Positions 1 through 64,000 of a DNA stretch of 64,000 bases are shown one piece after another (positions within the stretch are counted from its first letter, which is position 1; each line of letters begins with the position of its first letter). The position numbers and the translations under genes are program-made. Location of the stretch: NCBI GenBank assembly GCA_025765615.1, contig JAIVFJ010000186.1, forward strand, positions 1 to 64,000. Reading direction: 5' to 3'. Below the pieces are notes generated by a model that was not told the DNA's origin, did no database searches, and saw only the letters and a list, made by a program, of their open reading frames with translations. The DNA is from Zopfochytrium polystomum. Its lineage: Eukaryota; Chytridiomycota; Chytridiomycetes; Chytridiales; Chytridiaceae.

Positions 1-36
1 TCCCTTTTCCCGCACCCCCCCACAGCCCGGTGCCAC

Positions 37-108
37 TAATTGAATGTGGAAAAGAACCCAGGACCTCCTCCACCCGAAGGAGGAATCATACCACTAGACC
101 ACAAACCC
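37..108 (-). pseudogene. Degenerate tRNA-Pro(CGG)
   Basis: On the minus strand the 5' two thirds match a eukaryotic tRNA-Pro: acceptor 5' strand GGGTTTG, a D arm with TGGTCTAGTGG (A box), and an anticodon stem CCTCC/GGAGG closing the loop TTCGGGT, which gives anticodon CGG. The T loop is damaged (TTCTTTT for TTCAAAT), the T stem does not pair, and no 3' acceptor strand complementary to GGGTTTG follows. I read it as a tRNA pseudogene or the tRNA head of a short retroelement. Confidence 0.65.
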
Positions 109-1639
109 TCCGCCTCATTCGAAGGTAAATTACGCTAAAATGCTCTTTACAGATTTGCCTTAAGCGCCCCAACAGCAACTGGCCCCAGATTCATGTCTTT
201 TTTCAGGCAGTGATGCAGTTGACAACCTTTCACTAATCGTGCACCAGCACGACTCCTGAACAAGTCCACGTCACTATGCCCGCCTTTCTGCAGCAGAGTA
301 TTGGTGCAATTGCCTATCTGCACATTCTGCTCCAAAAGCTTGAACACCAGCAGATACAGCAGATATCAGCAGGTTTTTCTTTGGATGCAAGCGGATATAC
401 ACAGTCAAATTTGATATCTGCGTCTGCTTATATCATTATCTGCCAAATGTCTGCAAGTCGGTTCGCAACCCTTGTCCATCTCTACCTTACCTGCATCCAG
501 AAGCAGATATCCACTTTGGGTTGGTGTTTGACCACAACCCTTTGTTGTTTGTGCTGGGACTGATAAGTGTGGTGGTTTTTCTCTTTTTTTTTCTTTTTTT
601 TTTTTTTTTTTTTTGTGTGTTTCCCACAGACGTAGGACTTGCTCCCACATCACTTGACTGCCTATCCTGGGGTGCCTAATACCGCCATTACATCACCTAA
701 TGCATTGGGTCCTGGGATGTTCCCCAGTGTCCAAAGTGGCAAGCCTGCATCCCTAACATGCCCAGTATCCCTCTGACCAAATTGCTTTACGCCAACAATT
801 TGTGGTTTTTTGGATGACGGCTATATTCATTACTGGATTCACAGCTAGCCTCTGCCATGACAAACCCTGTGATTACGATAGTTGGATCTATGCTGTAGTT
901 CCCCTCTGCTCGACACTATAGCTGGATTCAACCAAAGATCTCACCCCAGGAACGGTCCCTGGCGACTGGGAAAGAGCTGGTCCAGCAGACAATTTTGGAT
1001 TCAAAGATTGCAGCTGGTTGTGGAAGGCCAGAAACCTTGAGGCAAAAGTAACTACTCCCATTTAGGGTCAGTTTGAGCTCAGTGACAAAATGTAGTGTGA
1101 AACCGCAAATGTCAGCAGTGCTGCATTTGTGGACATGACAGACAAACAAACCCACTGGTTCTACATCAGGCTCCAGGGTGTGACAGACAACACAGTGGCA
1201 TTGAGCAAACCATAAGTAATAAACTTACAAAAGCCTTCAAATGAAGGCAAAGCACAGTGGATTAAGTGTCTGCAGCGCAATTGGGAGGTGGGGGAGGGTT
1301 TGATGGGCAGGTGATCCCTTAAGAAAAGAAAATGGGACTGTGGGGCTCCAATTGCGCAGACTTTTTGATCTGAAGCGACTTGACACCAATGGTGACATCC
1401 AACAGAGACATGAGGGCAAAATTATTTACAGAGATATCTTAAAATTTTGGTGAGTGAGACAGGGCCAGAGACTGTCAGCTGAACAATTGCCAGAAATAAC
1501 AAAATGCTGACAAACTAGTCATTTCTTTGTATTGGCAGGTCTGTCTGCTGTCCAGTCACTGGCAGGAGTATTGATTTCAACTTTGCAAGTGGGTCACTCA
1601 CCAAGGTTTTCAGGATATCGCAGTAACAGATAGAGAAAT
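109..1639. other. Intergenic region, no gene recognised
   Basis: I see no convincing coding sequence. Between about 300 and 520 the motif GCAGATA or its complement (TATCTGC) recurs many times, and a poly-T tract lies near 575-615. Open frames here are short and show no family resemblance. Confidence 0.5.
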
Positions 1640-1720
1640 GAGCAGAGTGGGATTCGAACCCACGCCTCTCTCGAGACTACGACCTGAACGTAGCGCCTTG
1701 GACCGCTCGGCCATCTGCCC
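1640..1720 (-). tRNA. tRNA-Leu(CAG)
   Basis: On the minus strand an 81-nt cloverleaf folds fully. Acceptor GGGCAGA pairs with TCTGCTC (one G:U); the D arm carries TGGCCGAGCGGTC (A box); anticodon stem CTACG/CGTAG closes loop TTCAGGT, giving anticodon CAG. There is a long class II variable arm (TCTCGAGAGA region), and T stem GTGGG/CCCAC closes TTCGAAT (B box). All stems are intact, so it is probably functional. No intron. CCA is not encoded, as expected in a eukaryote. Confidence 0.95.
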
Positions 1721-1911
1721 CCATCCTCACACAACCCCCTTTTAATAATAGCGTGCACTTAGCCGCTCATCAAGGCAGTGTATCTATGAAGGATAATGGA
1801 TACCGAGAAGGAATTCAATCAGAGTCTTTCCCCAGTACGATATTTACACAATGGCAACTACAAGAACATTGTCCTAATTTCAAATAATGCAGCGGGGAAG
1901 GCCGAAATACA

Positions 1912-2005
1912 GCCTTCTTGGCTCAGTTGGCAGAGCGTCTCCCTAGTACCAGGAGTGAATCCTGACGGCAGGAGAAGGTCACCAGTTCGATTCTGGTAGA
2001 AGGCA
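1912..2005 (+). tRNA. tRNA-Thr(AGT) with 21-nt intron
   Basis: Acceptor GCCTTCT pairs perfectly with AGAAGGC, followed by discriminator A. D arm is TGGCTCAGTTGGCAGAGC; T stem ACCAG/CTGGT closes TTCGATT. The anticodon loop reads CTAGTA then a 21-nt insert (about 1954-1974) then A, with stem TCTCC/GGAGA, so the anticodon is AGT (Thr). The insert sits one nucleotide 3' of the anticodon, the canonical position of nuclear tRNA introns. It should be transcribed by Pol III and spliced by the tRNA endonuclease. Confidence 0.92.
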
Positions 2006-3014
2006 TGGCTGGCAGGAAGTGGGCCTGCTCTATCCCGTTTTGAGCCTTACTGGCCAGGGAGCGCTTTCCGCATTGATCTTCATTTCTGGGTTATTTTCCA
2101 ATCAATCTGTGGCTGGATTCAGACCAGATACTAAGAGCTCAAAAAACAATTAAGGAGACACAAAATGGACTCATTAATGGACTTGATAGTGAACTTGATA
2201 GTGTGGACTTGATAGTGGCCCCACTTTCAGTAAGTAGGGCCTAGATGGATATGTCTAGGTGCCCATAGCGAGCCAGGTGTGGACGCGAGCCGGGCGGGCG
2301 CCGTGTGCTGCCGGCGGAACTCGAGGATTGCGACGTTGCGGCAGCGGTCATTGTTGCCTCACGGGAGCTCGGTCACCGCGGTCGCTTGCGCTGCGGCGTG
2401 TCAGTGCAGCGTCGACAGCTTGTATGCGGAGGCAGGGGTGACGGAAGAACTTGGCGGCGATGGCGGCAGGGTGCGGCGCACTGACGCAACGACGACCGCC
2501 CGCCGCCGCAGTCAGTTGTCCTCCTCTGCCCTTTGGTCTGTCTGCCGGTTTGTCGTCCGTCATGTTATTTTTGGTGCAGTCAACTATATTTAACTACGAA
2601 GAGAAATCAAGAGAAAAAAGAGAAACAGGCTCGCTCTAGCGATGCAACAAAAAGCGACCAAAAGCCAATCAAAGAGAGAAGAAAGAGGTCACTCACAAAA
2701 CAACATAAAAGAGAGAGCCACCGTAACAGTGGGGAAAGAAGAAAGTAGCGACCGACATAGAGGAAGAGGGATAGTCCAAACAAATTACAGAAGAAACAAA
2801 CCACAAAAGAACTTTGCCGCTGTGCCAAGGGTGTGGCAAACATGGGCAACTAGTTTACTCCGAATAGCCTATACAGTACTTTGCGGTAGCTGCGTTGCGG
2901 AGCGAGCGGGAGTGCGTGTCGAGATGTGTGCGGGGTGAATGCGCGTATGTGTATGGAGGCGAGATGGTTCAGAAAGAAGTACATACTTCGCCGGAGACGG
3001 ATGGGCTGGTTCGC
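2006..3014. other. Intergenic region downstream of the TMEM135-like gene
   Basis: Contains a short direct repeat of ACTTGATAGTG (three copies, 2179-2217), a GC-rich block (2250-2560) open in several frames without recognisable homology, and a purine-rich block (2590-2830). Nothing here is supported as a gene. Confidence 0.4.
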
Positions 3015-5908
3015 TTACCCAGGAGGAATCGTCTCGGTGTCCATCTGGTACAGCGCCATCAGCACTCCGGTCGCAATGCTAAAGTAGATCGCCTCGCCCC
3101 CGCTGCCGTTCGTGAGTTAGTCCAACAACGTCAAAAAAAGGAGAAAGAGTGGCGCCGCCTTTCAACACTCACGGCACGTTCCGCCACCATCCCCACTGAA
3201 CGCCGCAATTCCAAAAGCTCTCGACCGCGCGCGGCAGGCAGTACAGCCCGAGCTCGAGCCGTCTCCCAGGCGACTCAACCATCACCGCCGCGCCGGCAAC
3301 CAGGCCATTCACGTAGTACATCCACCGCGCGTCGCGCCCCGCCAGCCGTCGCAGCGCGCACTGCGTGTAGTACCCGCTGGTGCAGTACAGCGTCAGGAAC
3401 GCGGAGGACCGCAGCGTCGAGAGGAGCAGCGAGCGCAGGGTGCGGAGCGGGGCGGCCAGGAGGCGGGCGGGGCTGCGGGTGAGGAGCGTCATGACCTGAC
3501 ACGGAAGGAGGTGGGTGCGGTAAGCAGGCCCGAGCAGGAATCGGGAATCAAAAAAAAAGCAGGGGAAATGAAAAATGAACAGCAACGAGAAAGATTACTC
3601 AACGACGTTCAGCGGGCCGTACAGCGCCACGGCCCTCCCCCACTCTCTCCCGACCTCGCCGACAAAGTACTGCTCGCACGTGGCTTCGCGCGGGTGGATC
3701 ACGCCGCACATGACCATCCGCCGGCCCTCCGGCGACGACGTCCCTCCCGCACCGCCCATCAACAGCTCCGCGAACGGCGCCGCCAGCGCGGTCGGGTAGC
3801 CCTCGGGGATCGCCGCGGCGAGCGCGGCGCCGTGGTCCGACGAGGGCGATGACGGCAGCAGCGCGCTGGGAAGCTGCCCAGAGGTCGCGGCTTTGGTAAA
3901 CTCGCTGACCATGGCGTGGTACTCGCGTCCGGCGCCTGGCACGAGGCTGCGGAAGCCGCCGTGCGTCAGGAGGAACGAAAGGTACGAGCGCTGCGCAGTG
4001 GGCCGCGGTTAGTCGGGGGTTGAGGGGTTGGGGGGGTCAGCGGGACGAACAAAAGAAGAAAAAAAAAGGCGGGGGTAAATTCTTACGTTCAGCGACTCCG
4101 GCGCCAAAAAGTAGGCCCCCAAGATCTGGCTGCTCGACGCCATCATGATCGCAGCCCCCATCGCCGCCCTCACCCACCCGCGCGCCGTCCTCTCCCCAGC
4201 CGTCTCCTCATCCTCCGTGGCCGCCACAGTGTTCGTCTTCGCTGCCGCCGCCGCCGCTTCCCCCGGCTTGCCCCTACCCTCCGCCTCGCGGTCCCGCTCC
4301 CGCATCTCCGCGACGCCGGCAACCGACTCGCATGCGCGGCCGAACGCGTACCGTCGCACGACCCGCATCCACAGCCACCGGCACGCAAAGTGCGCGGTTC
4401 GCGTTGTGAGGTAGAGGGCGATCATGAGCCGGCGGGAGCTGTTTGTGTCGAGGAAGAGCGAGAGGCCGCCGGCGGCGGCTCCCGCGAGGAACGCGGCGGG
4501 GGCGTCGGCGGGCTTGTCGCGCTGGAGGGCGGTGTCAGATGCACAGAATTTGGATTAAGGGTGGGGTGTTCAGTTCTCACGATTCGCCGGATGGTGCACA
4601 GCAGCGCCTTGTACCCCGAGGCGAACGCGGCGGCAAACAGCGCAAACGAGACCGTGTCGCGCCCGCCAAGATCCAGCAACACCGACGGCCTTAAGGGATT
4701 ATTATCACAGTGAGTCTTTTTTTTCCGTCTTCTTTTCGCCTCTTCGCTCCTCCTCACCTCTTTGCGACGCGCCCGCCAAGGACGGCCGGCACCAACGCGA
4801 CTGCGTACTTGACGCCGTACGCGAGGGCAAACGACTCCACCCAGCCGCGCACGGCGTTCTCGGCGCACGTCGTCGTCGCAGCGTGCTGGCAGTCGCGGCC
4901 GCGGTGGTAGTGGCCCGAAGGGGACTCGAGCTTGCGCCGCTTTTCGCTTTTTTTTTTTTTTTTTTTTTTTTTTAAGGAGGAAGGTGCGTGTTGTTTGGTC
5001 AGCAAGCAGCAGCAGCAGCAGCAGCAGAAGAAGAAGCGGGGGGAGGGAGCGAGCGCGGGGCGTGTACCATACCTCAGCAGCTCGCGCAGACGCGTCTGGA
5101 GCGACTCGGCCGTGGTGGCGAGGGTCTCTGGTGTGGTGGGGGGTGGGACGGGGCGCGGGGAGGAACGGGTAGTTAGTTCCAAGTGCTACCAATCTTGTGG
5201 CGTTTGTTTACTCCAACATTGTTTTCTCCTTCCTCTTTTTCTTTTTATTTTTTTTCCAGGTTGTTTTCGTTTTTTTGGGGGAGGGGGTTTTTTTTTTTCG
5301 ATTTTGTCAATCCATCCATTATGGGCCGAGTCTGTTCGCAACACTTCCGCAACGCCGAGCGGAGGTGCGGTTGTTGTTGGTGGTGTGATGGTGGGGACGA
5401 AGAGGAAGGAAGAGGAAGGGGGGGCGGAGAGGGAAGGGGGGCTCATTGTTACCTGCTTCGGCGGTGGTCAGCGCGTGCGCGGCGACATGCACCACCTTTT
5501 CAGAGAGCCTGTGTATATCGAGGCGGTTGGGAAGGTAGGTGGGTGGGCAGAAGATTGAGTGAGCGTTGCTTTCATTCTTTTCGCTGGATTGCATGTGGTG
5601 TCCGTCGTGTCGTCGATCGATCCTGAACCGACACGTCCGCCACTCCCAAGACCTGCTGGGGTTCATTTGCCCCCGCGCGCGCGGGCGTGATGAGGAGGCC
5701 AGGGTACCCATCATCGTTGTCGGGGCACGGTACTGTGAAGGGCGGCGAGGACCCCTTCTGCGCGCTGGCTGATTGATTGAATTGATGGACTGATTGACTG
5801 CATGATCCGCCGCCTCCGCCTGACGAAGACGCCACCGCCGCCGACGCACGCCTCCGTCAACGCCCCGCTGCCGCCCTCTTACCCGCCGTCCAGGTACGCA
5901 CTGATCAT
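3015..5908 (-). CDS. TMEM135-like multi-spanning membrane protein, multi-exon
   Basis: Spliced conceptual exons on the minus strand give a TMEM135 family pattern. A Cys-containing segment (CQHAATTTCAENAVRGW, about 4860) is followed by VESFALAYGVKYAVALVPAVL, then RDTVSFALFAAAFASGYKAL (about 4650), then an AFLAGAAAGGLSLFLD/SRRLMIALYL segment (about 4430-4510), which is the order seen in the family. Later exons contain the hydrophobic C-terminal region (RSSAFLTLYCTSGYYTQC, about 3380), and a last exon at 3102-3015 ends YQMDTETIPPG-stop. The last intron is phase 2 and joins VP to GGEAI cleanly. Animal TMEM135 sits in mitochondrial, peroxisomal and lysosomal membranes and affects mitochondrial dynamics; fungal function is not established. 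About seven exons; the 5' exon (ATG near 5908, or further upstream) is uncertain. A poly-Lys-coding A tract near 4950 is intronic. Confidence 0.8.
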
Positions 5909-6078
5909 GCTGCGCTGTTCGTTGTTGCTTTCTTTTTTTCTATTTCCTTTTTTTTTTGTTTTTTTTTTTTGTCTCTCTCCCTCTCTGTTTCTTATTATTT
6001 TTTTTTTCCCCTTTCTTTGCCTTTGATTTTCTTCTTGATGATGCCAGAAGACAGAGAGAGAGCGAGAGAGAGAGAGAG

Positions 6079-6125
<47 letters not shown>

Positions 6126-6467
6126 AGAAAGTCCGAGGAAATTTTCAGCGCAGGGGGTTGCTCTGCAACACATAAACCAAAATGAAAAAATTCTTTGTCT
6201 GCTGTTCCCGGATTGAGAAGTACATTTTTCTATGGTGCCCCCTTCTTGTCGCTTTTCTTGTGGCTTTCTCACTCTCTCTCTCACCCACTCTCACTCAATC
6301 ACATAATCAAACCTGGAAGAAGAAAAAAAACGTATTGCTAATACCGTCCTTGTCAACTCCCCAACCGTGGAACCCAGATCGCTCAAGCCCCGAACCACTA
6401 CCCACGCGGAAACAGGGAGAGAGAATGAGAAAAAAAAATATAGAGGTTGGGTGTGCAGACAGAGTCT
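5909..6467. repeat. Low-complexity intergenic DNA with (GA)n microsatellite
   Basis: T-rich tracts (5930-6010) are followed by a GA/GAGC microsatellite from about 6050 to 6125. This is probably the upstream region of the TMEM135-like gene. Open frames here are products of the repeat. Confidence 0.75.
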
Positions 6468-6974
6468 TTACGCGCGGGGACACGCGGCGGGTCGGAGAGG
6501 AGAGACGGCAGGAACTGTGCCGGCAAGTGCCAGAGCGATAAGCCTTGAGGGAAAAAATGTATGGAGGGTCGAGTGACGTTTGGAAGATTTTGGTGCAGTG
6601 CGTCCAAAAGCGTGATTAAAACCTAGTGCGATGGTTTCCAGCGGCGTAACCGGGGTTTGGAAGGTCAGAGGCGACACCGTTCGATGTGAAGTTTTCTTGC
6701 TCATCATGCTGCTAATACAAGAGGGCGCGAGCGAGTTTTGATTTTCATCATCGCGAAGATTTTTGAGATGATTTTCTAACGGCGCATCAGCGATTATGTT
6801 TTGTACACTTCGACGCAGCGCATTTCCTTCTTCTTTCGTCCATGAAGCGAGCTGGCGGCGGAGCATCATGCTCTCGCCGCACAGGGAGCGAACATTGGGA
6901 GCCGTCAGATCCACGCCTTTCATGTCAAGATATTGCACTGTGTTTAATCTCACCTGGCGAGCCGAGCCGCCCAA
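6468..6974 (-). CDS. Hypothetical protein or exon, unrecognised
   Basis: An open minus-strand frame of 168 codons with balanced composition (segments such as VQYLDMKGVDLTAPN and RRSVQNIIADAPLENHL) looks more protein-like than neighbouring shadows. I recognise no domain. It could be one exon of a larger gene extending toward 7 kb, since codons stay open upstream of the listed ATG. No signal peptide or membrane segment is visible. Confidence 0.3.
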   Translation of the reverse strand: MGGSARQVRLNTVQYLDMKGVDLTAPNVRSLCGESMMLRRQLASWTKEEGNALRRSVQNIIADAPLENHLKNLRDDENQNSLAPSCISSMMSKKTSHRTVSPLTFQTPVTPLETIALGFNHAFGRTAPKSSKRHSTLHTFFPSRLIALALAGTVPAVSPLRPAACPRA

Positions 6975-7284
6975 ACCAGGTCATTTCCGCCTTGTCACGA
7001 TTTTGGATGTGGACGCAAGTACTTTTTTTTTTTCGTTCGCCGAAACATAGAGCGCACCGTGCGGTTGGTCAGTCGAGGCATGGAGCCAATCCCAAAGGGA
7101 ACAAGATAGTCTGCGAGCCATTGGGCGGATTGCTTTGGGGAGGAGAAGAAGCACTGGTTTCTTCTGTCGCTGCTTTCGGTTACAGCAAGAGCCACCCAAA
7201 ACCTTTGCCACGCGGCCAGTGTCCCCCCCTTTTGTGGTGGGTCCCCACTGTCCATTACACTTCTCTCTCGACCGACTCATCTCT

Positions 7285-7492
7285 TTCAGGAGGCAAAGGA
7301 GGCAACGGAGGGAATGGGGGCACCGGAGGGGATAGCGGAACGGGTGACAGCGGGGGCAACGGGAGCAACAGGGGCAACGGCGGCAAGGGAGGAAACGGCG
7401 GTAATGGCGGCAAAGGTGGAAGCGCCGGTATTGGAGGAAAAGGAGGTGCAAAAGGCAAGGCTGTCGGAAGCGGCGGTACAAACAAATCGTGA
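7285..7492 (+). repeat. GGX-type Gly-rich coding-like minisatellite
   Basis: A short-period repeat (units such as GGCAACGGAGG, period a multiple of 9 nt) encodes on the plus strand about 65 residues of Gly-Gly-Asn/Lys/Thr/Ser triplets ending KAVGSGGTNKS-stop. On the minus strand it would encode a Pro-Leu-rich stretch. It may be the C-terminal end of a plus-strand Gly-rich (cell-wall-like) protein whose start lies at 6842 or within an unresolved exon, but no secretion signal is visible. Confidence 0.4.
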
Positions 7493-7957
7493 CAAGACGG
7501 AAGTGACTTTTGTAATCGGCCCCCTTGGTCGACTGATGTTTCCATCGGCCCGCGCGCGTGCAATGAATGAATGATCGAGAGGGCGCGGTGAAAATCCACA
7601 CGTTTTGTTGCCTTTTCGGAAGCAAATCTCGCTATTTTTTGTCTTTTGCGTCCGCGCGTCAATCCGGTTTTTTTTTTTTTTTTTTTTTTTTCGAAGCGGG
7701 AAACCACACAGGCAGGCAGGCCGACAGCCAGACAGCCAGCCCTACTGGTGCGGAGATCGGCAGACAGGGCCAATGACAATCAATCAATGGGTATTATTCC
7801 TTACTGTCAACAGAGGGGTAAAGGCATTCAAACACACTTTACACTCACACACTCACACACAGTCTCTAGAGTCCCCAGGAAAGTGGCAAGTAACCTCTCC
7901 CGTCCTCGAGGTCACTCCCAGTCGAGGTCGCCCCGATCGCCCCGTTCTTTCAGGACC

Positions 7958-8365
7958 TTAACCTTGCCGACACAGCACCTCCTTGCCCTTTGCCTCAAAC
8001 GCATCCTCGGCGCCCACGTCGTCGTCATTCTTGACCAGCTCCACCATCTCACCCTCCGCCAGCCCGCTTCCTCCCAGCACCGCCGCCGCCGCCAACAACC
8101 TTGCCTCGTCGAAGCAAACCATCCTGCCCGTCTCGTCCTCTCCACACGCTTCCCCGTCCCGCAAGTCATCCGTCCCGAGCTTTCGGCTCACTACCACCAC
8201 CACCAACAAACGGCACCCACCCAACCTGTCGGCTTCCCCGCTGCCAGGATCACAGTCTGATCTTGTGAGGGCGCCAGAGACCCCGATAATCCCCTCGAGG
8301 AAAGAGAGCCTGGAGCCGGCGGCTGCCATTGCAATTGAGCTCGCGCAGCCACTGCCACCAACCAA
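7958..8365 (-). CDS. Hypothetical protein, possibly truncated by a retroelement
   Basis: A 135-codon minus-strand frame (segments LSFLEGIIGVSGALTRSD, GRMVCFDEARLLAAAAVLG and EMVELVKNDDDVGAED) has ordinary protein composition but no family I recognise. Its 5' end lies against a C-rich stretch and the start of the Ty3 remnant, so an upstream part may be missing. Confidence 0.3.
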   Translation of the reverse strand: MVGGSGCASSIAMAAAGSRLSFLEGIIGVSGALTRSDCDPGSGEADRLGGCRLLVVVVVSRKLGTDDLRDGEACGEDETGRMVCFDEARLLAAAAVLGGSGLAEGEMVELVKNDDDVGAEDAFEAKGKEVLCRQG

Positions 8366-8449
8366 CGTGGGGGTGGCGCCCCCCCCCCCGTCGCTGACCC
8401 AGGAGAGAGAGAGGGAAGAGAGATGGAGTGCTGTTCACCGCCGCGCGCG

Positions 8450-8473
8450 CCCCCCCCCCCCCCCCCCCCCCCC
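8450..8473. repeat. Poly-C homopolymer tract
   Basis: An uninterrupted run of about 24 C marks the left limit of recognisable Ty3 sequence. Such a run is unusual and may be a repair scar or an assembly artefact. Confidence 0.8.
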
Positions 8474-8489
8474 CTTTTGTTGGTTGGAG

Positions 8490-9195
8490 TTTCGCTTTAA
8501 CCCAGCAAGAGAGCCCAAGGTTCCCAGCCCTGACAAATCCACTGGGCTGGCCAAAGACCTCAAGAACTTTATGGCCACTGTGGAGAATGTCATCTTTCTC
8601 CAACCTTCAAGATTTCCCAGTAAGCAACTCAAGGCTCCTTTCACAAGCACCCTCCTGTCTGGTCAAGCCCAATCATGGTACAGATCTCTCCCATGCCCAC
8701 TCACCACCCTGCAAGAGCTCTGGGAGGGGCTCGAAGCTACCTTGGGTGACCCCTATGCATCTTGGACCAAGATCCAAGCTCAAGCATATCAAGCAAGGAA
8801 AGCAATCTTGTGTGGCCTACACCAACCAATTCAAGCAACTAGCCAGAGACTCTGGATACAATGATGCAGCTCTGATGGAGCTGTACCATGATGGTCTCCG
8901 TGAGTCTATCCAAGGCATGCTTTCCCAGTCTCTGCACATCCCTGAGACCTTGGAAGAGTACATTCTCCTTGCCATCAAGATTGACAACAGACTCTACTCC
9001 AAGAGGCTGAAGCAAAGACAACCAGGAACTACATCAAGACCTATCCCAGTGCCACAAGCTCTTACAGTTCCTGAACCCTTTCAAGTGGATTCAGTTGAGA
9101 CGCTTCCTAAGGGTCCTCTGAGCCAAGAGGAGAAAACAAGGATGGCCCAACAGGGACTACAGTTCCCAGTCAAGAATTCCAAGCCCCACTGCTGA
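8490..9195 (+). pseudogene. Ty3/gypsy gag, frameshifted
   Basis: The capsid-type region shows the retrotransposon gag pattern: LSGQAQSWYRSLP, then TTLQELWEGLEATLGDPYAS, then (after a frameshift near 8790) YTNQFKQLARDSGYNDAALM and a C-terminal LHIPETLEEYILLAIKIDNR. No CCHC zinc knuckle follows; the frame ends at 9195. Gag would form the virus-like particle in a live element. Confidence 0.85.
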
Positions 9196-9199
9196 TGAG

Positions 9200-10637
9200 C
9201 ACAGGAGGACAGACCTTGCACCTGAATGGGGAGATGGTTTCACCCCACCAGCCAAGACACACCTTTCACTGCTTCCTGACAGTGTGTGGGCCTATGCTAT
9301 TTCCAAGGACCTCGAGCCTCACAAGATTCAAATCAGCCAAGAAAAGGAAAAGCTTGAGTTACTCAAGACAAGGCATGATGCAGCAACAGCTGGACACCCA
9401 GGAGAGCACAAGACATATGCGCTTGTTTCCACAGAATTCTACTCGCCAGGCATGAGGAAGTACATCAAGAACTGTGTCAGCAGTTGTGAAACCTGTCAAA
9501 GAAACAAATCCAGCAGACAAAATCCCCTCCCAATCGCCATCAGCCCTTGGTCATCAATACCCATGGACTTCATTGTGAAACTGCCCCTATCCCATGGATT
9601 TGACTCTATCCTTGTTGTCATCGGCAGAAGGACAAAGTTGGCCCATTTCATCCCTTGCATTGAGAAAATTTAGATGCACAAGGAACAGCAGACCTGTTTT
9701 TGCAGCACATATTCAGGCTCTATGGACTGCCTCAGTCAATCATCAGTGACAGAGGACCACAGTTCTGATCTCAATTTTGGAAAGCACTCACAGCAACCCT
9801 TGGAATCAAGTCTCAACTGCCAACTGCTTATCACCCTCAGACTGATGGACAAACAGAAAGAACAAACCAGACTCTGGAGCAGTATTTGAGGTGCTATGTC
9901 AGTTATCAACAGGATGATTGGCCCAACCTCCTTCTGCTGGCAGAATTTGCTCTCAACAATTCTCTCCACTCAAGCACCCAGCTATCTCCTTTCTTTGCAA
10001 CCTATGGTTTCAATCCAAGAGGAGATTTCTGGGACAAGAGACCCTATCCAATGTCCAAGCTCCTGCTGTGGCTTCACACTTGCATAAGCTCAAGATCATC
10101 AGCACCTTCCCAGACTCCACCCTGAAGCGAGCCCAAGAAGATGCCTCAAGATTTGCCAACACTCACAGAATGGATCATGACCTTGCTGTGGGTCAGCAAG
10201 TTTGGCTTCTGAGGAAGAACTTGCAGACCAAAAGACCAAGTCCCAAGCTAGACAACCTCAAGTTGGGACCTTTCAAGATCTTGGAGCAAATCAATCCAGT
10301 CACCTTCAAGCTGGATCGCCCTGCATCCATGTAGATCCACCCAGTTTTCCATGTCAGCCTTTTGGAGAAGTTTGTGGCCAACTCCATTCCAGGCAGAGTT
10401 GTTCCTCCTCCTCCTCCAGTTGAGGTAGAAGGTGAAGAGGAATTTGAGGTTGAACAAATCTTGGATGCCAAGTGGTTTGGAAGGACACTCAAGTTCCTTG
10501 TCAAGTCGAAAGGTTACTCAGATGCTGACAACACCTGGGAACCTGAGTCAAACCTCACTCACTGCCAAGACCTTCTGCTCGAGTTCAAGACCAGGTACCC
10601 CACCAAGTTGCAGAAGAGGCCTAAAAGGGGGAGATGA
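9200..10637 (+). pseudogene. Ty3/gypsy integrase with C-terminal chromodomain, broken
   Basis: The HHCC zinc-binding domain is at about 9373-9515 (TRHDAATAGHPGEHK, then CVSSCETCQRN). The catalytic core has Asp in SIPMDFIVKL, Asp in SDRGPQF (another frame) and Glu in [15 protein letters not shown]. The end is a chromodomain, EVEQILDAKWFGRTLKFLV with DADNTWEPESNL (about 10445-10560). Stops at 9671 and 10332 and frame changes near 9700, 9890 and 10080 inactivate it. In the chromodomain the conserved Trp of the LVKWKGY motif is Ser (LVKSKGY). Confidence 0.88.
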
Positions 10638-10944
10638 TGTTATGAATCACCCTCTGGAAACCTCTGGAACCTTCTAGAACATTCCTTCATGGAATCTTGT
10701 GGAACCTTCTGGAACCTTCTTTGCATTCCTGACTTGTCTTGTTGTCATTGGTATCATTGGTGTCATTGTATTACTAATTGCTCTTTCTGGAACTTTCTTT
10801 GAGTCTTGACAAGGAAGACTCTCAAAAGGTATAAAAGGGGGATGGGGTCCTGTCCCATCCCTCAAGTGAATCATTGTTTCCAATACAATCATCACTCCTC
10901 TCAGTTCCTTGTCTGCCTTGTCCTGTCCTGCCCTGTTCCTGACA
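10638..10944 (+). repeat. 3' LTR of the Ty3/gypsy element
   Basis: A purine run (AAAAGGGGGAGATGA) immediately precedes TGTTATGAAT, and the repeat closes with TTCCTGACA, giving standard TG...CA ends and about 307 bp. A TATA box (TATAAAAG, 10830-10837) lies in the 3' half. No 5' LTR is present for comparison, so the right end is inferred from the CA terminus. Confidence 0.75.
10666..10720 (+). promoter_or_regulatory. Heat-shock-element-like arrays in the LTR
   Basis: GAA and TTC units alternate at exact 5-bp spacing. GAA 10667, TTC 10672, GAA 10677, TTC 10682 form one four-unit array; GAA 10702, TTC 10707, GAA 10712, TTC 10717 form a second. This matches the nGAAnnTTCn consensus bound by HSF trimers. 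The arrays lie about 110-165 bp upstream of the TATA box, a plausible promoter geometry. Binding is inferred. Confidence 0.6.
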
Positions 10945-11159
10945 TTGAAAGAAATAGCAGAATCCAAATACTGAAGGTAAAGGTGGTTTACGAAATAAAT
11001 AGAGGTAGCAAAACAAGATTTGTATTGAATTCAGGAGATTATCAACTTAGAATATCCAAAAAAAGAGATGGGACTGGTATGATAAATTTGTCAAATGCAA
11101 ATATTTCTAATATTTCAAGTAATCCTATTAATACTGAGTTTAACAGAGGTTGGGTGTAA
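10945..11159 (+). pseudogene. AT-rich ORF fragment cut by the Ty3 element
   Basis: Directly after the LTR an open frame of about 70 codons (KVVYEINRGSKTRFVLNSGD ... SNPINTEFNRGWV-stop) shows a clear drop in GC and Asn/Ile/Lys-rich codon use compared with the host genes. I recognise no domain. It belongs by composition with the helicase remnant that follows. Confidence 0.45.
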
Positions 11160-12529
11160 GAAACAAGCATTTAAAAAAACTTCATATAATATGTTCGCTG
11201 TGTGGATGTATGTTCAACAGGTTCAACGTGAAACCAAAAAAAAAAAAAATCATGATCAGAGTTATCAATGAAATGGAAGTTGAGAGAGATATAGGAATCA
11301 AAGTGTATGAAGTCAAACACGTGTTGATAACTGCACCAACACAAGTCGGAAAATCAGATGCAATATTTGCAGTAATAAGAAGATGTTTGACAAAAAACAT
11401 CAATGTGTTCTTGACATGTGATGAAAAATTTGATCAATGGAAACAACTGAAAAGTAGATTGGAAAAGAATCTAGTGACAAACAGTTTCGATGAAATAGCT
11501 ATTCTGGAGATGACAGACTCGAAAAGTTTGAGAAAATGATGATTGGAAAAATTTTGTGATGTGTGAGTTGAACAATAAATCACAAATTGAAAAAGCATTC
11601 AAACGAACGTACAATATTGAGGAACTCTGTATTATACATGATGAAGGAGATGTAATTATTAAGGATGATGATGTTGATGAAGTTCATCACACTCAATCAA
11701 AAAGTCATCAAACTTGGATAAAAGGGACTAACAATTTTGTTGAGACAGGAAAAAAACTGACCAAGTTTTTTGTGACTGCAACACCAAAAGGGTTATGTTC
11801 AAATACCCTATTGATAGGGTATGGTATCTACCAATTCCCAGGAATTGTGTGGGAGGATATGACATACAATTTCAGAGTGTCGAAAAAGATGATCTGAAAA
11901 TAGGAATGTGAAAGAAATAATAAGAAGTGAAGTGGAAGAAAGAAGAAGAAGAAATGAAAATGGAATAATCTTGTACTGTGTTGAGAGAAAAATAAAAGGG
12001 GAAGATCAACAAATTGATATATTTGGGGAATTCAGTTATTCAATGTATGATTTAAATTTGGATGCAGTTGTGTTATACAATGGAGAAAGAACCACAGTGA
12101 CAATTAGGTCAAGACAACATGAACAGAATGTAAGGAATGAAATAAGAAGATTAAGACTACCAATTATTGAAGATGGAGATCTTGTATTTACACCAGATAC
12201 GATGATACTGAAATATATAGGATATTAAAAGAAGGAGGATGTGAATTTGTTGTAAAAATTGGTAAAGATCTTGTATCACACATATAAGTTTTGTAGCCAG
12301 ACCACATTCAGACCCAAGCAGAGTGAGACACAATCCATTAACAGCAGTGGTGATGATATCTGGACCAGGTAGTACACTACACCAAACAAGCATATGTCAA
12401 ACTATTGGAAGATTAACTGGCTTGGCTAGTCCACAAGTGACTAGAAAATTGTACACACATGAGAAAGTATACTCTAACTACATCACATACATGGACAATT
12501 ACGAAAAACTAAACAACAATGATTGTTAG
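11150..12529 (+). pseudogene. Superfamily 2 helicase remnant, virus- or plasmid-like
   Basis: Four consecutive AT-rich frames carry SF2 helicase motifs in the right order: motif I HVLITAPTQVGKSDA (about 11320), motif II ELCIIHDEGDVI (about 11630), motif III FFVTATPKG (about 11770), a helicase-C-like segment AVVLYNGERTTV (about 12070) and a motif VI-like QTIGRLTGL (about 12400). Frames break near 11540, 11897 and 12230, so the gene is dead. A short Cys-containing stretch (ICSLCGCMF) precedes motif I. The low GC and codon use differ strongly from host genes. The sequence suggests an endogenised large DNA virus or a linear plasmid, but the source family cannot be fixed by eye. Confidence 0.6.
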
Positions 12530-12730
12530 GAATTCTTACAGAGCCACTTGTAATGTGCTCAGAACTGAACTTCAAAAAGACTCTCGAAAAGTTGATAGAC
12601 GCAAAGTTAAAGTAGACCAGACTATGAGGTTTCACAAACAAAAGTGCCGCCTTGAAGTGATCCACTTTGTTTCGTATTCCTTGCTCTGATATTTTGTCCA
12701 GAAATAACTCTATCTCCCGCTCACCTGTCT

Positions 12731-13340
12731 ATGAACTTACGTGATAACCCTGCTCCTCTTCCACCTCCTGCAGCACCAAGACAATCACAGATTCCTCCAA
12801 GACCCACAAGAAGAACTCCACTTCCATCTCGACCATCAAGTACTCAAGTTCCTCCTTCACCTCCTCCTAGTGAAGTAGAAGCAGTCGATGATACGTTAAG
12901 TGATCCTGACTATCAACCAAGTTCAAAAGGAAAACCGGAACAAAAATCTCTCCCTACAATTGATGGAGTAAAAATTAGAAAACCTGTTAAGATACATGCG
13001 GGAAGGAACTATAACAGGTAAAATAGCATATTGTTTTTATCACAATGATGCAAAAATTACTATTGAAAATCTCATAACAATACTCAATGACACGTTTGGT
13101 GGATAACAACTTTATCATCACACCAAATTGATAATGTGAGAGGTCCAAAGACAGAGCATGGAAAGATCTGGAATTATAGAAATAAGTTGATTTGGTTGAA
13201 TGATGTAGACTACTTCCTTGTGAGTAATAACATCCCTCCTTCTGTGTATGACAATCGTATTCATTATGATATACCTGCTGACTCAGAACGAGTTGCTAGT
13301 GACCACTATCGCTTGGAGTTACTCACTGCACTGGAAGCAC
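12731..13340 (+). pseudogene. Pro-rich ORF and endonuclease-like fragment
   Basis: A 96-codon Pro/Ser-rich frame (12731-13021) is followed, after stops, by a segment (13136-13330) with WLNDVDYFLVSNNI and SERVASDHYRLEL. The latter resembles the C-terminal end of endonuclease/exonuclease/phosphatase folds, which end with a hydrophobic strand and an S-D-H motif. No full domain is present. It could belong to a non-LTR element or to the AT-rich foreign DNA upstream. Confidence 0.35.
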
Positions 13341-13440
13341 CACTGAGGGTACTCTCCCTTGATGTCAATGAGCTTCAGGAAGCCTTTACCTTTTTAGATG
13401 AACTTAAGTCAACCAAGACTGAGGCCGACCGAGTGGTCCA

Positions 13441-13982
13441 ATGGTTGGCAACAAAGTTGCCCTACATGACCTCCAACTTCGAGACCCGTATTTCAGGCCC
13501 ATCCTCCACTACCGTGAGGATGGAACCATACCTGACAACTCAGATGCCAAGGCTATGAGCGCTCAGGCTGCCCTGACCATTGTGAAGGACAGAGTCCTTT
13601 ACGTTATTAGGAACTCCTTTTTGTACCTGGCCCGAAAGTCCCCACTGAGACTTGCAGTTGCTGTTCCAGACGGGCTCCAACGCGAGGTGCTCCGACTCAT
13701 GCATGATGAGCCTTTCTCTGGCCACCTCGGCTCTAGGAAGTACTAGAAACCATGTCTGATCGTTTCTACTGGCCCACGGTTGATATCCTCCCTGAACCAT
13801 GGAATAGGGAAGCACCTATTAATGGGACCAAGCTCTGGCCTGGTCTTTCCACACCAATCCTGTTGGATATCCCCAAACCTAGTGGCTTGGAGGAAGAACC
13901 TTTCACTTGCGCAGTTGAGTTGATTTTGACAGAACCTTATGTTGCTGAGGTTCTCAACCAGTTGAAGGCAGTGCAAGAGACT
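13441..13982 (+). pseudogene. Integrase N-terminal fragment (Ty3 element 2)
   Basis: Contains the HHCC-type region (LMHDEPFSGHLGSRK), interrupted by a TAG where Thr-Tyr is expected, and the YWP motif. The DDE core is missing. The frame continues to the LINE insertion point. Confidence 0.75.
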
Positions 13983-15246
13983 CTCCACTCTGGAATTAAA
14001 CCCTCTTCCCTCTTTGGCACCCTCCTTGGCTCTGCTCGTCGCAAGTATCGACTTCAAATCCTCAGCAACACTTTGCCCACTCAAAAAGTTCTACACCAAT
14101 GACACCCTCAAGTCTACCCTGATGGGCGCTGTCGTCGATGCCACCACGCTCTGGAAACCACAGAGCATGTCTGGCAATGCCCTGCAGCTGCTGACGCCAT
14201 TGCCATGATTCGCAACACCCTTGCTGAAACTCTTTCCTCCTCTGTTCCTCCTGCACCTCATGGTCGCTCTCCTCCCCAAGCCCATCCCATTTACTGGCTC
14301 TCCCGCCCTGAATTTCTCTTTGATCATCAATCTTGTATCAATTTTTCCTCCCTCCTTTGTGGCTTCATCCCTCAATCCTTTTATGACACCTTATTCTCAC
14401 GTGATAACCCTGCTGCCTCTGTCCTTAAAACCCTTGTCACCGCTTTCCATCAGCTCCTTCTTGACGCCCATCAACTTATTTGGATCCCCCGTTGCAACAA
14501 CACTATCTCTTGGGAGAAGTCAATTGTCCATCAAGCCCTCTGACAAGCGATCCAAGCCCTGCAGATCCCCTCCACCAAATTCCCAGGCCTCTCACCCACT
14601 GTCTTCTCCAAACATCAACTCTTCCCTCCCTCCCACTCCATCATCCCATAGCACTCGTTTCAGCTCTTCGCAACCCTCTCAACCTCGCTGCACCACGTTT
14701 AGTCGCTGGCACTCCACTGACACTTGCCCAGGCATCTGGCTTTTGCGCACCAAGGCTTCTTCCAGATGGATTGACCACAACCTTGGCCGCATAAAACTTG
14801 TTGCAGGCATTATCTGGCTCCACCACACAATACAACTCCCCTCACGCCAACAAGCAAGAGCCACTTGTCACCCACCTCCTGCTGAGCCCCCCGACGTTCA
14901 CTGAGCCACTGTTGCCCTTCTCAATCTTGAAATGGGCTGTTGCCTAATCTCACTTATCCCAACCCTCCGATCTTTCACAGCTGCTCCCCTCTTACACTGA
15001 CCTCCTTCAGACTCACTTCTCTATTTTCTTGATTCTGTGTTTTCCCCTTCTCCTTTGATCATTGTGGCTTTATGTGCGGTGGAGATGCCTGACGACCCTG
15101 TAAGTCTGTGGCGCATGGGGTGGGTTTGCTGAGGTGATACCTGGACGTAGTCCATTGCGGTTCACCATTGATGGCTCTTTCTCTTCCTGCCAGCCCCTCT
15201 GGGGCTGGAACAATAAAAAATAAAAAAAAAGGCAGCGCAAGAGACT
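13967..15246 (+). mobile_element. 5'-truncated LINE with 16-bp target-site duplication
   Basis: The insert 13983-15230 carries the end of a LINE ORF2. After a frame change it shows a Cys/His zf-RVT-type segment (about 14125-14200; CRRCHHALETTEHVWQCPA), then RPEFLFDHQSC, FSSLLCGFIPQSFYDTLFS and a distal segment IKLVAGIIWLHHTIQLPS. A 3' UTR and an A-rich tail (15212-15230) follow. Flanking copies ggcagtgcaagagact (13967-13982) and ggcagcgcaagagact (15231-15246) differ by one base. They rejoin the Ty3 frame as QLKAVQE-TVISHSEK, which confirms target-primed insertion into the Ty3 copy. Confidence 0.88.
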
Positions 15247-16160
15247 GTTATTTCCCACTCTGAGAAATACAAGGAGGCCCTTTGACAGGCCTCCCTTGAA
15301 AGAGACAAGGATCCCTACTTTTTCCGACTTGGAGAGAGAGCATGGATGGCTGTCCCCCTTGACAACCCTGGTGACATTGGTGACAAAAGCTGTTCTCTTA
15401 TTTTCCGGTGGGTCGGACCTGTTCGAGTCATCGCCATCACTGGCGAGACGCAAAGACACAGTATAGCGTTGTAGAAATATTCCCTGCTAGACAGATTGTG
15501 GTACGAACTGTCCATATCTCCCGTCTGAGACCCTACACCAAGCGGGCTCCTGTAGACTCTGCAGAAGATGCTGTGACCAATAGTCTTGATGACTTTGAGA
15601 AAGAGATTGAAGAGTGGAAGACTGCTACTCGGCTCATGAAGAAACCTGCCTCAAAGACCACAACAGCCCCTGGAGTGCATGTTGACTTCCTTAAGAAGTA
15701 CACTTCAGAGGAAACCAAAGACCAAACTGCTGATGTAGAGTATCCTATTGAGAGGATCAAAGGTCATACCTTTGACAGAGAAAAGTATTACTATCTGACC
15801 AAATGGTTAGGATTCTCCACCAAACACAATTGGTACCAACTCAAAGAAGATCTTCACTGCCTTGCAGTGCGCGACTACTAGGAATTGGTGAAGACTGATG
15901 ATCCTGAAGAATATCAGAAACAATTGAAATGGTCACGGCTTCCAAAGAGCCGCAAGTTCCATGCGCCTAGTGCAAGGGTGGCCACACAGATGATAATGGA
16001 GAGAGATCAGTGCATGCTTCGTCCTCTCACCCCACCAGGTTCCAACCCCACCATGCAAGCTATTGCACTGTCTGTACAACCTGCCACAAGTCAGCCTGTT
16101 GCTGACCCGTCTACACCACAAACTCAACCTGTACCCCTGAGGAGGAGCACACCAGGATCT
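15247..16160 (+). pseudogene. Integrase C-terminus and chromodomain (Ty3 element 2)
   Basis: Continues the split Ty3 frame: WMAVPLDNPGDIGDKS, a short degenerate stretch, VVEIFPARQIVVRTVHISRL, an acidic linker, then a chromodomain in which the aromatic Trp is present (YYLTKWLGF). A TAG at about 15879 interrupts the tail. Chromodomains target integration to heterochromatin marks in chromoviruses. Confidence 0.75.
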
Positions 16161-16402
16161 CTCTTTTTGTGGCACATGGACGTGGTGAGCAGGCAGGTTG
16201 GTACTGTGCCGTATATGGCACGCTGTTTCGTTGGTTTGACGGAACTTTTCTTCACTAACAAAACGAGCAAGCTAATTTTGCCCGCATTTGCAGAATTGGT
16301 AGGACTACAACATATTAAAGTTTCACAAAGATTTGTTTTGTTTTGGTGAAGTTCTTCCAATTGTAATGGCAGAAAGTCAGGCATCATGCCGCTGGCAGTA
16401 CA

Positions 16403-16827
16403 ATGACTGTTAAAGGGTTAATATATGGAAATGGCAATCTTTTTTTGAGTCAGTATTTCAGTTCCAACATTCGAAAATGTTTTCAATATTTAAACAGCAC
16501 AGATGGTAAAATATTTAACAAGTCTTCTGAAGATATTCTTATTAAAGGACAGGAAGGAGACTTTGTATATTTAGACCCTCCTTACATAGATGACCATGAT
16601 AGTTACAGGTTTAATTATAATGTGTCTGAAACTTTAAACAATGACTTCATCTTACGGTTATTCGAACAGGTCAAGAAATTAGACAAAAGAAATGTTAAAT
16701 GGATGATGACACAGGCAGAGTCTAAAGATTTAGACGCATATTCAAAGATTATAATATAAAAACATTTGAAGTAAATTGACCCAAAGCAAAAGTATTCAAA
16801 AAAGAACTACTGATCATGAATTACTAA
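16403..16827 (+). pseudogene. Dam-type (D12 class) N6-adenine DNA methyltransferase fragment
   Basis: The frame 16403-16759 contains the catalytic DPPY motif (GDFVYLDPPYIDDHDSYRF), preceded by FQYLNSTDGKIFN and followed by VKWMMTQAESKD. After a frame break, KELLIMNY-stop (ends near 16827) matches the C-terminal strand typical of Dam/D12 enzymes. The N-terminal SAM-binding FxGG motif is missing: the fragment starts at TTAAAGGGTTAA. The DNA is strongly AT-rich. Such genes are normally bacterial, phage or giant-virus; here it is a foreign relic. Confidence 0.75.
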
Positions 16828-16863
16828 ATTGGCACTGAATTTTTACAGGAGTGGTTCAATTAC

Positions 16864-17276
16864 TGTAAACAGTCTACTCTGAGTGAGTGAGTGGAAGGAG
16901 TGAATGAAGTGGAGATGTGTGTTTGTGGGTGGTCCTTCTCCCCAGCTTGGAGAGAAAGAGAAAAAACTCTGTTATGAATTATTGATACATGACGATGATA
17001 TACACGCTGTAATAGTTGCTTAGCAAACGTGACTGGCACAGGGTAAAAACCTCTCCTATATTATCTTCTTGAGCAGAGGAGGAGGAAAACTGCTGACACC
17101 GGGTTTCTGTTCCACTTCATACTCGGAGTATTTGTCATCAGTGCAAGCCAGCACCCAGGTCTGCATTGGCAGTGCCTCGCTCTCCCATGGGCATCGTGAG
17201 AATGATAACTGACGGTCACAATAGGCTCAGGTCCGTCTTGTGCCTCTTGCTGCTAACCAGTCAGTTCCGCCTAACA
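16864..17276. repeat. Solo LTR-like repeat, copy A
   Basis: Begins TGTAAACAGTCTAC and ends GTTCCGCCTAACA, so either strand has TG...CA ends. Flanking 5-bp words attac and ataac match at four of five positions, consistent with an aged target duplication. The same sequence recurs inverted at 30458-30871 and partially at 17452-17675 and 36818-37175. No internal retroelement genes adjoin it. Confidence 0.7.
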
Positions 17277-17379
17277 ATAACAATTCAATACGAGAAATTG
17301 GAAGAAATAACATATGAAAACTTTTTGGGAAAATATTTGATATATATTAATTTTGCGATAATGGAAAGGATTAAATAAA

Positions 17380-17451
17380 GCTTCTGAAAGCTTCTGTTTT
17401 CGTAGTGGAGCTAAAGCTGAGCACTACAAAACTGCGGAAGCTTTCGGAAGC
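17380..17451. repeat. Long imperfect hairpin between two LTR copies
   Basis: Left arm 17380-17407 and right arm 17422-17451 are near-perfect inverted complements (GCTTCTGAAAGCTTCTG against CGGAAGCTTTCGGAAGC, then CGTAGTG/CACTAC) around a 14-nt loop. It lies exactly at the left end of LTR copy B and could be a terminal-inverted-repeat remnant of a DNA transposon. Confidence 0.65.
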
Positions 17452-17675
17452 CTCTGAGTGAATGAGTGCAAGGAGTGAATGATGTGGAGACGTGAGCTTG
17501 TGGGTGGTCCTTCTCTGCAACTTTGGAGAGATAGAAAAAAAACTCTGCTATGAATTATTGATACATAATGATGATATGCACAGTATAATTGCTGCTAGGC
17601 AAGTGTGACTGGCAAAGGGTAAACCCCTCTCCAATATTCTCTGCTTGAGAGGAGGTGTAAAACTGTTTACGCCAC
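17452..17675. repeat. Partial LTR-like repeat, copy B
   Basis: Matches copy A from CTCTGAGTGA through AAAACTG with many substitutions, same orientation. Its outer ends (TGTAAACAGTCTA and the right third) are lost. The 17676-18080 stretch that follows is AT-rich and holds no recognisable feature. Confidence 0.65.
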
Positions 17676-18082
17676 GTGGTATAGGTGTTGGGAATGGGCA
17701 CAAATCAAAGAAAACAAAAGCATGTGACGTTGCAAAAAGTGATACTTCCTTTTAAACAAAACTTATTTATTAAATGAACTGAATGAATTGAAATAGAAAA
17801 TATTTAAAAGAATTATTTAATGGACAGAAACAAAATATTATGAAAACGCTCATTGATGAAAAAAGTGATAAATCTTGTACTGCTGAAAGAAATGAATATT
17901 TTTGTTATGCAACTTTGGGTGCAATGGGCCGGAAAAGGGCTAAAGATCTCTCATTAACTAGGGCATCAATCCTTTTTTATTTCTTCAAACAACACCGCTT
18001 TTGATAAAATACTTTGATATTCTGTGCTTTCTTACTTTTTACCATAGCGCAAACTTTTCAAAGACATGTACCAATTTTCAGA

Positions 18083-21000
18083 TCAAAACTCAATAAGACA
18101 AGAAAAGCCTTGACCAAGAGTGAAAACATTTTGCCTTGAGAGGAGCTGCACGTAACCACGTAATTCAGGTGGAAGCCACAAACAGACTTTTGTGATGTTG
18201 AAAATGAACCAAACACCATTCCTCATCACAGATTCAATGGCACCTTCTCCACTCTCCAGTCGTTGCCCTGACAAATTGCGTGCGCTAAAGTTGTGTGCCA
18301 AGCTGCCCACAAAGGAGAGAGCTCTGTCAGCATTTTCTTCTACAGGCAGTCCTGTCCTAAGATTGACATGTTTACTCTTGTCATTTTGTCTGTCCCTGAA
18401 CAAAACAGATTGCCCATCAGCACTGAATCCAGACGACACTGTGAATGAAAAACCATCCAGTTTATGCAGCTCCTGGCCACTGGATGCATTCCAAATCCTG
18501 ACCGACATGTCATAACTTCCAGACACAACAAACTGCCCATCAGGACTGAATGCTGCACACTCGACATAATCAGAGTGTCCATCCAGCTTACGCAGCTCCT
18601 GGCCAGTGGATGCATCCCAAATCCTCACTGTCTTGTCCCAACTTCCAGACACAACAAACTGCCCATCAGGACTGAATGCAGCAGAGTTGATGAAATCAGA
18701 GTGCCCATCAACCTTTTGCAGTTCCTGGCCAGTGGATGCATCCCAAATCCTGACTGTGGTGTCATCACTTCCAGACACAACAAATCGCCCATCAGGACTG
18801 AATCCTACAGACTTCACAAAATCAGAGTGTTCATCCAGCTTACACAGCTCCTGGCCAGTGGAAACATTCCAAATCCTGACTGTCTTGTCTCTACTTCCAG
18901 ACACAATTAACTGTCCATCAGGACTGAATGCTGCAGAGTAGACCCAGTGGGAGTGTCCATTCAGCTTACACAGCTCCTGTCCAGTGGAAGCATCCCAAAT
19001 CCTGACGGTCTTGTCTCCACTTCCAGACACAACAAACTGCCCATCAGGACTGAATGCTGCAGAGTTGACAAAATCAGAGTGTCCAACCAGCTTTCGCAGC
19101 TCCTGGCCAGTGGAAACATTCCAAATCCTGCCTGTCTTGTCTCTACTTCCAGACACAATCAACTGCCCATCAGGACTGAATGCTGCAGAGTTGACATAAT
19201 CAGAGTGTCCAACCAGCTTTCGCAGCTCTTGGCCAGAAGATGCATTCCAAATCCTGACCGTTTTGTCTCTACTTCCAGACACAATTAACTGTCCATCAGG
19301 ACTGAACATTGCAGACTTCACCAAGTGGGAGTGTCCATCCAGCTTACTTGGCTCCTCGCCAGTGAACACATTCCAAATCCTTACTGTCTTGCTTCTACTT
19401 CCAATCACAACAAACTGCCCATCAGGACTGAAAGCTGCACAGTTGACATCAGATTGTCCATCAAGTTTATGCAGCTCCTGGCCAGTGGATGCATTCCAAA
19501 TCCTGACTGTTTTGTCATCACTTCCCGACACAACAAACTGCCCATCAGGACTGAATGCTGCAGAGTAAACACCGGAAGAGTGTCCTTCGAGAATATTTAA
19601 ACAGGATGGCCAAGATTTGGGTTGTCCCTTTGCAACTTTAGGGCATGATATACCTCTTGGCACATTCTTTACAAATGTTTTAAAAAATTCAGAGTCACTC
19701 GGGGAGAAGGGCACAGCTGTGAAGTAAACTTGCAGGGCAGAAGCCTTGAGTGGGATGAGAAACTTCTGCACTACCCTTTTCATGTCTTCCATTAGAATGT
19801 GCAGTTGGTGTGCCTTGTCTGGAACTAGCTTCTGGAGCTTGGTCATGGCTGGAATCACGAGAGGAAGTGAATCAATTAAACTGCATGCTTCAAGGTAATG
19901 ATGTCCATGGCGCACAAGAAAGTCTCGCAGTTCACCAAATAGAGTCTGATCAAGCAAATATGATGGAGTTGTTGAAATGGGCTCCTCGATTGCACCTTCT
20001 CGCAAATCTTTCGTGGCCATTCCAAATTGTTGTGAAGGAAGATTAAAAGTTCCTTGCTGAATCAGACTGGTGTTGTCCTCTGCATCAAACCACATTTCAT
20101 TATTGTCTTCATCACAATCTTCTTGGATATTCTTTTCCACATCTGAACCACGTTTGGGCAGCATATTGGCTCCTGATTCAAAGCAATGCTCCCAGAAGTG
20201 CTTCACTGCATATCTGACATGCTCAGGGATTCCCTTCTCCACTTTCTCATCAAAATTGGGAATCTCAGGGTGAAAATCTGAGAATGGCATGTCACACATA
20301 TTGAATTTCAGATTCTTGTCCATTGTACTGATGCACAGGCTTGTAAATTCAGAGTGGCTACGTTTCAGGTAAATCTGAAGAGACAACGTGCATCTTTCAG
20401 GAGTTGTCAGGTAGTCCTTGACAGATTTGTGGAAAATCCTGATCTTCTTGGTGGAACCATCAAGCACAAGGATGGTATCAAGCAGGCGGATGCACCTCAG
20501 CACATTTTCAGGTGTCTCCTTGTCCAGCAGAGAGACAATGGCTGATGCAGTCAGAGGTTCATAGGCAAGAACAATGGTGGACAGCACAGCATGAAGACAA
20601 GTTTTCAAATGACTCTCTTTGATGGACTGAAGGATTCCATTGAATATTCTGTCATACATCAAGTCAATGCTTCCATCCATCTTGTCACCATCAGGAAGGT
20701 CTTTAATTTGCTCAAGAGTGATTTCTTCAGTCTCTAATTTCTGCAAGTAATTGCAAGCAGTCACAAGCCAGACGAAAATTCCAGCGGACTTTGACACCAG
20801 AATCTCTGATCCCTCATCAACAACAGATTGCTCAGCATTCAAGGATCTGAGGAAATTTCTTGTGAACTCAATTTGATCCTGAGTGTTCTCTTCAGCGGTT
20901 GGCTCAATCTCCTCAAATGGAATTTTTTCAAAGGCTTTCACAATATCAACTTCAGGGCGTCCAGTCACCAGCAACTTCACATTGACTGGAAGCTGCCTGT

Positions 21001-22953
21001 TCAACTCCTGAAATACTGAAAGAATCTCATTCCTCTTCCCAATAACACTGCATTCATCAAGGGCATCGACAATCAGGACCACAGGTGTATCCAGCTTTTT
21101 GGCAGCAACAACTTTCTTCAATGGCTGAACAAGCAATACTTTCATCATCTCAAACACAGATTTGGACAGAATATCTGGATTGCTTTGCTTGACTTGAAGC
21201 AGAATCTCTCCGTACTGAAGACTGAACTTTGCAAGACCAAACACAAGAGTCAAGGCTAGGTTTCGAGCACTGCTGCGACGCTCGTCATCATGCTTGCAGA
21301 AGAACAAGCCACCAAGCATTCCCTGGGCCTGCAGCTCCCTGGAGACCATAGCAGCCATCACAGACTTGCCCACTCCAGCCACACCTTTCAACCACATCAC
21401 CCTGTTGGTGTTAGCTACTGAAGGATCATCTGGAGACAAAAACTTGAACACTCTCTCAAGCAGCCACTGCCTAGATCCAGAAAGTACATTCTTCAGGAGA
21501 GCTTCCCTCTCAAGTTCCATGATTTCAGACAGGGGAGACAACCATTTCTCCAATTCAGCCAAACTAGATCTGGAAAGTGAAATATCTTGGCTTGGACTAG
21601 GAGTCTTCAATTCAGCTGTACGGCGACTATATACTTTTCTGGCTTCAGTCACAATCCTTTCATGAGAGCCTCAGTATCATGTGAAGTAACAAGGAAATCA
21701 ATGGTGTTTACACTTACATCATCACATCAGTCTCAGGGTTTGCTTTTGGCCCATTCAGCTCCAAAATCATCTTGACAGTTTCAGCCACTGTTTGGAGTCC
21801 TGGGCTCAGAGGGTGTGCATGAGGCTCAGCAGGAAACTTCGAGTGATCAAACGTGCTGAAGTCTACCAAGACCTTTGCCTTCTTGCCATTTGCCCGGTTT
21901 CCATCTTCCCTGCATGAAAGAAGGACAGGCAGAATGTCATGGCCTTTTTCTTTCTTCATTTGAAGTGCAAGCTCCCACTGAATGAAAGCGTCACCACGTG
22001 TGATATTGATGGGAAACAATCTCACCTCCAGCAAGCAGTTGTCAGGCTTTTTATCAGCCTCAAGCATCCTTTTCATACTTTCATCAGAACACAGCAGAAT
22101 GATGACTTTCGAGTGAAACAGTCCAGACATGAAGTTGATACCCCATTCCTCGGCGTAAGAAAGGCATTCCGCATCCAAGAAAGCATGTCTCCCATCCAGT
22201 CTGGACTCCTCAGTGAGGACAGATCCAGTGTAAGCTTCGAAAAAGGCGGTCTTCATCTTGTCAAAGAGTTTCCCAGCAAAGGCTGTCTCTGAAGCCTGCC
22301 GGTAGCTGAAAGAAATTTAAGGGTAGGTAAAAGCAGAATATAAAAAATACCTGATAAAAAAAGGGTGCTTTTGAACTTTGGTTTTGCACTCCCAATCATC
22401 TGGAATCAGTTCAATCCATTTATCTACAGATGGAAGAAGACAATTGTTTGCATTTACGAAACTACTGAAACGCCTTTCTCACCTTTCTTGTGTGCAAGAC
22501 TTTTATCGTAGATGTCATCTGCAGTAGCAGCAACACTAGCACTGCCACCAGATCCAGTAGGAGGAGCAGCAGCCAGTCCAGGGCTGTTTGTGGCTGTGGC
22601 AGAACCAGCAACACTCCCAGTGGAGATAGCTTTCACAGCACCAAGAACCTTTGAAGGTTTAGAATGTGAGAATTGAATCGAATAGAACGACAGAGAAAGG
22701 CAGACAACATAATAGTTACCTTCCACTTATAATTCTGAGTAAACATGTTGGACAGATCATCATCTGCATCAAGGATTGTTGCATCGTTTGTGGCAGAGTC
22801 CACATACAGCAACTCCACGGCATCAGGGATCTGGAATTTGGCAGCAACAAGCTGAAGCAAGCCGTCGAAACCAGTGGCTGCAGGTACACGGATCTTCCTT
22901 CCAATGCCTTCATACACAAAGATCACAGTCCATGCAGTCACTTGGTTGGCCAT
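18083..22953 (-). CDS. NLR/STAND protein: PB1-like, TIR, NACHT, ten WD40 repeats
   Basis: Five exons (22953-22720, 22648-22483, 22423-22351, 22305-21718, 21656-18083) join through GT-AG introns of 71, 59, 45 and 61 nt into an uninterrupted 1,544-residue protein. Residues about 6-78 resemble a PB1/ubiquitin-like fold (WTVIFVYEGIGRKIRVPA ... ILDADDDLSNMF). A Gly/Ala/Ser linker follows. The TIR domain (about 154-335) begins HPFFISYRQASETAFAG across an exon junction and has AFLDAECLSYAEEW, SKVIILLCSDESM and the Glu-bearing IQWELALQMKKE expected of TIR NADases. NACHT has Walker A KGVAGVGKS (about 444-452) and Walker B VVLIVDALDECS. Residues about 1040-1460 are ten WD40 repeats. By family analogy WD40 senses a ligand, NACHT oligomerises and TIR signals or depletes NAD, giving immunity or incompatibility-type cell death. 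No lesion was found, so it may be active. Confidence 0.9.
18340..19603 (-). repeat. 126-bp tandem repeat encoding the WD40 sensor
   Basis: About ten direct repeats with a 126-bp period (one is 123 bp) lie within the last NLR exon. Each encodes 42 residues of the form GHS..V.SAAFSPDGQFVVSGS.DKTVRIW(N/D)ASTGQEL(R/H/C)KLD. The framework is nearly invariant while a few positions vary; the C-terminal unit is degenerate. Such homogenised repeats evolve by unequal exchange in fungal HET/HNWD-type NLRs. Confidence 0.93.
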
Positions 22954-23583
22954 TTGTTGATTAGTGCCAGAGTCTGGAAGTAAGAGAGGAGCGTTAGATT
23001 TTGGTGATAGAATATGTAGAAAAGAGCTTTGTAACAGATCGGGGGAGGGGGGATGGGTTTAACTGAATCGAAAAATAGTCAGTTGATTGCTTTGTCTCGA
23101 AGTGATTGCTCACCGCTCATCAAGGGAATTAGTATTTGGTATGAGCAGGGATAGATCAGAGGAACTGGCTTGGCAAGGAAGGTTAGTTCTTCTCACCGTT
23201 GCCAAACACGCAGCGAATCTAAATCCATCAAGGTTAGTGAGGAGAATGGTAAATATCGATCGATGATTGCAATTGCAATAGGGAAAGACTATCAACGAAG
23301 GAGGGTGTCACAGGGAATTAATCGATCGGCTCAATAGGAAGTGTGGGGTGTGAGAGATTGTTGAGAGATCTAGAGAGGCTGAGGAATCGAGCGATCGAGA
23401 GAAAATGGTCAAAGGGATTTGCTTGGAAAGATCAAAGCGATTGATTGAGCGATTTACCGCCAAAGTGACGTTAGAGAGCGTTTGAGGATCGATCAGAGGC
23501 CGATGTTAGCAGGTTCTTACAGGGGATGGGTTGGGCAATCTTCGTTCGTTCGTTCAATTTTCTTTGAAAATCTGTTTGACAAG
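22954..23583. promoter_or_regulatory. Upstream region of the NLR gene, GATCGA-rich
   Basis: No ORF is supported. GATCG words cluster: ATCGATCGATG at about 23255, ATCGATCGG at 23321, GCGATCGAGA at 23391 and GATCGATCAG at 23488, all within about 240 bp. This is probably the promoter and 5' leader; a 5'-UTR intron is possible. Confidence 0.35.
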
Positions 23584-24300
23584 TCATCCTTTCAGAACGC
23601 ACCGCAGCCTGTTCAATGTCGGTACATAAATATCTGGAAATGGTTGGTGGGGGATGATAGATGAAGAAACATATTTAGGAGCTTGAGCGTATTGGCACTT
23701 TAAATAGTACGTTTGCGAAGAGAGTCGGCACTGAGGATTGCTTCTCCGCCGCGGCCGCATTTTGTTGCGGAGCAACCCTTGTCGACCTCGCTTTGGCACC
23801 ACGTCTTGACAAGCGTTGCGAACAAAAGCCCTGTCACGTCCGGTGACTGCCAAAACGCCAGACGACGAAGCCGAAGCTGCTGGTAAAGTATTTGCAGTCG
23901 AATTTATCAAAGACAAATCCAAAGCCGCTGTTGGGTCGGTGTTTCTGGCCGGCACCACGTCGAGACCGGTGTTGTGGTGTTCGCCTTCGTTACGAAGGGC
24001 GTCTGGATCCTCACGCAAAAATCCATCGTTTTCTGGTGCATCCGCGCGTACTCTTGCAGCAATATTAGCGAGGGGAGCAAGTGCCGCTGATTGGTCGTCG
24101 CTTTCACTGATTTCGTTGCGTTCTTTACCGTTTGCGTGGACGATTGTTGGACTCGGCGGATCGTTCGGCCTTGCCGCATCGACGAGCGATTCCGCGAGGC
24201 TGAAGCGCCGGTCGTGCGCGACCGGCGGATCCTCCTCCCCAAGGCGCTGCAAGTCTCGAAGTTCTTCTTTAACTGAATCGAGACGGATGCGTTTGTCGCT
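23584..24300 (-). CDS. Hypothetical protein, 5' end missing or in another exon
   Basis: A minus-strand frame stays open from about 24300 (RSDKRIRLDSVKEELRDLQR) through HDRRFSLAESLVDAARPND and a disordered Ser/Ala/Asp-rich middle to a stop at 23584. The first ATG is at 24252, but coding-like sequence continues upstream of it, so an exon may be missing. I recognise no domain. Composition is unlike the surrounding repeats, which argues for a real host exon. Confidence 0.4.
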   Translation of the reverse strand, partial: SDKRIRLDSVKEELRDLQRLGEEDPPVAHDRRFSLAESLVDAARPNDPPSPTIVHANGKERNEISESDDQSAALAPLANIAARVRADAPENDGFLREDPDALRNEGEHHNTGLDVVPARNTDPTAALDLSLINSTANTLPAASASSSGVLAVTGRDRAFVRNACQDVVPKRGRQGLLRNKMRPRRRSNPQCRLSSQTYYLKCQYAQAPKYVSSSIIPHQPFPDIYVPTLNRLRCVLKG

Positions 24301-24439
24301 TCGAAATAAATGCCGTCCCGATTTCTGTCTTTCCCCGCCTCATTGTCCAACGAAACGTAACCAACTCGAAACCCTACCCATCACTCCATTCGCCATCACC
24401 ACCCCTTTCTCTCCTGACTGCATGTAGAGCTGGGGGTGG

Positions 24440-25680
24440 CAGTCCCCTGGTGTGTGACAGGAGGTTGGACCGCTTGGCCATCATGGCAGTGTGCTGGGTT
24501 CAAGCCCCGGTGCACCTCACCACTTCTGCATGCTGCTTAGGTTGGACTGGGTAGGAGCCACTTGGTGATGGAAGAAGGTAGGGTAAATCTGTGGTGGTGC
24601 CTCATCCTGCTGCCACATTTGGGTGAGGGAGTGGGTGTTAACCTTCAAACCCGTACCTCAGACTAATCAACAGGGGTGAGTTCGAAGGGACTGTGGAAAG
24701 GAAAAAGCAAATACACAGACGTGCTCCTCTGGAAAAATCAACAGGGGAAGGTTCTACACTGAGACAAAAGGAACCAAGAAAAAGAAATGTCCAGCAAATC
24801 AGAGTGTAACTTGCGCGCTCCTTCGTTGGAGGGGGTTGACCATCAGGACCACAGAGGTGGGGATCGCAGGTCAAACGATCTGAGAGCGTCCAGCCATTTT
24901 CGCAGGCCAGCTGGGGGATCGCATCCCACGCTTCAGACTCTTCCCAGCGCTGTGATTGCTCACAGCGCTGCAGGGCCTGCCAAATGTTGGCGGTTGGGGC
25001 CCCACACCACTCGCCACCACTGTTGAAGGTGGTGGCAACGGCCACCCCCAAAAATTGCAAAGTCTTTTCCCCCAAACCCAACTTTTCAACCAGGATAGGA
25101 GGATCCGAAGAGGCGTGGAAAGGTATTAACAACACAAAATGGGAACAAATGAGGTTCGGAATCCTGCATCTAAAACACCGCACAGACTTCAACCAATACC
25201 AGCCTCACTACCTGTATCAGAATCAACATGCCCTTTGTCATCCACCTGACCCTCACCACCCACTGTTTCCTTCTTGTTCCACTTCTCCCTTGACTCCTGC
25301 CACTGTTTTTTCCGTACTGGATCATAGGTTGTGATAATGACTGAACCTTGCAAGCTTGCGCACACAGTCTGTTGAAGTTGCAGTGTAGAAGGCGATGTCG
25401 TGAGTGGAGGCGGCGTCGCAAGAAGGTTGAAGGGCCAAGGAACCAAGGCTTGAATTGAGAACTTGTACAAGGGAGCGAGCGCAGCAAGCAACCAAGGGTA
25501 AGTGGGTAAAGAGAGCTTGTTTTTCAGACAGGGACTGGCAAATTGGAGTGAGAGTTCCTTTTTCAATAAGAAAACTCTGCCCAATTTATACTCCTCCAGG
25601 GAGTTTGACCAGTTTTCCTGTTTTGCCTATCTGAACAAGTTGCAAACTGCTTCAGACAGGAGTTTGCTTTGGGGAGGTGT
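24440..25680. other. Repeat-like DNA without recognised genes
   Basis: Short minus-strand frames (for example 24638-25192) lack recognisable domains and end in atypical Cys/Trp-rich stretches. Composition resembles the flanking mobile-element debris. No LTR or inverted-repeat ends could be assigned. Confidence 0.4.
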
Positions 25681-25692
25681 TGTAAGGAGGGT

Positions 25693-25811
25693 GATTTGAA
25701 ATATTCAGAGCACTTCAAATCAACCAAGCTCTGTGTGGAGCCCAGTGTGCAAGCACTGGTCTCCCCACAGAGAGGGGAAATGATTTGAAATCATCAGGGG
25801 CATTTCAAATC
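25693..25811. repeat. Three-hairpin palindromic cluster
   Basis: Two copies of a palindrome GATTTGAAAT...TTCAAATC (25693-25721 and 25782-25811) flank a third, unrelated hairpin (about 25730-25774: CTCTGTGTGGAG...CCCAGTG against CACTGG...CTCCCCACAGAG, loop TGCAAG). The arrangement is symmetrical. It could be a fold-back element or a replication/excision structure. Confidence 0.6.
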
Positions 25812-26299
25812 AACCAGTCCCTGGTTCAACGTTGGTTCAGACAACAGTCAGCTGACCTGGAGCTGCTGTGAGCTGCCCTGGTTCAACATTTCTCTGAACC
25901 CATTGAGTGTGATTCTAATCGCATTGTCCTCGCCAGCAAAGCCTAGGAAAGCAAAGCTCGAATCACCGCTGTCTTCACCTAACTCTTTTTGTTGGATAGG
26001 GTTGTCTGAGCCACTTCCTGTTAAATGCTGCCCCAGTTCAAATCACTTGGCATGGGCCCATGTGTGAAGGCACCTCCAAAGCCTGCGCCACCCCAATGGG
26101 GTTCTGCTGGCACCGCACCAAAGCACACTTGTGCATTGCCAACATGTCTGCAGCCTCAATGTATTTTGTTTACGCCGCTGGCAACTCAATGTCGTAGGCC
26201 TTCGTTGTGGGAAGCACCAGGGGCAACTCCACAAAGGAGGACCACCTCACTAGTCCAAAAACTCTGAAATGATACTTCACTCAAAAACCATGCTGGCGC

Positions 26300-26672
26300 C
26301 ATCCACAACCTAAATCAGCGAGTCACCACACTGGAGCCACTCACTGCACAATTGGACAGCTGCCTCACCGCAGTGGACACGACCACCCAGCTCCTCAGCT
26401 CTCGCCTCTGGACAATTGAAGAATGGTTGAAATACAATGACCCGATTGATGAGGACCTTGACAAGCATTCCTCCGCTGAACTTTCTTCTACTACTACTGT
26501 CCCAGCTCAATCAGCTGTCACCACACACTCAAGCTCCAGTTCCTCTTCAACTCCTCCCAACAGAACTGCCCCCAAACCTGCCCCCAAACCTGCCCCCAAA
26601 CCTGCCCCCAAACCTGCTGCCAAACCTCCCCCAAAAACTGCCTCAAAAACCAGGAACACTGCCTCAACTTGA
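26300..26672 (+). pseudogene. LINE ORF1-like frame with PAPK repeats
   Basis: The frame has a heptad-like helix (VTTLEPLTAQLDSCLTAVD) followed by a Ser-rich linker and a tandem 12-bp repeat (CCCAAACCTGCC, about 26568-26630) encoding APKPAPKPAPKP, ending at 26672. LINE ORF1 proteins often combine a coiled coil with basic Pro-rich nucleic-acid-binding regions, but no zinc knuckle is visible. Confidence 0.5.
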
Positions 26673-26839
26673 CCAGTATTCTTATTCATTCTTTTGTGAA
26701 AGCCCCTTTGCTATTGATATCACTCTTATTTCTTCCAAAAAAAAAAAAAAAAACAGAGACATTATTAGCAGGACTTCCTGCACCCCTTAGTCAACTATGT
26801 CTGCTAGCCCTGTGTCTAGCACACCACCCCCAACACCAC

Positions 26840-27600
26840 CACCCTCCCTCGCTTTGCACTTGGAACATCCGTCATGCCTTCCCCACCAAGGCTGCATCTA
26901 TCTTCCACTGGCTCGATCACACCAAAACCACCATCCTTGCCATTCAAGAAACTGGCTGCTCTGACACAGAGGCCACCCACTCCATTCGTCACATCACTAG
27001 GAATTACAAAGGTTTCTTCATATCCTCCACCCCCTCCCATCACACTGGTGTTGGTTTCATCATTTCATCTTCCCTGGCACCACACATCACTGACGTCTCC
27101 CACTTTGGAACTCGTGCCATTGCCCTCACCTTATCTTTTGCTTGACGCTCCATCGTCCTGCAAAATATTTAGTGGCCTACTGACCCCCAATCTGAGGAAC
27201 TCCCTGACCTGCAAAAATGGTGCAACTCTCTTGCCTCATCTGACTCCACCTCACCCCACCAAGCCTACTGGTTTGGTGACTGGAATGCCATCACTGACCC
27301 CCTTGACCACTCCACCAGAGCCCCCACACCTACTTCCCGCCACAGGTTCCTCCCCACCCTCTCCCTGAAAGGCTTTGTTGATTCCTTTCGACACCTGCAC
27401 CCAGACTTACCCTCTTACACACACACTGCTGGCTCCTACTCCTCTCGTTTGGACAGCATTTGGCTCTCACCACCTGCTCTTGACTACATCACTGAAGCTA
27501 ACATTTCTTCTCCACTTGAAGAGCCCCATCTCACTGACACTTCAGACCACCTCCCCTTTAACATAATTCTTGCTTCCTCCCCCTTCCACACTTTCCCTTC
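26840..27600 (+). pseudogene. LINE AP-endonuclease domain, broken
   Basis: All key motifs of the endonuclease/exonuclease/phosphatase fold are present in order: TWNIRHAF (Asn), LAIQETGC (Glu), FGDWNAITDPLD (Asp/Asn), SSRLDSIWLS (Asp) and TDTSDHLPFNI (Asp-His). A TGA at about 27145 and a frame change interrupt the domain. In a live LINE this nicks target DNA for target-primed reverse transcription. Confidence 0.82.
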
Positions 27601-28473
27601 TCCCCTCTGCGCCGGCAGGTCATCAAACTCATGGAAGCTTCAGAAGAGCAACTCGACAATTACACATCAGCCGTCTCAGTTGAGCTTGCCCCCTCTCAGC
27701 AGCCCTTGCAGCCTTGGACAGCATTCTTCTCCCCTCCGAGCTTGAGTTCCTCCATTCTCCATCCCTACCCTTTCAATACCCCTCCCCAGAACGTGCATCA
27801 CTCCTCGTCAGCCACCTTGACACACTCTCCACATCATTTCACAAGTTGCTGCCGCATAAAACTTGTTGCAGGCATTATCTGGCTTCACCACACAATACAA
27901 CTCCCCTCTCACCAACAAGCAAGAGCCACTCGTCACCCATCTCCTGCTGAGCCCCCCGACGTTCACTGAGCCACTGTTGCCCTTCTCAATCTTGACATGG
28001 GCTGTAGCCTAATCTGACTTATCCCAACCCTCCGACTTTTCACAGCTGCTCCCCTCTCTTACACTGACCTCCTTCAGACTCACTTCTCTATTTTCTTGAT
28101 TCTGTGTTTTCCCCTTCTCCTTTAATCATTGTGGCTTTATGGGTGGTGGAGATGCCTGACAACCCTGTAAGTCTGTAGCGCATGGGGTGGGTTTGCTGAG
28201 GTGATACTGATGGCTCTTTCTTTAATCTAATGGTTTTCTTCCTCCGCTTTCCTCGGTATTCCAACATTGGGTCGAATTCACGGTCGCGAAGTATTGGTCG
28301 GGTGCGGTTCCAACAACGGAGCGACGGCCATTTGAAATCGCCCCTATGAAACGGGTGGCTGCTGATGCGCACCCTTGCTCCAAATGGGAATCGCTTGTTT
28401 GCAAAGACTTCATTCTATGCAGTTTATTATTGGCGATTTGACAGCATCACACGTCGTGATCACGTTGATGGTG

Positions 28474-28938
28474 TTATCTTGCTGGTCTGGGATAGATCAC
28501 CTCAAAGTACTCGCAGAGCACCCAGCTCTCGTCGTTGAACAAGCGGCCATCCTTCTGCCTGCCGTAGAACGCGATGTGTCCCTGGCGGTACGCCTCGTAG
28601 TCTCCCTCTGCCTCGGCCAGGGCGAAGTCCTCGGCGACGTCCTTGAACTTGCACTTGACAAACGACAGGGTTCGCATGACTGCGGCCGGCTCGCCACTGC
28701 CGTTGAGGATGACGGAAAGGTCGCCGACACCCCAGTGCATTGGGTCAGGGATTGGCCACGACGTTGTCGCAGTCTTCTCGCCGCGGATGGCTTTTTCGAG
28801 GAGCTCGTCGGTTAGCCGAGAGTCGGAGCCGCCGAAGCCGAAGACGTCCTTTGGCGCGGGCAAGGCGACACCCATGGCATTGGAGGCTTTGGTCATGAAG
28901 GCGACGACGTCTGGTCGATTTGGGCTGACTGTGGACAT
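28474..28938 (-). CDS. ASCH-domain (PUA-like) protein
   Basis: A 154-residue product from ATG at 28938 (MSTVSPNRPDVV) spans a full ASCH domain: LLEKAIRGEKTATTSWPIPD, WGVGDLSVILNGSGEPAAVM, FKDVAEDFALAEAEGDYEAY, GHIAFYGRQ and a closing VLCEYFEVIYP. ASCH proteins are PUA-like folds linked to RNA binding or, in some bacterial members, nucleoside amidohydrolase activity; the role here is unknown. The frame is open upstream to 29136, so a longer N-terminus is possible, but MSTV gives the usual single-domain length. GC content matches host genes although LINE remnants lie on both sides. Confidence 0.82.
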   Translation of the reverse strand: MSTVSPNRPDVVAFMTKASNAMGVALPAPKDVFGFGGSDSRLTDELLEKAIRGEKTATTSWPIPDPMHWGVGDLSVILNGSGEPAAVMRTLSFVKCKFKDVAEDFALAEAEGDYEAYRQGHIAFYGRQKDGRLFNDESWVLCEYFEVIYPRPAR

Positions 28939-29299
28939 TTCGGGTGAGGGCTTTGCGGATGCGGGGGGGAGGTCGCGGTCTGGGTCGGCGTGGCGGCACC
29001 TGTGGCAGACTTTATGGGGCAGTTGGCGTTGGGGGCGCGGTTCGTCCTCCACGAGGTCAAGCAGGGAGGTCAAGTGACGCCAAGATTCGGACTTTTCAAT
29101 GACAAAAACCAGCCGCCCGCAGGCCGACGCCCACATCCGCCCGGTCGTGCTCCTGGCCGAGACCGTCTTTCCCCGCCTTGGGGCGCTGGAGTTTGCTGGC
29201 GACCTGCAAGCCGAATTGAAAAACCGACTGCGCGAACAACTTTTTTTTTCAGCATCCCGTCAGCGTTTTTGCAACACCGCTGCAGTTGCTGTTCTTGGG

Positions 29300-30100
29300 C
29301 GTGATGTTTATGCCACAGAATGAACGTGCTGTACTTTGCGCTGCCCGACGCCGTCCCATACATGCCATTCTGATCGATCGGCTGGTCACCGTCGACCTCC
29401 TTGCCGGACGCGATCGACCCGATCTAGATCCCGTGCCCGTCGCTGTAAGTGCTGTGTTGGAATCTGATGAAGTGCGGCGCCGCGCCATTCAGTCGGCTGG
29501 AGGACGGTGCTGGCGAAGTAACAAAAAGCCCAGAGATCCTGCGCCGCACCGAACGCGACGCTACTGTTCATCTGATTGCTAGCCCTCTCGACCCGGAAAC
29601 ACGCATCAAGAGAGGCAGAAGGTTCAATATCAGCCTCCACCATTGTTGGTAATCGCAGTTATCCAACAACACACTAATTGTTTGTCGTCGTAAGCACCAA
29701 TTATCACACAAACAAGAAAAATTGATCGGGGGCCAGTCAAAGGGTAAGAGCCACAATGAAACCTTCGGATCAAAGCACCTGGTGAAGTCCTTTCTACCCC
29801 TCACCCAATCTGCTTGCAGTTCTTTTGCTGCGGGTGCGGCGGAAGAGAATCGGAGCCGGCGCGGCGGCGGCCTCGGCGGTGTAATCTGCGCCAGAAGAGT
29901 GGGAAGGAAGGAGCGTGGGATCTTCGAGGAGAGAAGCCGGCGAACGATGTTACAAAAAATCGAAAAGAGAGCGCCTGGATGTCTTAGTGCGTACCACCGT
30001 TTGAGGAGGAGGCGGCTGAAACGCTTGACAGCGCGGCAGCGAGGACGAGCACGATGGCGGTGGGGAAAGTGAGCTTCACTGTTGTAATGGTACTCCTGAC
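29300..30100 (-). pseudogene. Possible broken gene for a secreted protein
   Basis: Near 30040-30090 a minus-strand segment encodes a signal-peptide-like stretch (KLTFPTAIVLVLAAALSSVSA) ending at a GTACGC donor, but no ATG is in frame just upstream. Near 29340-29450 another segment reads HSTYSDGHGI-stop-IGSIASGKEVDGDQPID, with a TAG inside an otherwise good frame. The GHG-x-x-IGS pattern recalls polygalacturonases (GH28), yet the rest of that family is not visible. I treat it as a decayed or mis-sequenced host gene; identity uncertain. Confidence 0.25.
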
Positions 30101-30189
30101 GGTGGAAAGGGAGGTGGGTCGCGATTTTTACTGCAATCGGTGGAACGATGAAAGGAGTGCATTTCGCATATGGCGTTCAACAGTGCTAG

Positions 30190-31444
30190 TCGGACTCCGC
30201 CACGTTGGAGGCGCATTACCCCGGCCGAATTCAACTTGCTATCGAGCCAAGGAACATGCTTGCCCTGGCCGCAGCCCTACTCGCTGTTAAACACTCTCTT
30301 GCCTCTGCTTTGGCTGCCTGCTCTCAGGCCACTCGCAACCCCTCCACCACTCTTCTGTCAGCTTTTGGCTCTCACTTCTCCAATTTCTCTTCTCCTGATG
30401 AGCCTATCCATCTCCTCTCTCTTGCCTGTGGCGTCATTCTGCAATCCCTTTACACCATGTTTTGCGGAACTGACTGGTTAGCAGCAAGAGGCTTAGACAG
30501 ACCCATACCTATTGTGACTGTCTGTTACTGTTCTCACAATGCCATGGGGAGAGTGAGCTACTGCCAATGCGACCCAGGTGCTGGCTTGTGCTGTTGACAA
30601 ATACTCTGAGTATTAAGTGAAACAGAAAGAAACCTGGTGTAAACAGTTTTCCTCCTCCCCTGCACAAGCAGATAATATAGGAGATGTTTTTAACCCGTGC
30701 TGGTCACACTTGCTAAGCAACCATTATAGTGTGCATATCATCATTATGTATCAATTGATCATAACAGAGTTTTTCTCTTTCCCTCCAAGTTGGGGAGAAG
30801 GACCACCCACAAACACACATCTCCACTTCAATCACTCCTTCCACTCACTCACTCTGAGTAGACTGTTTACACAGCATCCTCCACAACAGTGAGCTATTTC
30901 CTGCTGACAATGTGGTCACCACTCTCTTTTGCATCTTCCATGACTTCTTGCTCGAGATGCACCGGTTAATCTGGTGACCACGATGTGACGAGACTACCCA
31001 ATGGGAACGTGAAAACGGCATCAAACTTGCTGACAAGCGCTGACAACGCCTACCACCTTCCCCAACCCTGCAAGGGTCATCCGCTTTCCCTACTCCGCCA
31101 GCAACACCTGCAAGTCTTGCCTCTTCTGCGCCTTCAGCCACGCCAACCCCGGCTCACCCTCAACATCCGCCCCCCTGTTTCCCCTCGTTCACCGCTCCTC
31201 CAGCCCAACGACAACGTTCCCTCGCCCACCTCTTGTGCAAACACGCGGCCGGCACTATTCCAACAACTGCCCTTCCAATTCGCTCCTCTCACATCGCAAT
31301 CGTTCTGCCTGGCGCCATCACTACCTTGGCCTGGCCCGCCCTGCCCCAGGGACAGTTTGGATCCAGCGCAACGTCACAATTTTCCACTCTGCTCCACCCA
31401 CTGCACCTCCTCCTCCTACCCCTGTGCCTCCGGATATCCATTAA
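30190..31444 (+). mobile_element. LINE copy 3 (ORF2 3' part), split by a solo LTR
   Basis: The region before 30457 (NMLALAAALLAVKHSLASAL ... LSLACGVILQSLYT) and after 30872 (SILHNSELFPADNVVTTLFC, FHDFLLEMHRLIW, PRCDETTQWERENG) aligns, in order, with the distal ORF2 of the LINE at 14.2-14.5 kb (FIPQSFYDTLFS, LLLDAHQLIW, PRCNNTISWEK). It ends near 31444 with PTPVPPDIH-stop, matching AEPPDVH-stop of the other copies. It is a related but diverged LINE family. Confidence 0.75.
30458..30871. repeat. Solo LTR-like repeat, copy C (inverted)
   Basis: Reverse complement of the 16864-17276 repeat: starts TGTTTTGCGGAACTGACTGG and ends AGTAGACTGTTTACA. It sits inside LINE copy 3 and is flanked by cacca and cagca (four of five identical), consistent with a 5-bp target duplication. 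Confidence 0.75.
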
Positions 31445-31890
31445 ACGCAATCCTCCCATTCGCCGCTCCTATTCGCCTCTCCCATTCTGCTCCCTGAGGC
31501 TCTGCCTTTCTCCCCACTTACTCCGCTTTCTTCCCTTATCTCCATTGTCTTTTGACGCACTCCGCTGGCCTTGGCCAACCCCCTTTACACTTTTATTTCC
31601 CCTTTCTGTTATTTCGTTTCATTTCTTCTCTGCTAGGTTTTGCGTTGCCTTCTCTGTTTTTCCCTGTCGGCGGCTAGGGTGGCCTGTACACTATGCACTT
31701 GGCTCTGTCAAGGTCCTTGGCTTACTGCCATACCTGCATGGCATCTCGCCTCTTCCTGTCACACAGCTTTGTGAGAATGCACTGAGTTTTCAGTGATAAA
31801 GTCTAGGGATTTTATTGGCAAAAGCAAGTGTACCTGTCACAAAACTGCAAGGATTGGGACCCCTATTATTATTCCCAGTTCTTTAGTTTC
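31445..31890. other. 3' flank of LINE copy 3
   Basis: Pyrimidine-rich DNA after the ORF2 stop, probably the LINE 3' UTR. No A-rich tail or gene is recognised. Confidence 0.4.
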
Positions 31891-33120
31891 CAAGGCATTA
31901 TCAAAGTGTATCTGTGGCTAACCTGTCCTTATTATTGGGACTGCTTTTACTACTTTTGTCTTTACAGTTCTGTTGCGCCAGGGTTTTCTCAACACATTTT
32001 CTTTTTTGGTGACTAACATAGACTGACCAACTACCGAGGGATGGGGTGCCTGCCAGGCTGTACCCCACGCCCGCCCAATTTATTATTTATTTTTGGCACT
32101 TGTACATAAATGCATAGGGTTGGGGGACTTAGAGCATTTGTGGTGGATGCTCCAAGTCAAGGGGGTGACATGTCAATTATCTCTCTCTCTGTTTTTAACC
32201 CTACTTCTCTTTTTCCTTCTCTTCAATCTGGTTTCTGTCCTTTGGCACCAATACAGAGTCCCTTCAAATCCATCTGGCTCACAAGGTCAGGCTAGTGAGA
32301 GGTGGTACACACCCAGGTGAGTATGTCATCTCTTAGTGAGGCCCTTCTTTCGGTGCCACAGGTGAGGAATGTCGTTGGCCCACGCCCAAAGGGTGGGGTG
32401 GGAAGTGGCGTGCAAATGACGACGGAGGGAATCTGAGAGAGGAGGTGTGTTTGAGCTCGCTTTGCGATGGGGACTAAAGGAGTTTGAGGGGAAGTTTTTC
32501 TCAAAGGTGTGAACCACTCCAAGATTGTCAAGCTGAAAAGTCAGGGGCAGGGGAAGCTTTGCAGTGATGGTGAGGGCAGCAAGGAGAGCAGCAATTTCAG
32601 CAGTGGTGGAAGAGGCAGAGAGTGGTGGGAGGGCAAAAGAAAATTCAAAGTTAAGCTCAAGGCAAACAAGAGATCCAGCCATGAAGCCCTCGTCGCGAAG
32701 GGAGCCATCAGTGTCAAAAGTCAAGGATGGGTGGGAATGAGCAAGGGCAGCAGGGAGGTGTCCATTGGTTGAAAGTAGGGATACATGAAGGGACCTAGAT
32801 TGAAAGTGGAGTGGCGGGAGGTGAGGAGTGGGAAAGGCGTGGGTCCTGTTGGTCAAGTGATTGAGTGGTTGCAGCCAGGCGTGGCACATGCTCAGTTGCA
32901 GGTGTTTCCACGTGCGAGTTCCCTGCTGGCAACCTTCTGACCCCTGCATAGTTTACTCCCTTATCTCTCCAGTGCTCCAGCACTGATCCTTCAGAGGATT
33001 GTCCCTTTGAATTTTCATTCTTTGTATTTGAAACCCCTGTTAGACAGAGTAGTAGGGATACTTTGTGGACTAGGCAAGTAGTAGGGTTGAAACACTCCCA
33101 AGACAACAGCCCAATAAAGT
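31891..33120 (-). mobile_element. LINE family B fragment with RNase H domain
   Basis: Minus-strand element. It carries a 5' block (33110-32965: VSLLLCLTGVSNTKNENSKG), an RNase H-bearing ORF2 end and a 3' UTR-like block running to about 31900. The same blocks recur in the same order at 37176-38195, where the RNase H core is missing. Confidence 0.7.
32326..32949 (-). pseudogene. LINE RNase H domain fragment
   Basis: The frame contains the RNase HI catalytic pattern: LTFDTDGSLRDEGF (first Asp), STTAEIAALLAALTI (Glu) and LTFQLDNLGVVHTF (Asp), spaced as in LINE ORF2 C-terminal RNase H. The fourth residue (HCNE-type region) is not clear. It ends at 32326, while the copy B-type C-terminus LTWVCTTSH lies just downstream in a shifted frame, so it is broken. 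Confidence 0.75.
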
Positions 33121-33423
33121 TAGTTTTAGCCTATCATTTGCTTTCCTTCACTCTAGGGCCCAGATCCAAGGGTCAAAGGAGTGAGAATAGTCTCACATCC
33201 TCCAGCGCGTGGAATAATTAAAAAAGCTTGCCCTGGCCGCACGACAGACCTCTAGAAGGTGGCCTTGGTGTGACAAGCCCTACGAACTAAAACAGGAATA
33301 CCAAGCATTGAGCTATGCAGGAACTCACCCTGCCAATGGAAAGGATTGACGAACGACCAATAACGTGAAAGTTACTGAGGTTGAAGGCTAAACAATATGA
33401 TTCCACCGACTGATTGCAGGCGG

Positions 33424-33756
33424 TCAATCCCTCCCACCCATAAAAAAAAAAATCGCTCCGTCATGGATATCGAAGAGGCGAGATGCGAGAGCGAAGTATG
33501 AGAAGTAACTTGAAAAATTAAAGGTGGCCCCTGGACGGGCAAAGTGGAATGCCGCAACGCTGTGCACTTGGAAATTTCCATCAAACAAAGACTCACACAT
33601 CGCCCAATCGACCGTCGAGAATTCTGGGTCGGCGACAGTGTTGGAGACTTGTGGCGAACTTGAGATGACGGGTACGGGCAGTGGAGAGGACAGCAGAGAA
33701 CTCGAAACAAGTGTAGCGGTGGGCATGTTTGTTTTCAGGTCGTTTGGGGTAAGCAT
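33424..33756 (-). CDS. Hypothetical protein or exon
   Basis: A 110-codon minus-strand frame, with PEFSTVDWAMCESLFDGNFQ and FSSYFSYFALASRLFDIHDG, has host-like composition and stands out from the repeats on its left. No domain is recognised and no start can be chosen with confidence. It may be an exon of a gene whose other parts lie at 33.4-33.9 kb. Confidence 0.3.
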   Translation of the reverse strand: MLTPNDLKTNMPTATLVSSSLLSSPLPVPVISSSPQVSNTVADPEFSTVDWAMCESLFDGNFQVHSVAAFHFARPGATFNFSSYFSYFALASRLFDIHDGAIFFFMGGRD

Positions 33757-34081
33757 CGTGTGCAGGAATTTTTACCTGACACTGCGGTGGAAGAACCGCA
33801 GCATTCTGTTTGCCCTGATCCTTGTAACAGTTTTGTATAACGACAAGGACCTTTTTGTGCAACCTACCTCAACCGCCCATCACCACCACCACTTTAAAAG
33901 AGTACTCCATCCAACTTGGTTGTGGTACAACAACTGGACGGTGAGAGAACTAGGAGCTGCATGGATATCAACAAATCAGCTCCCAGAAAGCCAACAGACG
34001 AAGAAAAGCAACTTCGTCTATATTTCAGAGGAATTGCACTGCGCAGCGAAACAACAGAAACAAGAGAAAAAAAAAGCAAAT

Positions 34082-35410
34082 TCACAACCAAAAGCTACGA
34101 AGGAATGCAAACGGCATCATGCTGCTGCGCGACGACGCAGAAGACACGTAAAGCGTCCCATTCGCCGTCGAGGACGGGGCCGTCGCCGCGCCAGTCGTCG
34201 CGTACTTGCCCACCGGCCCGTATTGCGTCTGATCAATGTCCGCAACCAGGCTCGCCTCGTCCGCCGCAAACATCGGGTTCCCGCTGACCGTCTGCGCCGC
34301 CGGCGTCTCCGTCTGCACCACGTCCCAGTGCTCGACGAGCTTCCCGGCCTTGACCCTGAACACGTCGGCGACGATGCTGGCGCTGGCGCCGGGCGACGCC
34401 GTCACGCGCGAGTGCGCGACCACAATGTCGCACTTTGCGAGCACGAACCCGACCTCGTACGCGATCGTCGTGTTCCCGAGCGCCGCCAGGTTTTTCTTGA
34501 ACGCGGCCACCCCGCTGGCCGCCGTCGGGTTGTGCTGGACGTACGGGTCCTGCAGGTAGTCTTCCACGACCACCGACTTGTTGCCAAACAGCTGCGGCAG
34601 CGCTTTGGCCACGAGCGCCGCGCCCCGCGCTTCGTCGGCCCCGTCGCAGTTGTAAGTGCTCCGCTCGGCTGGGTCGATCACTGGGTTCCCGCTGACCGTC
34701 GCCCCTGTCGGGATGGACTGCAGGACGTCCCAGTGCTCGACGATGGTGCCCGCGTCGAGGCGGAAGATGTCGAAGGCGACGGTCTCCGCGCCGGTGGTCG
34801 TGTTGGTGATCAGAGAGTGGATGGCGACCAAGTTTTTGTTGGAGGTCACGAAACCAACTTCGTACTTGAAATCAGTCGTGGACGCAAAGAACCTTACGGT
34901 GTCGCGGCCGTTGGGGAGGGTCCTGAAGAGAGGGGAGAAAAAAGTGAGAAATAGTTCAAGGAGCATAAAACGGGAGGGAAGGGGGACACGACTTTATCCA
35001 TCTCGCGAGCGCTTACGGGTTGTGCTGCTTGTACGTAGCCGACCAAGACTGATCAATAATCGAAACGTCCCTGTCGGCAATCACTGATTGCACCTGGCGA
35101 AATGCGGGAGGAGTGTCAGCCAAGTTGCAGTCTTTCTTTTCCTTTTCAAACTAACTGGTACGGACCGAAGTGTAGAGGAACGACTCTGCGTCGTTCAGGA
35201 CAGTGTTGCCGTACGGAAAACCTGCAGCGTTTGCTGCCGCCGCGGTGCTGAGAATGATCGTCGCCAACGAGAGGCTGTTTGTGTCCGAAGACAGGAAGAG
35301 TTGGAAATAGTCAGCGGGAGGGGCGAGGAAGCTATCTGTTGAAGGACAAACGCTGTGGAAGCGAAGGTGGGTAGGGTTGGGGAAAGGATGAACCGAGCGA
35401 CTCACAGCAT
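34082..35410 (-). CDS. Secreted protein with two SnoaL/NTF2-like domains
   Basis: The start exon is only ATGCT (35410-35406); splicing to 35274 gives MLLSLATIILSTAAAANA, a clean signal peptide that no other splice choice produces. The first SnoaL-like domain spans two exons (VIADRDVSIIDQSWSATYKQHNP, then TLPNGRDTVRFFASTTDFKY ... VAFDIFRLDAGTIVEHWDVL). After TVSGNPVIDPAE a second copy follows (VVEDYLQDPYVQHNPTAASG ... VADVFRVKAGKLVEHWDVVQ, TVSGNPMF). The HNP and EHWDV motifs typify SnoaL-like proteins of the NTF2 fold, which include polyketide cyclases and many of unknown role. The tandem arrangement plus secretion is unusual. Exon 2/3 junction is ambiguous (donor GTCCGT or GTACCA). Confidence 0.82.
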
Positions 35411-36280
35411 AGCTAAATGGCTCGTGTGTGGGTGTGTGTGTTGGTGGGGAGGGGAGTTGTTGCTTTATATATGTGAGGGAAGTGTGAAACTTCGAACTGC
35501 TAAATTTGCTTAGCAAAACTTCCAGGACAAGTATTAAATTTTGTGCGGAACTCCTTTGTTGGGCGAGGACCGGGTGGTCTGTGATTTCTAAGCGTAAAGA
35601 GAGCGAGAGAGAGAGAGAGAGAGAGCACCCATTGTCCCGTCTGTTCTCCATTTGCACAGGTTGCTCGGAAGTATCACGTGATTGGACAATGGCTGTTTTG
35701 GACTGGGCTGCTGTCTGTTTTCTTTCCTTCTTTCCACTTTTTTTCGTTTTTTCGTTTTCCTTTCCTACATGGACCTCCTTTTTTTTTTCTTCTTCTTTTT
35801 TCTTTCTGTCCGAGTTGCACGGAGCTCCACTACTCCACTCCTCCGAGCTGCCTTGTTTCTGTTTCCGCCGCCTGTTGGTTGTTTCTCCGAGTTCCACTTT
35901 TCTTTCTTGCGGCGTGTTCTGCGTTTTCTTCTGTTGTTTGTGTTTGTCACTAATCGTATTCTCAATCTCATCAACCGGGCGACCCGCACCGCCACCTCCG
36001 ACCACCACCAGCACAACTCCTCCCCCTCGTCGTCCTCCTCGTCTTACTGTATGTCTGAAAATTCAAAGAGCGACTCAAAGTTTTGGAGGCGGCCGCTGGC
36101 GGGGAGACTCACAAACCAGAGGACGAGTTGTTTTGTTGGGTCCAATCTGCAGCATTTTAGCCCAGTTGGGCAGTATTGTTGTATCTGGAAGTGGAGGAAA
36201 ACACAGTCAGGATTTGGAAAGCGTACTCCTCATTGAAGGGATCCAAATCCAATTCTCTAGATAGCTACTCGATATAGTTA
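35411..36280. other. Intergenic low-complexity DNA
   Basis: Includes a (GA)n run at about 35598-35626 and T/C-rich tracts at 35720-35820. Long frames on either strand are products of these tracts (Lys/Glu- or Phe/Ser-rich) and are not reported as genes. Confidence 0.5.
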
Positions 36281-36282
36281 TC

Positions 36283-36600
36283 TCACCGTTCCACTCGCAG
36301 CCAACCGCGACGACGGGGCGCGATCGACCAAGACAACGCCTGGTCGTGCAGAGATGGTAATACCGTCGCACTTAGCGGGGAACGCCAGTCTTCGTACTGC
36401 ACCACATTGCCGCTGCCGCGGAGTGGGTTATGAGCAGCGAACGTTGCCGGCTTGAAACTCGGCGACACTCGGCGAAACGTGCCTTGTGCGTTAAAAAAAC
36501 CCCCATCAAACACTCTGCACTCGATCTTGGATCTTGAAGATCCGCACCCACTGCCGGCGGGACTGTCCAGATCCCGCTCGCGGCCACGATACGCGCCTGC
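36283..36600 (-). pseudogene. Possible coding relic
   Basis: The minus-strand segment CRVFDGGFFNAQGTFRRVSP ... NPLRGSGNVVQYEDWRSPL has protein-like composition. It lies beside the LTR/LINE block at 36.8 kb with no start codon, splice partner or known domain. It is probably the end of a truncated gene. Confidence 0.25.
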
Positions 36601-36817
36601 ACCGCGGGACAGCGTCTGCCGCTACGTCGCCCACCGCGTGGGAACCGATTTCGAGTCGAGTCTGGCGGTACACAGAGGAGAAAACCAGCGGACGTTAGAG
36701 CCGAAGGCGTCGATGGAGGTACAGGAAAAAAGTCAGACCTTGTCTCATACTGTGGCTAGAAATCTCGCAGATGTCTCATGGAAATAAGATATGCCAGAGA
36801 TTATTGCAAAGCGCTAG

Positions 36818-37175
36818 TGGAGATGTGTGTTTGTGGGTGGTCCTTCTCCCCAACTTGGAGAGAAAGAGAAAAAAACTCTGTTATGAATTATTGATACATG
36901 ATGTTGATATACACGCTGTAGGCAAGCATGACTGGCACAGGGTAAAAACCTCTCCTATATTATCTGCTTGAGCGGAGGAGGAGGAAAACTGTAAACACCT
37001 GGTTTCCGTTCCACTTAATACTCAGAGTATTTGTCAACAGCGCAAGCCAGCGCCCAGGTCTGCATTGGCAGTGGCTCGCTCTCCCATGGGCATTGTGAAA
37101 ACAATGACTGACAGTCACAATAGGTTCGGGTCCATCTTGTGCCTCTTGCTGCTAACCAGTCAGTTCCGCCTAACA
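36818..37175. repeat. Partial LTR-like repeat, copy D
   Basis: Matches copy A from GTGGAGATGTGTGTTTGTGG to the CAGTTCCGCCTAACA end. The first about 45 bp (TGTAAACAGTCTAC...) are missing, so it is 5'-truncated relative to copy A. Confidence 0.72.
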
Positions 37176-38195
37176 CAAGAAAGACGTGAACCTGTTTATT
37201 TGCGGCTAACCTGTCTTTATTATTGGGCCTCCTTTTACTACTTTTGTCTTAACAGTTTCTGTTGCGCCAGGGTTTTCTCAACATATTTTCTTTTTCAGTG
37301 ACTAACAGAGACTGCCTGACTGCCTAGGGATGGGGTGCCTGACAGGCTGTACCCCAAGCCTGCCTAGTTTATTATTTATTTTCGGCACTTGTACATACAC
37401 ACATAGGGTTTGGGGAACTTGAAACATTTGTGGTGGATGCTCCAAGTGAGGGGGTTGACTAATCCATCTGGCTCACGGAGGTGTGGGTAGTGAGAGGTGG
37501 TACACACCCAGGTGAGTACATGGTCCCTTTGGGGGCTCCTCTTAAGCGGCGGTGGCGTTGTCGACCCCACGAGGGTGTTGGTGGCCGCACCCTGCGCAGT
37601 CCCCAACACCTGAGAGTTTGATCTACGAGTGCCTGCCTCGGTCCTATTGCTGTGAGAGTGAGATGTGTGAGTCTGAGTGCGATGCAATAAAGCCTGTTGG
37701 TCGAGGATCGTGCTGACGCAGCCCGGCGGGTGTGTGTGTACGATTGCAGGTGTTTCTGCGTGCAAGTTCCCTGCTGGCGACCTTCTGACCCCTACATAGT
37801 CAACTTTCCTCTCTCTCTCTTTCCTGTTGCTGGCGACAACAAGGGTTCCTGCAGCACCGTCCGCGATGAGGGGCGCTAGGTCACGCCCTGTCTGTCCTGG
37901 CACTATTAACCGCTTCTGTTGTATTTGATATTAGGTTCCTGAGATAAAAACCCTCGTTTCCCTCTTCTCTCTCTTTATTCTGCGGTTGTGTTGCACCCTT
38001 GGTAGTGCCCTTCTGTTTCCCCTCGCACTGGCCTGTGGCCACACAAGTAATCTGTGCTCCTGCACTGATCCCTCGGAGGATTGTCCCTCTGAATGTTCAT
38101 TCTTTGTGTTTGAGACCCCTGTTAGACAGATCAGTAGGGATACTTCATGGACTATGGAAATATTAGGGTTGAAACACCCCCTAGACAACAGCGCA
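37176..38195 (-). mobile_element. LINE family B fragment, second copy
   Basis: Shares with 31891-33120 the 3' UTR-like block (GTTGCGCCAGGGTTTTCTCA, GGGATGGGGTGCCTG), the ORF2 C-terminus (LTWVCTTSHYPHLREPDG ... NPLTWSIHHKC) and the upstream block (LLICLTGVSNTKNEHSEGQS). The RNase H region present in the first copy is replaced by unrelated sequence. Confidence 0.68.
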
Positions 38196-38604
38196 GCAGA
38201 AATAACACCGACGGGGCCCCCGCCGCAGCCGCCAACACGTCCCACAAACCGTTCCACAACCCGTCAAGCACAAGCCCACCGGCCGCGGCAAATCCACATG
38301 CGGGTCAGCGATAAGTTACCGCTTCTTTTTCTGCTTACTCCTCTCGAGACTTGAGAGTTGACGACCGACACGAAACTTCACCACACCTATGCGGAGTCGT
38401 GGCTGCTGCGTCATTAGTTGGTGATTCGCCGTCGACAAAGTGCCCAGTGCCGACTCGGCTTTTCTTTTGCGCTGCTTTCTTTTCATTCAAATTTTTTGAG
38501 AGAGTCCGTCAATATATGAACAGCAACCTTGCCCCGTTCGTGCGTGTGTGCCTTTGTGTGCGTGTGTGCGTGTGACGGGTTGTGTGTCCCAGTGAACAAC
38601 GAAA

Positions 38605-39963
38605 ATGGACGATGGCTGCGCCTCCACATCAAGTTTTGGCGACTTCTTTGACGACGGCGACGGCGACGGCGACGTCGACGGCAGCCTCTTCTCAGCGAAC
38701 TTGTTTGCCGACCTGCCGACCGATGCGCTGCAGCGCCGCCTGGACGCGCTCGTGAAGCCAGACTTTCTGCCGGCCCCTTTGCCGCAGGCCGCCGCCGACC
38801 TCCTGTCGCGCTGGCACCAGCAGCAGCAGCATCGTCACGGTCAGTCTCAGTCGGCATCGTCGCACCCGATCACATGCGCGCTCGGACCATCAGACGAGCA
38901 GTCCTTCCAAGACATGATGGCGCACACATGGGGGGAAGGGCACGTTGGTACAGTGAGCAGGGGCAGTCTTTGCTTGTGACGCGGCCGCCCCCTTGATTAA
39001 CTCCACCCTCGCTATCCATTCGCAGAGTGCCCAGAACGCCTCACCACGATCCTCGCAGCCCTCAGCCCTTACTTCAACCGCCTGCAGCCCGTCCCGGGGC
39101 GCCGCTGCACCGACGCCGAAATCCTCCTTGCCCACACGCCGCGGCTCCTCGCCGACTTTCAGACCATGGAGCGGGGCGACGAGCTCGCGGCGACCACGAC
39201 GCTGACGAACCTGTCGTACGCGAACGCGGCGTACGCGTTCAGATCCGTCGGGCCGGTCGTGGCCGCGGCGTGCCGCGCGAGCGTCGGGAGCTGCCTGGCG
39301 CTCACTGACGCGCTGCTTCTGGCTGGAGGCGCCGGCTCGGGTCCGCGCGCCGCGTTTGCGGTAGTCCGCCCCGCGGGGCACCACAGCGGGCGCAGCTTCA
39401 CCGGCGGGTTCGGCGGGCTGAACCGGGTGGCGATCGCGGCGGGGCACGCGCGGGCGGTGCACGGGGTGCGGGTGGGGATCGTGGACTGGGACGTGCACCG
39501 CAGCGGCGGGACGGAAGACATTGTGGCGCACATGTTGGGCGGCGACCACGGCGACGGGGTGTGTCTGGCGGACGTGTACGGCGCGCTGGGGAACGTTGGC
39601 GCCGAGATTGACGGGTGCACGCGCCGGGCGGGGAATATTCTGTCTGTGGCGATGGAGGAAGGCGCCGGCGACGTCGAGTACGAGCGGGTCTTGCGGGAGA
39701 GGGTCGTGCCGTTTTTGCAGGGGTTTGGCTGCGAGTTTATTGTTGTGTCGGCGGGATTCGACTGCGGCGACGGAGAGAAGGAGGGGTTTCGGGTCACGCC
39801 CGAGGGCTTCAGGCGCATGGCGAGTATTCTTATAAACATGAACGGATGCAAGGTGCTGTTTGCCTTGGAGGGCGGGTACGAGCTGGATGTTTTGGCGGAG
39901 TGCGTGAAAGGCTGTGTTGAGGGCGCTCTAGGGCGTGAGGCTCTTGGAACAATCAAACCCTGA
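38605..39963 (+). CDS. Histone deacetylase (class II-like arginase-fold)
   Basis: Two exons (38605-38947, 39026-39963) encode 426 residues; the junction restores HVECPERL, a hallmark of class II enzymes. Motifs in order: ECPERLTTILAAL; AVVRPAGHHSGRSF (catalytic His pair); GFGGLNRVAIAAGHARAV (position of GFCFFNNVAIAA); VGIVDWDVHRSGGTEDI (zinc Asp and His); IVVSAGFDCGDGEKEGF (zinc Asp); LFALEGGYELDVLAECV (Tyr of GGY). All zinc ligands and the His pair are kept, so deacetylase activity is likely, on histone or another acyl-lysine. Odd points are the substitutions around the ligands (HRSGGTE for HHGNGTQ, FGGLNR for FCFFNN). The N-terminal 110 residues are acidic then Gln/His-rich and probably disordered. 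It converges with the receptor gene, 133 bp away. Confidence 0.88.
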
Positions 39964-40095
39964 ATGAATCAGCTGGCATATGTTACCCCCACAATTCTAA
40001 CCTCTTCAATAGACTTTTCTTGCAGAAGCCCCTCCTTAATGGGACACGTAGATTACAATTAAACCCGAGACAGACAACCATACCGCTCCCATCAC

Positions 40096-43000
40096 ACCGC
40101 ACCTCTGCTCACACCGCCCTCCGGCCGTCGTCCTCCCAAAACCTCGTCGATCATGCCCGCAAGCCGCCGCTCGCTCTCGGGGTCGGTACACTGGAAGCGG
40201 AGGACGAACGGTGAGGCGCCACGCTCCGACAACTCCAGTTGATGGCTGCTTCGATGTCGGCAGGTCGGGGCAGCTGCAGTTTCAGCGCGCTGCGGGTCGC
40301 CACTGCTGCCGCCGAGGTGGAGGCGGAAGGCGAGGGAGTCAGAGCGAGTTTGAAAGAGAAGGAGGCTGGAGGCGGGGATGAAGGAGGCAGCGGCGAGTCG
40401 CCAGGGGTCTAGGGGCGAGCGAGATAGTAGGCGGATGCAGACGGGACCCTGATGTGTGTTGGTGTGGGTGTGTGTGTGTGTGCAGTTTTGAGTTTAGGTA
40501 AAGAAGAGAAAACATTCCATCCTTCCACGTCCAAGTAAGTCCTTTACGCACCAGGTCGACAACGGCCACAGGGACGGGCTTTGGCCACGATCTGCTAGCA
40601 GTGGGCACCGACGGCGCCGTGGCACCAGGCCATCGTGCTGTCACGGACCGTTTCAACAGCGATGACGGAGTCGGCAAGGCGGCCAGCGGCGGCGGACTAG
40701 GCGGCGTGGGGAGCAAGGGGCCGCGGAGTTTACGAAACTTTACGACGAGGGCCGCGGCCTTTGTGGCAAAGGCGGCGGCGAGGGCGACGGCGGCTGCGAT
40801 GGCGGCGGCGAAGAAGCGGAAAGCGGCTACGGCGGTCGGCTTCGACGGGGCCTCGGCCTCGACGACGGGGAGGGTGAGGAGGGCGATTGCGGCGACGACA
40901 ACGAGGGCGGCGAGGGTTGTGGCGTTGTCGATGGCGCTGAAGGAGTAGCGGTACTCGCTCCAGCGCACGGCGCGGGTTGCGCAGAGGGCGGCGATGAGGA
41001 GGAGTGCGTTGTAGGTGTAGAGAATGGGTTTGCCTGGGAACACGCCGTCGTGACTGGAGATGCAGGCGGTGGTAACAGTTTTCAAAGTTTGGTATGCCAC
41101 CGGCCTCGGATCGTTCCAGAGGGACCAGCAGATGAGTAAGCCCTTTTTTGTGTGTGAGTATGGTTCTAACGTTGAAGTGTGCGGGGCAAGCAACGAGGCT
41201 TTCGGCATTCAAGAGAGCGTTTGAAATCAAAGGCCACGGCATCACCTCTTCCAGCAAAACGATAGCCGCGAACAACGCCATTTCGAAAAACCAGTTCCTG
41301 TCGGCCCCTCTCTTCGGCTTGAGCAGAAAATACATTCTTGTATTCTTTGCGATAATGGACGCCGCAAAGAGGCCGAACCCGGTCAACTGGAACCAAAGTC
41401 GAAGGTGGCAAGACGATCGGCTGAGGCTGAGGGCGAAGAGCGGGCCAGATGCAAAGACCAGGGCGGTACCGGCCGCGTGAGCAAAGGCGAAATCTCCCGA
41501 TGTGGCGACGAAAACTCGATCCCGGCGGTAGCGCAGCGCCATCGCAAAAGCCAGCAGAGACGCGGTGAGGCCTGTCACAGAGACAGCGAAAATCGCCATT
41601 CCGGTCTTTGAGGGAAGCTCGTTTGAAACGTAGACGAGGTCGCCATCCGAGGGTGGCTCGTGCGAACCTGTGCGTAGTGCATTTTTGTGATGGCGCAGGG
41701 AGACAACGAGGCTCAACCTTGGTAAGAAAAGAACAACTGCGTAAAAAAATGACCCACCACCAAAAAATATTTGTGGGCGAATCTCTTCGTATGGTGAACC
41801 GGATTCATAGCCCACGACGCCAAAGGCTGTGGGCTTGTGCGTGAGCTGAAGCGTGGTCGCTCAGACAAGAGTCCCGCCTACCGTCATTTCGATCATAGCA
41901 AGTGTAAACGTTTGAAGCGTTGAGGTTATAAAAGAGCGTATTCCTGATGGGCAATCGGGGGTAAAGAGGTTTCGTTATTTCAGACACGAGCGTCATTTCC
42001 GTTCTAAACACGCACGAAGGTTGCACCTACTCGCGCAAGAATCCATCCTCGTCCACCACCCATTTCTCCTGCGTCACGCCCGTATAGTCTGCGGATGCGC
42101 TTTTGATTCAGTGTCTGTGTGTTCTGGGCAGAACGTGGGGCAGGCGCTTCGAAAGGAAGGAAACTGGGCAACGAGAGCGCACCAAGATCTTCGAACAAAG
42201 TTTTCGTTTCGACCGTTCGGACTCGACCCATCGCGAGGTCGTCTGCAGAAGCGTTGCGCAGCCTTCGAAGGCGATCGTACGAGCGCAGCATGAGGCTAAC
42301 GCAGTCAAAGGCGTTCACCGAAAAGACAGGAATGTCGCCGTCTGCTTTGAGGTACCTTGTGTTTGTTGTCGTCGTTTGTAAACATTCGAAACATGAAATA
42401 AGGAGAAAAACGACGAGTCTGCGCTCCACCAGTTTGGGTACAAGCTGCTCCGCCGGAGGTACTCGTCCGTGAAATTCCGAACAGCCGGAGTCGATCTGGG
42501 CTGGTTCTCAAAGTAGATGAAAACGAACCCTTCGAGGTCGTCTTCTGCGGTCGGACCAAACGCTTGATTGAGGGGGTGGGGGATGCTTTTCCAGTGAGCG
42601 ATTTGCAACCTTGGAGCAATGATTCGGCAAGCCTTACATTCTGAAATGGACAAAGCTCGAGGAACAGGTGGATTGAAAGACAACCAGACTTGACTCGGGC
42701 TCACAAGGCCGTAATTCCGAGCATTAAAGTACACGTCAGCGACGCAGTTCGGATCTAGGAGGAGGAGAATGTATCTGCAAAGCAAGTTTCGTCAGGAAAA
42801 GGTGGAAAAGGACGAAATTAAATGTCATCCTTCAAGCTAACCGTGCATCGACGGCCGAGAGAAACTTGTAAATCATGTCCAACTCGCTGATTTGGCAGTC
42901 TGCATGCACGGGCATGAATGCGATGGGCTGAATTCCAGCTCTTGGAAGAAGAGAACGGAAAGATTCTCGCACTTCAAAAGATGGAGAAACGTTAAGGAAT

Positions 43001-43195
43001 TTTTTGTGTTGGCGAACCGCTTCTCCAACTCACACTCGGCGTACGTAAGGGCTTGATACAGCACCGCGATTCTCCGAACCTTTTTGCTCTGCAAGTAGGT
43101 GACGACACTGGGACCGAGCTTGTTGATGTTGGCAAGGGCTGCAAAGCACGTCGGGCAGAGCCTGTTTGCAAAAAACTTGGCGTCCTGTGATTATT

Positions 43196-43226
<31 letters not shown>

Positions 43227-44243
43227 TTTGGGATTTATTTGATTGGCTTGTAGGTTAGGTTAAGAGCGCTGACCTCCGTCCCGGAATTGCAAATTAGAAT
43301 CTTGGGGGCAAGGTTAGCGCCAATCCCCAGCCCGTGCGGATCGGAGCATCGTTAATCGGATTTCAAACGGAAGTGCAGCTTTTAGCGCCAAACTCGCAGG
43401 TCCAGCCGAACAGCCGAGGTCCTCTTACGTTGTTGTTTGATGCCACCTGCGCTGCTCCTCTGGAGCAAAAGTGGAGAGAGTTCGGTGAGCTTGGACGAAA
43501 AACCAATTCGAAATGGTGGGTACGCAAAGAAGAAGGACCGACCTCGATTCGTTGTCGTTCAGAAAATTGATCACTCCCAGGTAATCTGAAGAAATGAGAC
43601 GAATTTTGAAATATTGTGAAAATATTGAAGCCAAAAGCACAGGCTGCGGCGGAGGCGGTGGTGGTACACGCGATTGCAGTGGTGGCAGAAGGGTATGGTG
43701 GTGCATGGGAGGAAGTGCAGCGCGCGTGGGCTCGAACTCAAAACTCACGTTTCTTTCCGTCACTTGCAAGATCGTGCATAGCAATCGCAGCGGCGGCCGA
43801 GCTTGTGATGGAACCGCGCGGATCGTCGCCGTTAATCCTCAGCACGTCGACCCAGACGTCCGGGAGCACATCGAGGCTGCCGTTGATCTGGTCCACGGCC
43901 ATCTGCGAGTTCCACCCGCGCGTGGTCAGCTTCCGCCAACGGTTCCCGACACTCAATCACGAATCATCACGACTTTTCACCTGGGCTGCCGCATCCTGCC
44001 CGCTGCAGAGACCTTTATTCTATATCAGTTAGCTCTTCCCCGGCCCACGTGCACGCTGGCTCCAGCGAACAAAGGCGCACCTGAATCCAAGTCCGGATTG
44101 GCCAGGTCGATCAGCGGCTGGTGCTCCGCGATTCGATCGTAGGCGGCCATGAACACGACTGTGACGTGTGCCGCGGCGGCCGCAGGGGACTTCGCGAGGG
44201 CGGGTTGGAAGTCGCGAATTGTCGACATTGTAAGAAAACACAA
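40096..44243 (-). CDS. Class C GPCR-like receptor with periplasmic-binding-type ectodomain
   Basis: Multi-exon minus-strand gene. The N-terminal part resembles the ANF/receptor ligand-binding fold: SQMAVDQINGSLDVLPDVWV (about 43890), YLGVINFLNDNESRS, SKKVRRIAVLYQALTYAECE (about 43050) and RYILLLLDPNCVADVYFNAR (about 42750). The C-terminal part is a seven-helix class C core: GMAIFAVSVTGLTASLLAFA (TM1), then the TM3 signature RLWFQLTGFGLFAASIIAKN, EMALFAAIVLLEEVMPWPL, ILYTYNALLLIAALCATRAV and LAALVVVAAIALLTLPVV, followed by a Lys/Ala-rich tail to a stop near 40096. It should signal through heterotrimeric G proteins at the plasma membrane; the ligand is unknown. I see no classical signal peptide after either candidate start (44243 or 44228), so the first exon may be incomplete. 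A frame slip near 40230 leaves the tail uncertain. Confidence 0.75.
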
Positions 44244-45074
44244 ATATTAAAAAGAAAAAGAGAAAAACATCGCACCAGTACAGTTTAACTCCCCTTCCTC
44301 CCCGCACCTACGAGCGCACAAAGTCTCTCGATTTTCTCCGAGTCACCACCTTAATTAGTCTATTTCTAGCAGCGATCATCGATCTTTTTTCACTAGCAGG
44401 GCGCAGTCACGCCCCCTTCTCGCCGCAAAAATTAAGATCTCGGCGGGAAATCACGATCCGCGACCGACCACGCGCAGCACGCCTTCCCCCCCCTCTCCCC
44501 AAACGAATAACTTGACCCCTCAAAGGAGCTTTCCTTCTCGAGGAGCGTCCCGCCGCCTGTGAAGCTTCTTTTAGGTGTTTTCTTTTTCTTCTCTCTTTTC
44601 AGGTAACCTGCAGAACCCGCTAATCCGCCCCCCCCCCAACCGTTCTGTTCCGAGCACACAGATTTGGCGACGATTTTCTCCAATCTCGGCCCGCCCTCGC
44701 AAATGGTCATCGCGTGCTTTTTTTTTTTTCACCTTCGTTAGCACCGCCAACGGGCGGCGACGCTCAGCTTGCGGCTTCCCGCGCCGCAAGGAGGGCCAAA
44801 TTCTCACCGTCAGAGTCCCCACGCAGGCAGCAACACGAATCAGAACACCAAAACAGGCCGACGCCGGCTCGACCTCAAAACGCCGCCCACCCCGACAATC
44901 CGATATTCCCGCAGCGGAACAAGCGTCCCGAAGGTTTGTTCAGTTAATTATCTTACCCAACCCCCCAACCCAATGTCTTCTCCCCCCGGTCCATCGCGCT
45001 TTCAGTCGACACACCAGCCGTCCAAAAAAAAAAAAAAAAAAAAAAAAAAACGCTCCTACCACGTCCCTCCACAA
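44244..45074. other. Intergenic region between receptor and Zn2Cys6 genes
   Basis: Contains a short poly-T (44718-44731) and a 26-nt poly-A (about 45025-45050). No ORF with recognisable features. It probably holds the receptor promoter and the 3' end of the Zn2Cys6 gene. Confidence 0.45.
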
Positions 45075-48000
45075 TCACTGCCTCGCCGAAAACAACGCCG
45101 CCTGCCGCTGCTGCTGCAGCGCAAACACGCCGCCGCCGCCCTGCGCGAACCCCGCCTGCACCGCCCCGGGCGCAGCCTGAGCAGCGCCCGCTTGCACGGT
45201 CTGTCCCTCCGCTGCCGCCGCCGACGCCGCGAGCGGCGCGAACCCCTGCGCGGGCGGGAGGAGGAGGAATCCGGCGGCGTCCTGGTGTGCGAGGGGCGGC
45301 GCCGACGACGAAGAGGATGACGACGACCACGACGACGACGACGGCGCGGGGGGTAAGGGTGTTGGTGGAGCGCGGACGAGGCGGAGGAGGGAGGAGATGG
45401 GGCCGAAGCAGATGTGATCGTAGGAGTGTGCCCAGCGGGAGATTGCGTCGTCGATGAGGGTTGTTGTTGTTGATGATGGGGAGGGGTTGGCGGCGGGGGC
45501 GGTGGTGGCGGTGGTGGTGGTGACGGGGGCGGGTGTGGAAGACGACGGCGACTGCTCGGCGGGGTGGGTTGGCGGATTGGCGGCTGCGGCAGCGGCGGGA
45601 GCCGGAGAGAGCGCGGGGGCCGGCGGGCGGTCGGCGGCGGAGTTGGGGATGTCCGAGGCGGGGTCGGCGGCGGCGGGGTTGCGGCGGCGCGTGCGCAAGT
45701 GGTCATGAGCGGCGGCGTAGGACGCTTTCAATGCTGCGGCGGCGGCGGCGGCGGCGGTGGTGGTCGTCGCGGCGGGGCCGGGACTTGGGATTGGAGCGGC
45801 GGAAGCGACCGCGGCGTCGAGAAGTAACCAGTCGTTTTCGACGGGTCCCTTGTACTGAGCGTAGGCGGCGCCAAAGGACGGGATGGCGTCGGAGCCCTTT
45901 TCAAAGTACGCGACGAGCTGTTTGAGGGCGCCGAGGGCGTCCTGGGACTGCGGGCTGAAGATGCCGAGCGGGGCGAGGCGGGTCATAGTGGCGTCTGCGA
46001 GGGCGAGGAACTGCGCGGCGACGAAGACGGGGAAGATGCCAAAGGCCGGGCACTTGATGTTGAGGCGGGTGAGGTGGGTGGCGACGCGGGAAATGTTGCG
46101 GGCCGCCGTGAGCCCTTTTGCCAGCGCCAGCTTGGCGGCGGCGACTTCGGGCTCGAGGAGCGTCGCCATGGTCATGGTCTGGCGGCCACCACCACTGGCG
46201 AACCCTACGTAGTCTACTCGGACGATCAGCGGGGGCACCACCAAGTGGAGGTTGTGGGTCGCAAGGTTGATGAGGGTCGCGTGGTACATGAGATAGTTTG
46301 AAATCGCCCACTGCCCCGCGGCGCTGCAGAACCCTCCTTTCGACTGGGTTGGCAGCCACGACGACGCTTGGTCTGCGTCCGTCCAAAAGTCGGGTGGGTG
46401 GTCGCGGGCCCACTGGTCCAGCTGGTCTTCAAAGACGGTCAGCTGCTGTAAATCCTTGAGGGTGAGGTTGCCCGGCCGGAAGTTGGCGCAGATTTTGATG
46501 ACGTCGAGGGCGATGTCGAGAAGGCGGGCGAAGAAGCTCGCGTGGTTGTTGGGGGGGAGCGGTTCAAGCTTGTTTGCCGCATCCTCCTCCATTGAGAACC
46601 ACAAGTCTTCGGAGCACATTTGCTTCACCTGTACTGCCCCATCAGAGAGCGTCGGGAGGCGGTGGGTTGTTGTAGATACGACTAGAGGGGGGCGGTTGAG
46701 TGAAGTTAGTTCTCATAGCGAAGTCCTTAAAGATGATTCCGCTGCACTCACATCGGTCTGTCAGAAAGCATGTCCACCAGCACCGCCGGCGCGTCTCTTT
46801 TTCGACTGGTGTGAGGTTCGGCGTTTTCTCGTCAGGATCAATGTGCACCTCTAGAAATAGCGCCTGGGCGGAAAATAATTGAAAAGCAGTCAGATGCTTT
46901 TCACAAAAAATTGGTTGTCGACATACTACGCGGCACGCAAAACCAAAGAGCATTCGTCCGACAGGCATTTTTCCTAGTACTGCAAGAAAGAGGAGGGAGA
47001 TACGGAGTGCAAGACAACAGCATTTGTTTTTTGGTCATGAACGGGAATCGATGGAGTTAGTTGGAATGCAAAAGCCCAAAAGCGCAAGGTCTCAAATCTT
47101 ACTAAACGAGACGTCGGCGAGGATCAACAGCGCCTGAAGGTTTTCAATCGTGGGAAGGTCGCAAGCATCGAGAGCCCTGGACCGGGCGAATTCGTAATAG
47201 TACAAAAGGACCTGCTTCGGCAGCGTCATCAGCGTCTGCACCGACGCGCCTGCGGCGCACACTGTTGCTCTTTGAAAGGCATTAGGCACGGGGGCGAGGG
47301 GGTTTAAAACAAATATGTACGCACTGCAAAAACGACGGCAGCTGCTTTCTCTTCTCGATGTACGACTTTTTGTGAATGACTTGAATGAATATGTTCCTAT
47401 CAAAGTAGGCGTCCACGAGCAACTCCTGTTCGGACGGGTCCGCGCCGGGGCGGTCCGGCAGCCACGTCGACGCTGCCGAAGCGGAGGGTCGGTCGATGTC
47501 CGGGTAGTAGCTGGGGCGCAGAATGTTTTCCTGGAGACTGGCTTTGACGAGCATTTCGTGGAGCGTTTCCGGCGTGACGCGCCAGTCTGGGTCGACTCGG
47601 GCTGAGAGAGATGGAAAGAAGAAAAAAAATGAAAAGTGTTACGGGATCTGCAAATGTCATGCGTGGGGTGGAGGAGGAGACCAGCAGATTCGGTTCGGGT
47701 GCGTACCCAGCTTGGCCTCCCATTTTTTTCCGTTCGGCGTCAATCTGGTGCTGGTATCGCCTGGCCAGCACCGGATCGACCTTGGATTTCGTTCCGAGGT
47801 AGATGCAGGTGGCCGCCTCGCCCTTTTTCTTGCAGTACCCGCAGTGGGGCCGGACTCCGTCGCATTTTCTTTTTCGATCGCGGCACGGCTCGCACGACCT
47901 TTTTTTGGATGGGAGGGAATGGTCGAAAAACTTGTTACGAGACGAATGTTCGCTGGGAAGGGTACGAGGGCAAACTGGCAAGGGAAGGGATTTTTCGGCG

Positions 48001-48389
48001 AAAAAAGTGGGAGAGGAACCGTACCATCGTCTCGACGACGTTGGCGGAGGGACCACAACCGCTGGAGCAGGGACTGCCGAGGAGGAGTGCGCCGGCCACG
48101 GAAGGCGCCCTGCTGGGGGATCGTTTGCGGCGGCAGTGGCACCCTCTGCAATTGGAAGAAGCAGCTCCGTCGAAGAAGACGTCGACGACAACGACGACGA
48201 CGACGACGACGAAGGCGGCGGAGCGCCGCCCTGCACCTGGGATGGAGCGAAGAGTCTCTGCGACAAATATGTGGCTGAAAGGGGTGGATGGTTAAAATGC
48301 TGCTGCTGCTGCTGCTGCTGGTGCCGATTGTGCTGTTGCGGTTGGTGCAGCGCGAGGTATGGCGCGGCGCGGGGTGTGTTTGGATGCAT
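45075..48389 (-). CDS. Zn2Cys6 fungal-specific transcription factor
   Basis: About six exons. The N-terminus is Gln/His/Ser/Pro-rich (a Gln run at about residues 23-30). The DNA-binding domain, about residue 165 on, is CEPCRDRKRKCDGVRPHCGY, then CKKKGEAATC, the six-Cys binuclear zinc cluster, followed by a short linker. The fungal-specific middle homology region runs over the later exons: ELLVDAYFDRNIFIQVIHKK; LLYYYEFARSRALDACDLPT; VGRMLFGFACRVV; TRRRCWWTCFLTDRCECSG (the conserved RRRxWW motif); then a helical region ending in an Ala/Pro/Ser-rich tail. It is a nuclear DNA-binding regulator; target genes cannot be inferred. ATG 48389 is chosen because its frame runs unbroken into the zinc cluster; an upstream ATG (48498) is in another frame. 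Confidence 0.9.
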
Positions 48390-48856
48390 TTTTTGTTGTT
48401 GGGGCCGACTGATCGACGACGAGCTTGTTCAGGTTGCTGTCGTCGCTGTCGTTGTTGCTGCTGCTTTTGTCGTTGCCGTGTGAGTGAGCATTATTCATCT
48501 TGCAGGGCGGGGGTGATTTGATTCCAGGCGATCGACGGCCAGTGGTGGGTCTGCCAGTGGCGAGTGGTCTGTCCCCTGCTGCCAGCAGCTCTATCAGCTA
48601 GTATGTAGTTGATCGTTCGAGTCCAGTCGTGAGTGAGTGAGTGAGTGGATGTAGCTCAGCAAGTCCCTTTCGTGGGTGCGTGTGTGTACGGTGGTGTGTG
48701 CGTGCGAAGGGAGCAGCGAACAAAGTGGGCCAGGCCTGGACTTGCACAGGATCTGTCGGCCGGGTCTTAAATACTGCTCCACCTAAACACTAACTAAAAT
48801 GGGGAAGGAGAAGGGGGCCACGCGCCGCCCCAATGGAAACGAGCGAGAGAGAGAGA

Positions 48857-48944
<88 letters not shown>

Positions 48945-49500
48945 GAACCGAGAGAAAGACGCTCTGGATTCTCTGTATCGCTGTGTCTCTCTCGGTCTCT
49001 CTTCTCGGTCTCTCTCTCCTTCTCAATGGTCAAACTCTCTGTCTCTCTCTTTCTCTATCCGGGGGGCCTAGCCACACACATCCGTACGGCCGTGATCCGG
49101 CGTCCCCGACCAAGGCACCGCCGAGCCCAGACCAGACACACTGGCCGAGCGACAGGCGAGGACACGTCCGCCGTGCCGCGGGCCAGCGGGCTCGCAAATT
49201 CCGGCCGTTCCCGGGTGCTGTCCTGCGGGAATTCACTCAAACAAACAAGCAAGCAAAAAAATTGAAATGTTGGGTGGGTAAGACATACAGATGGACCACC
49301 ATGATATTAAATTACGTAAGAAGAGAGAGGGAGGGAGAGAGAGAGGGTGTGTGTGTGTGTGTGACAGAGAGAGGACAGAGAAGTAAGAGAGAGAGTGAGA
49401 GAGACAGAGGCAGTGTGGGAAGAATTATTATCCCCAACATTTTACATCCGAAACACTAAAACAATTATCCGCAGACACCGAGACCCACACACACACACAC
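48390..49500. repeat. Intergenic region with long (GA)n tracts
   Basis: A GA microsatellite (about 48843-48950, over 100 bp with a GTGTGT insert) is followed by CT-rich (48965-49060), GA/GT (49320-49410) and CA (49487-49505) tracts. Long Arg/Glu- or Ser/Leu-rich frames here are repeat products. Confidence 0.85.
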
Positions 49501-49509
49501 ACACTCTCT

Positions 49510-49820
49510 CTCTCTCTCTTTTTGGGGCGTGCGTTGACTTCTGCCCCTTGGCCGACCAAATACCTCAGGCATTCCCCCCCAGCAGCAGCCCACGCCAAAG
49601 CGTCCAAGGCAAAGCGCTTACCCGAGCTGTGCATGCCACCTGCTGAAACACTCTCTCCAGGTTTCTATTGGCATCCATCCACCACCCCCCACACCACAGA
49701 CTCACACATTGTGACTACAGTACCTAGAAGAGTGGCCGTAGCGCTCGCCAAAGTAGAGGGAAGGTGGCATCTCCTCAACGCTCCACGCCATCCTATCCAA
49801 CGACAGGTTGGGAAGATATG
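49510..49820 (-). pseudogene. Ankyrin-repeat-like fragment
   Basis: On the minus strand, ALDALAWAAAGGECLRYLVG followed by QGAEVNARPKK fits one ankyrin repeat (A..WAA..G...C...LV..GA.VNA). An upstream stretch in another frame (DANRNLERVFQQVACTAR then a GTAAGC donor) might be a preceding exon. A run of eight G interrupts the repeat. Only one repeat is visible, so this is a relic or part of an unresolved gene. Confidence 0.35.
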
Positions 49821-50036
49821 ATGCAACAACATAAGAAACAATGCAAAAACAAAGAAAAACAAAAAAAAATGAAGAGGGCGGTGAGAAGAGAGTTTTTACT
49901 TTGGGAACCCCACCCCCTTCCCCCCCCTAAATCAAACGCAACCAGCTGCTTCTGCTGCCGCTGCTGCGGGACCACGCACACAAACGCAAAAGGAAATGTT
50001 CCGGAACCAAGCTGCCCCGCAGCTGCGCCCAAATCA

Positions 50037-51563
50037 TCAGTTCGACGCGCTGCCGTTCGACCCCGCGCCCCCCGCCGCAGCGGCGGCGGCGGCCTCGCGT
50101 GCGGCGGCCTCCTCCAAATGGCCCCTGAACCCGGCGACCTCACCGATGCCGTTGAGGACGAGGAACGGGCGATACGCGTCGTCAAAAAGGTTGCTGATGT
50201 TCGTGACGCCGCTCATGACGAGGACGGGGTCGATCATGGCAAACGTGCCCGCGAGTATGTCCGTGTCCATCCTGTCGCCGACGATGCACGTCTCGTTCTT
50301 GTCCGTGCCGAGGAGCTGCTGCGCAAACCGCATCATGAGGGAGGTAGGTTTGCCGCAGGTGAAGGCCTTTTTCCCCGTGGCGAGCTCGATGGTGGCGACA
50401 AAGGCGCCGCAGCCGGGTACCATGCCGTGTGACGAGTTGCCGTTGGTGTCTGGGTTGGTAGAGATGAGCTTGGCGCCGTTGAGGACGAGGTTGCAGGCTT
50501 TGGTGATTTTTTCAAAGTTGTGCGAGGTGCCTTCGCCGACGACCACGTAGTCGGGCTTTTCAGAGTCCATCGAGAAGCCGGCTTCGTAGAGCGCGTACGT
50601 GAGACCTGGCTCGCCAATGACGTAGCAGGAGCCCTGTCGAGGGGGTTTTGGGTGAGAGCTTGTCAATTGTTTGGGCGGGAAAGAACAAAAAAAAAAAAAA
50701 AAAAAAAAAAAGAAAGAAAAAATCATACCCCCTTTGGCCGCTGCGACTTTAAAAAGTTTGCCGTCGACATGGCCGACGTGAAAAAGTGCTCTTCGGACAC
50801 GTCCAGACCCATCCGCCGCACTAGTCAGTTTTCGCAAGAAATCAGTTCAATTGGGATACGATATCGAGGCAATGCCAAAAATTTCAAAAACAACTCACGT
50901 TTTTCAGACAGCTCTTTCGGGGTCGGCGCCGAGTTGTTGGTCTAAAGGAAGAAAGTGGACGGGGGCGGTTAATTGCAGAGGTACTGCACCACCACCACCA
51001 CCACCACCCACTCACGAGGAACAGAAACTTTTTGTTCTCCTTCTTGAGCCACGACACAAACTCCTTGACGCCGGGCAGCAAGACGCTGCCGTGGTACACG
51101 ACGCCGTCCATGTCGCAGATGAACGCTTTCTGGAATGATGATGAGCATGACGCGAGCGCGCTCGTCTTTAAAAAAAAAAAAAAAAAAAAAAAACCCCCTT
51201 GGGGGGGGGAGGGGAGGCGACCACCACCTTATCCCTGATGGCCTGCAACCGCTCCAAAAACTCGTCCTCGGCGAGCTCGGACAGGCGGGCGAGGTCTGCG
51301 GTGGAGTAGGACGGGATGCCGTGGTCGTTGAAGGGGTTTGAGGCTGCGGAGGCGGGGAGGAGCGAGACGGCGGCTTCGTGCGCGGCGCCGTCCTTCCATC
51401 TTTTCGCGGCGGCGGCGGCGGCGGCGGATGGCGGAGACGGTTGAATGCCGATGGGCGAGGTCGAGCGGGGGCGCCGGCCGCGGCGCGGCGAGGAGGAGGA
51501 GGAGGAGGAGGCGGCGGCGGCGGCGATCGATGGCGGTGGTGGAGTGGAGGATGTGGCGGACAT
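50037..51563 (-). CDS. HAD-type 4-nitrophenylphosphatase/phosphoglycolate phosphatase
   Basis: Five exons. Exon 1 (51563-51228) has a Ser/Ala-rich N-terminus then DEFLERLQAIRDK. Exon 2 starts at 51129 with KAFICDMDGVVYHGSVLLPG (motif I, nucleophile and acid Asp). Short exons follow: TNNSAPTPKELSEK (motif II) and VRRMGLDVSEEHFFTSAMST. The last exon carries EPGLTYALYEAGFSMDSEKP, DYVVVGEGTSHNFEKI, LISTNPDTN, TGKKAFTCGKPTSLMMRFAQ (motif III Lys region) and CIVGDRMDTDILAG (motif IV). This is the C2-capped PHO13/PGP family, which removes phosphate from 2-phosphoglycolate, glycerol-3-phosphate and side-product metabolites in the cytosol. The C-terminal Ala-rich tail is extra. A poly-A run of about 25 nt lies in the last intron. 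Confidence 0.9.
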
Positions 51564-52380
51564 TTTTGTTGTTTTTTGTGTTTTTTTTTTTTTTTGGGAT
51601 GGTTTTTGTTTTCGGTGGCGGTGCAATCGTCAGCGAGTGTTTGGTTGTCTTGTGTTTGCAATAATGACAGCTCGTGTGTGTGTGTGTGTGTGTGAGTGTG
51701 TGTGTGTGTGTGTCCGCGTAGTGGCGGGTAGCAATGTGGTTGGCTCTTGCTGCCGCGGGGGCGGTAGCCGAGAAGAGAGGCCAGCACGGAGAGGGTCACA
51801 GAGGGCCGTGGGGTACGCAAGTCGCGTGGCGGCACGGACGCACAAAGGCAGGACCAAACACCGTCGCGTGCCCAGCACGGTTAAAGGGGGCGCCAGCCCG
51901 TCACCGAGTGTGCGATGATGCGATTCGGGGAAGGGGGGAATCGTTGGGGCTTTCGACAAACGCTTTGCGTCTCTTGCGCGGGTGGTGGGGGGTTGGTGGG
52001 GGGGTAAGATTGCTACTGCTGCTGCTGCTGCTGCTGCTGCTGGTACCACTACACATACGCTACCGCCGCCACCCTACGCACAGATTGCTCTTCCCGCCGG
52101 GCATGGTTGGGTATGCGTGGGAAGGGGGGGTGGGTGGTGGGTGGGTTGGCTGGGCTTGTTGGCTGGGCTTGTAGCTTCGCTGGCGGTTGGTTGTTGCTAA
52201 TCGACTGGAGCACGCGCCCTTGTTTTTCTTTTTTTTTTTATTTTTCTTTTTCGTTTGCTTGTGCAACGGATCAATCAATCATTCTGCGCGACCTGCGACC
52301 CTCCCCCATCGATCCCATCGATCAGTGAATCAAATTTTTAGCGCCGTCTGAAAAACAGTGTCGTGGCGCGGGTGCCTCTC

Positions 52381-52430
<50 letters not shown>

Positions 52431-52548
52431 ACTCTCTCTCTCGCTCTCTCGCTCATTGCTCACACACATTACCCTGCAAGTAATATCCTCATTGTCCTCA
52501 GGCAACACGAATTTGCCGTGCATCCCTAACCCAAAGGAACCAAACACG

Positions 52549-52584
<36 letters not shown>

Positions 52585-53119
52585 GCACACACACTTTGTC
52601 GTCCTTTCTTTGGTGACACGCACGCACGAGTGTGCCAACCCCTCCCACAACGAATTGTAAAAATACACGCACAAACGTTTCGTCTTTTTCTCTTTTTCTT
52701 TTTTTCGGTTCTCTTTCAGGAGCAGGTGACGCGCAAAGATTTGACAAAAACACAAAAACGGCGGGGAGCGGAAGGGGGGGTCTGCACATTCACAAAGAAG
52801 AACGGTCGAGGGGGACTGCGGACAACCCCACTTCAGGAGCACGCCCAAAGCAGATTAGTGAAAAAGTGTAACGTGACAAGGAAGACAAAAAGCGAACTGG
52901 TGGTCACTGACCAAAGGAGGGAGAGAGAGAGAGGGTGGAGACGAGATTCACAATCAGGGAACTGGGGAATTATTTTTTTTTCTTTCCTCCCCTCGAGGGA
53001 AGGTTGTTTTTTTTTTTTTTTTCTTTTTTGGAAAGGGACGGGAGAAGAGGTTCTTTCAGCTTTTTTTTTTTTTTTTTTCGCTTGTTTTCTCAAGAGCAGT
53101 TCGATGCCGTCAGGCACGC
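51564..53119. repeat. Intergenic region with dense microsatellites
   Basis: (GT)n at 51677-51715, (TGC)n at about 52012-52040, (CT)n at 52378-52445, (CA)n at 52555-52585, plus poly-T tracts near 52220, 53000 and 53062. No gene is supported. Confidence 0.8.
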
Positions 53120-53700
53120 TCAGACAACCAGCGACGGGTTGGAGACGCAGATGATTTCGGAGCCGTCGCCGTTGGTGGCGGTGGCGGTGGCGGCGACGGA
53201 CAGGCCGGACGGCGCCGACGACGGGATGTTGAACGAGAACGACACCACCTGGTTGTTGCCGGCCGCGATCGGGCACGTGACGCCCTGCGCGCTGCAGAGG
53301 TCGACGGTCTTTTCGGTTTTTGTGCGACGCGTGTGTGTTGTTATTAGATGGATTTGGCACACGCACGCACGCACGCACGCACACAAACAAAACAACTCAC
53401 AGTGCTCAACACGGTAATGAAGCCCAGGATGGTGGCCTTGACGGCGATCGAGGCGCCGGCGGTGATGGGCTTCGAGAGGTCGCCGGTCAAGGTAAAGTTG
53501 AGCGGCTTGCCCGGCACGACGGGGCTGGGCGTGAAGGTGAGCGCCTTGAGGGTCAGCGGGTCGCCAGACTTGGAGCAGCTGGTCGTGAAGCCGGAGAGCG
53601 CGTCGGCGCGGCGTTCGAGGGCGGCGGGGGCGGCCGACGTCAGGAGAGCCGCGGCGAGGACGAACATGGCGACGAGGAGGGAGAGGATCGCGCGGGCCAT
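53120..53700 (-). CDS. Secreted ML-domain (MD-2/NPC2-like) lipid-binding protein
   Basis: Two exons (about 53700-53400 and 53311-53120) joined as FITVLST/TVDLCSAQGVTC. The N-terminus MARAILSLLVAMFVLAAALL followed by TSAAPA is a strong signal peptide. The mature domain shows the ML pattern: FTTSCSKSGDPLTLKALTFT, PSPVVPGKPLNFTLTGDLSK, GASIAVKATILGFITVL, DLCSAQGVTCPIAAG and a closing IICVSNPSLVV with conserved Cys pairs. Length (about 163 residues) fits fungal phosphatidylglycerol/phosphatidylinositol transfer protein and NPC2 relatives, which bind sterols or phospholipids in vacuole or extracellular space. Promoter-side DNA has a GA run. Confidence 0.88.
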
Positions 53701-53903
53701 TGTTGGTGTTGGTGTTGTTTTGGGAGGGGTTATGAGGTTTGTCAGAGAAGAGAGAGAGAGAGAGGACTAGAGGTGCTAGAGGAGTGAGCTTGGTGAGGAA
53801 GAAGGGGATGCTCCTGTTTTCACGCCCGGGTATTTATGGTGGTCAGGAAGTCCGACTGCGCTGTGCTCGCCCCCCCCGCTCTCTTCCTCTCTCTCTCTCC
53901 CTC

Positions 53904-53936
<33 letters not shown>

Positions 53937-54390
53937 GTTCTCTCTCTCTCTTCTTTCGCTCCGTCCATGCCCCCTCGTGATCGACTGAAAAACAACAACC
54001 AGCATAGGAGCCCAGCAATGGGAAAATTGGAAAAACAAGTAGGACCGCCGCCGCGCATCAAACGCATTGAACAGAGCGAGAGAGAAAGAAGTGGAGAGAC
54101 AGAGAGAGTGTGTGGGTGTGTGTTTGTGAGCAGAGCTCGGACGGACGCGCGCAATGCAGAGTAAGCAAGGAAGGAGGGTGAGAGGGAGCAACAGAGAGGA
54201 GCGAATGGGGCGGATGCCGTGCATGCGTATTTGTGAGACAGCGAGAGAGACAGAGACACAGACAGAGACAGGGCGCACCCTCGCACCGCGCCCAGCCCCG
54301 TCGCGGCCCGCTTGGCTGTCATCCCCCATGTTCTCGCTTTCCGGTTGGGTATGACGACACACTGAAGCAGACCAAGAAAATACGAGAAAG

Positions 54391-54440
<50 letters not shown>

Positions 54441-55369
54441 GGCAAATTGAAATTTCGGGTTTGCTCTTTCCTTGTTTGTATTTGTTTCTACGTTTTTCTT
54501 TTTTTCTGTTCCGCGTTACAGCGCGTTTGTCTCCCTCACCGTTTCCAGGCACGTGCTGTGACTGCGCGTGCACGCGAAAAAACTGGCCAAAAAGGAAAAA
54601 AAATACGGGACGTTTTTACAACCCGCACACACACACACACACACACACACGCTCACACCCAGTCTCTCCCTCTCAGTCTCTGTTGTCATCAATTTTTTGT
54701 GGCAACCGTTGTCCGCCCGTGACAGTCAGCCCCATTTGTTGGAGCTCAACCAAATAGCAAATAAGAAAAGAAAGAAAAAATAAAATATTGTTCACATGGA
54801 AAACGAACAATCCAGCCAAAAAAAAGGGCAGCCGAATACTTGGCGCGATGCTCAAAAAAAAAAACAACCACAGACAGGGAAAGACGCGTAGCTTGTTGCA
54901 GGGAATCGGTCGACGAGCGGTATGGCGGGGAAAAGAACGTCTGGGACGCGTTTGGAGTCCAAATTTATTCCTTTTTGCTTCTGTTTTTTTTCTTTTTCTT
55001 CTTCCTGCTGCGCATTGCATCTAGACACCTTTTGCTTGCGTTAGGTGGACCGATGTGCAATGTTGGGCGGAAGAGAGAGAGAGGGAGGAGAAGGGAATAT
55101 CGCGCGGGTAGCGTAGCGGCGCCAGCCTCCCTCACTCCATTCTTGCACAGAAAGTGAAGCGCTTGCTGCTGCTGGGTGGCTAAGGGATTGGGCGAACCGG
55201 GGACGCACCAGGACAGCGCCAGCGTGCACGCGCCGTCGCCAACGATCATTGGCTTTGTCCAGCAAAGTGGTCGTTGTGACCTAGCGTGACATGAAAATAA
55301 TTATATTCGCTTTCCGCCCTCAATCGATCGCTCGAAGACGACGGCGACCCCCCACCAATAACCACCGAC
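53701..55369. repeat. Intergenic region with CT/GA and CA microsatellites
   Basis: (CT)n at 53884-53955, (GA)n at 54393-54440, (CA)n at 54628-54652 and several A/T runs. Arg/Glu-rich and Ser/Leu-rich frames are repeat products. A weak minus-strand frame near 54965-55249 has no recognisable domain. Confidence 0.75.
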
Positions 55370-55747
55370 TTGCGTCAGATCGGCATCCCCCGCTCCTCCT
55401 CCTCGGCCATGGCCTCATCATCATCGTCATCATCATCATCCGCCGACATCGACGGCTCCGCCGCCACCGCCGTCTCCTCCTCCTCGGCCTTCCTTGCCGC
55501 CGCGCCAGACCTTCCGATCCACGACCACCAGCAGCAGCAGAACCAGCCGCCCCTCCTCCACCACCAGCACCAGCACCTGTTCCTCCTCCAACAGCAGCAA
55601 CAGCAGCAGCAGGCGCCAACGCTGTCGCCCGCGTCGTCGTCGCCACGGATCGCGACCGCGCGATCGCCGTTCGTGGCGGACCCGACCGACGCCGCGTTGA
55701 TGATGATGCCGTCGCCGACACCGATGCGCCGCGGTTTCTACAGTTGA
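55370..55747 (+). CDS. Gln/Ser-rich small ORF upstream of AMP deaminase
   Basis: A 125-codon frame (second Met at [16 protein letters not shown]) is Ser-rich, then Gln/His-rich (two CAG runs), ending MPSPTPMRRGFYS-stop. It lies 560 bp upstream of the AMP deaminase start on the same strand. It could be a disordered small protein, or an upstream exon if an unrecognised splice removes the stop. No domain is seen. Confidence 0.35.
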   Translation: MRQIGIPRSSSSAMASSSSSSSSSADIDGSAATAVSSSSAFLAAAPDLPIHDHQQQQNQPPLLHHQHQHLFLLQQQQQQQQAPTLSPASSSPRIATARSPFVADPTDAALMMMPSPTPMRRGFYS

Positions 55748-56309
55748 GTTCGCGAGAACGATCCCCGTTCCTCCATCCTCCTTCCTCCGTGTCATTGCTC
55801 TCTCTTTCTATCTGGCGCTGTAGTCTGCGGCGGCGTCGGCGAGTTTGCGGAACGGGGGCTCGTCCTTTCCCTCCTCCTTATCTAATCAATCGCCCAAAAC
55901 CAAAATAAATCGGGCACAAAACTGCTTGCTTGCTTGTGCGACTGGCCACTCCCCACCAACCAACCAACCAACGAAACATCCGCCCAAACTCAACCCCCTT
56001 AAAAAACCCTCCTCCCAATAAAAAATTTCCCCGGCTCCGTGGACCTGACTACGTCCGCATTTCGTCTTCCTTCTCTCTCTAACCTGCCAACCACCGCCTC
56101 CTCACCCCCCCGCCACTCTCCACCCACCCGCAATCGGCCTCCCTCTTCCCACTTCGCCCCACTTTCCCCCCTTACTCTGTTTCACATCAACTCCAACTCA
56201 CCCACACCCGCTACTCCTCCCTCCTCATTTCCATCTGCGCCATCCTGCTCGTCCATTGCTTCTCGCTCAACTCTTCACACCCTCACCCCGTTCCCCTTCT
56301 TGGGAATAA

Positions 56310-59300
56310 ATGCTCCGGTCCGTCGCCATCCCTGCGTTCACCGCAGACCGACTGGCGGACAAGTCGGAGGGCAACACGGCGTGGGCGCGCAAGAAGAACA
56401 AGTCGCTTCCGTCGTTCGAGTCGACCGAAAACCTGATCAACGCGCTCGGCGCGGCGAACCTGTCTGGCCGGGCGTCTGCGGCGCACGGCGTGGGGTCGCC
56501 GCTTGTTCCGACGGATGGGGACGGCCGCAGGCCGCTAGGCGCCGCCGGCAACGGGAGCAACGGCGTCGCCGGCGTCGGTGGCGGTAGTGGTGGTGGTGGC
56601 GGGGGCGGCGGCGCGGCGTCGCCGTCCGGGTCGCTGAACTCGCTGGAACGGATGGACTCTTACGCATCGCTGAGCAACGCCGAGCGGCTGGCGATGGTTG
56701 CTGGCACGGCGGTGACTTCCGAGAGCGCCGCTGCGTACTCGCGCGTGGACCCGAGAGGTAAGAGTGTTTTGCGTGTGTGTGTTCTCCTCCCTCGGCCCCC
56801 TCCTCCTCCTCCTCCTCCTCCTCCTCCTCCTCCTCCTCCTCTCCCTCTCCCTCTCCCTCTCCCTGCTTCTCCTCCCCCCCCCCATGCCTGTGGCTTGTCG
56901 GGTGTGTTTGTTCCACGGGGGCGTGGTTGGTTGGTTGGTTGGTTGGTGGCCCAGAACGCGTGACCAACCCCCCAACCAACCAACCAACCAAATTGGAAAC
57001 GAAGACGCTTTTGGCAAAAGAAAGCCAAAAAGGATGGCTTAGATTTTCTTTTACATAGAGAAAACGGAAAAAGGGAAAAAAAAGAGAAAGAAAAGAAAGA
57101 AAAGAAAAGAAAGAAAAGAAAGAAAAAAAAAGAAAAAAAAAAAAGAAAGAAAGGACTGTCCCACAGGCCCAACTTCCATCCGCTCCTATCGTGCTACTTA
57201 CCATCTATTCTCCCCCCAACTTCACCGCACTACAAAAAAAAAAAAAAAAAAAAAACTTTCTTTCGCGCAGACGACGAGCTCTCGGAGGAGCTGCAGTCCA
57301 TCTTCAAGAGCTTCCAGCACTGCCTGGAGCTGCGCAAAAAGTACATGCAGTGCTCGTTCCAGTGCCCAGGCGACAACCCCAAGGACGCCGACGACTGGGC
57401 CATCTACCCACCGCCCCCGCGCCCGTCCTACCCGCCCACTGACGACCCGCCGCGCCTGGAGGACGTCGAGGGCTTTGTGTTTGAAAAGTGCGCCGTCCCG
57501 GGCGCCGACGAGGTGAGGAAAAGGAAACTCTCTCGCTCGCTCGCTCGAGGAAAGGGCCTTCCGCCCGGACCGTGTTCTAGCTCTTCTAATTCGCACTCTG
57601 CTCTCGCAGAAAGTCTTTCGATTGAGCGCGTCAGGCGTCTTTGAAGTGTTTGACAACGACGAAGGTACGGGCACCCCCCTCCCGTAAAAAAAAAACACGA
57701 CGTTTTATGCCTCCCCGCTTACAAAGAAATCGTTGTTGTGGTGTGCGGGGCGGAGCAGACGCGCAGGCCGGGAGGAACCCGTTGATCGAGTACCCGTCGT
57801 TGAACGAGTACTACAAAGACCAAGACTTTATCCTCACCGCGATTTCCGACGGCCCGACCAAGAGCTTTGCGTTCCGTCGACTTCGGTACCTCGAGTCCAA
57901 GTTCCACATGTACGTCTTGCTGAACGAGTACCAGGAACTCGCCGACCAAAAGGTTTGTGGGGCAGCGCCCCGCCCTTTGTTCATCCCTCGGCGGAGGAAA
58001 AAAGCTGACGTTTTCAACTCTGCCAGCGCGTCCCTCACCGTGACTTTTACAATGTTCGAAAAGTCGACACCCACGTTCACCACTCCTCGTGCATGAACCA
58101 GAAGCACCTGCTTCGGTTCATCAAGTCGAAATTGAAAAAGTTTCCAAATGTAAACTTTGCTCTTTTTCTGAGTTTTTTAGCTTGCGCCTGGTTCGCCGGC
58201 ACAAGACCGCCTTGGGGCGCCTTGCTGATCTGGTTTACTTTTTTTCATAAACGTGCCCGCGAAAAAAACGAAAACAAAATAGGAGGTCGTCATTTACCGT
58301 GACGAGAAGTACCTCACGCTTAAAGAGGTGTTTGAGAGCTTGCACCTGACCGCGTACGATCTCAGTATTGACACCCTTGACATGCATGCAAGTATCACGC
58401 CATTTCCAGCTGATGCAAAATCTTTCAAGAATCGTGGTTGACACCTTCTTTTTTTGTTCTTTCCTTGGACAGGCCCACAAGGACTCGTTCCACCGCTTTG
58501 ACAAATTCAACCTCAAGTACAACCCGATCGGCGAGTCGCGCCTACGCGAGATCTTTTTGAAAACTGACAACTACGTTCGCGGAAAATATCTTGCGGATTT
58601 GACGAAAGGTTCGTTCTGCGGTTACCTAAAGAAAGCGCTGACGATGGTTTCGTGTGTGACCAGAGGTGTTTTCGGACTTGGAGGCGAGCAAGTACCAGAT
58701 GATGGAGTATCGAATTTCGATCTACGGAAGGTGAGGGCACCATTTCTTCACTGCTCTTTGTTTAATGGGCATCCTGTGCATCCCTTAGCACATGCGATAA
58801 TCTTCTTTCATCCTTTCAATTTCCCTTTCTTCTTTCACACCCTCCAGGAGCAAATCGGAATGGGACAAGCTCGCCGAATGGGTCATCGACAACAAGCTCT
58901 TTTCGCACAACGTCCGCTGGTTGGTCCAGGTCCCGCGCCTGTACAACGTGTACAAGGGCCAAAAGCTGCTCAACAGCTTTCAGGACGTGCTACGAAACGT
59001 CTTTGAACCCCTTTTCGAGGTGACCAGGGACCCGTCCAGCCACCCCAAGCTGCACGTCTTTCTGCAGAGGGTGGTCGGCTTTGACAGCGTCGACGACGAG
59101 AGCAAGCCGGAGAGGCGGACGTACCGCAAGTACCCGAGCCCCTCCGAGTGGGACATTAGCTTGAATCCGCCGTACTCGTACTACCTGGTTAGGCCGCGTC
59201 TTGTTGTTCTCGATTTGGCGTGTTTGGGTTGTGCTCGATTCTAATACTGCGACGGAAAACTGATGGGAAATCTTTGCTCCACGCGTGCGAACAGTACTAC

Positions 59301-60842
59301 ATGTACGCCAACATGACCACTTTGAACGCGTGGAGAAAGTCGCGAGGCTTCAGTGAGTGACGAATGCTCGACTTTGTTTTCTTGCATCGCCAAGTCCGGG
59401 GACTCTTTCTAATGTTTCGCCCATTTTTTCTTTTTTTTTCTTTCCCTTTCCCTCCCGTCCGCGCCGCCTCAACAACAAAAGACACGTTTGTCCTTCGACC
59501 GCACGCGGGCGAAGCCGGCGACACGGACCACCTGACGTCTGCCTTCCTCACATCGCAAGCCATCAACCACGGCATCCTCCTTCGCAAGGTGCCGGCGGTG
59601 CAGTACCTCTACTACCTCGACCAGATCGGCATCGCCATGTCGCCGCTGTCGAACAACGCGCTGTTTCTCGACTACGAGCGCAACCCGTTCCCGAGCTTTT
59701 TCCAGCGCGGCCTCAACGTCTCGCTGTCGACCGACGACCCGCTGCAGTTCCACTTCACAAAGGAGCCGCTGATCGAGGAGTACAGCGTCGCGGCGCAGAT
59801 CTGGAAGCTGTCGTCCACGGACATGTGCGAGATTGCGCGAAACAGCGTGCTCCATAGCGGCTGGGAAATGTCGTGCAAAAAGTACTGGCTCGGCGAGAAC
59901 TGCCATTTGCCCGGGCCCGCCGGGAACGCCATTCAAAAGACGAACGTGGCCAACATACGGCTGTCGTACCGCTACCAGACGCTGATGGAAGAGCGCTTCA
60001 TGGTGTTTGCGTCGACGGCGCTGCTGAGCCAGCAAATGGCAGCCGCGGAAGCGATGGACGACGGCGCCGGCGCCGCGGAGGACCCGGCGGGAGCCGCGGG
60101 CCAGGCCGCAGCTGACGGTTCAGCGGCGACGGCGGCGGCGGGCGACGGCGCGGTACAGCCGATGGACGTGGACGGAGCCAGCGGTCCGTCGTCGCTGCCG
60201 CGCGGGCCGACGCCGACGGCGGTGCCCGACGGCGGCGGGCCGCCGACGCCGCTGGCCAAGCCGATCCCGTCGCCGCAGGTGTCTGCGGCCGCGTACGGCG
60301 CGTCGCGGACGCGGTCGGTCCCTGGCAGCGGAGGCGGGGCCAGCGCAGCGTCGCCGCTGTCGCACCCGGCGCAGTCGCCGATGATGGCGCCCGAGCCGCT
60401 CCTGCACGCCGTCAGCGGCGGCGGATCGAGCGGCACCGGCGGTGGCGGTAGTGGTGGCACTGGCGGCGGCGGCGGAGGAGTCGGCGGCGGCGCCGAGTCG
60501 CTGCTGTCGCCGCGGGCGGTGGTGGCGACGTCGAGCCTGCTGCTGCCGCTCCCGGAGGACGACGTGAACCGCGGGTTTATTGCGCTGTCGGCCCCCGCGC
60601 TGCCCATGATCCCGGGCGGACCGACCGTGACGGGACGCATTGGTGCCGCGGGGGTCACGTCGCCCATGATGATGGGCGTGAGCGGCGGCGGAACCACGGC
60701 GGGGGCCGGCGGGCCGCTGTCGCTCCCTTCGGCGTCGGCTTCGTCGCCCTCGCGCAGCGCGGGGGCCGGCGACAAGTACGCCAAGCGGGACTTTTCGGCG
60801 GCGTTTGAAAAGAGCGAGGAGAGCGGGTGGGACTCGTCGTGA
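56310..60842 (+). CDS. AMP deaminase
   Basis: About eleven exons, about 1,040 residues. AMP deaminase converts AMP to IMP plus ammonia in the purine nucleotide cycle and sets cytosolic adenylate balance. Recognised segments in order: [60 protein letters not shown] (zinc His pair); [70 protein letters not shown] (zinc His, catalytic Glu); [20 protein letters not shown]; and the signature [20 protein letters not shown]. Every catalytic residue is present. The regulatory N-terminus is short and Gly-rich. Unusually, after the normal end ([13 protein letters not shown]) about 290 residues of Gly/Ala/Pro/Ser-rich sequence follow to the stop. Introns hold CTC repeats, an A/G tract at 57060-57150 and a poly-A just before an acceptor at 57270. 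Confidence 0.95.
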
Positions 60843-61012
60843 GGGGTCTCTTGCTACTACTGTCTTCTGAAGGTGTCCGCCCGTGCGACAAGTTTCTGTA
60901 CTTTTTATCTTTTTTTCGGTTTTTTTTTTTTTTTTTTTTGTTTCTTCATCACCAACCCACCCAATCAAAGCCAAACAACTCAACTGAACAACCCGCAAAA
61001 GAGCGAATACAT

Positions 61013-61048
<36 letters not shown>

Positions 61049-61735
61049 CGAGAACCGACTCCTGAATAATCCTGCTGCTGCGCCGCAGCTTGGCGCAAAG
61101 CAGAAAGACCAAAGCGTTTTTTACATTCAAACCCTTTCAGTACCCAGACAAAAATCCCACCGATGGGACCACCACTGCCATTTTCGAAACGCTGCAGTCC
61201 CAGGTTCAACACCTTACTTAACCTAGCATTCAAAACCCACACTAGCGACTGCTCGCTGTTGGAGCGTGGGAGGTATGACGGCTGATAGCGCATTACGTTT
61301 TGTGTTGGTCATATTGTGGGGGGAAAAAAAAAAAAAAAAAAAAATGAGGAAAATTGTATTTTGTGTTGCCCACTTTTTCAGGTTGGCTTTCGCTTTCTGT
61401 CAAACATTTTTAGCGCGACGTTCAAAAGCTGTCTTCCGCGCAAAGAGATGGAAACACATTGTGGAGACTTTGCTTTGACGCTTTCTGCACTTCACTCGCA
61501 TTCTCTCGGTCGCCTTCTCAAGCAGGACAACTGGTACCTCAAATTCATCTGTTGATATTTATATATATATTAGCGTGCCTTAGCCTTCAAGGCTTTAACC
61601 CATCATATAAACCACACAAGCGCTGCTCACGCATGCGTCAAAACGCCCAAAAGATGAGCTGTGTGATGCACACGTGTTTTCGCCGAGTGTCCGAGATACC
61701 CATTAAATATAATGAGCAGGCCTGCACTCATTCCA
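60843..61735. other. Intergenic region, poly-T/poly-A tracts
   Basis: Poly-T at about 60920-60940, poly-A at 61014-61047 and 61324-61343. A block at 61130-61190 (CCCTTTCAGTACC...) resembles, in inverse orientation, 63045-63235. No gene is supported. Confidence 0.5.
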
Positions 61736-63023
61736 CAGTGGCTCACAAAATTGTGCCAATGTTTTTGCCACAATGACGGTCTCCGCTCAAACACACTCGA
61801 TAATTGCAGTGCAGACACGCATCTCAGCTCAGTTACTCTCAGAGATCTGATATTCCTAGTGTGCTCAATTGGATTGATGTCAGGAGACTGAGAGGGCCAT
61901 TGCGTAACGCGAAATCCATTGCTGTTGAGCCACTCTTTGGTGTATTTGGAAGTATGCCTAGGGTCGTTGTCCTGCACTTCAAGCCCGCGTTCGTCGAGAC
62001 TAGGGATGAGATTGTTCTCCAAAATTGTCACATATTGCTCAGAGTTCATTGTGCCTTCCACGAAAGCAAACTGCAAGACACCAGACCACGTAATGGCACC
62101 CCAAACCATTTGAGATCCGCCGCCAAACTTTTTTGTCAGTTGAATGTGATGATCTTGAAGTGGCGTTCCAGGAGTTCTCCAAGCATACGTCATGTCATCT
62201 GATCCCTCCATATTGATCTTTATTCGTCTGACCAAATGACGCGCTTAAAGTCCTCAACTGTCCAGTTTTGATATTGAAGGGCAAACTTGAGCTGAGTGTT
62301 TTTGTGTTTTGTTGTCAGGGCCAGCTGTTTCTTCTTCTGTAAACCTTTGAGACCCAACCGCTCGGAGCAAGCGCCTGACTGTCTCAGGTGAGACAGTCTC
62401 CCCAGTGTCTTGTTCATGCGTCTGGGCCAGTTGCGCTGTGGTTTTAGCTTCTCCAGATGCGTTTTGCTGAACGCATCAACGTTTTTTGCAGGGAAGAGAT
62501 CTTCCTTGGATGTCCAGGCGGAATGTTTTCAATGTCTGGACGCTCCACTGCGCAAATGCAGAAAACAGTACGCATTCCCACCTTCACATTGGCGGCAATT
62601 TTGTGACCTGACTGGCCTTGGTCAAGGAGATTTAAGATTTTTTTTTTCATGTGGTATGGGTTTCATGAATTTTTTCCGGAGCTGGATGAATCCAACAGGG
62701 CAGGGGTTTGCGCCAACAAACTCTCTTTTATATATCTGCTCAAACTGCGGGGAAAAGTTTGGTGGAAAATTTAGAAGATTGCGATCTGGATGAACATTTT
62801 TCTGATGCAAACCCTCAAAATTGTGCCAATGGATCGAGTGAATTTGAATGCTTCAATCTTCCTCTGCTGAGGGCGTGTCGCCGCTTCCCCACTTTGGTAA
62901 CACATTTTCATACTATTACCGAGCAAGCACACTGAATTTCAGGAAGAAACCTTCGGTTGTTCACTTTGGAGGGGGTTTGACAGTCAAACGAAAAAAACAT
63001 TGGCACAATTTTGTGAGCCACTG
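61736..63023 (-). mobile_element. Tc1/mariner-type transposon with both terminal inverted repeats
   Basis: The 31-bp inverted repeat begins CAGTGGCTCACAAAATTGTG at 61736 and its exact complement ends at 63023, giving a 1,288-bp element. Both outer flanks read CA rather than the TA duplication usual for the superfamily. The encoded transposase is on the minus strand and is frameshifted. Confidence 0.88.
61737..62650 (-). pseudogene. DD34E transposase, broken
   Basis: From 62650 downward: a helix-turn-helix segment (ILNLLDQGQSGHKIAANVKV), then after frame changes FALQYQNWTVEDFKRVIWSD (first Asp), GGGSQMVWGAITWSGV, VQDNDPRHTSKYTKEWL (second Asp) and QSPDINPIEHTRN (Glu). There are 34 residues between the second Asp and Glu, the Tc1-family DD34E spacing. 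Sequence after the Glu is truncated and runs into the inverted repeat. Confidence 0.85.
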
Positions 63024-63616
63024 CAAGTGGGTCCACTAAGGTGGTATACCACCAGTGGGACCTTTTTTCACGCTTTGGAAGAAAAATTCGAATCATTTTG
63101 GTATCATTCAGGGCCAAATCGACTGCGCATTCTGGGCCATCATTGGCGTCCATCTCCCTTTACGTGACGGCAGGCAGACGGGACAAATGTAAGAAGAAAA
63201 AAACCGGCAAAATGTCCCAGGTACTGAAAGGGTTACTTTATTATAATTTTTACTTTATTTTTATTGTTTTTTTTTCTGTTTCGGCAAAGCACTCGTCGCG
63301 TGATGTTCTCCTAAACTAAACTTACTGCTTCGAAAAAACAACCACAACTCGTTCAAACAATTTTTTTTTTTCCGACGACCCCCCTCCCCAGGAGCAATTG
63401 AGCAGTCTGATATCAGGACTACAAGTATATACATATAGCAAAGGGGGGCAAAGTCCCCAGACTACAAAAAAAAAAAAAAAAAAAATAATCAAGTTGAAAA
63501 CTTGTTTGTGGCCCCTCCCATTGTTACCAATCCTCAGCAAATCAAAGGAAGCATCAGTGATCTGCAATGCAAGTTCAAATAAATTTTTTCTGTTAAAACC
63601 AAGGATGAAGTAAGAT
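63024..63616. other. Intergenic DNA with palindrome
   Basis: A perfect 14-bp palindrome GGTGGTATACCACC lies at 63041-63054 within a larger imperfect one beside the transposon end. Poly-A/T tracts lie at 63361-63372 and 63465-63485. No gene is recognised. Confidence 0.5.
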
Positions 63617-64000
63617 ATGCCAAATCAAAGTGGTCGAAGTTGGAAGGTGGGCTGGAGAAAACAGCGTATTCTCAAAGACGCTCGTTTTTGGAGCAAACTG
63701 AAAAACGGCTTAGACATCCCCGTTGAGTGTAAGTCCACACCAATAACAAACCTCATGGGAACATCTCTTTGCAGCAGAGCCACTCACCAAACAAGCATGG
63801 TATTAATCTGCGTTAGGCAATTTTGGCATCTCACAACCAACACACAACTGGATATTGCATTCACAGTAAGCACACTGTCTATGCAATTTAAATAGTCCAA
63901 ATCAATTTGACCTTGCAGCTCTGCACAAACTTCCAAGATTCTTAAGAGGGACAGGTTTGTTTAGGTTAGGAACCCCTCTTTTTCGGTTCAGGTCAGCTGT
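63617..64000 (+). mobile_element. Ty1/copia polyprotein fragment, runs off the window
   Basis: The frame includes ICVRQFWHLTTNTQLDIAFT then VSTLSMQF, matching the end of the copia reverse transcriptase (normally ...TRPDIAFAVSVLSRF). After a stop at about 63893 the next frame reads NQFDLAALHKLPRFLRGTG, the usual continuation before RNase H. The protein is frameshifted and the element continues beyond 64000. Confidence 0.7.

Follow-up and report, generated by a model that had tools for sequence, protein, structure and literature searches.

In SARM1, oligomerizing SAM domains adjoin a TIR NADase. Surveys of fungal NLRs have drawn mostly on Dikarya and on deposited gene models. A TIR or TIR-like domain has also been reported on NLRs of Chytridiomycota and Pezizomycotina (PMC9815663); together with the dozens of cases in the genome considered here, this makes the statement of the first-pass annotation that TIR–NACHT fusions are uncommon in fungi too strong. 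Among WD40 receptors, positively selected codons of the Podospora repeats are reported at positions 7, 9, 25, and 27 (PMC1805685), and "high internal conservation" denotes repeats that are >85% identical (PMC4986451). For PB1 domains, contacts of a double arginine finger and an acidic OPCA motif have been described in AtNBR1 filaments, where the tandem basic pair is given as the main contributor to self-assembly (PMC6978347). Here, we describe a gene of Zopfochytrium polystomum in which a PB1 domain stands ahead of TIR, NACHT, and WD40 repeats, a receptor-type architecture that our analysis supports as first proposed. The window, which is the whole 64,000-nucleotide stretch of DNA analyzed, had been assigned to a fungus-like genome and does come from a chytrid (Chytridiomycota). 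The gene lies intact on its minus strand (22953..18083; Table 1). Transposon-like open frames, recognized by eye, flank it on both sides.

The earlier gene model of five exons and 1,544 codons could be rebuilt exactly with GT..AG introns, a start at 22953, a stop ending at 18083, and no internal stops, but its four introns were too few, as an in-frame fifth had been missed. This intron 4 (22025..21978, GTGAGA...TTCATTCAG, 48 bases) lies within the fourth exon of that model and occurs at the identical place and phase in 33 of 42 aligned paralogous places, a set that leaves out the gene itself (L049) and counts L043 and L051 as one place. In 25 of the 33 it is untranslatable (9 are not a multiple of three in length and 16 hold an in-frame stop), and 8 are open. 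Deposited relatives P0010 and P0011 read LLEWELAL and LLEWENAL at this site without an insert, and the Pfam TIR_2 match rises from 28.0 bits with the intron kept (cut-off, 28) to 39.5 bits when it is spliced out. Given the intron places of the paralogs, the insert-free relatives, and the gain in TIR_2 score, we treat 22025..21978 as an intron, and the coding sequence thus most likely comprises six exons and five introns that specify 1,528 amino acids. Exactly these five introns, with no stop in the aligned part, were found in 16 of the 42 paralogous places. Placing the acceptor of intron 5 at TGAG and not at GAAAG broke the frame and gave 105 stops.

Intron 5 joins TIR to NACHT, and its retention at 36 of the 42 paralogous places, in the same position and phase, bears on whether PB1–TIR and NACHT–WD40 might be two neighboring genes united by an artifact of the spliced model. 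Deposited gene models P0002 and P0015 of this genome do begin just before NACHT, without the upstream TIR exons. However, that retention and the presence of a PB1 or PB1-like part, TIR, and NACHT in the single chains of deposited P0010 and P0025 make two separate genes extremely unlikely. Since the TIR exons are omitted from these two matched models, NLR surveys based on deposited models would miss the layout.

Table 1. Features of the PB1–TIR–NACHT–WD40 gene, in the direction of the coding strand
Feature	Position in window	Strand	Remark
Exon 1, PB1 domain, residues 1-78	22720..22953	-	26.0 bits for exon 1 by itself (Pfam PB1)
R19-K20 tandem basic pair, strand beta-2	22894..22899	-	Both basic in 26/29 rows
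Acidic OPCA motif, residues 50-67 (YVDSATNDATILDADDDL)	22753..22806	-	D/E at 52, 65, and 66 in 27/29 rows
Intron 1, 71 bases, phase 0	22649..22719	-	Place and phase kept in 32/42 paralogous places
Exon 2, low-complexity linker	22483..22648	-	dN/dS 0.45, highest of the segments compared
Intron 2, 59 bases, phase 1	22424..22482	-	Kept in 30/42 paralogous places
Exon 3, TIR start (HPFFIS)	22351..22423	-	Spliced model
Intron 3, 45 bases, phase 2	22306..22350	-	Kept in 32/42 paralogous places
Exon 4, TIR first half, ends LLE	22026..22305	-	Last codon, 22026-22028, is E251
Intron 4, 48 bases, phase 0	21978..22025	-	33/42 paralogous places; TIR_2 28.0 to 39.5 bits
Exon 5, TIR second half, starts WELAL	21718..21977	-	Spliced model
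Intron 5, 61 bases, phase 2	21657..21717	-	Kept in 36/42 paralogous places
Exon 6: NACHT, middle part, WD40 repeats, C-terminal tail, stop	18083..21656	-	One open frame
NACHT domain	20921..21403	-	PF05729, 29.9 bits (cut-off 26.7)
P-loop GVAGVGKS	21362..21385	-	GxxGxGKS/T in 39/39 paralogous places covering it
Walker B VVLIVDALDEC	21050..21082	-	Sequence
WD40 repeats, residues 1027-1445	18335..19591	-	Nine clear, one degenerate

The gene belongs to a large family. At least 128 PB1 loci were found in the genome, on 102 contigs, and at least 89 of the 128 listed are followed downstream by TIR and then NACHT, in that order (split PB1 matches were merged, 130 to 128; the best 150 of 153 TIR and the best 150 of 152 NACHT matches were used). 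As a control, NACHT was found within 4 kb upstream of PB1 at 0 of the 128 listed loci, and the PB1–TIR–NACHT order is therefore beyond chance. A further 9 of the 128 have NACHT without TIR. Pfam profiles alone gave 86 NACHT, 85 TIR_2, and 35 PB1 matches in the genome. The same layout was seen in all four further copies that were followed into the WD40 region, making five with the gene itself. Identity between paralogs is a patchwork, and median dN/dS against the gene is 0.33 for PB1 (n = 32), 0.17 for TIR (n = 26), and 0.18 for the start of NACHT (n = 32), leaving out pairs with dS outside 0.02 to 1.5 or coverage below 60%. Several copies lack TIR or contain stops, and at 22 of the 128 listed PB1 loci neither TIR nor NACHT is listed nearby; with the transposon-like frames on both flanks, these observations would fit a relic of a family that spread via transposon-rich regions and has little present function. 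We consider this very unlikely, given that the 1,528 codons of this copy are intact, that dN/dS stays at 0.17 to 0.33 across PB1, TIR, and NACHT, and that variation in the propeller is patterned.

Profile searches confirmed all four domains, PB1, TIR, NACHT, and WD40, in the predicted protein, and the motifs quoted in the first-pass annotation (FISYRQ, WELAL, GVAGVGKS, and VVLIVDALDE) are all present on the minus strand. The Pfam PB1 profile scored 24.7 bits on the N-terminal piece and 26.0 on exon 1 alone (cut-off, 23.6), and a PB1 match at E ≤ 0.01 was obtained in 27 of the 29 exons scanned (the gene and 28 paralogs). A Crinkler-type ubiquitin-like N-terminus was discarded, Pfam at E ≤ 1 having returned PB1 on this piece and not Crinkler. 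Searched against solved structures, the family PB1 profile matched the PB1 domain of Arabidopsis NBR1 (E = 1.4e-5). The structure model (pLDDT 79) shows the beta-grasp order β-β-α-β-β-α, leaving the proposed ubiquitin-like PB1 fold standing; the 50 structures listed as fold matches belong to ubiquitin-like, FERM, RA, PB1, and related domain types, with the PB1 pair of p40/p67phox having the highest TM-scores (0.70 to 0.72) and none reaching E 0.001.

How this domain might act depends on its charged faces. The canonical beta-1 lysine is absent, no basic residue standing at position 11 in any of the 29 rows, and by the textbook rule the domain would thus be of type 1, acidic only and in need of a partner. 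OPCA, which is conserved here, without the lysine is indeed type 1 by definition (PMC7051960). The PB1 domain could accordingly be an adaptor and not a polymerizer, recruiting a separate protein whose PB1 face is basic, for example of the NoxR/Cdc24/Bem1 type or a kinase, that carries the signal while TIR mainly serves as a scaffold. The fungal PB1 families are given as Bem1, Cdc24, Mug70, and NoxR (PMC7051960), and the leading place of the p40/p67phox pair among the fold matches points in the same direction. However, the basic pair of strand beta-2, which would be superfluous in an adaptor that is purely acidic, is kept in 26 of 29 rows, mostly as Arg-Lys and not Arg-Arg, and we hold the adaptor role to be somewhat unlikely. 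In the alignment, R19-K20 falls on R19-R20 of AtNBR1, its polymerizing double arginine finger. Receptor proteins would likely be brought into clusters by this PB1 domain.

In the TIR domain, E251 directly precedes WELAL, and glutamate is found in 32 of the 34 paralogous places that cover this position. We take E251 to be the expected catalytic glutamate of helix C, by motif and not by structure. AlphaFold2 was run on the contiguous frame 21717-22316, in which the true first strand is missing and intron 4 is kept, and gave a pLDDT of 54; Foldseek with this unspliced, first-strand-less model listed no TIR among 50 matches. A phmmer search of the TIR sequence against solved structures returned no match, and the TIR profile returned only SARM1, at E = 0.5 to 0.9, over the first strand. 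The domain is predicted to consume the cell's NAD. Together with the NACHT domain and its motifs (Table 1), the Pfam WD40 match of 382 bits, in nine stretches C-terminal to NACHT, identifies the gene product by sequence as a fungal NLR of NACHT type with a WD40 sensor architecture.

Ten WD40 repeats had been counted, of which nine are borne out by profile and by eye and the tenth is degenerate, as seen by eye. Eight repeats of the gene are alike on average at 76% of amino acid and 83% of DNA positions, so that the >85% repeat identity of the HNWD type is not reached. Among 48 repeats from five genes, for which the IW/FW anchor was the sole selection criterion, positions 7, 25, 6, 9, and 27 vary the most out of 42. 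At these five, pN is 2.1 to 3.3 times the mean pS, but the sites' own pN/pS is only ~1.1 to 2.2 in tree-free counts, synonymous differences being raised there too. An earlier set of 38 repeats was set aside as biased, its search pattern having fixed most positions and left free those later found variable; it gave the same top five. Podospora positions 7, 9, 25, and 27 all fall within the chytrid top five of 42. Hypervariable positions in common with Podospora point to a recognition surface shared across very distant fungi.

Such a pattern raises the question of what is recognized. Chytrids form little fusing mycelium, which counts against a repertoire that, as with HET-D/HET-E, serves mainly fusion incompatibility (allorecognition) and not defense against parasites. 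The four hypervariable positions are those of the Podospora incompatibility family (PMC1805685), and the patchwork identity among paralogs would also suit allorecognition. Nevertheless, the at least 89 loci far exceed the ten NACHT/WD genes of Podospora (PMC1805685), most fungal NLRs are reported not to be involved in allorecognition (PMC12881547), and we regard a mainly allorecognition role as unlikely.

Relatives of this layout occur in other chytrids. A protein of Borealophlyctis nickersoniae deposited as "WD repeat-containing protein 20, partial" (P0025) also has the PB1–TIR–NACHT–WD40 layout, with PB1 (26.6 bits) and TIR_2 (68.5 bits) ahead of a P-loop; its precomputed Pfam annotation includes NACHT and WD40 families. 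Its TIR is more typical than that of our gene, and its sequence is distant (28% identity over 44% of the query). Compared with the chytrid family profile its PB1 is a weak match (11% probability), and we count it as the same layout because Pfam PB1 itself is over the cut-off. In Chytridium lagenaria P0017, a SAM domain takes the place of PB1 in front of the TIR motifs. The N-termini of Nowakowskiella P0003, Cladochytrium P0012, and Rhizophlyctis P0019 look PB1-like by eye; their profile probabilities were 16.8%, 3.7%, and 0.3%, and owing to this weak comparison they were not counted as PB1. Pfam PB1 had no match in P0012, P0013, P0016, P0019, or the second family, L083.

We propose that the 1,528-residue protein is probably an internal non-self receptor in which the WD40 propeller would sense a ligand and TIR would destroy NAD. 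Ligand binding by the propeller would open NACHT, which would then bind nucleotide and oligomerize, bringing PB1 domains together. These could join head to tail, with R19-K20 of each domain contacting the acidic OPCA of its neighbor, and the TIR domains would then be stacked into an active assembly that cleaves NAD; the cell would die or halt growth ahead of the spread of an invader or incompatible partner. In this scheme, PB1 would have the role that we take SAM domains to have in SARM1. The absent beta-1 lysine, the poor TIR model, the 76% repeat likeness, the raised synonymous differences, and the copies without TIR or with stops were counted against this explanation. More tentatively, chytrids may run a large, hardly annotated receptor system in which a polymerizing module (PB1 or SAM) and a TIR NADase are set on NACHT–WD40, although we would not yet presume so. 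If true, a SARM1-like death engine would reside within the receptor itself, and PB1 would be the first case known to us of such a filament-forming nucleator in an NLR. Recognition through the same diversifying propeller faces would then represent an ancient solution of fungi, common to chytrids and Podospora. By combining a sensor, a nucleator, and a predicted NAD-consuming enzyme in a single chain, the family offers a testable case, and PB1 or SAM before TIR makes the clustering of fungal TIR receptors directly testable.

Our literature searches turned up no described receptor with PB1 before TIR, as had been claimed at the outset, and no paper on a PB1 front module or a PB1–TIR family expansion. 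The NLRs of PMC9815663 resemble the chytrid gene in carrying TIR on a fungal NLR, and the string PB1 is absent from the main text of that paper; the Crinkler N-termini (ubiquitin clan) that it mentions had no counterpart at E ≤ 1 in the chytrid N-terminal piece. The HNWD proteins of Podospora anserina (HET-D, HET-E, and HET-R) likewise combine an N-terminal TIR-related domain, NACHT, and WD40 repeats, and are hypervariable at the same positions 7, 9, 25, and 27 (PMC1805685). However, theirs is a HET domain, just remotely TIR-like and without PB1, and no HET match was found in the chytrid N-terminal pieces at E ≤ 1; the chytrid repeats are also less alike than HNWD repeats, and Podospora has ten NACHT/WD genes (PMC1805685) compared with at least 89 chytrid loci. 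SARM1 has SAM and ARM where the chytrid gene has PB1 and NACHT/WD40 instead, and neither SAM nor ARM repeats were matched in the chytrid N-terminal pieces at E ≤ 1. With the PB1 domains of NBR1 and p62, the chytrid PB1 has in common an OPCA motif and a tandem basic pair, in line with the AtNBR1 profile match (E = 1.4e-5), and it differs from them in that the beta-1 lysine is replaced and the domain is fused to TIR–NACHT–WD40.

The gene encoding the predicted PB1–TIR–NACHT–WD40 protein is real and intact, and it belongs to a large family of chytrid receptors. Rebuilding it base by base reproduced the five exons and 1,544 codons of the first-pass annotation, but the gene has five introns, not the four reported there. 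Intron 4 had been overlooked, as it happens by chance to have 48 bases and an open frame in this gene. In a spliced alignment of the gene and 42 paralogous places (44 loci minus the gene itself and one duplicate), its length ranges from 45 to 172 bases across 33 places, and in 25 of these it is untranslatable, 9 having a length not divisible by three and 16 containing a stop. The 25 include 13 of the 16 copies whose introns are exactly these five and whose aligned part is free of stops. The residues it would add are not conserved, the deposited relatives P0010 and P0011 have no insert at the site, and its removal raises the TIR_2 score from 28.0 to 39.5 bits. Taken with its recurrence, these observations make a predicted product of 1,528 amino acids most likely.

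Features of the window and introns of the receptor gene; recurrence is the number of 42 paralogous places sharing place and phase, where part of the loci cover the region incompletely and some copies are truncated
Feature	Position	Strand	Length; place in protein	Recurrence or basis
Receptor gene (single gene)	22953 to 18083	minus		spliced model
Intron 1			71 bases; residue 78, phase 0	32/42
Intron 2			59 bases; residue 133, phase 1	30/42
Intron 3			45 bases; residue 157, phase 2	32/42
Intron 4	22025..21978	minus	48 bases; residue 251, phase 0	33/42
Intron 5			61 bases; residue 337, phase 2	36/42
tRNA-Leu(CAG)	1639-1720	-		over Rfam cut-off
tRNA-Tyr(GTA), near tRNA-Leu(CAG)	1912-2005	+		not listed over Rfam cut-off
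Retroelement gag-like frame	7962-9195	+		by eye
Chromodomain/integrase-like frame	15384-15881	+		by eye
DNA adenine methyltransferase-like fragment, DPPY motif	16367-16759	+		by eye
LINE endonuclease-like frame	26480-27745	+		by eye
Histone deacetylase-like frame	39001-39963	+		by eye
HAD-type phosphatase-like frame	50037-50846	-		by eye
AMP deaminase-like frame	58350-60842	+		by eye
Tc1-type transposase-like frame	61627-62244	-		by eye

Given the transposon-like open frames in the window, the receptor gene sits amid mobile elements. The histone deacetylase-, phosphatase- and AMP deaminase-like frames are ordinary neighbors.

The PB1-like, TIR and NACHT domains proposed in the first-pass annotation were borne out by profile searches. 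Exon 1 matches Pfam PB1 at 26.0 bits (cut-off, 23.6); of the 29 exons scanned, this one and 28 from paralogs, 27 match that family. A profile of the family exon finds Arabidopsis NBR1 PB1 among solved structures at an E value of 1.4e-5, with MEKK3, ARF7, and p40phox matched only at 0.3 to 0.5. Its predicted fold is beta-beta-alpha-beta-beta-alpha (pLDDT 79), in keeping with the module as annotated; among the 50 matches listed in a fold search, the p40/p67phox PB1 pair had the top TM-scores (0.70 and 0.72), with other ubiquitin-like folds ranking alongside and none passing an E value of 0.001. The TIR motifs HPFFISYR, HAFLDAECL, VIILLCS, and DNCLLEWELAL are in place and for the most part conserved. 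A structure model of the TIR, built from a frame that lacked the first strand and retained intron 4, reached a pLDDT of only 54, with no TIR among the 50 fold matches listed. One sequence search of the TIR against solved structures returned no match, and another returned only SARM1, weakly (E value, 0.5 to 0.9). NACHT scores above its cut-off (29.9 bits), with P-loop and Walker B intact. As for the ten WD40 repeats previously counted, nine stretches were recovered by profile and the tenth, which is degenerate, was seen only by eye.

Searching the 80-Mb assembly of this chytrid with the PB1 exon, TIR, and NACHT as queries returned at least 130, 153, and 152 matches, respectively, all lower bounds since only the best candidates were scored. 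The PB1 matches merge into at least 128 loci on 102 contigs. Among the matches listed, 89 of these 128 are followed on their own strand by both a TIR no more than 2.5 kb away and a NACHT no more than 4 kb away, at median distances of 422 and 1,191 bases, while 9 have NACHT only, 8 TIR only, and 22 neither; in the opposite direction, used as a control, NACHT lay within 4 kb of none of the 128. The full PB1–TIR–NACHT–WD40 order was found in all four copies read at greater length, with L080 reaching the end of the piece read. Intactness of all 89 loci is not implied, as copies with the TIR lost or with stops exist. Median dN/dS against the gene studied is 0.33 for PB1 (n = 32), 0.17 for TIR (n = 26), 0.18 for the NACHT start (n = 32), and 0.45 for the linker (n = 27), which shows clear constraint on PB1, TIR, and NACHT. 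Nucleotide identity to the gene shifts by segment within one paralog (in L050, 98% over PB1 and 76% over the second half of the TIR), as expected if paralogs exchange segments. The same genome holds a second TIR–NACHT family, comprising L083 (C57:325800-329800) and some 30 more NACHT matches at 32 to 39% identity; L083 has ankyrin-like repeats after NACHT, by eye, and an N terminus without a Pfam match.

Protein searches returned relatives from Cladochytrium, Nowakowskiella, Chytridium, Rhizophlyctis, Siphonaria, Podochytrium, Chytriomyces, Borealophlyctis, and Synchytrium, followed by weaker, NACHT-only matches in mushrooms (Thelephora, Marasmius, Psilocybe), ascomycetes, and one stramenopile. 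A Borealophlyctis protein (P0025) carries PB1 (26.6 bits) and TIR_2 (68.5 bits), then NACHT and WD40. Zopfochytrium P0010 has a TIR_2 (33.0 bits), a NACHT-type ATPase, and an N terminus that is PB1-like by profile comparison (96.8%) and below the Pfam cut-off (19.2 bits). For two deposited Zopfochytrium proteins, P0002 (locus L006) and P0015 (L004), 117 of 120 sampled 15-mers each were found in loci of the genome; for P0010, only the start of whose gene is covered, 19 of 120 were found, and P0001, P0004, P0013, and P0022 had no match by 15-mers among the loci examined. The P0002 and P0015 models start at an internal methionine just ahead of NACHT, and TIR exons with the family introns lie directly upstream, so deposited models conceal the TIR-bearing layout at least twice. 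In P0003 (Nowakowskiella sp. JEL0078), the deposited sequence reads LLEVTYQTFEQWELAL; the middle of the TIR is absent, and the model looks as if it retains part of the intron-4 equivalent.

TIR on chytrid NLRs has already been stated (PMC9815663), and the receptor kind is known; what appears to be new is the PB1–TIR combination and the scale of the family. Among top-ranked results in the open-licence literature, we found neither a paper on a receptor combining PB1 with TIR or with NACHT nor a description of the PB1 front module. A survey of 12 fungal proteomes names Bem1, Cdc24, Mug70, and NoxR as the fungal PB1 families and sets aside one PB1–SAM protein; its main text does not mention TIR or NACHT (PMC7051960).

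In AtNBR1 and human p62 filaments, adjacent arginines in strand beta-2 (AtNBR1 R19-R20) bind the OPCA acids of the adjoining subunit; without this pair, pull-down binding is abrogated, and a beta-1 lysine has an assisting role (PMC6978347). R19-K20 of the chytrid protein aligns onto AtNBR1 R19-R20 by HMMER, and the OPCA acids are retained in 27 of 29 rows of the PB1 exon alignment. The beta-1 lysine is found in none of the 29, which by the rule of PMC7051960 makes this a type-1 domain and favors the main alternative, that PB1 binds a partner protein bearing a basic PB1 face instead of self-assembling. However, positions 19 and 20 both hold a basic residue in 26 of the 29 rows, so that, judged by the filament data (PMC6978347), the main self-assembly contact appears to be present. 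For this reason self-assembly is our first choice, in which R19-K20 would engage the OPCA of the next subunit; we infer this mechanism from sequence. The PB1 of this family has a basic beta-2 pair, mostly Arg-Lys instead of Arg-Arg, and OPCA in common with NBR1/p62 and differs in lacking the beta-1 lysine.

A different front module occurs in Chytridium lagenaria P0017, where SAM (34.8 bits; residues 5-58 and on) is followed by the motifs FISYR and LLEWEIAL and by a P-loop, a SARM1-like SAM/TIR-motif pair fused to an NLR. WD40 families are also listed for this protein.

At the sensor end, 48 WD40 repeats from five genes, chosen solely by their IW/FW anchor, are most variable at positions 7, 25, 6, 9, and 27 of 42, where amino-acid change per site is 2.1- to 3.3-fold the mean rate of synonymous change. 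Synonymous change is also raised there, so that ratios calculated within these sites come to approximately 1.1 to 2.2. The in-between positions 8 and 26 rank 22nd and 19th. In the Podospora WD40 unit, strong positive selection acts on codons 7, 9, 25, and 27 of the interaction face, around conserved 8 and 26 (PMC1805685). With the two numberings equated through conserved V8 and D26 and their spacing, all four selected Podospora codons fall within the chytrid top five of 42, for which the chance is approximately 4.5e-5 (38 of 850,668 sets).
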